Source: a virus
Virus record (IMG/VR): IMGVR_UViG_3300001450_008056
Coordinates: 1-34,111 of that record
Length of the DNA: 34,111 nt
Reading direction: 5' to 3' (one strand)
Part shown: positions 1 to 34,111 of the stretch, one piece after another
Layout: each line of letters begins with the position of its first letter
How positions within the stretch are numbered: position 1 is the stretch's first letter
The notes under the pieces: generated by a model
Told to the model about the DNA's origin: nothing
Database searches by the model: none
The model's input: only the letters and a program-made list of their open reading frames with translations
Made by a program: the position numbers and the translations under genes

Positions 1-1421
1 AGCCAGACCTTACCTATCTCCCTGTTGAGTGGAGTATCCTTGGCGTTGCAATAGTCCACGAGCCACGAGCCAAGGCGCTCGACTCCATCCCACTGGTAGC
101 TACGGATCTCATCCACCACCGGGTCGAACTCCTTGAGTCTGGATGCCTGCTCCATCATGTCTCGCGTGTCGTCCTTGCTGAACTGCACACCCCACTCACG
201 GACAAGGTAGGTACGAACCCCTACTATGTCAGTGTCCAAGAAGGGGCGGGGCTGACTCTCGGCAAAGGGTTTGAACAGGTAGGTTTCACTGCGTGTGTTG
301 TAAGCGAAGCGGCCTTGGAGGTTGGGGTCAGTCTCAAAAATTACTCGCAAATTTTCTACGTGTTTGACTAGCCCGCCCTTTGAATCATAAGCAATCCGAG
401 GGTCCGCTTGCCCAGACTGCTTGCGGCCACGGGCCACGGTACCCGTAGCACGAGGCGTGACTGCTGCAGTATGGATAGCCTCAACCTCTTTGCCTTCGAG
501 CAGGGCCGAGATGTTTTCGTCGGCGTAAGCGACAGGCTCCTCGACCCTTTGTGTAAAAGCATAGCCCCACTCCTTGTTGGATCTGGTGGCCGCTTGCTTT
601 AACTTGTGCAGTATCTCACGCTGACTCCAAGCAGGCTCGCACCTGTTGTTGAACTCCTCGTTGAATACAGTAAAGGCATCGGGTTCAGGCAGGCAGTAGC
701 CACGGACCACGGTTACTGCAGCTAGCCACGCTGCTCCGTGTCCGTTCTCCCCCGCTACACTAGGCTCCAGTTGGCGTACAGATACACGAGCTTGCTCAAT
801 AGCGGAGTCCAAGTCAGCGGGCGTCAGGTCTATAGACACTGGGGTTTGGGGCGTGGCCTTTTGGTGGCCGTAGATTACACGCACCCACGCTTCGGGAAGA
901 TCGGGAAGTTGCTTGTCGGGTCCGTTGCCCTTGCCCCACGCATAAGGAGTACCGCAGGCATGGGGCGAGGGGGCACATACTACGTAGCCATTTACTTTTA
1001 CTTCGACACCGGGGGCGAGGTTGTTGATGTTGCTGTCTATGCCACCGGGATTGCGGAAGTATATGTGGGCACCCCGCCTGTCCTCATTATCAGTACCCGT
1101 CAGTTCAAAGGGTCCGGTCTGTGGTAGCGGGCCGAGTTCTTCTTCCAACTTGGTAAACGATTCACGGCCCCCGTTGCGGGGGTCGATGTCAATACAAATA
1201 AAGGTGGAGTTAAGGGCCATGCCCACTCCACCCCCATTAGTTAAGTGTGCTGACCATTGGCTACGTGGCTTGGAAGATGATGGCCCGTTGATAGGGTGTT
1301 TGCCGGGACTGTCACACCCATCAGGGCAGGCGCATTTAGCTACGCCGTCCACCATTCCCATAGCGTAAACAAGTACTCGTTTTGTTGGCAGGTATACTTC
1401 TTTATCTCTATCATCTTTCAT
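1..1421 (-). CDS. Primase-polymerase / VirE-type helicase, N-terminal part (runs off the left edge)
   Basis: The frame stays open from an ATG at 1421 to the window edge, giving 473 codons. The N-terminus matches archaeo-eukaryotic-type phage primase-polymerases. A Cys-rich segment ending in GKHP spans residues 30-43. The metal-binding DID lies at 78-80, GAHIYF near 117-122 gives the motif II histidine (H119), and GVEVKVNGYVV followed by a PS-H-G-Y pattern near 138-160 fits motif III. After a linker, residues from about 410 (FDPVVDEIRSYQWDGVERL) match the start of VirE-family helicase domains; the Walker A lies beyond the edge. The family makes primers and unwinds DNA in phage and plasmid replication. 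A GAGG site 6 nt upstream supports the start. It is transcribed away from the plus-strand replication block. Motif III shows E140 where relatives often have Asp. Family assignment is firm, activity is inferred. Confidence 0.88.
   Translation of the reverse strand, partial: MKDDRDKEVYLPTKRVLVYAMGMVDGVAKCACPDGCDSPGKHPINGPSSSKPRSQWSAHLTNGGGVGMALNSTFICIDIDPRNGGRESFTKLEEELGPLPQTGPFELTGTDNEDRRGAHIYFRNPGGIDSNINNLAPGVEVKVNGYVVCAPSPHACGTPYAWGKGNGPDKQLPDLPEAWVRVIYGHQKATPQTPVSIDLTPADLDSAIEQARVSVRQLEPSVAGENGHGAAWLAAVTVVRGYCLPEPDAFTVFNEEFNNRCEPAWSQREILHKLKQAATRSNKEWGYAFTQRVEEPVAYADENISALLEGKEVEAIHTAAVTPRATGTVARGRKQSGQADPRIAYDSKGGLVKHVENLRVIFETDPNLQGRFAYNTRSETYLFKPFAESQPRPFLDTDIVGVRTYLVREWGVQFSKDDTRDMMEQASRLKEFDPVVDEIRSYQWDGVERLGSWLVDYCNAKDTPLNREIGKVW
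56..67 (+). repeat. CCACG-AG-CCACG tandem heptamer
   Basis: Two CCACG units 7 nt apart, followed by a near-copy (CCAAG) at 70-74. It lies antisense within the primase-polymerase gene. One of eight plus-strand copies of CCACGNNCCACG. Confidence 0.75.
427..438 (+). repeat. CCACG-GG-CCACG tandem heptamer
   Basis: Two CCACG units 7 nt apart, preceded by GG, within the primase-polymerase gene and antisense to it. Same unit as at 2031 and 4387. Confidence 0.75.
700..711 (+). repeat. CCACG-GA-CCACG tandem heptamer
   Basis: Two CCACG units 7 nt apart, antisense within the primase-polymerase gene. The interior GA is shared with the copy at 1812. Confidence 0.75.
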
Positions 1422-1497
1422 CTATCACCTCACTCGCATGTGTGCGGAAACGGTTCTTCTTGCATTTCATACGGCCAACTGCAAGGCTGCCCGACAA
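1422..1497. promoter_or_regulatory. Divergent intergenic region between replication genes
   Basis: About 76 nt separate the leftward primase-polymerase start from the rightward small gene if that gene starts at 1498. Divergent early promoters would be expected here. A GAGG ribosome site for the leftward gene lies at 1428-1431 (reverse strand). I could not find a convincing -35/-10 pair on either strand, so the promoter call rests on gene layout only. Confidence 0.3.
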
Positions 1498-1722
1498 ATG
1501 AATGACGAATTGATTAGAACGAAACAGATATTGAACAAGATAAGTAAAGGGAACTTCGCTGCTCAATGGATCACGGGCCAACCCTTCTTCCTCCTGAAAG
1601 ATGTAGTCGGATCAAAGGGTATAGACGTTCGTATTTATAACCAAGATTTAAATTCTCTTATTAAATTACTTGAAGAATTGCAGGAGATACAAGGTGAACA
1701 GGGACTCGATACCCTCTTCTAA
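1498..1722 (+). CDS. Small protein of unknown function at the head of the early block
   Basis: This is a 74-residue protein if it starts at ATG 1498. The frame stays open to an ATG at 1438, which would add 20 residues but leave almost no room for a promoter. I do not recognise a family. The sequence begins MNDELIRTKQILNKIS and ends with a Leu/Glu-rich stretch (SLIKLLEELQEIQ), so it is probably a small helical soluble protein. There is no signal peptide or membrane segment. An AAGG at 1483-1486 gives a weak ribosome site 11 nt before 1498. The gene overlaps the integrase start by 29 nt, which suggests translational coupling. A regulatory role next to the integrase is possible but not shown. 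Confidence 0.6.
   Translation: MNDELIRTKQILNKISKGNFAAQWITGQPFFLLKDVVGSKGIDVRIYNQDLNSLIKLLEELQEIQGEQGLDTLF
1682..1686 (+). promoter_or_regulatory. Ribosome binding site fixing the integrase start
   Basis: AGGAG at 1682-1686 sits 7 nt before GTG 1694. This favours GTG 1694 over the in-frame ATG at 1670, which has no such site. Confidence 0.7.
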
Positions 1723-2638
1723 AATTTTGCAGAATTTTCTAGCGACACAGGCGACTGCATCTTTGGGCAGGCAAAGACTTGCCGTGCTTAACAGGGTAGC
1801 CGCCATGCTATCCACGGACCACGACGCATGGACCTACCCTTGGTCGAGCGTCACACCTGAGCAGGTGTCCGTGTTGCGTGAGTCATTCGAGTCGATGGAC
1901 TTGAAGCCACGCACTGTGCGCTTTCAGTTGCAGACACTACGTGCCTTCCTGTCTCGCATGGTAGAGGCTGGTGCGTTCGATGCTGTCAGTCTGTCCAACG
2001 TGCGCCGTGTTCCGTGTCCACCACAACAGGCCACGGGCCACGCTGGTCGGAGGTTGTCGAGTGAAGAGATAGCCTTGGTCCTGTCTGATGTGGGTCAGCT
2101 TCCCAAAGACAGGTTCATGCGGGCCGCTTTCTTTGTGCTTGTTACTACAGGCATGCGCGTGTCGGAACTGTTGTCACTACCCCGCGACTGCATGGACAAG
2201 AGCGGGCGCATAGAGCTAGTGCAGAAAGGTTCCCGCGCTCATGTTGTATGGATAACCAAGCCTGTAGTTCAAGTGCTACGCTTGCACTGGGTAGATGTAC
2301 CCAATCGCAAGCACCTAGTGCAGTGGCCCCGAGGCAGGCAGATACTACGCAACAACTTCAATCGTGAGTTGAAGTTGTTGGCTGATCGTGTTGGTATCGA
2401 ATCGTTTACGCCGCACGATCTACGCAGGACAGTAGCTACTACACTGCTGGAAGCTGGCGTTGATCCATACGTGTTGAGTAGTATCTTGGGCCACTCCAAG
2501 CCTGAAACCACAGCCATATACGATCACCGTCCCGACACAGTTAAGCAGCAAGTCATACAGGAAATGGTAGAGACAATTGAAAAAGGCAAAATCTTTTACA
2601 CTCAGCCCCTTGGATACATATCTGGAGGAACGAAGTGA
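1694..2638 (+). CDS. int: Tyrosine recombinase / phage integrase
   Basis: This 314-residue enzyme would recombine phage and host attachment sites. All catalytic residues are visible: R155 in TTGMRVSELL, K178 in the beta-hairpin (VQKGSR), H241 and R244 in HDLRR, H267 in LGHS and the nucleophile Y276 in IYDHR. The N-terminal 110 residues form a helical SAM-like, core-binding domain (VTPEQV..LKPRTVRFQLQTLRAFL). The length is usual for phage integrases and XerC/D-like recombinases. The GTG start is chosen for its AGGAG site. The gene overlaps genes on both sides, so it is co-transcribed with the replication genes, which is unusual for an integrase. I see no clear attP in the window. The enzyme could serve chromosome-dimer or genome resolution instead of lysogeny, but lysogeny is the simpler reading. 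Confidence 0.93.
   Translation: MNRDSIPSSKILQNFLATQATASLGRQRLAVLNRVAAMLSTDHDAWTYPWSSVTPEQVSVLRESFESMDLKPRTVRFQLQTLRAFLSRMVEAGAFDAVSLSNVRRVPCPPQQATGHAGRRLSSEEIALVLSDVGQLPKDRFMRAAFFVLVTTGMRVSELLSLPRDCMDKSGRIELVQKGSRAHVVWITKPVVQVLRLHWVDVPNRKHLVQWPRGRQILRNNFNRELKLLADRVGIESFTPHDLRRTVATTLLEAGVDPYVLSSILGHSKPETTAIYDHRPDTVKQQVIQEMVETIEKGKIFYTQPLGYISGGTK
1812..1823 (+). repeat. CCACG-GA-CCACG tandem heptamer
   Basis: Two CCACG units 7 nt apart inside the integrase gene, sense strand, read as Ser-Thr-Asp-His-Asp. Confidence 0.75.
2031..2042 (+). repeat. CCACG-GG-CCACG tandem heptamer
   Basis: Second copy inside the integrase gene, read as Ala-Thr-Gly-His-Ala in the interdomain linker. Its core with flanking GG is the same as at 427 and 4387. 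Confidence 0.75.
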
Positions 2639-2885
2639 GTACCTTAACTCTCTTATCGAAGAGCAGACTGAAGTTATTTGGGAAGACTTTCTTGATGCTA
2701 TGCCTGAGTTAGAGAAAATTTTTGAAAAATATTCTGACACCGAAGAGGGTAAGCTCTTGATTGAGGCAGCGCATAAAGGTACAGCTTTTATTCTCAGTCG
2801 CTTGGCGGCACTGATGTTATTAAATAACTACGAGACACAACGCTTAGTATTGCAGTCGATGGAAACAGAAGGAGAAGAACAATGA
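2577..2885 (+). CDS. Acidic helical protein of unknown function
   Basis: The open frame encodes up to 102 residues from a TTG at 2577 that overlaps the end of the integrase by 62 nt. I do not recognise the family. It is Glu-rich and helical (EEQTEVIWEDFLDAMPELEKIFEKY), with a more hydrophobic stretch (TAFILSRLAALMLL) before an acidic tail. The start is uncertain: no ATG or GTG lies in frame early on, and another TTG (Leu in SPLDTY) lies further in. A good GGAGGA site at 2625-2630 points to a GTG at 2635, but that is in another frame which closes after 24 codons. The end is firm, because its stop overlaps the next start as ATGA. Confidence 0.62.
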   Translation: MKKAKSFTLSPLDTYLEERSEYLNSLIEEQTEVIWEDFLDAMPELEKIFEKYSDTEEGKLLIEAAHKGTAFILSRLAALMLLNNYETQRLVLQSMETEGEEQ

Positions 2886-3436
2886 GTGATATCTTTGATG
2901 AGATTGAAGGCGCAGTTGCAGAGCTTGAGCAACACCAAGAGGTCAGCCTTGGTGACGTTGGCAGACTAGCCAACAACATGGTCGCTCACTTGAGGGCAGT
3001 AGATCAAGCAGAGCAAGACCTGAAGAAGGCAAAGGAAGAGCTACGCTCTATCCAAGAAGAACTCCTTCCGCAGGCTATGACAGCTATGGGCTTGTCGCAG
3101 CTTAAGCTTGAGTCCGGTGAGAAGCTCACAGTTTCTAACTACTACCAAGCCAGCGTTAAAGTAGAGGATCGTGAAGCTGCGTTCAACTGGCTGCACGACA
3201 CAGGCAACGGCGACATCATCAAACATAATGTATCGGTTGACTTCAAGAAGGGAGAAGGAGAGGATGCCCGACGAGCCTGCGAGAAGTTAGGCGAGCTTGG
3301 TTTGGTACCCAAGGATGAGATTAAAATTGCACCAATGACATTAAAAGCATTTGTAAGAGAAGAGATAGAAGCAGGCAGAGAACTGCCCAAAGAGTTCAAC
3401 GTTTATGTCGGACAAAAAGCAACCATTAAAAGGTAA
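2882..3436 (+). CDS. Conserved phage protein with coiled coil, replication block
   Basis: This is a 184-residue protein starting at an ATGA overlap with the gene before it, with a GGAG site just upstream. Residues about 35-60 form a coiled coil (DQAEQDLKKAKEELRSIQEELL). A compact alpha/beta region follows with LKLESGEKLTVSNYYQASV and AAFNWLHDTGNGDIIKHNV, then a C-terminal TLKAFVREEIEAGRELP segment. I recall this pattern from phage proteins encoded beside ssDNA-binding and DNA polymerase genes, usually annotated as hypothetical. A role in replication or recombination is inferred from position only. There is no signal peptide or membrane segment, so it should act in the cytoplasm. Confidence 0.75.
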   Translation: MSDIFDEIEGAVAELEQHQEVSLGDVGRLANNMVAHLRAVDQAEQDLKKAKEELRSIQEELLPQAMTAMGLSQLKLESGEKLTVSNYYQASVKVEDREAAFNWLHDTGNGDIIKHNVSVDFKKGEGEDARRACEKLGELGLVPKDEIKIAPMTLKAFVREEIEAGRELPKEFNVYVGQKATIKR

Positions 3437-3446
3437 GGTAATTCAA

Positions 3447-4232
3447 ATGAGCAAAGCTATTGAGAAGAAAGAAGAAACTCTCCCCGAAGAACTGTTCGAT
3501 GGACTGGAAGGTTACGGCGCGGACTTTACTAGCGACGAAGTAACCCTACCTTTCATTCGCATGGTACAGAAGATGTCGCCGTACTTGGTAGAAGGAGACG
3601 GCAACTACATTGAAAGCAGCAAGGCTGGGCAGCTTGTACATACTGTCAACGCCAAAGCTTACGACACCCTTACTATTATTCCGCTGCGCTTTGAGCACCT
3701 TAAGATTCAGTGGCGTATGCGTGAGAGCGGAGGAGGATTGATCAATGTCTTTACTCCTAGTGACCCAGAGCTACCTGCTACGCACAAGGTAGAGAACCAG
3801 AACGTAGTAACCGACGACCCTACGTCTGTCATTGAAGACACGCTGCAGTATATCTGCCAAGTGTTTGCTCCAGACGGGGAGGATCTTGGTATGTCTATCG
3901 TGTCTTGCTCTAAGAGTCAGCTTAAGTATGCGCGTCGATGGAACGTACAGTTGCAGAGCAAGAAGATTACTCTGTCTTCTGGCCGAGTAATTCGTGCGCC
4001 CTTGTTCTCTCATTCCTACACTCTGTCTACTATCCAAGAGAGCACCCAGAAGAATGGCATGACACAAAGCTGGCACTCGTTTAAGTTCGGCGAAGGCACC
4101 CTGCTTACTGATCAAGACATGCTGCAAGGATGTATCGCACTGGCCAAACAGGTAAACGATGTGAAGTTTGCCAAAGCAGTAGATGCTCCCGTAGTTGAAG
4201 TGGAGTCCTCGACTGAGGACTTCCAGATGTAG
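3447..4232 (+). CDS. Conserved phage replication protein, possible ssDNA-binding protein
   Basis: This 261-residue protein starts at ATG 3447, chosen because AAGG at 3435-3438 sits 8 nt upstream. The in-frame ATG at 3405 lies inside the previous gene and lacks a site. The protein has an acidic, flexible N-terminus (KAIEKKEETLPEELF). A mostly beta core follows (VTLPFIRMVQKMSPYL; TLTIIPLRFEHLKIQW; GMSIVSCSKSQLKYARRW). It ends in a short acidic tail (VEVESSTEDFQM). A beta core with an acidic tail, encoded directly before the DNA polymerase, resembles the build of phage ssDNA-binding proteins. I cannot identify an OB fold by eye, so the function is an inference. It may instead belong to a recombination or annealing family. 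Confidence 0.72.
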   Translation: MSKAIEKKEETLPEELFDGLEGYGADFTSDEVTLPFIRMVQKMSPYLVEGDGNYIESSKAGQLVHTVNAKAYDTLTIIPLRFEHLKIQWRMRESGGGLINVFTPSDPELPATHKVENQNVVTDDPTSVIEDTLQYICQVFAPDGEDLGMSIVSCSKSQLKYARRWNVQLQSKKITLSSGRVIRAPLFSHSYTLSTIQESTQKNGMTQSWHSFKFGEGTLLTDQDMLQGCIALAKQVNDVKFAKAVDAPVVEVESSTEDFQM

Positions 4233-4241
4233 GGTGTTCCT

Positions 4242-4880
4242 ATGCAGTACAGGCTTTGGTTTGATGCTGCGACTGAAGAGGAATGGCAACTCCCAACGGA
4301 GTTGCCTGACCTCTCAGGTGCGGAAGAGATTGCGATTGACTTGGAGACATGTGACCCCGGTCTGAAAGACAACGGCCCCGGCTGGGCCACGGGCCACGGA
4401 CACACTGTAGGTATAGCTGTGTCCGTTGAGGACTGGAAGGGCTACTTCCCCATAGCCCACGAGACAGGCATGAACATGGACAGGGACCAAGTACTTGAGT
4501 GGTGCCGGGTCGAGTTCGCTAGACCAGAGCAACCCAAGATATTTGCTAACGCATCCTATGACGTAGGCTGGTTAGAAAACGAGGGAGTATCCGTAGCCGG
4601 GGAGTGGGTAGACATACAGATAGCCGCCCCTCTTCTGGACGAATCAGCAAAGACATACTCTCTTAATGCTTTAGGCGAACGCTATCTTGGAGAGAAGAAG
4701 AGCGAGACATTGCTGTACGAAGCCGCAGCTATGTTTGGGTTCTCCACCCGAGAAGCCAAGGGTAAGATCCATGTGTACCCTCCACACATGGTAGGTATCT
4801 ACGCAGAGCAAGACGCAGATCTTACACGTAGATTGTGGCACGTACTAAAGCCCCTGCTTATTAAGGACAACCTGCTATGA
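4242..4880 (+). CDS. DNA polymerase 3'-5' exonuclease subunit (separate gene)
   Basis: This 212-residue protein is the proofreading half of a family A DNA polymerase. The DEDDy residues are visible: D33 and E35 in AIDLET (Exo I), N103 and D107 in NASYDVGWL (Exo II), and Y187 and D191 in YAEQD (Exo III). It removes mismatched 3' ends, presumably together with the polymerase encoded next. An AGGG site lies 7 nt before the ATG. The C-terminus (LKPLLIKDNLL) is exactly where single-chain relatives run on into the polymerase domain. Here the frame stops at TGA, overlapping the polymerase ATG as ATGA. Both the metal ligands and the Tyr are intact, so it should be active. Confidence 0.92.
   Translation: MQYRLWFDAATEEEWQLPTELPDLSGAEEIAIDLETCDPGLKDNGPGWATGHGHTVGIAVSVEDWKGYFPIAHETGMNMDRDQVLEWCRVEFARPEQPKIFANASYDVGWLENEGVSVAGEWVDIQIAAPLLDESAKTYSLNALGERYLGEKKSETLLYEAAAMFGFSTREAKGKIHVYPPHMVGIYAEQDADLTRRLWHVLKPLLIKDNLL
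4387..4398 (+). repeat. CCACG-GG-CCACG tandem heptamer
   Basis: Sense-strand copy inside the exonuclease gene, read as Ala-Thr-Gly-His-Gly. It falls in a loop between the Exo I motif and the next strand. Confidence 0.75.
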
Positions 4881-6106
4881 AAGTGTTTGAGTTGGAGTCC
4901 AAGCTTCAGCCGCACCTCTACCGTATGCGTAAGCGTGGAGTACGCTTTGATATGGAAGGAGCGGTAGCCCTTAAGGAACTGTGGTCAACAGAGATCGACA
5001 CCTTGTCAGAAGACTTGGAAGGTGTAGACATCTGGTCAGGCAGGAGCATAGAAATTGCTGCAATTAAAAAAGGGCTGGGAGATTTTGATCGCACGCCTAC
5101 CGGAGAACCTAGCTTTACAACACAGTTCTTTGAGAACACTGACGTAAAATTTTTTAAAATTATTAAGCGTGCTCGCAAGCTGGACAAAGGACTGCAGTTT
5201 GTTCGAGGGTTGGCTGAGAAGTACAACGAAAAGACTGGGCGAATACATGCACAGATACACCAACTCAGGTCAGACGACTACGGTACAGTTTCGGGTAGAT
5301 TTTCATACTCCCACCCCAACCTCCAACAGATCCCGACCCGCGACCCCGAGATTGGTAAGCCTCTTCGTAACTTGTTTCTCCCTGAGTCAGGGGAAAGTTG
5401 GATCGGTGCAGACTATTCCTCACAAGAGTCTCGTATTCTCATGCACTACGTGGTCAAGCGTGGCCTTGGCGAAGGGCATCCTTTGGTTGCTGCGTATCAA
5501 CAAGATCCCGGTGCCGATTTCCACCAGCTAGTAGCAGAACAACTAGGGGTCAGCCGGTTCCTCGCCAAGACAATTAACTTAGGCATGACCTACGGCATGG
5601 GCAAAGTAAAGCTGGCAGCACAGCTAGGTCTGTCTCTTCCCGAAGCAGAGCTTAAGCTTAACGACTACCACAACACCTTCCCCTTTGTGCGACAGATTAA
5701 AAAGATGTGCGAAGAGATGGCCTCGAAGCACGGAGTGATAGCCACCCTGTCAGGTAGGCGGTGTAGGTTTGAGAAGTACGAACCCTACAACGTGCGAGGA
5801 GTAACAGCACTACCGCACGACGAAGCTCTAAAGAAGTGGCCCCGACAAAACATACGAAGAGCCTATACATACAAGGCTTTGAACAGATTAATTCAGGGCA
5901 GTGCCGCTGACCAGAACAAGATGGCGCTGCTATCCGCGTGCGAAGCTGGGGTGGATGTAAAGATAAGTATCCACGACGAGATAACCGCAAGTGGAAACGA
6001 GTCTACTATGCGTACTCTAGTGCAGTGCATGGAAGACGCAGTAGAACTAAACGTACCCACACCAGTAGACGCAGCAATGGGCAAGACATGGGGAGAAACT
6101 AAATGA
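4877..6106 (+). CDS. Family A DNA polymerase, polymerase domain only
   Basis: This 409-residue polymerase would replicate the phage genome. Motif A is DYSSQESR with D179. Motif B (O helix) is R227xxxK231xxN-L235-G-xx-Y239-G. LIQGSAADQNK lies at 338-348 and motif C HDE at 366-368. YGTVSGRFSYSHPNLQQIP (135-153) is the usual template/primer-binding stretch. Position 235 equals E. coli Pol I Phe762 and is Leu here. The exonuclease domain is missing from this chain and is supplied by the gene before it; together they make 621 residues, about a normal single-chain phage enzyme. An AAGGA site at 4863-4867 sits 9 nt before the ATG, so the gene has its own initiation. The stop overlaps the next ATG. 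Confidence 0.95.
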   Translation: MKVFELESKLQPHLYRMRKRGVRFDMEGAVALKELWSTEIDTLSEDLEGVDIWSGRSIEIAAIKKGLGDFDRTPTGEPSFTTQFFENTDVKFFKIIKRARKLDKGLQFVRGLAEKYNEKTGRIHAQIHQLRSDDYGTVSGRFSYSHPNLQQIPTRDPEIGKPLRNLFLPESGESWIGADYSSQESRILMHYVVKRGLGEGHPLVAAYQQDPGADFHQLVAEQLGVSRFLAKTINLGMTYGMGKVKLAAQLGLSLPEAELKLNDYHNTFPFVRQIKKMCEEMASKHGVIATLSGRRCRFEKYEPYNVRGVTALPHDEALKKWPRQNIRRAYTYKALNRLIQGSAADQNKMALLSACEAGVDVKISIHDEITASGNESTMRTLVQCMEDAVELNVPTPVDAAMGKTWGETK

Positions 6107-6372
6107 GAGGCACCACTGGTCCTATCCTAGATAGGTTAAACAAGAACGTAGTAAGCCCGTCCCACTACACAGTAGGTAACACTGAAGTAATAGACGTTAT
6201 CAAAGATTGCTTAGGTACGTCTGGCTTCCAAGCTTACTGCACAGGACAGGTGTTAAAGTATGTACTACGCGCCAAGCACAAAGCTAACTACATTGAGGAT
6301 CTACAAAAAGCCCAGTTCTATTTAAGCACCCTATTAGGTAGCGACCCGCGTAAGCCTCATGGAAACGAGTGA
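6103..6372 (+). CDS. DUF3310-family small phage protein
   Basis: This 89-residue protein carries the DUF3310 pattern: SPSHYTVGNTEVIDVIKDCLG, followed by FQAYCTGQVLKYVLRAKHK and a C-terminal YIEDLQKAQFYL helix. The family is common in phage nucleotide-metabolism and replication modules and is sometimes annotated as a nucleotide kinase, but its reaction is not established. It starts at an ATGA overlap with the polymerase stop, so translation is probably coupled to the polymerase. Its stop lies 14 nt into the next gene. Confidence 0.85.
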   Translation: MRGTTGPILDRLNKNVVSPSHYTVGNTEVIDVIKDCLGTSGFQAYCTGQVLKYVLRAKHKANYIEDLQKAQFYLSTLLGSDPRKPHGNE

Positions 6373-6880
6373 CCTTTACTACAACACCGAAGTAGTGTCC
6401 CCTGTAGCAGCAAGGTTGTATGACAGGGCCAAGGAAGCATCCGAAAAAGAATGGGTAGATTACTATCACTTTAAAGCCCTGCCCCTCCACGAAGACTGGG
6501 CGTTAGATTCGTGGGCAAAAGATCTACTTGCCCGACACCCTTTCCAAGCTGGCATCATACGTCTAGATCCTTACGTGTTTTACGACTGGCACATAGACAC
6601 TGACCGAGGGGTGGGGGTAAACATGCTGCTTAACGCAGAAGGTAGTAGTCACTGCCTGTTTACTAGAACACTGAAGCGAGACAGTTGCATTGCTCATGGT
6701 AGCGGAACCAACAACTTTGTTGAACTAGAGTACGCTTCCCACACCTACTACCTATTTAACACACAGACTGCGCACTCGGTCTATAACTTTAAAGAGCCAC
6801 GCTATTTATTTAGCATGGACTTCTTAGAAGACAGGCACACCTTAAGCTACGCTACCCTGCGAGACGAGCTAACCCATTAG
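6359..6880 (+). CDS. 2OG-Fe(II) oxygenase-like protein
   Basis: This 173-residue protein has the double-stranded beta-helix signature of 2-oxoglutarate/iron dioxygenases. The iron ligands are H78 and D80 (DWHIDTDR) and H139 (TAHSVYN), and R148 (EPRYLFS) is the likely 2-oxoglutarate carboxylate ligand. The layout resembles the aspartyl/asparaginyl hydroxylase-like subgroup. The substrate is unknown. Its place between a DUF3310 gene and a nuclease in the replication block makes a nucleic acid or replication-protein substrate plausible but unproven. It overlaps the previous gene by 14 nt. A 32-nt gap follows its stop, the largest in this block. It could be an inactive relative, but the ligand set looks complete. 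Confidence 0.72.
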   Translation: METSDLYYNTEVVSPVAARLYDRAKEASEKEWVDYYHFKALPLHEDWALDSWAKDLLARHPFQAGIIRLDPYVFYDWHIDTDRGVGVNMLLNAEGSSHCLFTRTLKRDSCIAHGSGTNNFVELEYASHTYYLFNTQTAHSVYNFKEPRYLFSMDFLEDRHTLSYATLRDELTH

Positions 6881-6912
6881 ATAATAAGAACTTTTTAGGG
6901 TACAAGTAAGCT

Positions 6913-7452
6913 GTGCTTGAATCAGATTTTTGGCGGTTACTTAAGACAAACCTTAAGCGAGAGTTCTTAATGACTAGAGTAGAATCCGTGTCTAGTCCGG
7001 GCGTGCCTGATGTGTACTGGTCTAGCTTACGCGACGAAGGAGCATCGGGATGGATTGAACTTAAAGTTATACGGGGCAACGTAGTAAAACTAAGACCAGA
7101 ACAAGTACTCTGGATACTTCGGCACTCACAACTCAACGTGAACGCCAAGATAATGGCTAGAAAAAATGACACGATCTATCTCTGGGAAGGAAAAGATGTC
7201 TCCATCGTTGCCGAACAAGGACTCCGATCTGACGCTCCAGTTACTACCTTCGAGAAACCATGGAATTGGAACGACATTATTCAACGAATCAAGTTGGGAT
7301 GTAACGAACCAAGAGAAGGACTCGTACTTGTACAGCCAAGAGATGGGGACCAAGACTCACCTGAACTTCGCAGAAAAAATACAGTTCGTGATACTGCAAA
7401 ATGCAATGAACGAGTTGTACTCAAAGGAACCAAGGATAAAAAAAGAAGCTGA
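6913..7452 (+). CDS. VRR-NUC domain nuclease
   Basis: This 179-residue protein starts with GTG. Residues 20-75 show the VRR-NUC pattern of the PD-(D/E)xK fold: SPGVPDVYW with D33, GWIELK with E49 and K51, and RPEQVLWI with Q64. Stand-alone phage VRR-NUC proteins are thought to cut branched or flap DNA during replication and recombination, usually beside an SNF2-type helicase as here. The C-terminal 70 residues (basic, low hydrophobicity, ending KGTKDKKRS) match nothing I know. The last 110 nt overlap the next gene in another frame, so part of this tail may be a by-product of the overlap. The ribosome site for the GTG is weak. Confidence 0.85.
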   Translation: MLESDFWRLLKTNLKREFLMTRVESVSSPGVPDVYWSSLRDEGASGWIELKVIRGNVVKLRPEQVLWILRHSQLNVNAKIMARKNDTIYLWEGKDVSIVAEQGLRSDAPVTTFEKPWNWNDIIQRIKLGCNEPREGLVLVQPRDGDQDSPELRRKNTVRDTAKCNERVVLKGTKDKKRS

Positions 7453-7606
7453 AGACTGGTTCAATTCAAAAGAATCTAAATACATATTCAGTTTCATTTC
7501 CATCTGTTTAACTTTTAATCTAGAACCTGTTGCAGTACGCAAAGCATTGACTGATAGACGTTGGCATTGGCAAGCAGTTAGATTTAGAACTATTGGGAGA
7601 AGATAG
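7343..7606 (+). CDS. Small conserved phage protein with WFxS motif
   Basis: This 87-residue protein starts at ATG 7343. The frame is open further upstream, but that part lies inside the nuclease gene. It contains a pattern I recall from small phage proteins: RIKKEAEDWFNSKESKYIFS, followed by SICLTFNLEPVAVRKAL. Members are usually annotated as hypothetical and sometimes compared to DNA-binding or sigma-like small proteins. The helical C-terminal part with VRKALTDRRW could bind nucleic acid, but this is inference. The stop overlaps the helicase GTG by one base (TAGTG). No strong ribosome site precedes 7343; an ATG at 7406 is an alternative that would remove 21 residues. Confidence 0.7.
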   Translation: MGTKTHLNFAEKIQFVILQNAMNELYSKEPRIKKEAEDWFNSKESKYIFSFISICLTFNLEPVAVRKALTDRRWHWQAVRFRTIGRR

Positions 7607-9069
7607 TGGACTTGCAAACGTGGCCCTTTAAGACCCGGCCTTACTCACACCAGTATCATTTGATTGATAACTCATGGAGCTTGCCTGAGTTTGCCCTGCA
7701 CCTAGAGATGGGGCTGGGTAAGAGCAGGATAGTTATTGACTCTTTAGCTGTAGCCTACATGGAGCAACGGCTAACCCACGCATTGATCGTAGCTCCCGCT
7801 GGTGTGTACCAGAACTGGTACCTTGAGTTCGACAAGCACTGCCCGAACCACGTACCACGGAGCGTGTACACATGGCGCAGACTCAGCACGAAGCGTGAGA
7901 AGGAAGCCTTTAAAGAGTTTGTCTTGGACGAGGACGAGTCCCTTAAGGTGTTCCTTATCAACGTGGAAGCACTGTCTACGGGCAACGGTTATAAGGCGGC
8001 AGAGTTATTCCTACGCAAGATACCGGGCGCAGCAGCCATGGTAGTAGACGAGTCTACTTCTATCAAAAGCCACAAAGCCAAGCGCACCAAGAACGCAATC
8101 AAGCTTGGCAAACTGTGCGAGCACAGGCGTGTACTGTCTGGCCTGCCTAACCCCAACAGCCCAATGGATGTGTACGCACCTTTCTCTTTTCTGTCCGGCA
8201 ACGGGCCGCACCTCTTAGGCTACGAAAACTACTACGCCTTTCAAGCTAGGTACTGTATAGAAAAGCTAATGCGAAGCGGTTCCCAAAAGTCTTTCAAGAC
8301 AGTAGTGGGATACCGAAGACTTGATGAACTACAACAACGAATAGACAAACACGCTGCACGACTGAAGAAGGTGGACTGCTTGGACTTGCCAGAAAAGATA
8401 TATATTAAACGTGACTCGCCACTTACTGCAGAACAGAAGACCCTGTACAACAGCCTCAAGACTGCGTTCCTCACTGAGTACAAAGATGAGGAGATCAGCA
8501 CTACCATCATGTTGACCAAGCTGTTGCGCTTCCAACAGATAATCACGGGCCACATTACAACCGACACTGGCAAGGTAGAAACCGTACCGCATCACCGCAT
8601 CAAGACGCTGCTCGAAACAATCAATGAGGTGTCAGGCAAGGTAGTTATCTGGGCTAACTTCCGACACTGCATCCAAGAGATCGAAGCTGCTCTTGTACGT
8701 GAGTACGGCGAAGGATCTGTTGCTTCGTTCTACGGAGATACCACTCGCACTGAACGTGTAGAAATTGTACGTAATTTCCAAAACCCTAACCATGACTTGC
8801 GGTTCCTTGTCGGCAACCCTAGTACTGCTGGCTACGGTATCACTCTTACGGAAAGCAACACGGCCATTTACTACAGCCGCGACTTTCGATTAGACAATAG
8901 GATGCAGTCAGAAGATCGCATCCACCGCATTGGGCAGCAGAAAGCCAACGTAGTGTACATCGACATCGTGTCTCCTGATACGATTGATGAGAAGATTGTA
9001 AACGCACTGCGCAACAAGATGGAACTGTCCGCTAAAGTATTAGGGGAGGTAGCTCCCGATTGGCTGTAG
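7606..9069 (+). CDS. SNF2/superfamily 2 DNA helicase
   Basis: This 487-residue ATPase has the full superfamily 2 motif set: Walker A MGLGKS (35-40), motif II VVDES (146-150, a DExx variant common in phage enzymes), motif III LSGLPNPN (178-185), motif V NPSTAGYGITLT (404-415) and motif VI QSEDRIHRIGQ (434-444). The RIHRIGQ box is typical of the SNF2 subgroup. It should translocate on duplex DNA or remodel protein-DNA or branched structures, and it pairs with the VRR-NUC nuclease two genes upstream, a common phage partnership. The GTG start follows GGGAGA by about 7 nt and overlaps the previous stop. Length and motif order are normal. Confidence 0.93.
   Translation: MDLQTWPFKTRPYSHQYHLIDNSWSLPEFALHLEMGLGKSRIVIDSLAVAYMEQRLTHALIVAPAGVYQNWYLEFDKHCPNHVPRSVYTWRRLSTKREKEAFKEFVLDEDESLKVFLINVEALSTGNGYKAAELFLRKIPGAAAMVVDESTSIKSHKAKRTKNAIKLGKLCEHRRVLSGLPNPNSPMDVYAPFSFLSGNGPHLLGYENYYAFQARYCIEKLMRSGSQKSFKTVVGYRRLDELQQRIDKHAARLKKVDCLDLPEKIYIKRDSPLTAEQKTLYNSLKTAFLTEYKDEEISTTIMLTKLLRFQQIITGHITTDTGKVETVPHHRIKTLLETINEVSGKVVIWANFRHCIQEIEAALVREYGEGSVASFYGDTTRTERVEIVRNFQNPNHDLRFLVGNPSTAGYGITLTESNTAIYYSRDFRLDNRMQSEDRIHRIGQQKANVVYIDIVSPDTIDEKIVNALRNKMELSAKVLGEVAPDWL
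7848..7859 (+). repeat. CCACG-TA-CCACG tandem heptamer
   Basis: Sense-strand copy inside the helicase gene, in a reading frame different from the integrase and exonuclease copies (His-Val-Pro-Arg). This frame change argues against a protein-level cause. Confidence 0.7.
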
Positions 9070-9524
9070 ACAATGTATCTAATCGAAACGTAACAGGCAG
9101 ACTCAAAGGTTTAGTTCGCACTGACGTATCCCCACTAGAACTTACTGAAGCCTTGGCGGAAAGACTCAATGTACGTGTACAAGAAAGCATTAAGGAGGGT
9201 CGCGACAGGATTGACTTTAGCCGGGTGCAAGCAGAAGAACTCTGTTACGCACTCTCACTCCTCGTCCAACAGATACAGTGGGCGCAAGACGAGTTGTTCC
9301 CACAGCACGCAGCGTCCACACTCACGAACCACGCTCTTCGGGATTATGACAGGTGGAGAGATATGTACTTGTCACTGCGCAAACGATACAGAGAGTTGGC
9401 GTTCAAGTTTGTAAACGTAGGTAGCACCCTGTCTCCCGCAGCCACCGAAGTAATGTTTGAGGAGCTAGACAGGCGCTTGGTAAACGCTGTGTTTAAGAAG
9501 CGGGAACGCCAAGGCCAATCATAG
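9060..9524 (+). CDS. Small helical protein ending the early block
   Basis: This 154-residue protein starts at a TTG that overlaps the helicase stop. GGGGAGG lies about 10 nt upstream, supporting the start. I do not recognise the family. It appears all-helical: SPLELTEALAERLNVRVQESIKEGRDRIDF, AEELCYALSLLVQQIQWAQDELF, and a C-terminal RWRDMYLSLRKRYRELAF plus FEELDRRLVNAVFKKRER. The Arg/Lys-rich end is compatible with nucleic-acid binding. It is the last gene of the rightward block, and its final 32 nt overlap the end of the convergent 1210-residue gene. Confidence 0.72.
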   Translation: MAVDNVSNRNVTGRLKGLVRTDVSPLELTEALAERLNVRVQESIKEGRDRIDFSRVQAEELCYALSLLVQQIQWAQDELFPQHAASTLTNHALRDYDRWRDMYLSLRKRYRELAFKFVNVGSTLSPAATEVMFEELDRRLVNAVFKKRERQGQS

Positions 9525-12500
9525 GATCATCTTCTAACGCGCCCTTGGCGGCTGCTGCAAAGAGGAATGTAATCTGTGGATACTTTTTCAGGATAGGCCC
9601 AAGGACTTTACGAGCCTTGTCTCCAAGCGGCCCCACCGCCTCAAACATAGGGGCGTGCTGAAAGTAATCCATTAAGATTTTAGGTGGTATATCTGACTTA
9701 GTGGCTAATGACTCTACTATAGCGGGGTTGGTTGGCCTGCTGTTAAAGGTTTCCGTTGAGCGCAGAGGGATGTTGACAGGCTGTACCGTTGGCGCAGTAC
9801 TTACCGTGTCTCTAAGTACAGGGTTCCCAAAACTATCAAACTCAACTGGCGGTTCCTCGTAGGCACGCAACAGATCTGGAGCTATAGCGTCCCCCGGATC
9901 AAATTCGCTGCTTAAGTAATTAATGTTAGTAGTATTTGCAGGCAGAGCAACTCCCCCTTGTTCCGCAGAACGAGTTGCCAAATCTTCGTACACACCTCCC
10001 GGCTGAAGCTGCTCCAACATTCTGCCTTGATGAACAAGGTTGTCCTCACGAGGCAAATTGGCTGCGTGTGCTGGTGAAGTAGGAACCTGCCCAACAGGAG
10101 GCAAGGTGTCTAGCACGGCTTGGTCGTAACGTTCGTTAGCAAGTCTTTGCGCTAACTGTTGGCCTTGCACTTGCCTGTCTAGTAGTTCTGCCTGCAGTTC
10201 TGCGGAAGTCTTGGGAGGTACAACTGGGTCAAGGAGTGGCGCATAACCGTCCCCCCGTACATCAGCACGGTACGGGCCGTAAGGTTCCGCCAAGGAAGGG
10301 AACAACTCTGGCTCGGTTCTAGGAAACGGGAACTGTAGTTGAGAAGTTTGAGCAGCTTTTTGGTCGTATAGTTCTTCAACAATTTGTTGCTGAATTTTAT
10401 TTGGATCGTACCCCAAGGTAGGAGCAACAGGGTCATACAAATTTACAGGCGCTACCATCGGCGTCCCATCTGTAAACGTTGGAGTGGGAGGGGCTATATA
10501 ATTGTCGATTTCAAAGCCCTTAGGCTCAATTGGATCAACATTTAACGGAAGGGTTTCCCTACCACTAGGACCGGGTACTAACGGAGCCGTGTATTGTGGA
10601 GTCAGCACTGCAGGGTCCGAAACGTGATGGGGAACTACAGTCTCGCCTACCTGCACAGAGGGAAACGTAGCAACATCGCCTTCAATTACGGGAGTTAAGT
10701 TTTTGTTGTACGCTCCGGGGGGACGAGTAGTTGTAACGGGAGCCGTAGCAGGAGCATTGTTAAGCACAACGTTACCCGCGTTATTACGACCAGCTACGGC
10801 AGAAGCGTAGAGCAAATCCTTAAACTCTTTGTCAGTAAAAGGAATTGTTCCGTCTCCATCATAAGAACTGTTTAACGCCGTTACGCTATCGGGAACCAGT
10901 TCTTCCGAAACAGTTGCAAAGCGATCCATTGGAACCAAATGAACCTTCTCTGCAGCATTGGCTACACTTTCTGCGGCCTCATTTGTGGTAAAAACTTTAG
11001 TTACTTCTCGACTACCCAAAGAAGTTCCCGGCACAAGCTCTGCTTCCAATACTCTTCGAGCTTCTTCTACGTATTTATTTGCGGCATCCTTTTCTATGTC
11101 GGAAGTGGCAGCTTTAAATCGTCGTTGTCCCTCTGCCTCAGCGGCTTCAAACGTTTCTAGAGCAAGTTGCCGCCGCATTGCAGCGTCACCTAATTCAGGA
11201 AACACAGCTTCTTGTGCCTGCTGTACGCTATCGTAGCCCATGCGACCGGCGTCACGACTGGGATTAGGAGCGTCTGGACCTTGTGTTAAACCTTGAGTAT
11301 CGTGAAATCCTCCAGAAAAATACTGGGCAGTATCCTTACGCTCGTCACGAAGGGCGGAAAAAGGAGCGAAGTAGGCTTCTTCGTTCCCGTGATCCCCGGC
11401 TGAATAAAATATTCCTTTGCCCGGAGTAGGGGATTTAGTGTCGCCTACTATATTTTGTGTTTTGGACCTGTAGTTAATAAGGTACTCACCTCTTGCGGCG
11501 TCTTTACGTTCCCCGTCAAGAACGTTGTCCAAAGCTTTACGAACCTTAAACAACTTGGCTACGTAGTCGCGGTCTTTACTTCTTGCCATTTCCAGTGACA
11601 AGATTCGCATGAGTTCTTCAGTTTCTACACCGCGCCTTTGCCCCGCGTTGTCGATATAAGAGTAGCCAATGTCGTCGGGGTATCCTGCCTGCTTCAACGC
11701 TTTTGCAGAATCAAACTCTTTGGGAAGAGTATTCCAGAGTTCTTTTCGTTCTGAATTTGGATTGTAAGGGGTCCGCACACGTAAAGGTTCTGACTTTTCC
11801 TTGGTGTCTTCAGTATGCGCAGGGGCATTTTTTTCGCGAGTTCCGTCAGGGTTGTGCAGGTTCTTTTCGTCTTGGTGCCATTTTTTCCCAAGAACTTTTC
11901 TCGCTTTATCGTACTGTGCATGAAGAGTTTCGAGTTGTTCGGAAGAAAGGTAGCCGTTGCCGCCGGGTATACTTCCTTCCATATGTAAATCGAGAATTCC
12001 TTCGATGTCCTGTACTGTCGTTTTCGCTGCAATAAACTCTGGACTGCCTTCTACAATTTTGGTTTCAAGCTTACCTGTAGCACTGGCAGATTCTTGGATA
12101 GCCTTAGTACGCAGAGATTTAGATTCATCTAAAAGCTCTGCTACAACCTTGCTTTCTTTTTTTATCTTTTCACGAGCAACACTAAAAGGCGCAGCCTGCT
12201 CTCGAAGGGCACGGCCCTCGGGTCCGGTTGGATCTTCAAGGTTTCTGTACCTTGTTCGTAAAGATTCTAACGCAACCTCAATTTGTTCCAGAATGTACGG
12301 AGTATTATCTACAAAATTCTGAGCGTCGTTTAGCTGAGCAGAACTGTGGTCAACGGGCTTGTAAGTAATTTGTTCCCATTCCCCCGAAGCCATGTACTTT
12401 CTAAGAAACTCCGGCGTCCATCTTTCTGTTTCAGATAGCGCTTCTGCATCGGCCCTAACCACTGGCCTCCGCCCCGTAACCTCTACAAGACCTGTACGCC

Positions 12501-13125
12501 CTTTATCCCCAACAACCTCAACAATGGTACCCGGTTTCACGCGGTTAGAAACTTGACCTACTTTACGAAGAGTAGAAGTTCTTCTCCCTTTAAAAATTTC
12601 GTCAAAGGTAGTGGGCTGTGTGCCCGGAAGCGCCTCACCCTCCCCATACTTAAAGTTCATGGGAATTTTAGCGACTGGCTCTGCGTCTGTACTAAGACTA
12701 GGAGTTAACAATCCGTCGTCAGCAAGTTCTTTAAGCTTCTTAGCGATGTTATCGTTAAGACTTTCAATCTCACTACGGTACTCTGTACCTACAAGAACTC
12801 CGTCGTCATCTAAACGAGTGCTCTCAGGACGAGCAGCAGACTCCCCGTGCTCAGATACAGCTACGTTTTGAGCACCGACTTTCTTATCGGGCCTAAGCGA
12901 ACTTCCTTGAGGAAGCGCCTCATCTACATCATACGTACCGCGATAACCGGGATACATTATTTCGTTATAGATGTCTTCTGCTACTACCGGCTTTTTCTTA
13001 GCGCCTAGTGCTGCGTCCTTGATAGCGTCCCTTGCGGGACCTTCGGGCGTCTTCGACCAAAGAACTCTTGCTTTTTCTATAAATTTCTCAAGAGCTTCTT
13101 TGGTGACTAGGGCTACTGCGGCCAT
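9493..13125 (-). CDS. Large late protein of unknown function (1210 residues)
   Basis: The gene starts at a TAATG overlap with the gene before it, with AGGAG about 8 nt upstream, so the start is firm. I recognise no catalytic domain. The N-terminal half is charged and helical, with a short beta-rich segment around residues 200-235 (PGTIVEVVGDKGRTGLVEV) that resembles a KOW/SH3-like fold. The middle has long acidic helices. Roughly residues 800-1130 are Pro/Thr/Val-rich and probably extended (TAPLVPGPSGRETLPLNVDPIEPKG). A short hydrophobic stretch (ITFLFAAAAKGAL) lies near the C-terminus. It is the last gene of the late block. Large size and low complexity suit a virion, ejection or scaffolding-type protein, but this is inference. 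Its end overlaps the convergent gene by 32 nt. Confidence 0.75.
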   Translation of the reverse strand: MAAVALVTKEALEKFIEKARVLWSKTPEGPARDAIKDAALGAKKKPVVAEDIYNEIMYPGYRGTYDVDEALPQGSSLRPDKKVGAQNVAVSEHGESAARPESTRLDDDGVLVGTEYRSEIESLNDNIAKKLKELADDGLLTPSLSTDAEPVAKIPMNFKYGEGEALPGTQPTTFDEIFKGRRTSTLRKVGQVSNRVKPGTIVEVVGDKGRTGLVEVTGRRPVVRADAEALSETERWTPEFLRKYMASGEWEQITYKPVDHSSAQLNDAQNFVDNTPYILEQIEVALESLRTRYRNLEDPTGPEGRALREQAAPFSVAREKIKKESKVVAELLDESKSLRTKAIQESASATGKLETKIVEGSPEFIAAKTTVQDIEGILDLHMEGSIPGGNGYLSSEQLETLHAQYDKARKVLGKKWHQDEKNLHNPDGTREKNAPAHTEDTKEKSEPLRVRTPYNPNSERKELWNTLPKEFDSAKALKQAGYPDDIGYSYIDNAGQRRGVETEELMRILSLEMARSKDRDYVAKLFKVRKALDNVLDGERKDAARGEYLINYRSKTQNIVGDTKSPTPGKGIFYSAGDHGNEEAYFAPFSALRDERKDTAQYFSGGFHDTQGLTQGPDAPNPSRDAGRMGYDSVQQAQEAVFPELGDAAMRRQLALETFEAAEAEGQRRFKAATSDIEKDAANKYVEEARRVLEAELVPGTSLGSREVTKVFTTNEAAESVANAAEKVHLVPMDRFATVSEELVPDSVTALNSSYDGDGTIPFTDKEFKDLLYASAVAGRNNAGNVVLNNAPATAPVTTTRPPGAYNKNLTPVIEGDVATFPSVQVGETVVPHHVSDPAVLTPQYTAPLVPGPSGRETLPLNVDPIEPKGFEIDNYIAPPTPTFTDGTPMVAPVNLYDPVAPTLGYDPNKIQQQIVEELYDQKAAQTSQLQFPFPRTEPELFPSLAEPYGPYRADVRGDGYAPLLDPVVPPKTSAELQAELLDRQVQGQQLAQRLANERYDQAVLDTLPPVGQVPTSPAHAANLPREDNLVHQGRMLEQLQPGGVYEDLATRSAEQGGVALPANTTNINYLSSEFDPGDAIAPDLLRAYEEPPVEFDSFGNPVLRDTVSTAPTVQPVNIPLRSTETFNSRPTNPAIVESLATKSDIPPKILMDYFQHAPMFEAVGPLGDKARKVLGPILKKYPQITFLFAAAAKGALEDDPMIGLGVPAS
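9507..9550. terminator. Inverted repeat at the convergent gene junction
   Basis: CGCCAAGG at 9507-9514 and CCTTGGCG at 9543-9550 form a perfect 8-bp stem with a 28-nt loop. It sits at the meeting point of the rightward early block and the leftward late block. There is no U-tract and the loop is long, so it is not a classic intrinsic terminator. It may still slow or stop converging transcription. Confidence 0.3.
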
Positions 13126-13760
13126 TACTTATCTCCTACCGGCGGCGCGTGTCGGCGCATACGCTGCTCTTGGTGCCACTGCTGCTCTTCTTCTGGCAAG
13201 TCACTAAGGTATGCCTTGCGACCCGTGGCCCTGTCTATGACCATGTTGGGGTCGTGATCCCCGCTCATAAAAGGCATTGTAGCAACCATGCCAGTGCCCC
13301 CCAAGCCCAACCGTCCTACGCTGGGGCCAGCGGTAGTAAGAAATTTTCCGATACCGGCTCCTTGCGCGGCGTTACGCAACGCTTCCGGCACCGATTTAAA
13401 GAAAGACGGTAAGGGTAGCCGCCCCGCTTCGCGTAGATTCATGTAGGTGGGGCGAAACTTTTCTACAATGGGGCCAAGCGTGGCTTCTATACCCAAGTCC
13501 AACATCCCTGCTTCGTAGTTAGGTTGAGAATCGACGTAGGCTACGTCGCTTTCAAACTCTCTTAGCTCTTGATATTCTCTTTGGACTTGTTCCATCTGCA
13601 TCGCCGCAACATAGCGGTCCCGTTTAGTGGAACCGTTTTGTGCGCGATCTTCCAGACGTTGTAGACGCTGAGCCAGTTCTATTTTAGCTCGACCTAGGGG
13701 ACTACCTGTAGTCGCTTCCTCGGCTTTATCCCAAGGTATATTTCGTTTTCCACGGTCCAC
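13125..13760 (-). CDS. Late protein of unknown function, 211 residues
   Basis: The gene starts at GTG 13760, just after the stop of the preceding gene, with AGGA close upstream. Residues 20-70 are helical and charged (AKIELAQRLQRLEDR; AMQMEQVQREYQELREFES), a likely coiled coil. A Gly-rich hydrophobic segment (GAGIGKFLTTAGPSVGRLGLGGTGMVATMPFM, about residues 133-165) could insert in a membrane. The C-terminus is rich in Gln, Arg and His. I do not recognise the family. It sits between two other unknown late genes and shares a TAATG junction with the 1210-residue gene. A coiled coil plus an amphipathic Gly-rich segment would suit an ejected virion protein, but that is a guess. Confidence 0.72.
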   Translation of the reverse strand: MDRGKRNIPWDKAEEATTGSPLGRAKIELAQRLQRLEDRAQNGSTKRDRYVAAMQMEQVQREYQELREFESDVAYVDSQPNYEAGMLDLGIEATLGPIVEKFRPTYMNLREAGRLPLPSFFKSVPEALRNAAQGAGIGKFLTTAGPSVGRLGLGGTGMVATMPFMSGDHDPNMVIDRATGRKAYLSDLPEEEQQWHQEQRMRRHAPPVGDK

Positions 13761-13761
13761 G
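13750..13761 (+). repeat. CCACG-GT-CCACG tandem heptamer at a start codon
   Basis: The only exact copy outside the first 8 kb. On the reverse strand it covers the GTG start (13760) and first codons of the 211-residue gene. A partial third unit (CC) follows. Confidence 0.7.
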
Positions 13762-13764
13762 GTC

Positions 13765-14577
13765 CTAGAAGGGTACGCCTTTGTCCGCTTCTTGTTGAAG
13801 AGAAAGTTTCAAACTACCGTCCATGTCAAACGTATCCAGAAGATATTGCATACGTTTCTTATTGCCGGGTACCCCTGTCAGGACCTCAGCCAGACCCACA
13901 AGATCCATGTTCCGTTCTTTAGCGTACTTGCTCAAACCCTTATAAAGCTCAATGGCATCGTCACGTTCATTCCGAAACCATTCAGCGACATATCCTTCTT
14001 CAAGATGCCCATATTCCGCATCGTAGTCCCCCATGCGATTGTGGGGAATCAACTTTTGAATATCGTCGTGTGTTAGCGCGTCAATTTCCTTGTCACTAAG
14101 TTTTACGCGCTCCCCTACTGTTTCAACTTTAGGAGGAGCATCCTGCGGCAAGAAGGGGCCTTCGGTTCGTGGCTCGGGGACTTCCAGTTTGCGCCCTCGG
14201 GAAAGCATTTGAGTGGAAAGTTTGTGATCAGGAAGAGTTTGTTGATAACTTCCTGTTAGACCTTCCTCAAGTTTGTCCCCCGCTTCCTCCGCAGAAATTG
14301 CTGGAGTATCAATCAGGCCCGGTTGCGTTAAGTCTCTTTGTTCTTTGGCCAGAGCCGCAGCTTCATCAAGATAAACCCCGTCATCAATCAAGGACTGCTG
14401 ACGACCCCTGCCTATGTTTTCGGGAGGAAGCTCAACGTCGCGAAACAAGGGCAGCAAAGCCTCGTCCAAGATTTCATCGGGCGACAGGTCTAGCGAAGCC
14501 CCTTTCTTACTTCCCGTTCTTAGGCCCCGCATAAGACTCTTGCCTGCTTTTTTCCCTCCGGCTCCAAATAGTGCCAT
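13765..14577 (-). CDS. Late protein of unknown function, 270 residues
   Basis: The start is ATG 14577, which overlaps the previous stop as TAATG and has GGAG about 8 nt upstream. The frame extends further upstream but would run through the holin candidate. The N-terminus is basic and Gly-rich (ALFGAGGKKAGKSLMRGLRTGSKKG). The rest is mostly acidic and probably partly disordered. A folded-looking C-terminal part begins near residue 165 (VKLSDKEIDALTHDDIQKLI; WFRNERDDAIELYKGLSKYAKER). I do not recognise the family and see no membrane segment or enzyme motif. It is co-transcribed with the neighbouring late genes. A virion-associated role is only suggested by its position. Confidence 0.72.
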   Translation of the reverse strand: MALFGAGGKKAGKSLMRGLRTGSKKGASLDLSPDEILDEALLPLFRDVELPPENIGRGRQQSLIDDGVYLDEAAALAKEQRDLTQPGLIDTPAISAEEAGDKLEEGLTGSYQQTLPDHKLSTQMLSRGRKLEVPEPRTEGPFLPQDAPPKVETVGERVKLSDKEIDALTHDDIQKLIPHNRMGDYDAEYGHLEEGYVAEWFRNERDDAIELYKGLSKYAKERNMDLVGLAEVLTGVPGNKKRMQYLLDTFDMDGSLKLSLQQEADKGVPF

Positions 14578-14927
14578 TAGTCTTCTCCAATGTATTTGCT
14601 TACAAACTTCCAGACCTTGCCCCAAAGCTTGTTGAACATGCCAACAATAAGGTCGATCAATCCGTCTGCCGCAGGCACGACAAACGGGGCAATCAAAGCC
14701 CACGGGACGTACTTCAGTTCTTTAATTGATCCGCTTTCTTGAGCGATGCGGTACATTTTTTCAGACGCTTCAGCCACGGCTGCTTTCTTTTCTGCACCGT
14801 TCTGCCCACTGGCTTCCGCTTCGAGAACCAATGCACGAAGCAAGGGAAGGAACGCAGCAATAGCGTTTGCTACTTCAGCCCCAGTCGCTTCTTCAACTTT
14901 TTCCACATCTTTAGTTTTGGTAGCCAC
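14577..14927 (-). CDS. Holin candidate
   Basis: This is a 116-residue protein from GTG 14927, chosen because a strong AGGAGGAG site sits 7 nt upstream. The pattern of an N-terminal helical part with LPLLRALVLEAEASGQNGAEK, then a hydrophobic segment VPWALIAPFVVPAADGLIDLIVG and a final amphipathic FNKLWGKVWKFV, recalls LLH-type phage holins, which hold the GAEKKAAV- and LID..V..FNK-like elements. Such proteins open the inner membrane at lysis. The frame also stays open to ATG 14996, which would add 23 Arg-rich residues. It lies next to two further small membrane proteins. I see no separate endolysin gene nearby; the only lysozyme domain is in the giant virion protein. Family assignment is tentative. 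Confidence 0.6.
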   Translation of the reverse strand: MATKTKDVEKVEEATGAEVANAIAAFLPLLRALVLEAEASGQNGAEKKAAVAEASEKMYRIAQESGSIKELKYVPWALIAPFVVPAADGLIDLIVGMFNKLWGKVWKFVSKYIGED

Positions 14928-14934
14928 TTTAGGA

Positions 14935-14942
14935 CTCCTCCT
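14935..14942 (-). promoter_or_regulatory. Ribosome binding site inside the longer holin reading frame
   Basis: On the reverse strand AGGAGGAG occupies 14942-14935, 7 nt before GTG 14927. It is the strongest ribosome site seen in the window. It lies within the coding frame of the longer form that would start at 14996. Confidence 0.65.
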
Positions 14943-15000
14943 GTTATTCGCCAACCGCCCCCGTCTGATACTCCGGATACGATGGGGATTTGCCATTTAA

Positions 15001-15252
15001 TTAGCGGCCTCTACGGATCATAGGTCGAGGCACAAAAGGCGCACCCAATCCGCCGCCTTTCTTAAACGAAAGAGGGGCTTGTCCGGGCAATCCTTTTTCG
15101 CTGGTAATAGAAAGCTTATCTCCCGATCGGGGATTGTTGCTTTGTCCTCCGCCGCCACTTTCTTTGCGGGCGTTGTTCTGGGGGTTTACGGGGTAATTGT
15201 TGTTAGAATGGGGAGTTCCCATTACATTTCCGGGTATACGTCCTTGCATCAT
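15001..15252 (-). CDS. Small basic, disordered late protein
   Basis: This 83-residue protein starts at an ATGA overlap with the gene before it. It is rich in Asn, Gly, Pro and Arg (ESGGGGQSNNPRSGDK; PMIRRGR at the end) with almost no hydrophobic core, so it is probably disordered. I do not recognise the family. It lies between the membrane-anchored coiled-coil protein and the holin candidate, so it shares their late operon. Binding to DNA or to virion protein surfaces through its basic residues is possible but not shown. Confidence 0.6.
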   Translation of the reverse strand: MMQGRIPGNVMGTPHSNNNYPVNPQNNARKESGGGGQSNNPRSGDKLSITSEKGLPGQAPLSFKKGGGLGAPFVPRPMIRRGR

Positions 15253-15557
15253 TCGCTCCTTGGATGTCTTTCAGACTCGTGTTCGCTAAGGGCGCGTGAT
15301 CCGCGCTCGTCAATAGCTTCCAATTTCCTAGCAACACCTTCCAGAATCCTAGCGGTGTCTGCGTTTTGTGATGATAACTCTCTTAATACCTGTTCTTGCT
15401 GAACAGCTAGTTCACGATTGTCTTTTTGCACTGCTGTAATTTGTACGTCTTGCCGCAAATTGTGCTCATTTACACCGTTGATGACAAACAACAACATTGT
15501 AGCCAAAAGCCCCACAACTCCGCCTATTGCCCACCGAAACCAAGTGCTGATATCCAT
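15249..15557 (-). CDS. Membrane-anchored coiled-coil protein (possible spanin or lysis accessory)
   Basis: This 102-residue protein has one membrane segment at about residues 8-27 (FRWAIGGVVGLLATMLLFVI). A long coiled coil follows (LRQDVQITAVQKDNRELAVQQEQVLRELSSQNADTA), and then a charged tail. A single N-terminal anchor plus a periplasmic coiled coil is the layout of Rz-type inner-membrane spanins, and its neighbours include a holin candidate. No overlapping outer-membrane lipoprotein gene (Rz1) is visible, so the spanin reading is uncertain. Its stop overlaps the next start as ATGA. An AAGGG site lies about 11 nt upstream of the ATG. Confidence 0.72.
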   Translation of the reverse strand: MDISTWFRWAIGGVVGLLATMLLFVINGVNEHNLRQDVQITAVQKDNRELAVQQEQVLRELSSQNADTARILEGVARKLEAIDERGSRALSEHESERHPRSE

Positions 15558-15564
15558 TGAAACA

Positions 15565-15723
15565 TTACCCTTTTACGGCCTTCATTTGACCCGTAGCCCC
15601 TTGTCCAAGCCCGCTACCAAGGAGCAAAAGCCCCAGACTACGGCCTTCCGGATCGCCCCAAAAGTATAGCACAATACCTGCTGCCACTTGAATACCCAGT
15701 GTAATTAGCCATTTGTAATTCAT
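15565..15723 (-). CDS. 52-residue membrane protein, holin-like
   Basis: This gene is short but well supported. ATG 15723 overlaps the preceding stop as ATGA and the frame runs 52 codons to TAA. The protein MNYKWLITLGIQVAAGIVLY continues with FWGDPEGRSLGLLLLGSGLGQG, giving two hydrophobic segments separated by a short charged turn, and ends with a Lys. Two-helix proteins of this size beside other lysis-type genes are often class II-like holins or antiholins. It could equally be an unrelated membrane peptide. It fills what would otherwise be an empty 160-nt gap in the operon. Confidence 0.65.
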   Translation of the reverse strand: MNYKWLITLGIQVAAGIVLYFWGDPEGRSLGLLLLGSGLGQGATGQMKAVKG

Positions 15724-16109
15724 TGCTCAACCTTTACGCTAGAAATGCTTTGACAATCGCTGCTTACAAAAGAAAAGTTCTCTCCAGTTTTTGAAACAAA
15801 GACATTACACCTAGTATATTCAATAAAAACTTTCCAAAGTTGAACGCTATCCACTTCAGACTCTAGCCTGCTTTCACAGTTACTAATAATTTGAGCTGAA
15901 CTATCTAGGGCGGTTAAAAATAGCGTGCCCTGAAAACCGTAAGTGTAATCTTCTTTACTCAGGGCGCAGGTCATTGTTCCGTACATCGCATGGCCGTGAA
16001 CAGAAGTTTCTACTTTGTAGGGAATAGCTGCAAAAGAATTTGAAGGAAGGCCCAGTGCCAAGCTAGTCGCAAGCAAACTAATAGTTGTAATGAACTTTAA
16101 TAAAAGCAC
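15720..16109 (-). CDS. Small exported protein with four cysteines
   Basis: This is a 129-residue protein from GTG 16109, supported by a run of G (16115-16120) 5 nt upstream. The frame is open further upstream but without a better start. It has an evident signal peptide (LLLKFITTISLLATSLALGLPSNSFA, cleavage likely after residue 27). The mature part is about 100 residues with four Cys, all placed as if for two disulfides (TMTCALS, SNCES, TRCNV, SDCQS). I do not recognise the family. It overlaps the end of the large beta-helical gene by 32 nt and is the last of five consecutive genes with signal sequences. It should end up in the periplasm or outside the cell. Confidence 0.72.
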   Translation of the reverse strand: MLLLKFITTISLLATSLALGLPSNSFAAIPYKVETSVHGHAMYGTMTCALSKEDYTYGFQGTLFLTALDSSAQIISNCESRLESEVDSVQLWKVFIEYTRCNVFVSKTGENFSFVSSDCQSISSVKVEQ

Positions 16110-19100
16110 CCGTTCCCCCCTTTCCTCCCAAGCAGGTTGCCAAAACATTCGGTGCGGGCCCGCCGTCTCCCCCAGACAAATTTATTTGGCCATTAAGAGC
16201 ATTTCCCGGTTCCCCGTTCGGTGCCGTATATTTGCCTCTTAGACCCAAATAGAAAGATCCTCCACCGCCACCCCCTGAACATTTGGCGCCGGCCCCCCCA
16301 TATAAAAGAATTTTACCAAAACCTGTAACGGCAAAGTCTCCTTTTACCTGCATTATTAAGCCCGCTCCACCCGAACCTCCCCGGCACGTAGTATCACAAT
16401 ACCCAACGTTGTTTGAGCCATCGGCGTACCCTCCACCTCCTGACGCTGCCCCATACCAAACGACTGGACTTTGCGAAGTAGGAACTAAAGACTGGCAACC
16501 GCTTCCACCAGTAGCGCCACCATTTTTTTGCCCGCCCGCTCCAGCAAAGCTGGTTTCAAAAGAAGGGTTTACAACATAATCAACAAGGCAAAATTTATTG
16601 AGGGTGCCTCCAGTATTTTTACAGACCGTAGAAGTGTTTGTTGGAGTGCCTGCAAAAGTTCCAGTCCCGCCCATGGCGGTGGCGCTGCCGGAAGTACTAG
16701 TAGAATTTCCTCCTTTGCCACCTTTAGCGAGAGCCGTAGAACACCCGTCAAGGCCATTGATTGCCGTTGTCGCAGAAATAGCCCCCACTCCCCCGTAACC
16801 GCCAGCCTCACTGCCATCTAAAGACCCGTTGATAAGCACATCGCCAAGAACTTTAAACCACATATTCCCGCCTATGAACTTGCCAGAAGGGGCTGATAGC
16901 TCCTTCCTTTCCGTAGAGCGTTTTAAGCTAAGTCTATGGAATACAGCTAACGTAAAGCTAGTAAGATTATATTTAGCACTTACGCCGTCAGCCAATTCAG
17001 TCGGGAAGATCAGCCCTTGCCAAGTAGTTTTGTCCATCCCCTGAAAAGAATTTTCGCGCAAAACACAGGAACAGACATTCTCGAGAGCTAAAACTGCATT
17101 GGCGTCTTCGGGGGTACAACTTTTTAACGGACTACTAGAAGTGCCCGTCGCCACGGTAGCGTATGCCGCGCACTCCGCTCCAGTAGTAGCGTCTAAGGTC
17201 AGGGCTCCATCGCTGCCATCACCATACAGTTCTGTTTCTCTGTCTAAGGCGTAGCCAAACATTGGCTTCCAATTGGCTAGAGATTCTTTGCCGTTGTAAG
17301 TGTTGCTTCCAATAACAACATCCTTAGCTACAAAAGGAGTACTAGTTGCCCCAACTGTACCGTAAGAAATTGTTGCAGGAAATTTAATTGACGCTTCAGA
17401 AGAAGCAGGAGTAAACCAGTTATTTCCTATTACTAAATTTTTAGAAGCAGGAGGCACGCTGCTTGCCGCAAAATTAATAGGGGCGTCGGTTGAACTTAAA
17501 TTGCCAACTTCATAAAACATGTTGCCGGTTATCGTTAAATTAGAGGTAGCCCTTTGAGCTGTACACATATTGCAGTAGCCACCTACGCCCGCAGAATAAT
17601 CCCCGCCGCTGGCAATGCAGTTTTCAGTTGTAGGTGAGTCCGTCATAAGAACGCTGCCGGGACAGGTGCTGCGAGCGTTGGCGTTGTCCCAAGTATCGCC
17701 GGGGCAATCAGTTGAAGCGTTTGCTAGCCTGCACACTAAACCTTCGTTTGGTCCGGAGTCACAAACGCCACTCGTATTGGCTGCTCCGTTCGGTATGTCG
17801 ATAAACACCTCTCTGCAAACTGGAGGCGAATGACTGCACGTTGTAAAAACGCATTGCGCCGCTGTTCCGGCAGCGTTATTTCCCGAGCACTCCGAGCTTT
17901 TATCGCAGATGTCACCGTCATCAGAGCCCCCTGAACAAGTTCCTCTTTTACAGTTAAGGCCCCTGCTAGCGTTAATTACTTGGCCAAACATCCGCCTCTG
18001 CGTGCTGTAACTATGAAAAGAATTGCTGTTTAGAATAGAGTGGCCAGTGGGGCTAGTGCCATTCGCGCTTTCGCTATTAAACTGGCCAAGGACTACGTTG
18101 GCCTGTTCTCTTAAAGGCTCTGTTGGCTTTTGCAAGTTATAACAAAGCGACCCTGTATCTGCTCCTACCATGCAAGCACCATTACCATTGCAGCCGTAAC
18201 CTGCTCTAGGGCCACTAAGGCAAGTTTTTCCTCCTTCACCTTGCCAGTTAATAACGTTGCCTACTGCGTGCCATCCGGTTCCTAGCGCAATACCAATTCC
18301 TCTATGGAATTTAATTTGAGTTCCCGTGACTCTTACGTTGACTTGAGAACCGCCAATTCCATTAACGCCTCCCATAAACACAGAGTTAATAACTTCTGTG
18401 TATTGACCTGAGAACGGTGTTTCAGGAGTTCCTGCCCAAACGTTCCAGTTGTCAGGAAAATCGCCAATAGCTTGGTTTGCAGCTGGAGCTTTTCGGACGC
18501 TAGGAAGCTTACCCGTTGCTCCAGATATGGTTTGACCGTAAACGTTAGCATGGTAGCCGTAATAACTTCCCCCCTTTGTTCCATTTTGAAACGAGTAGGA
18601 GTTGTTTGCCCAGCTTTTGCCCCCGGAAAAAATAACGTGGTGGCCATGCCTGTGAAAATCGCTAGTCCCTTCCGTAGTATTATTTACCCACCAAACATTA
18701 GTATCGGCTTTGTAGGTATTGGCTTCGCCTACGCCAAATTGCGATAGCTTAATTCCGTAAAAGTTATTTGCTCCCGATCCTTTTTTGTCTGCAACAGAGC
18801 ATCGAGTAGAATCGTTTCCGCACGAGCCAGTGATTACATTTCCCGAGGCAAGAGTGTAGCCGTTTGATGCTGATCTAAGATTAATAGCTTCCCTAGTTGC
18901 CCTGAGAACCGTAGAGTCAACAACCCTGATTGGAGAATACGTTATTCCAAATAATGTTTTGCAAGTAGACGAGGAGCACTCATTATCATTGGCACAAAGG
19001 CCATTTGGGATCCCACTAGTGTTTGAACCCGTTACGCAATATCCACCGTATGTATTATTGGCGTTGCTTCTACTTGTTCCGGATCTTGCAACGACACGAA

Positions 19101-19947
19101 GAGTATCCGAAAAAATACCCGGACGCAGTTCTCCCGAAGAGTAGGTTTTAATTCCGTATGTAAGATTTTGCGAAAAATCGTTACATATAGCATTGCTTAC
19201 TTGGCACGGGTTAGCGTTATTGCAAACCTGAGCGCTGCCACCAGTCGCGTTATTAGAACAAACGCCATTAAATTCTACTTCAACGTTTTTAACAAACGCG
19301 CAAGAGCTTGTCTCAGCCGGGTGCGCCTCGCCGGCAACAGTGAGGGCAGTAATTATATACGCCCTGCTGTCAGAGCACCCCAAAGCAACACCAGTGCTAC
19401 TTTTATTCACGAAATAATTTACTGGAGTATTGTAAATTTTAGAATCTTTTAAGGACAAATTTGAAGATCGTGTTAGCCAGTTTGTGCCCGAAGCCACCCC
19501 TCCAACCGTAAAATACGAAAATAGGTTAATCCCCACTCCGTACTTTAGGTTCATGTCTACATCGCAATTAGATACACCTACATTTCTGGTAAAAGTAGGA
19601 GGATCTGTCCAAGAATTTTTTAGCTTAATTACCCCTTGGGTATAGTCTACGTTGTCCTCTGCGTGAAGATAAGCACCATCGCACACAAGCTCCGTATTAG
19701 AGAGAAGTTCAATTCCTCCAGTTCCAATACCGCAATGGTCTGCCGTTCCTTTGATTAATGTAAGCCGAATATTGCCTGTTGCAATTAAGTTGTTAATGTT
19801 TTCGTCGTCGTTAGCGCCTGTGCATCGGTATACTCGACTATCCGAAATAGTCCCGTCAACAGAGGTAAGGGGTGCTGTCGCTTCTAGGGCGTAGGAGGGA
19901 GCAGCGAACAGCACCCCGAGCATTACATAAGTAAATAGCTTGTACAT
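16078..19947 (-). CDS. Secreted Cys-rich, probably beta-helical adhesin with Gly-rich C-terminus
   Basis: This 1289-residue protein begins with a signal peptide (residues 1-20, cleavage after SYA). Short repeated strand-turn units follow (NTELVCDGAYLHAEDN; VGVSNCDVDMNLKYG; NLTITGNMFYEVGN; NLVIGNNWF), which suggest a right-handed parallel beta-helix like pectate lyases and tailspikes. Between them are several Cys-rich inserts of the type C-x-GG-x(3)-G-x-x-C-x(4)-C (for example CSGGSDDGDICDKSSEC, and CDSGPNEGLVC). From about residue 1060 the chain is very Gly-rich (YGGVGA, AKGGKGG, RGGSGGAG, SGGGGGGSFYLG), like the glycine-rich receptor-binding ends of some phage adhesins. No catalytic site is identifiable. 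A receptor-binding or surface-modifying role is inferred. The signal peptide is unusual for a tail-fibre region protein. Confidence 0.8.
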   Translation of the reverse strand: MYKLFTYVMLGVLFAAPSYALEATAPLTSVDGTISDSRVYRCTGANDDENINNLIATGNIRLTLIKGTADHCGIGTGGIELLSNTELVCDGAYLHAEDNVDYTQGVIKLKNSWTDPPTFTRNVGVSNCDVDMNLKYGVGINLFSYFTVGGVASGTNWLTRSSNLSLKDSKIYNTPVNYFVNKSSTGVALGCSDSRAYIITALTVAGEAHPAETSSCAFVKNVEVEFNGVCSNNATGGSAQVCNNANPCQVSNAICNDFSQNLTYGIKTYSSGELRPGIFSDTLRVVARSGTSRSNANNTYGGYCVTGSNTSGIPNGLCANDNECSSSTCKTLFGITYSPIRVVDSTVLRATREAINLRSASNGYTLASGNVITGSCGNDSTRCSVADKKGSGANNFYGIKLSQFGVGEANTYKADTNVWWVNNTTEGTSDFHRHGHHVIFSGGKSWANNSYSFQNGTKGGSYYGYHANVYGQTISGATGKLPSVRKAPAANQAIGDFPDNWNVWAGTPETPFSGQYTEVINSVFMGGVNGIGGSQVNVRVTGTQIKFHRGIGIALGTGWHAVGNVINWQGEGGKTCLSGPRAGYGCNGNGACMVGADTGSLCYNLQKPTEPLREQANVVLGQFNSESANGTSPTGHSILNSNSFHSYSTQRRMFGQVINASRGLNCKRGTCSGGSDDGDICDKSSECSGNNAAGTAAQCVFTTCSHSPPVCREVFIDIPNGAANTSGVCDSGPNEGLVCRLANASTDCPGDTWDNANARSTCPGSVLMTDSPTTENCIASGGDYSAGVGGYCNMCTAQRATSNLTITGNMFYEVGNLSSTDAPINFAASSVPPASKNLVIGNNWFTPASSEASIKFPATISYGTVGATSTPFVAKDVVIGSNTYNGKESLANWKPMFGYALDRETELYGDGSDGALTLDATTGAECAAYATVATGTSSSPLKSCTPEDANAVLALENVCSCVLRENSFQGMDKTTWQGLIFPTELADGVSAKYNLTSFTLAVFHRLSLKRSTERKELSAPSGKFIGGNMWFKVLGDVLINGSLDGSEAGGYGGVGAISATTAINGLDGCSTALAKGGKGGNSTSTSGSATAMGGTGTFAGTPTNTSTVCKNTGGTLNKFCLVDYVVNPSFETSFAGAGGQKNGGATGGSGCQSLVPTSQSPVVWYGAASGGGGYADGSNNVGYCDTTCRGGSGGAGLIMQVKGDFAVTGFGKILLYGGAGAKCSGGGGGGSFYLGLRGKYTAPNGEPGNALNGQINLSGGDGGPAPNVLATCLGGKGGTGAFIKVHYNY

Positions 19948-19969
19948 TTACCGTACTTTCTTGGTTAGC

Positions 19970-20794
19970 TTAGGAAGTTTTCTCTACGGAGCAGTTGATA
20001 AATTCGCCCGCGTAAGAAGTGCCGACACTGATTTTAACTACAGCACAAGTATTCGTGCCGTCTACGGCAGTAGTGCCACTTCCAGTTGCCTTGTTAGTGC
20101 CAGTAGTGGGTAAGGTGACTGTGACATTTCCTGAAGAAAAAGCACTGGTCGATCCACAAGGCCCCGAAAAAAGCTTAACCGTATTTCCCGCCCCTGCCGC
20201 TGAAGAAGCCCTGCACGTTATGTTCGTGTAATTACCCGAAGGAAGGGGAGTATGGACTGTTGGCTCAGTAGAACTCAGATCGCCGGAAAGACTGGCATAC
20301 AGAACCTTGGTTCCGGAACTCGGTGCAGATATCGAGGTATTAGTGCGGAATGTAATAACGGCTGGAATTGCCGTAACACTAGGTTGATCCGCACAAGCAT
20401 AATCGCTAGTCCCATTGCCAGCGACAAGAATCTCATCAGGGTCACAATCGAGAAGCGAAAGTACCGGAGTCGTGGCGGTGGTGTTATCTACCTCAAGCCC
20501 GGTGCTATTAGCTAATTTAGTTACCGAGGTCACGCCCTCGTTGTCAGTAGGGTTAGCTACACATTTCAAAGCTGGCGCACCATTGGTTTGAACCACGCTG
20601 AGTCTTTTGGAGGCCCCGCAGGCATTAGTGGTTGTTGCCTCAATAGGAAGGTTAATTGCGCCGTCTGCTGCGGTAAGAGGGGCACTAGCTGTCAAAGCCC
20701 ATGCGATGGAAGGCGTTAGGGTGAGGCTCAAAGCGGCAAACAGCGTAAGCGCCGCTCCCACAGCAACGTAAGTTTTTTTGAAAGTTTTGTTCAT
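19970..20794 (-). CDS. Exported beta-rich protein, 274 residues
   Basis: The protein has a signal peptide of 33 residues (FKKTYVAVGAALTLFAALSL and onward, cleavage after AWA). AAGGA lies 8 nt before the ATG. The mature protein starts LTASAPLTAADGAI, closely resembling the mature start of the next gene's 1289-residue product (LEATAPLTSVDGTI). The rest is Thr/Ser/Ala-rich and strand-forming, with several Cys (TNACGAS, LKCVAN, LDCDPDE, YACADQ, ITCRAS, SGPCGS, NTCAVV, INCSVE), suiting an extracellular disulfide-bonded beta protein. The C-terminal 100 residues read like a small beta-sandwich. I do not recognise a family. Shared N-terminus and adjacency suggest it works with the large adhesin-like protein. 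Confidence 0.75.
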   Translation of the reverse strand: MNKTFKKTYVAVGAALTLFAALSLTLTPSIAWALTASAPLTAADGAINLPIEATTTNACGASKRLSVVQTNGAPALKCVANPTDNEGVTSVTKLANSTGLEVDNTTATTPVLSLLDCDPDEILVAGNGTSDYACADQPSVTAIPAVITFRTNTSISAPSSGTKVLYASLSGDLSSTEPTVHTPLPSGNYTNITCRASSAAGAGNTVKLFSGPCGSTSAFSSGNVTVTLPTTGTNKATGSGTTAVDGTNTCAVVKISVGTSYAGEFINCSVEKTS

Positions 20795-20805
20795 GGTAAT
20801 GATCC

Positions 20806-21297
20806 TTAGTTAAGTACCGCTTGCGCGGTAAAGTTAATGATAGTGGGGGCGGGACTGCCTGTAGGTTCTACTTTTAAAGAAAATTTTTGTCCGGCATCAA
20901 AGCTCTGACTCACGCTTGTAAGCAAAACGTACTGGTTGGGGTTGTTAATAATAGTGGACGTAGCCGTTATCGGCGTATCGTCTCTCATTACGGTGATTTT
21001 CCAAGTTGTTCCTGTTCCCGGCGGAACCGACAAAGTTACCGCAACAGTATTAAAGGTTGTCGATGCCGTGGCGGGTATACCGACATCGGCAACATCAGAG
21101 GATGAGGTAGCTCCGACGTACACAATATTACCACCAGACAGGGGGATTTGACTACTGCCAGCAACTACCAGCGTAGACGGCCCCGCTGGTCCTTGACTGC
21201 CCCCGCTACCACCGGAGGTGCGTATGTCAGAAGCTCCAGCGTGGGAAGGAATTGCCATAAGCAACGCAACGGCAAGAACCTTAAAGAAAGAACCCAT
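20806..21297 (-). CDS. Exported small protein with Gly-rich linker, 163 residues
   Basis: Starts at ATG 21297, preceded by GGAGGGG about 5 nt upstream; a GTG at 21303 would add two residues but overlaps that site. It has a signal peptide (GSFFKVLAVALLMAIPSHA, cleavage after residue 20). A short Gly-rich linker with a collagen-like GPAGPS (about residues 28-40) follows, and then a beta-rich domain of about 120 residues (KITVMRDDTPITATSTIINN; KFSLKVEPTGSPAPTIINF). It has no Cys in the mature part, unlike its neighbours. The flexible linker plus beta domain suits a surface-exposed or trimeric fibre component. I do not recognise the family. Confidence 0.72.
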   Translation of the reverse strand: MGSFFKVLAVALLMAIPSHAGASDIRTSGGSGGSQGPAGPSTLVVAGSSQIPLSGGNIVYVGATSSSDVADVGIPATASTTFNTVAVTLSVPPGTGTTWKITVMRDDTPITATSTIINNPNQYVLLTSVSQSFDAGQKFSLKVEPTGSPAPTIINFTAQAVLN

Positions 21298-21299
21298 AT

Positions 21300-21725
21300 T
21301 CACCCCTCCGTCAAATAATGCAGGTTAGCAGTAGAGCTTTTAGTAAAACATTTCCAACCTGTCGTACCGACATCAGTAGCTTTATCAAGGATCAAAGCGT
21401 CGTCTGTCTTTAGGTACATAGAGTTGGCTTCAAAACTCGCTTCAACACAGGTACTCGCGCTAGCGGGGCAAATGTACACGGTTTCCGAGCCAATATTCCG
21501 CATGATCAAGCTAGCCCTGCCACTGAAGCTAGTCCCAAAAACTTCGCCATTTGTGTCACAAGTCACTCGACCTGTAACTACCCCTTTGCCCTGCTGATGT
21601 TTGGTATAGAAAGGCTGACCGTAGCCGCCGCTGGGGGTAGCACGGGCCATAGTTGCCAATCCCAAAAACAGCAACAGGACCCCTATTGCCAAGGTCCACG
21701 CTATAAGTTTATCTTTACGGTCCAT
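21300..21725 (-). CDS. Exported small protein with four cysteines, 141 residues
   Basis: Starts at ATG 21725, overlapping the previous stop as TAATG, with AAGGA 7 nt upstream. The N-terminus is a signal peptide or membrane anchor (KLIAWTLAIGVLLLFLGLATMARA, possible cleavage after residue 29). The mature region has four Cys (VTCDT, YICPAS, STCVEA, WKCFTK) and beta-forming sequence (ASLIMRNIGSETVYICPAS; SMYLKTDDALILDKAT). I do not recognise the family. It is the first of five consecutive exported proteins, directly behind the last fibre-like gene, so it is translated together with tail proteins although it should leave the cytoplasm. Confidence 0.72.
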   Translation of the reverse strand: MDRKDKLIAWTLAIGVLLLFLGLATMARATPSGGYGQPFYTKHQQGKGVVTGRVTCDTNGEVFGTSFSGRASLIMRNIGSETVYICPASASTCVEASFEANSMYLKTDDALILDKATDVGTTGWKCFTKSSTANLHYLTEG

Positions 21726-22714
21726 TAGTAGTTCCTTCGGATTTCCCAATCAAACTCAATAGTCGAGCCAGATGAGGTGTAGTTTTCAAATTGAATTACG
21801 CAAAAACTCTTTGATTTTACTACCTTTTTTACAATATAGGAAGAGGCTGTTTGCGCTGTGCCAGTAGAGCTTTGGGGAGTAATATCTATAGAATAGTTTG
21901 TATCTACTTCGGGGTAGGGGAAAATAGCGCAATACTCTGAATTCCCTTCAGCCACCCTTATTCTACCATACTGAGCCGTTCTTGGAATCGGGCACTCTTG
22001 CACGGAATTTGGGTTACTATCGGTACTTGTAGGGGGAGTAGTAACAGCCTGAAGCCGGAAATTAGAGGCCGCATAAGCCAGATTTTGCATGGGGGCGTAG
22101 GCTGAAAAATCTAAAAATACGTCCACATAACTACCCAAAGATCCATGTCCTATCTTTGCGTAGTCTGCCTGAGATATGTCATCTACCGCCTCGGAAACTA
22201 AGCCAGTACTGTTAGCGGACGTAGCTGCCTGCCATTTCCGAAGGCCGGTTACGTATACGTAAGACCCCGAAGCAGTACTACTGTCCGCACTGTACGCAGC
22301 CCTTGTGGCCGAAACGAAGCCTGTGTAGTAATTGTAGTTTTGAGCAGCAACGGAAGAAGTAGATTCTTGGCCCACACTTAAAACGAATTGCTGGCCTTCT
22401 ACTCCACGCATCCATTTGCCGTACCAAGTACTGAGCAAAATCGTATTGTTGTAGTAAACGCTGCCGCTAGTGTTGTAAACTCCGGCAACGTACCGAGTCC
22501 CCTTATTATTCCCCCAACTAGAACTAGGGTCCCAAGCCAAATTTAAAGATTCTTCGCGAATAGCCCCTTTAATGTCGCGAATAGCGTTACCTAAACTAGC
22601 GTACTGACCTGCGTTTGTGTTGGGGCTAGCGGGATTTATCTTTTCCCCATCCTTGGGTTGGTTTTTTTCTACATTACTTCGCCAAGTATTCAAGGTTGTA
22701 ATTGTGTCAGCCAT
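21725..22714 (-). CDS. Tail-fibre-like protein C, 329 residues
   Basis: Starts at ATG 22714, overlapping the previous stop as TAATG. GAGG lies about 11 nt upstream; a longer frame to 22747 lacks a site. The N-terminus (MADTITTLNTWRSNVEKNQP, then YASLGNAIRDIKGAIREE) has the iR-x-iK-x-x-iR signature seen near the start of many phage tail-fibre or collar proteins. The middle is Ser/Thr/Tyr-rich and beta-forming. The C-terminus (FENYTSSGSTIEFDWEIRRN) resembles a knob-type final strand and matches the end of fibre-like protein B (FFDWSI). It probably contributes to host binding on the virion. It has no signal peptide, unlike the next five genes. Confidence 0.75.
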   Translation of the reverse strand: MADTITTLNTWRSNVEKNQPKDGEKINPASPNTNAGQYASLGNAIRDIKGAIREESLNLAWDPSSSWGNNKGTRYVAGVYNTSGSVYYNNTILLSTWYGKWMRGVEGQQFVLSVGQESTSSVAAQNYNYYTGFVSATRAAYSADSSTASGSYVYVTGLRKWQAATSANSTGLVSEAVDDISQADYAKIGHGSLGSYVDVFLDFSAYAPMQNLAYAASNFRLQAVTTPPTSTDSNPNSVQECPIPRTAQYGRIRVAEGNSEYCAIFPYPEVDTNYSIDITPQSSTGTAQTASSYIVKKVVKSKSFCVIQFENYTSSGSTIEFDWEIRRNY

Positions 22715-23496
22715 TATGAATAGTACCTCGGCATTGTAATGCTCCAATCAAAAAAGATTTCCATCTTTACGCTGTCCACTGTACCCGGAGATTCAAATAC
22801 ATTTACGGTAAACTGGTTAAAATCTTTTGTAACAGATTTAATTAGACTAGAGTTTTCTTTTGTAATGTTTGGGTCTTTGTAGCAACACGACAAATGAACC
22901 ATGTAGTCTTTAGTGGGCATGTACAATTTAGTTTCATTAGAAACAAAGGTATCCGCAGCGCCAACAAACGTTGTCGCTGTGTTTTGTTTTGTAGAAAAAT
23001 CTACTACAAAAGAAGAAGCGCTTCCTCGAATTCCTGCTGACCCGCCAACAGAACTTAAGGGAAAAGCTTTCGGTAGATTGTTGTCAGTACCCAGATACAG
23101 CACAGTGTGGTTTGTGGTCCACGACTCACGCCAGAACGCTGCAGTAACAGTCGTTGCTTTTGCGCTGGAAGAATAGTTTGTAGCTATAACTACGCCGCCT
23201 ACTAAAGATCCTGAAGCAGGATCTAGCGCTACAATCTTTCTCCCTCTTTCAAATTGAGCTAAAACGTTTCCGTTTACGTTAAAGATTACAACTCTGTAAC
23301 TTCCTTGGGCATCAAAGGGAGCGTTTGTAAGTTCAAAATCATGGTCTTCGTAAAGTTTGTTAAAAGATAAAATTCGGTAAACACTTTTGATGTTGCGAAT
23401 TTGAGCCGCTAAATCAGTTCCTATTGTAGAGGCATCCGAGGGCGCGTTAGGCGAACCGGATTTCCATTGATAAATTTTAGTATCTAATACAGCCAT
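22714..23496 (-). CDS. Tail-fibre-like protein B, 260 residues
   Basis: Starts two bases after the preceding stop. The N-terminus (MAVLDTKIYQWKSGSPNAPS, then IGTDLAAQIRNIKSVYRI) matches the first part of fibre-like proteins A and C. The Gly/Ser-rich middle contains a RGSASSFVVDF stretch, and the C-terminus (FNQFTVNVFES..KMEIFFDWSI) is beta-forming and shared with protein C. It is probably a short fibre or adapter that attaches by the common N-terminal segment and carries a different body from its two neighbours. No enzyme motif or signal peptide is visible. The ribosome site is weak, so coupling to the gene upstream is likely. Confidence 0.73.
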   Translation of the reverse strand: MAVLDTKIYQWKSGSPNAPSDASTIGTDLAAQIRNIKSVYRILSFNKLYEDHDFELTNAPFDAQGSYRVVIFNVNGNVLAQFERGRKIVALDPASGSLVGGVVIATNYSSSAKATTVTAAFWRESWTTNHTVLYLGTDNNLPKAFPLSSVGGSAGIRGSASSFVVDFSTKQNTATTFVGAADTFVSNETKLYMPTKDYMVHLSCCYKDPNITKENSSLIKSVTKDFNQFTVNVFESPGTVDSVKMEIFFDWSITMPRYYS

Positions 23497-23498
23497 GG

Positions 23499-25043
23499 TT
23501 AGCTCACGTTATCCCGCTTGTAAGGCGTTTTGCCGTTTAAGGACGGAGTAAGGATAGTCACATCGTAAACAATTGTGGCTACAAAAGGCTTTCGGAATTT
23601 AATACTAAACTTTACTGTTTCTCGATTTCTTTGTGAAACAGACGCCCAATTAGTTCCAGACCATTGGTTCATTGATACTTCTGGGCAAGCGATGTCTGTG
23701 GTTAATTCAAACCCTTGCTCTGAACTAACAACTTCTACGCATTTTATAAAAGCTCTGTAGTCTGTTCCTGCATCTTCGACAAGTCCCCTATAGCTCATAG
23801 GGTAAGCTAATTTTCCAGCACCAAACTCAAAAGTTTTTGTTTCGTTTTGCCCTGCATTTTGTACAATAATTCTGTACGAAATACTTTCGTGTTGCTGCCC
23901 ATTTAATTCACGGTTCCCGTTTTGAGTACCAATTAAATAATACGCGCTGTCTGGTGCCGTAATAACATCCCCGGAATTTTCAGGATTTTTTAAAAATTCT
24001 TCGTTAGACATTCGCATTACATACTTTGTCGTTAAAGAATCACTTGCCCCCGCACCAGAAGAAGGAGTCCATGGGTTTGTAAGGGTATAATCTAATCCGC
24101 AGTAAGTAGTCATTTGCGTTTGCAAAAGATTGTCAGTTTGTCCAAACGCTGCTTCTGCTTCAGATTCCGTCATACCATCGACTTCTACAGCAAGATCTTT
24201 TGCGTAAGCATACAGTCCTATGTACCGATCATTATCTACGTTTCTGTAACTACCGTCCATTACTAGAGAATATGATCCGTTGGGATAATATTCGTTTAGA
24301 TCCGTGGCGTTGTCAGGATAATTAGTTCCACGATTAGTAGTTTTTTCTAAACGAATTACCTGTATCCTACGGCCTTTTGGATTAGCGCATTTAAATTTGG
24401 TTGCGTTGTTTCCATTAACAACTTTAAGTTCCCAAATATGAGAAGACGCAGGGCCAGATTTTAGGAGAGAAAAAGATACGTCTGAAGCGCAAACTTCGTC
24501 TGCTCTGGGAAACGGAACTAATTGGGGATGAAAATTAATTTTACTAGCGGGACCAAAAGCTTCGTATCCAGTATTTGCAGGTTGGTTGCTTTGCGCCCCT
24601 GTTATCTGTAAAGAAGCAAACTTTTTAAATCCGTCAGAACTTACACAGAAGGGCGTGCCGGGAAACAAAACTTCTTCCCAATCTCCCATAATTTGAAAAG
24701 AGTAATCTACCATGGAAGTAGAGCTTTGGTTCCCCACCCCTGTTGCAATAAGGTCGTGAGGAACTAAAGCGTTTGCAGTTATCTCTGCAGGGGTTGCTGA
24801 TTTGTACAAGGCATAAGGTTTACCGGTGCCCGGAGCGGGCATGGGCGTGGTTTTAACGGAATAGGTAATCACATTCTGATCAGTCAAATCCTGTGAATTA
24901 CTTAAATCTTTTTTAGACAATTCTTTTAAAGACCTAAATTCTCCGCCTAAAGAAGTTCCAATAAGGGATTCTTGGTCAGGAAGGTTAGTATCTTGACCTG
25001 AAAAATCGCTTTCCCACTCTTCTAATTTCGTATCAATTGCCAT
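23499..25043 (-). CDS. Tail-fibre-like protein A, 514 residues
   Basis: Starts at ATG 25043, overlapping the end of the giant gene by 11 nt, with AGGG 6 nt upstream. The N-terminus (MAIDTKLEEWESDFSGQDTN, then LIGTSLGGEFRSLKELSKKD) aligns with fibre-like proteins B and C over about 45 residues. The remainder is beta-rich and aromatic, with an FRKPFVATIVYDVTIL strand near the end. I do not recognise a known fibre family beyond the N-terminal pattern, and there are no catalytic motifs. Being first in the trio and longest, it may be the main fibre or adapter. It has no signal peptide. Roles are inferred from position and shared ends. Confidence 0.75.
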   Translation of the reverse strand: MAIDTKLEEWESDFSGQDTNLPDQESLIGTSLGGEFRSLKELSKKDLSNSQDLTDQNVITYSVKTTPMPAPGTGKPYALYKSATPAEITANALVPHDLIATGVGNQSSTSMVDYSFQIMGDWEEVLFPGTPFCVSSDGFKKFASLQITGAQSNQPANTGYEAFGPASKINFHPQLVPFPRADEVCASDVSFSLLKSGPASSHIWELKVVNGNNATKFKCANPKGRRIQVIRLEKTTNRGTNYPDNATDLNEYYPNGSYSLVMDGSYRNVDNDRYIGLYAYAKDLAVEVDGMTESEAEAAFGQTDNLLQTQMTTYCGLDYTLTNPWTPSSGAGASDSLTTKYVMRMSNEEFLKNPENSGDVITAPDSAYYLIGTQNGNRELNGQQHESISYRIIVQNAGQNETKTFEFGAGKLAYPMSYRGLVEDAGTDYRAFIKCVEVVSSEQGFELTTDIACPEVSMNQWSGTNWASVSQRNRETVKFSIKFRKPFVATIVYDVTILTPSLNGKTPYKRDNVS

Positions 25044-28000
25044 CTCGTGCCCTCATAGAAGCTATTAAAGCAAGTTTCCATCTATCAGAAATGTCTGCAT
25101 TTCTTACATCTTCTATGGTTCCTTTATGCAAATTTAAAAGACCCGGCACGGTGTTTATTTCACCTTTACGATCAACAAGTTGCGATAAAGTTTCTAGACT
25201 ACTTCCTACGTATCCTTGGTTGCCTTGAAATCCTCGTGAAGCAATTTGTATTTTACGCAAGTTCCTGCTTGATTTCGTCTCACCAAAATATCCAGTAAAT
25301 TCTTCCGGCGACATAAGTTTGACGACATGGTGGATTTGATCATAACCCCTAGCTTTCCTAAGCATGTTCTCAAACATTCCCCTGCTGGCTGCAACAGGGT
25401 TTTGCAAAGACAATTTAGTAGCGTCAGTACGGTTCACAAGACTTTGAATAATTTCAGGGTTAGATACTAGCCCTGCATCTTTAAGATCTTTTTCAAACAA
25501 TCGGGCAATAAATCTTCGGTCTAAATTTTCCCCGTTGTTTATTCGAGCAACAACTTTTCGTTGAGCATGTTGATACACAGCAAGATACGAGGGTTTGGAG
25601 CTTTCAGGCAAATCTGCAACCATTAAATCCATTGCTGCATTAAAAGCGTCAGACCGTACAAAATTTCCACCCGCTTTGGTTAGACCCAAGAAAGCTTCTA
25701 CCGCTACTTTAGTTAGCGGAGCTTCGTCAATAACTAAGCGATCATAGATTTGTTGCAAACCAAAAGGGGCCTGACCTTTTACCGCAGCAATGGCAAAATC
25801 TGCAGCTTTTTCCGGAATAGTATCTGAACTAGGGTCGTAGATAGAATTCTTTTGGTAATCTTGGCCCGTCCAAAGAAGCTTTATAGGACCCCACATTGGG
25901 GGCAAGGCATGGCTAAACGTTTCTGCAAAACCCATTCCGTAATTTCGGAACCAGTTAAGAATGTCCTTGTTGTACGTAGGCATGCTTAACCGAACAGGCT
26001 CCATTCCGTATGGCCCAAGTTCTACGTCTCCACTAAGGGGGAACCAAAGCTTTGTGGCCATGTTGTGGAAATTATTGTATGCCGATTGATCAGAGTTCCA
26101 CTCATCAAAAGATGGAAACTCTCCTGTTCTGGCATACTGAAAGAAAGACGCGTAAGCTCCCAAACCAAACATTCCCAGCAGATACGATGCTCGTTGGGAA
26201 AGTTCCAAACGATCTTCTTCGTCCAGTTTAATTTCTGCAACGTTTTTTCTACGCTGTTCTTTCGGAACTCCCGCCAAACGTTCTAGTTTGTTTTGAGTTT
26301 TAAGAGATCCGCTGTAGAAAGTGTCGCGTATGCCACCCAAGATCTCCCGTTTTGTACCGAGTTTCCAAGCTGGCGCTCTCCAATAGAAAAACATCAAATC
26401 TTTGACATGTTTATCCATTACTAAGTTGTCGTAGTTAAGCATACCAAAGCGGTTGTCGATGCTGGCCGCAATGTCTGCCGCTGCGTTCTGCAAAAGAAAG
26501 TTGTTTTTTGCTAACTCCGGCCTACGATAAACTTCTTGGTACATGTTTTCCAAAAACGCAGAATATTTTGCACGGGGAATAATGGAATCAAACAACCACT
26601 TTTGCCCTTCGGATGCAGCCGCACCCAAATATCTAAACGGCATGCTAAGCGTAGTAGATCCCCTAGCGGCAAAAGCCTTGGCCGTTGCAGGACCCCCCTC
26701 GGGGTAATTTTGGATAGGAGCTTCGCCTTTAACGTATTCTACTGCGTCAATATAACTTTTATTGAAACTATAGAACCATTCTTTTTGTCCGGCTCGCGCT
26801 GCCAGCGGGTTCAAAAAGTTGGCGTTTATACCTGCATTAATAATGTCATCAAACAGAGGATTTACTAGGTCGGATGGCGTAGTTCCCTCTATAAGACTTT
26901 CTATCTGTCGTCCGAACGAACCAACGTTGTACTTCGCGTAATCGGGGTGGTCCTTCTTCAGCAGTTGCGGGACGAAAGTATCCTGAAACGGTTCCCATTC
27001 TCTTCCTTTAAGTTTGCTGGCAAATTCGTCCAGAACCTGAACAAAACCTTTGCCCACTATTTCTTCAGAATCTCCCAATCTTTGCGTAAAATTGTCTTCG
27101 TATTTTTTGCGAAGATTTAAACCTGTCTTGGACTTGTAGTTAGGTATGTTGGAAGGAAGAAGTTCCGTAGGAGTAGAAACTCCTGTACGAACGTTAGGCA
27201 TTGCCAGCGTAGGTATGCGACTGCGTACCGGAAACTGTCCCGCTTGAATTAAAATAGACATGCCCGGTGTAAGAGCGCGAATGGCAGCGTTTTTAACAAA
27301 CCACTGCTTATCAATTTCTTTATCAATACCGTCTTTGCTTGGGAAATTTGTAATTCTTTCCGCACGCTTTAAGTCAGAAACCATTGTGACAGCACGAGAC
27401 AACTTAGTGAGGTCGTTCATTATGTTCTCGAACAACCCGACACTAGATGCGTGGAACGCGGACCAACCTAAGTTAACCCCGTTCAAGAAGTTATTGCTTC
27501 TTCGCCACTTGTCCCACATTGCAGCGCCGTTAAATTTAGTTCCTGCAAAACCTACTTGCGCGTATGGTTTTTGCGCAAGTCCGGGGCTAGTAATGTTTTG
27601 GATAATTTTAGCTACGTTAGGATCTGCAAAAAACATTTTTGCAGGAACCGTTTTTGTCATTTTATTGAGAGCGGCTCTGTTGCCAGCTATTTCTGCAGGA
27701 ACAGTAGAAAGATCTATTTCTCCTCTAGGATCTACTGTAGTCCAAAAACCTTCTACTTCGACCTTGCCGGTTTTCTTATCTTTTAGCGGGTCAATCCAAA
27801 CGTTTTGCACAGGTAACGGCTGACCTTGCGGTGTCATTTGATCGTAAACTTCTTTTAGTACGTTCTGATCTTTAATGGCGTTTTCTGCAGCCATGTTAGC
27901 GGCACGAGTGCGGGAGTTAAATAGTCCCGGTGCAATCTGCTGCAAATTTGAAGTTACATTTACAAAATTTAAATCAAATTGATTGTCTGATTTAGAGCCT

Positions 28001-31000
28001 TGAGAAAATTTTTCTCGGGCCAAAGTGCGGTAGGATTTTGTGATGTCTAAAAGCTGATCGTAATTTAAAGCGTGAACTAAATTATTACTAATAAGCTCGT
28101 TAGTAATACGCACTCCCATAACGTAGTTATCCATTTCATTGGCTTTAAGAGTAACCATTTCCACGGGATTCCACGTTGCTGGAACAAATCCTCGGTCTAA
28201 AAGTTCGTCAAAATAATCTTTTCTGTAGATAGATTCGCCCTTAAGCTTCCATTCAATTGCGCTTCTAGCTTTAAGCCAGTCGCGATTTCCCTTGGGAAGC
28301 GGGGCGTCTTTGTCGTTTTCTCTAAGGTATTTTTCTACTAAAAAGTTTTTGTACGTAGTGCTAAAAACAGCCTCATCTGGATCAAGAGGCTGCATGCCCG
28401 GAGGCAAACTTCCGTCGTCCAAAGTCCGCCCTTCTTTTTTCCATCTGTCTACACTGGCTTTAATGTCCCAAATACGTGGGTAATAATTTTGAAGCCAAGC
28501 GTCTTGGAAATGTTTGTTTAGCCGCTCGTACCGGTATCTTCTGGGGGCCAGAATGTTTTGATCAACAACGTCCAGCAAAAGCTTAATGTCTTTTACTGTA
28601 ACGTAGTCTTCTGGATTTTTAGACATCCAAATCTTAGCGGATTGTTCTTCGGGGGTAAGAGTGGCAAATCTTTCGATCTTGCTCATTAGAGCATCTCGAA
28701 ATTGATTTTCTTTGGTCCCCAAAAAAACCTTAGTGCCGTTGTAAGATGCCATCCGATCAAACTCATAGCGGATGTGTTCTAGCCCTTGGGTTGCCCAAGG
28801 CATAACCCGGCTAACAACTGAAACGCGTTCGTCTCGAAGACGTTGCAATTCTTTAAAATCTTCAGGGTTAGTAAAATCTTCACGAATACGCGAAGATCTT
28901 GCTTTAATCCTGTCGTTTCTTCCCCACGCTTTAAAAAAAACGTTTGTCGTTTCTCGGGTTTTTTCTGTCTTACGGGTGTAATCACTACCGGGGACGTAAT
29001 GTAGGATTTGATCTTTTCCTGTTTGACCAACTCCTTTTTCAAAATTAACGTTACTAAAACTTCCTTCTACTCCAATCATTCTGTGAGCAGATTCAAGCCT
29101 AGCCGCTGCTTCTAGCAATCCCCGCTGAGCAAGAGATTTTCCTTTACCCAGTTCTTTTAAACGGGCCACAGTGTCTACTGCAGTTTTAGCCGATTCGCCT
29201 TTTATAAGGTTTTGCAGAAATTTCCACCCGACCTGCGTGGTAAAAGCATCAGTCACGTTCATCGAGAACAAGTCATCGGCTTCTACTTCAGCTATTGCTG
29301 CGGGGGTAGGTTCGTTAATGCCAGAACCTCTGACAATTAGTTCCTCCGGTTTGTTGGGGTATTCAGAATCAGGTTTTCCTGCTTGTCGTGCTGCAGAAGA
29401 TCCGTGCCTAGCGTTTGCAACTGCTTCTTTTACAGAAGTAGGCATGTTTATTTTAAGCTGATTCATCCATTGACCCTCAATTGGATCAATTTCTGCGCGT
29501 AACCTTAAATCTTCTAGGTATTTTTTGTGCTGCAAACGAACGTTTAAGTCACTGGCTATTTGTTTTCCAAGGGGATACCCCGCCCCCGCCAAGTTTTTAA
29601 ATACAAGGTGCGCTACAGGCTCGTTGCTTCGCGCTACGCCGCTATACACCCGAACTTGGTTAGTTCCTTTTTTACCCAACAACAGTGTGTTATTTTTAAT
29701 ACTGCGCTTATCCACACCGTAAGCGTTAATTTTTTTAACGTCTAGTTTCTTCAAACTTTCCAAGCGCATGTCGCGCAAAGCTTGTTCAGTAAAAGTAGAT
29801 CGAGGCCCCCCAAGTTGTTGCCGCAACGATTTTTCGGGGGAACCAACCCAGTTGTTTTTATACAGATTAAAAACTTCTTCTACTGATTTGGCGTTTGTAA
29901 GGGTTTCGTAAAAAGAATCTTCGTAAACTCTTTGAATTGCGCCCGGAGATACAGTGTTAAAAGCTTTCTGAAGCTCCAGCATTTCTTTAAAAGCTTTAAT
30001 AGCTTCTTTTGCGTTAGCCGCTTTGGCGATAGTAACAAGCGACCTAAGATCTGTTACGGCCAAGGCAGCATCTTCTGCGGAGGTCAGAACTACTTTAAAT
30101 TTGTTCCCTCTACCGAGAACAATGCTTCCCGTGCTCATGCCCGATCCATCTAAACTCGTAACATAAAGCTGGTCTGGGAGATCGGGGCTGTTTAGCTCAA
30201 CTGGGTACAGTTCTCCGTTGCTTTGATCAACAATTCTTTTTTGTTCGGGACTGTTCCTCGTTACGGTAGGTTTAGTGGGGTCAGAATTATCTACAACTTC
30301 CCCCAAAATTACTTTTTCCTGTTTAGTGCGAGGAGCAGCTTTGTATTTGCGCTTGTTCTTTTTAACTTGCTCCCTGAAATAAGTAACAGGGTCTACTTTT
30401 ACGGGTTTTCCTTTGCGAACAGACACAAGATTTAACGGGTCAACGTTTGTGATCCGATCCATTAGCTCATAGGTGCCGTCAGAAAGTTTTGATTCTTTAA
30501 AGAACGGCGCAGCAGATACGTTAGCCATTCGCTGAGAAGAACGCATAAGAACTTTTCGCAATTCATCTACAGCTTTTTCGCTAAAGTTTGCAGTATTTGC
30601 TTGAAAGTAAGGGTTGTTAGCTAACTCTAACCGGGTTCTAAAATACTGTCCCAAAATTTCTTGTTCTGCATCAGTGCGGAAAAGACTATTTAAAAAAGAA
30701 AAGTCTTCTACTTTTCTCGCAAAATACTGAGCAAGATGTTTATTGCTCTTCTTTAGTAGGTTGTCTTCCTCGTGTTTGCTTGCAATAGCTTTAAAGTTTT
30801 TTCCTTTAATGCCTTTAAACGCGGCTTGTAAAACTTCAAGGTTATCTGCTTCGGAAGAGTGTAGCACTAAAGAAGCTTCCACTTGATCGCTAAAAGCGTT
30901 TACGGCTTTTATTCGAGCGGTGGGAGCAAAAAGTTTTTCTTTAGTAAAAAGTTTTTCAATGTTGTCCGAAGCGTATTGGTAAAGTTTTTCTACATTAGTC

Positions 31001-34000
31001 CTAGCTTTTCCACGCAGGGGTTTATCCGTTTTGAGAATCTCAACGTCCCAGTTTCCGTCTTGCCTAGCACGAGCAACTGCCACATAAGGACCGTCACGGT
31101 GAAGTACATAAGACGAGGAGTCGTCCAAAGTACGGCCTCGCGACATGTCTACGTCTGCGCCCTCATCTTTTATGCGCAGAAGGTCTTCATGCTCTCGTTT
31201 TAGCCACCCGTAATCAAGATCGTTTAAGTCTTCTTCAAGAAACTTTTTAGCTTTTAGACCTTCGTTTTTGCTAAGGCTTTCGTCCCAAAGTTTGTAAACG
31301 TCATCAATGCCGTTCTCGAACCAAGTTAAAAAGTCTTTGTCTACGCCGTACTCTTCTCCAGATTTAATTGTAGCCGCAATATTTTTTCGGCGTTCAGGGT
31401 CCAAAAGCATGCTCCGAAGATTTTCCCAACCCCATTTATAATCGTTCGGATTAAACTCCCGCATTGGGTAAACAAGTCTGTCAAAAAGTAGGGCTTTAGA
31501 TGTGGCTAAATGCTCTACTCCTTCTGCCTCGTTTAGTTCTCTAAAAGGGTTTTCTATACCCAATTCTTGTAGAATTTTTTCTTCTTCACTGCCTAGCTTT
31601 TTGGGTACTGCGAAAACTTTGTTCCGTTCCCCTGTGGCTAGCATTTCTTCCGGAATACGAGCGTTAATTTTTTCTGCTCGGACCACCGTAGGATTAAAAG
31701 AATCCATGGATTTAAACGACCCTACCGCTACTCCGCCTACAAGGGGAAGCATAGCCATAAGAAAGCGCCCAAGAGGGGTTGCTTCTGCAAGATCTTGTTC
31801 GTCTGCCAGCTTTAGTCCGGTGCTGGAATCGAACACGAAATTATTCAGCATACTGTTGGCTGCAGTAGTAAAAGCTACTTCGTCCGTTAGTCGCATCCAA
31901 AACGGTGCGTCGGGGTAAAAAGCTTTGTCCCCCTTTTTTGCTGCCTTAGCTACTGAGGGCACGGAAGACCTTCCCGTAATGCCCATGATATAGTTGTCCG
32001 CCTCATCTAGATGAGCAGTTAACCGGGCAGCTTCTTCAGTTAGCTCTTTAATTCGACCATTTGTGTAAGTTAAAGGGCCTATAAATTCTTCGGCAACGTC
32101 TCCTGTGTTAGCATCAACCTTACCGATCTTACTCTTCCCAGAAGCTATCTTTTTAGAAATGTAAGTACGCGCCCGCATAGCAATAGTATGCGTAGCCCCC
32201 AGTGCCGATAGCTGTTCTTTAACGCTTTCTAATTGAACACGTTTTTTGTTGTGGATGCCGAACACTCTTACTGCTCTAGCGCCCTTACGGCCCAAGTAGT
32301 TGTTAAACAGGAGGCTGGGAATTGTAACTCCCACCTTACTTAAGCCACCCGTTACCATTGCTATAGAGACATCTAGGCCAGCTTCCGCACGGGTAGTGGG
32401 TATGGAAAAAACGTCGCTAGGCCGCTTTTCAGCAATGGAAAGTTTAGAGGGTACAATGTAATACGGCTTAGCCCAGTAATCCTCGTCTTCAATAGCGGCA
32501 AGTCTGACTTGCGCCGAAGCCATGGCTCTGTCTGTAAAGTCTGACTTATCTACAGACATTTGGGCTAATAAAGCAGGAACCTTGTTAAAGGGAATGTTCC
32601 AAGCGTCCGATATTTTTTTGTATACTGAGCTAAGTTTCGCTTGGTTTTTGTCTGAGCCAATAAAGTCTTGATAAGCTCGCATGCCTTTTTCTGTAGCTTC
32701 GGCACGTTGTAACTGTGTTGCTCCGGGCTTTAACTTTTTTCGTTCTCGCTCCAGATACGTGTCTAAGCCCGGATTTTTCTTGTTTAGTTCTTCCAGAGCT
32801 TCTTCATCTGAAGTGGTCATGTAGTCCCAACCATCGATGATGGCTAGGGGAAGTGCTGAAGCCCAGTAATCCGAAAACTTCATTGTGTGGTTTGCTGCGT
32901 TAGCTACAGCGTACACACTTGCGTCTAGGTAAGATCGCAATCCATCTGTAAAAGACTCTCCATCAGCGTTGTAGATAGCCTCTCGCTCTTTTTGATACGC
33001 CTTAACCGCAGGAGACAAATCTCCGTAATTTTTTATGTCGGCTGATTCTACACCGCCAAAAGGTCCGGGTAAGTAAATTAGCCCCGGCGTGGGTCCGTCC
33101 AATAAGGAGCTTATGTAGTTTTCGTCTTGTCCTTCAGGGTTATACGTAAACGCAAACGAACCTACTTTGGGTAGTATATTTTTTTGATAGTTTTCTTCTG
33201 GAGAAAGAGTTCTATCTACTCCAAATTTTCCCGGCAGGAAGTCGTCAGTGGTAAGGTTTGCAAACCCCGGCTGATTCCCCAAGATTTCTGCAACTTTTGT
33301 ACTGTACAAATACTCACTTTCCGCAGAAAGATGAGAAACGTCGGGGAAAGAAGCGTTAGCAAGGGCGGCGTTAGCCGCTTGTCTTTCAGGACTTAGGTAC
33401 CATTCTACCTCGGAAAGACTTGAAGATGGAGCGTATCGCTTTAATTGCTGCGCCCCAAATTGAGCTAGGTCGCTCTGTTTGGCTAGATCCTGATCGGCCA
33501 ATTCCTCGGCTGAAGAAAAAAAATCTCCCTTAACGGAAGGTTCCTCCTCTTTCCGCAAAGAGTTTGCAAGTCTAATTGCTCTAGCTGGCGTCTGCGTTTT
33601 TGCCCATTTAGAATCCAACATGTGACGACGAAGCTCGTCTGCACGGGGAGCAGGGCTATTAAGTTCTGTTAAAAAATTAGTAAATCCACCTAGACCGTTT
33701 CCTCCCATCTGAAACGCCATTTGCATGGCTACAGATTTTTGGTCCTCTGGTAAATACTCAAAGTTAGGAATACGCTTACGCGCTTCTCGAACGGCCAAAG
33801 GTACGTCTTCGACAAAACTTTGTCCCGCACGCTCTTCCGAAACAAGCTGCCCTTCGCCAAGGCCGTACTCGGGATCTTCGGGGGTAACTTTGTGGCCGTA
33901 CCCAAAAGTAAGAAACCCTTCGCTATCGTTGTACGTTAGATGATAGGGGTTTCCGTATTCGTCTAACTCACCACTGAGCTTGGTTCCTTCTTCACTCTTT

Positions 34001-34035
34001 AGGTTAGTTACGGCATTTTCTAACCAAGACGCCAT
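25033..34035 (-). CDS. Giant inner-virion/ejection protein with N-terminal lysozyme domain (3000 residues)
   Basis: Residues 5 to about 150 form a T4-type (GH24) lysozyme domain: E16, D37 and T43 form the usual E-D-T triad, with DSEGFLTFGYGH (37-48) closely matching the T4 pattern. The loop between E16 and D37 is about 12 residues longer than in T4 lysozyme. Such domains open the peptidoglycan during DNA entry. The other 2850 residues are mainly charged helices with a few hydrophobic stretches (SIAMVTGGLSKVGVTIPSLLF; FLMAMLPLVGGVAVGSF) that could cross the host membrane. Size and layout fit ejected internal proteins of short-tailed phages. I saw no RNA polymerase motifs. GGGGGA lies 9 nt before the ATG, and the start overlaps a possible upstream stop as TAATG. 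It is transcribed ahead of the fibre genes. Confidence 0.88.
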   Translation of the reverse strand: MASWLENAVTNLKSEEGTKLSGELDEYGNPYHLTYNDSEGFLTFGYGHKVTPEDPEYGLGEGQLVSEERAGQSFVEDVPLAVREARKRIPNFEYLPEDQKSVAMQMAFQMGGNGLGGFTNFLTELNSPAPRADELRRHMLDSKWAKTQTPARAIRLANSLRKEEEPSVKGDFFSSAEELADQDLAKQSDLAQFGAQQLKRYAPSSSLSEVEWYLSPERQAANAALANASFPDVSHLSAESEYLYSTKVAEILGNQPGFANLTTDDFLPGKFGVDRTLSPEENYQKNILPKVGSFAFTYNPEGQDENYISSLLDGPTPGLIYLPGPFGGVESADIKNYGDLSPAVKAYQKEREAIYNADGESFTDGLRSYLDASVYAVANAANHTMKFSDYWASALPLAIIDGWDYMTTSDEEALEELNKKNPGLDTYLERERKKLKPGATQLQRAEATEKGMRAYQDFIGSDKNQAKLSSVYKKISDAWNIPFNKVPALLAQMSVDKSDFTDRAMASAQVRLAAIEDEDYWAKPYYIVPSKLSIAEKRPSDVFSIPTTRAEAGLDVSIAMVTGGLSKVGVTIPSLLFNNYLGRKGARAVRVFGIHNKKRVQLESVKEQLSALGATHTIAMRARTYISKKIASGKSKIGKVDANTGDVAEEFIGPLTYTNGRIKELTEEAARLTAHLDEADNYIMGITGRSSVPSVAKAAKKGDKAFYPDAPFWMRLTDEVAFTTAANSMLNNFVFDSSTGLKLADEQDLAEATPLGRFLMAMLPLVGGVAVGSFKSMDSFNPTVVRAEKINARIPEEMLATGERNKVFAVPKKLGSEEEKILQELGIENPFRELNEAEGVEHLATSKALLFDRLVYPMREFNPNDYKWGWENLRSMLLDPERRKNIAATIKSGEEYGVDKDFLTWFENGIDDVYKLWDESLSKNEGLKAKKFLEEDLNDLDYGWLKREHEDLLRIKDEGADVDMSRGRTLDDSSSYVLHRDGPYVAVARARQDGNWDVEILKTDKPLRGKARTNVEKLYQYASDNIEKLFTKEKLFAPTARIKAVNAFSDQVEASLVLHSSEADNLEVLQAAFKGIKGKNFKAIASKHEEDNLLKKSNKHLAQYFARKVEDFSFLNSLFRTDAEQEILGQYFRTRLELANNPYFQANTANFSEKAVDELRKVLMRSSQRMANVSAAPFFKESKLSDGTYELMDRITNVDPLNLVSVRKGKPVKVDPVTYFREQVKKNKRKYKAAPRTKQEKVILGEVVDNSDPTKPTVTRNSPEQKRIVDQSNGELYPVELNSPDLPDQLYVTSLDGSGMSTGSIVLGRGNKFKVVLTSAEDAALAVTDLRSLVTIAKAANAKEAIKAFKEMLELQKAFNTVSPGAIQRVYEDSFYETLTNAKSVEEVFNLYKNNWVGSPEKSLRQQLGGPRSTFTEQALRDMRLESLKKLDVKKINAYGVDKRSIKNNTLLLGKKGTNQVRVYSGVARSNEPVAHLVFKNLAGAGYPLGKQIASDLNVRLQHKKYLEDLRLRAEIDPIEGQWMNQLKINMPTSVKEAVANARHGSSAARQAGKPDSEYPNKPEELIVRGSGINEPTPAAIAEVEADDLFSMNVTDAFTTQVGWKFLQNLIKGESAKTAVDTVARLKELGKGKSLAQRGLLEAAARLESAHRMIGVEGSFSNVNFEKGVGQTGKDQILHYVPGSDYTRKTEKTRETTNVFFKAWGRNDRIKARSSRIREDFTNPEDFKELQRLRDERVSVVSRVMPWATQGLEHIRYEFDRMASYNGTKVFLGTKENQFRDALMSKIERFATLTPEEQSAKIWMSKNPEDYVTVKDIKLLLDVVDQNILAPRRYRYERLNKHFQDAWLQNYYPRIWDIKASVDRWKKEGRTLDDGSLPPGMQPLDPDEAVFSTTYKNFLVEKYLRENDKDAPLPKGNRDWLKARSAIEWKLKGESIYRKDYFDELLDRGFVPATWNPVEMVTLKANEMDNYVMGVRITNELISNNLVHALNYDQLLDITKSYRTLAREKFSQGSKSDNQFDLNFVNVTSNLQQIAPGLFNSRTRAANMAAENAIKDQNVLKEVYDQMTPQGQPLPVQNVWIDPLKDKKTGKVEVEGFWTTVDPRGEIDLSTVPAEIAGNRAALNKMTKTVPAKMFFADPNVAKIIQNITSPGLAQKPYAQVGFAGTKFNGAAMWDKWRRSNNFLNGVNLGWSAFHASSVGLFENIMNDLTKLSRAVTMVSDLKRAERITNFPSKDGIDKEIDKQWFVKNAAIRALTPGMSILIQAGQFPVRSRIPTLAMPNVRTGVSTPTELLPSNIPNYKSKTGLNLRKKYEDNFTQRLGDSEEIVGKGFVQVLDEFASKLKGREWEPFQDTFVPQLLKKDHPDYAKYNVGSFGRQIESLIEGTTPSDLVNPLFDDIINAGINANFLNPLAARAGQKEWFYSFNKSYIDAVEYVKGEAPIQNYPEGGPATAKAFAARGSTTLSMPFRYLGAAASEGQKWLFDSIIPRAKYSAFLENMYQEVYRRPELAKNNFLLQNAAADIAASIDNRFGMLNYDNLVMDKHVKDLMFFYWRAPAWKLGTKREILGGIRDTFYSGSLKTQNKLERLAGVPKEQRRKNVAEIKLDEEDRLELSQRASYLLGMFGLGAYASFFQYARTGEFPSFDEWNSDQSAYNNFHNMATKLWFPLSGDVELGPYGMEPVRLSMPTYNKDILNWFRNYGMGFAETFSHALPPMWGPIKLLWTGQDYQKNSIYDPSSDTIPEKAADFAIAAVKGQAPFGLQQIYDRLVIDEAPLTKVAVEAFLGLTKAGGNFVRSDAFNAAMDLMVADLPESSKPSYLAVYQHAQRKVVARINNGENLDRRFIARLFEKDLKDAGLVSNPEIIQSLVNRTDATKLSLQNPVAASRGMFENMLRKARGYDQIHHVVKLMSPEEFTGYFGETKSSRNLRKIQIASRGFQGNQGYVGSSLETLSQLVDRKGEINTVPGLLNLHKGTIEDVRNADISDRWKLALIASMRARDGN

Positions 34036-34111
34036 TAATTACTGTCCCCCAAGGCTATTGCGATGCTGGCCCCAGTGTTTGGTATTCCGCCTCTCGGATT
34101 TCCCAAGAAGC
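34035..34111 (-). CDS. Possible C-terminus of the next late gene (right edge)
   Basis: The reverse strand beyond the giant gene is open to the window edge in the frame ending FLGNPRGGIPNTGASIAIALGDSN. It would stop at TAA overlapping the giant gene's ATG (TAATG), the junction type used by several other late genes. A second frame ending NTKHWGQHRNSLGGQ, with its stop a few bases earlier, is also open, so which frame is real cannot be decided here. It would be the upstream virion gene. Confidence 0.4.
   Translation of the reverse strand, partial: FLGNPRGGIPNTGASIAIALGDSN

Follow-up and report, generated by a model that had tools for sequence, protein, structure and literature searches.

Five consecutive late genes (E1 to E5) of a marine, temperate, podovirus-type phage encode proteins that all begin with a predicted signal peptide, and exported proteins recur among the structural genes of viruses and prophages that belong to this phage's capsid lineage, several of them carrying a signal peptide where known tail proteins carry their N-terminal part. 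We tentatively read E1 to E5 as a set of adhesins that is exported by Sec, folds in the periplasm and may then be loaded onto virions when lysis merges the compartments.

Source phage and capsid lineage

The window, i.e., the whole stretch of 34,111 nt that was analysed, is a virus fragment (IMGVR_UViG_3300001450_008056). A second contig (IMGVR_UViG_3300001450_000094) is 100% identical to window positions 1-11866 (11.9 kb), extends 26.6 kb leftward, and carries the terminase, portal, and capsid genes that are missing from the window; the two pieces therefore appear to be one genome of ~60 kb. The capsid, which was compared directly, matched Bcep22/LASTA-type phages (~28-40% identity to the best phage matches), and the portal and terminase were of podovirus type as assigned by PHROG only, placing the phage among the Bcep22/LASTA-like podoviruses. 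The capsid also matched 42 other viral contigs, and a capsid alignment recruited 80 genome loci, many of them alphaproteobacterial, including prophages. The early arm encodes an integrase, a helicase whose best phage match was DSL-LC04, and a split DNA polymerase. The polymerase gene is of the DNA polymerase I type (window positions 4242-6106) and consists of an exonuclease ORF and a polymerase ORF that overlap by 4 bases.

A run of predicted exported proteins in the late gene block

A sequence-only reading of the window had described five consecutive late genes on one strand, all with signal peptides and four of them Cys-rich, directly behind three tail-fibre-like genes without signals, and had called an export run at this place unexpected. 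Each of these points held on analysis, the signal peptides by a home-made rule and least well in E5. The genes of the block are listed below, with predicted cleavage sites marked by a slash.

Positions 25033-34035, minus strand: giant virion- or injection-type protein, 3000 aa, N-terminal lysozyme domain, 0 Cys
Positions 23499-25043, minus strand: F1, fibre-like, N-terminal segment of W...P...IRxIK type (putatively particle-docking), no signal peptide
Positions 22714-23496, minus strand: F2, fibre-like, N-terminal segment of W...P...IRxIK type (putatively particle-docking), no signal peptide
Positions 21725-22714, minus strand: F3, fibre-like, W...P...IRxIK motif at the N-terminus (putatively for particle docking), no signal peptide
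Positions 21300-21725, minus strand: E1, small protein, predicted exported, ATG at 21725, 141 aa, signal peptide 1-29 (MDRKDKLIAWTLAIGVLLLFLGLATMARA / T), 4 Cys
Positions 20806-21297, minus strand: E2, predicted exported, ATG at 21297, 163 aa, signal peptide 1-22 (MGSFFKVLAVALLMAIPSHAGA / S), 0 Cys
Positions 19970-20794, minus strand: E3, fibre-like, predicted exported, ATG at 20794, 274 aa, signal peptide 1-33 (MNKTFKKTYVAVGAALTLFAALSLTLTPSIAWA / L), 8 Cys
Positions 16078-19947, minus strand: E4, spike/adhesin-like, predicted exported, ATG at 19947, 1289 aa, signal peptide 1-20 (MYKLFTYVMLGVLFAAPSYA / L), 46 Cys
Positions 15720-16109, minus strand: E5, predicted exported, GTG at 16109, 129 aa, signal peptide 1-27 (MLLLKFITTISLLATSLALGLPSNSFA / A), 4 Cys
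Positions 15565-15723, minus strand: hydrophobic protein, 52 aa, start overlapping the E5 stop
Positions 15249-15557, minus strand: 102 aa protein, N-terminal hydrophobic segment, coiled-coil-like tail
Positions 14577-14996, minus strand: 139 aa protein, holin-like in sequence character only

Signals were scored by n-region charge, a 9-residue hydrophobic core, and the residues at -3 and -1. In all five E proteins, a charged n-region is followed by a hydrophobic core and an AxA-type site, as is typical of Sec-exported substrates of signal peptidase I; on the home-made scale E1 to E4 scored 4.06-5.24 and E5 was weakest and borderline at 3.28. On these features, export to the periplasm is well supported, and the signal peptides would be cleaved. 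The run is not due to chance, because a comparable rule passed in only 31 of 1363 late-strand ORFs of related phages and prophages and in 2 of 81 spurious ORFs of the window, such that four strict matches and one weaker match in succession have a chance probability below about 1e-5. Among the rest of the phage's called genes the rule picked out only likely false positives, e.g., an ORF with a single TM segment and an injection-type protein rich in Ala. Start misannotation or a frameshift masking a docking domain was ruled out for E1 to E4 by the overlap or the gaps of 2-22 bases to the preceding gene.

The Cys content of the four Cys-rich proteins (all except E2) is 2.8-3.6%, the counts are even (4, 8, 46, and 4), and no Cys lies within the signal segments. 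Elsewhere in the late block, neither the 3000-aa protein nor a 1210-aa protein (9493-13125) contains Cys. E2 has a short collagen-like stretch (GSQGPAGP) after its signal, likely followed by a beta-rich domain, and E4, which resembles a spike or adhesin judging from its sequence alone, has Cys-rich inserts and a Gly-rich C-terminal part. The predicted mature N-terminus of E3 (LTASAPLTAADGAI) resembles that of E4 (LEATAPLTSVDGTI), and the N-terminal alignment of the two (46% over 41 residues including the signal, E 0.27) is suggestive of a common motif directly behind the signal. A scan for this motif (APLT..DG.I) found it in no exported relative and in one repeat fibre, in L083. AlphaFold models from single sequences had a mean pLDDT of 37 for E1 and 31 for E4 residues 21-640, too low to be of use.

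The genes are tightly packed. F3 and E1 overlap at TAATG, the intergenic distances are 2 (E1-E2), 11 (E2-E3), and 22 bases (E3-E4), E4 overlaps E5, and E5 in turn overlaps the 52-aa ORF; Shine-Dalgarno-like sequences precede most of the E1 to E5 starts. Promoter and terminator patterns in the block were not above those of shuffled sequence, and codon usage of E4 followed that of the other late genes (r 0.94). Because of this spacing, the lack of a promoter or terminator excess, and the late-type codon usage, the block was read as one late transcription unit rather than an independent moron, which would be marked by its own promoter and terminator or by a distinct composition. The 52-aa hydrophobic protein is possibly a holin or a membrane partner, and the small membrane proteins of 52, 102, and 139 aa clustered at 14577-15723 may form a lysis cassette. 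Among the phage genes searched, none was identified as a separate endolysin.

Homologs of E1 to E5 were not detectable by tblastn in 50,697 phage genomes, nor were those of F1. E1 to E5 had no significant match in Pfam or PHROG, and thus none to known tail families; E4 had no match in the PDB, and no close relatives of E4 or of the 3000-aa protein were found among viral contigs. No convincing domain common to any E protein and F1 to F3 was found.

Exported proteins in related viruses and prophages

The sequence-only reading knew of no described system with this arrangement, but the arrangement recurs in viruses and prophages that share the capsid lineage of the phage. In the viral contig G011 (IMGVR_UViG_3300037466_001881), the order is the same as in the window: a docking fibre without signal (698-1471), a small exported protein of 183 aa (1468-2019), an exported tailspike (1989-4043), a TM protein, and an endolysin-like gene. 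At least seven of ten Methylobacterium/Methylorubrum prophages with long flanks encoded one or more exported proteins among their structural genes (L101, L106, L107, L113, L116, L120, and L122), and none was found in L114, L119, or L121; since the survey mostly covered 10 kb on either side of the capsid gene, these counts are lower bounds. Adjacent exported pairs were present in L101 (198 and 457 aa), L107 (8443-9632; 179 aa and a collagen-like protein of 216 aa), and the further genome L209 (386-2118; about 182 aa and a collagen-like fibre of 375 aa). Divergent homologs of the small exported protein occur in L107, L209, and L210, and all of them retain the signal. E1 to E5 are tied to these proteins by layout and capsid lineage, not by sequence homology. 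A need for disulfides as the general cause of export was ruled out, because exported relatives can have as few as 0-2 Cys (L101b, L120, and L106) and E2 has none.

A signal peptide in place of the docking end

Unlike E1 to E5, several of the exported proteins of relatives matched tail fibre and tailspike families (PHROG 13768, 2631, 4209, 5073, and 5939), with the best alignments beginning mid-profile: from position 107-110 of 718 in PHROG 13768, 293 of 644 in 2631, 356 of 801 in 5939, and 266 of 519 in 5073. The C-terminal end of the L120 protein is a Pfam Gp53-like_C domain (E 8e-13), and the exported L107 fibre has a Pfam collagen match. The G011 spike was ~42% identical to known tailspikes over roughly residues 32-134. 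The corresponding segment in PMG1, FSL SP-076, SS9, and PPAT sits tens to hundreds of residues from the N-terminus, in proteins that have no signal. Similarly, the segment of Azospirillum phage Cd gp49 that matches L101b lies well inside a signal-less protein, and, apart from the exported L120 gene, the three strong PF21882 matches among fibres of the order all lack a signal peptide. Because the alignments begin mid-profile and the equivalent segments are internal in signal-less proteins, the signal peptide is placed, by alignment, where the docking part would be; in several exported relatives the N-terminal part of the tail families is missing. An N-terminal particle-docking domain was likewise not found in E1 to E5, which begin with signal peptides.

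Comparison with known systems

The exported relatives resemble tail fibres and tailspikes (PHROG 13768, 2631, 5939, and 5073; PF21882) in their bodies and tips and in their place among structural genes, but differ in the signal peptide that replaces the family N-terminal part, and E1 to E5 match no family. The phage shares capsid homology, a ~60 kb genome, a giant internal protein, and late-block fibre genes with the large podoviruses of the Bcep22/LASTA type; however, the same rule revealed no export run in the examined parts of LASTA, Agrobacterium phage Atu_ph08, and Rhizobium phage RHph_Y1_10. Tailed phages are conventionally taught to assemble wholly in the cytoplasm. The phage envelope proteins Llp of T5 and Lom of lambda are sent out by Sec, and Llp masks its receptor. 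Another exported phage product is the endolysin Lys44 of fOg44 (PMC6116005). All three are phage products exported by Sec, as proposed for the E set, but are single proteins for lysis or envelope change rather than adhesin sets. No description of a phage with exported fibres or spikes was found in the openly accessible literature, where the nearest cases are bacterial. The MAT fibre proteins of Bdellovibrio, which serve prey recognition, are likewise phage-like fibres with a signal peptide, but are encoded by bacterial rather than phage genes (PMC10769870). WceF of Pantoea stewartii likewise combines a tailspike fold with an export signal, but the signal is of the Tat type and the protein is a bacterial exopolysaccharide enzyme (PMC7949094).

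Proposed export and loading at lysis, and alternatives

For loading, we infer the following steps, the last of them with most reserve. Late in infection, the E genes would be transcribed together with the docking fibres, and the host Sec machinery would deliver the E proteins to the periplasm; there they would lose their signal peptides and fold, and disulfides would form in E1, E3, E4, and E5. Holin opening of the inner membrane and cleavage of the wall would place virions together with the concentrated periplasmic adhesins in one compartment while the outer membrane is still intact, and the adhesins could then load onto the particle, perhaps with the docking fibres F1 to F3 and a small exported protein as intermediaries. 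Consistent with loading are the five signal-bearing genes in a tightly packed late block, their position next to structural genes, the occurrence of several exported proteins per set, and the stalk-like repeats. A further, suggestive point is the motif directly behind the signals of E3 and E4, of a kind expected for a common docking tag. The gene order of G011, the exported pairs of L101, L107, and L209, the mid-profile tail-family matches, and the retained signals of the L107, L209, and L210 homologs point the same way. Against it, replacement of the docking end speaks against ordinary particle attachment, and E1 to E5 lack both sequence homology to the exported relatives and a convincing domain in common with F1 to F3.

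The replaced docking end is what would be expected if the exported proteins never became virion parts and acted as free proteins: by binding the receptor or cleaving polysaccharide, they would occupy or strip receptors on the dying cell and its debris and so keep progeny from sticking or superinfecting. We regard this, the main alternative to loading, as possible, if somewhat doubtful. Spike and fibre bodies are retained in the exported relatives while the N-terminal part of the tail families is gone, the E block adjoins small membrane and lysis-type genes, and precedents exist in the receptor-masking Llp of T5 and, among bacteria, the exported tailspike-fold enzyme WceF. However, neither a lipobox nor a barrel or autotransporter domain was noticed, which leaves a periplasmic E-type protein no obvious way of reaching the surface ahead of lysis. 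Several proteins with collagen-like stalks, occurring as a set, resemble assembly parts more than a single blocker, and no tip in common with the docking fibres was found.

The sequence-only reading had raised three ideas, of which virion capture at lysis and a free exported function such as exclusion are more likely than the third. This third idea, lysogenic conversion, would have the adhesins displayed on or secreted by the lysogen, altering host adhesion or excluding other phages. The phage has an integrase, and Bdellovibrio MAT fibres show that exported fibre-like adhesins exist in bacteria, but this account is unlikely for genes that abut or overlap fibre genes upstream and a membrane-protein gene downstream, within a late block with late-type codon usage in E4 (r 0.94) and promoter and terminator patterns no higher than chance. 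All readings beyond loading, free action, and lysogenic conversion are together improbable. That the signal-like N-termini are membrane anchors or serve another role, with no mature protein exported, is most improbable: the home-made predictor and the weak E5 would allow it, but AxA-type sites in all five proteins, even and disulfide-compatible Cys counts, and the complete signal in divergent Methylobacterium prophage homologs of the small exported protein argue otherwise.

Taken beyond this phage, the pattern suggests host-mediated export of phage adhesins before the cell bursts, an undescribed step. Still more guardedly than for E1 to E5, we propose that some tailed phages finish their particles outside the cytoplasm, with Sec-exported adhesins that mature in the periplasm, are loaded at lysis, and have exchanged the docking domain for a signal peptide. 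A lineage that repeatedly swaps a fibre's docking end for an export signal would, if confirmed, imply either that particles are finished in the periplasm, which would permit adhesins rich in disulfides, or that phages make a class of free adhesins with a role at lysis. Both readings are testable now because module-bearing prophages sit in cultured environmental Methylobacterium strains, with candidates in M. fujisawaense DSM 5686, M. goesingense DSM 21331, M. nonmethylotrophicum 6HR-1, and M. gossipiicola Gh-105.

Further observations on exported proteins

A small exported protein followed by an exported collagen-like fibre, as in L107 and L209, is a recurring two-gene pair in Methylobacterium-family prophages. 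In L121, a non-exported 100-aa protein (8031-8333) lies between scaffold and capsid, where sister prophages have a small exported protein. G011 encodes a further exported protein near the terminase, of 196 aa and 70% identical to one in G012. Homologous exported 196-aa proteins lie near the terminase of two viruses at L030 4062-4652 and L031 2328-2918, and their C-terminal part is weakly similar to F3 residues 223-300 (E 0.002 in a small set).
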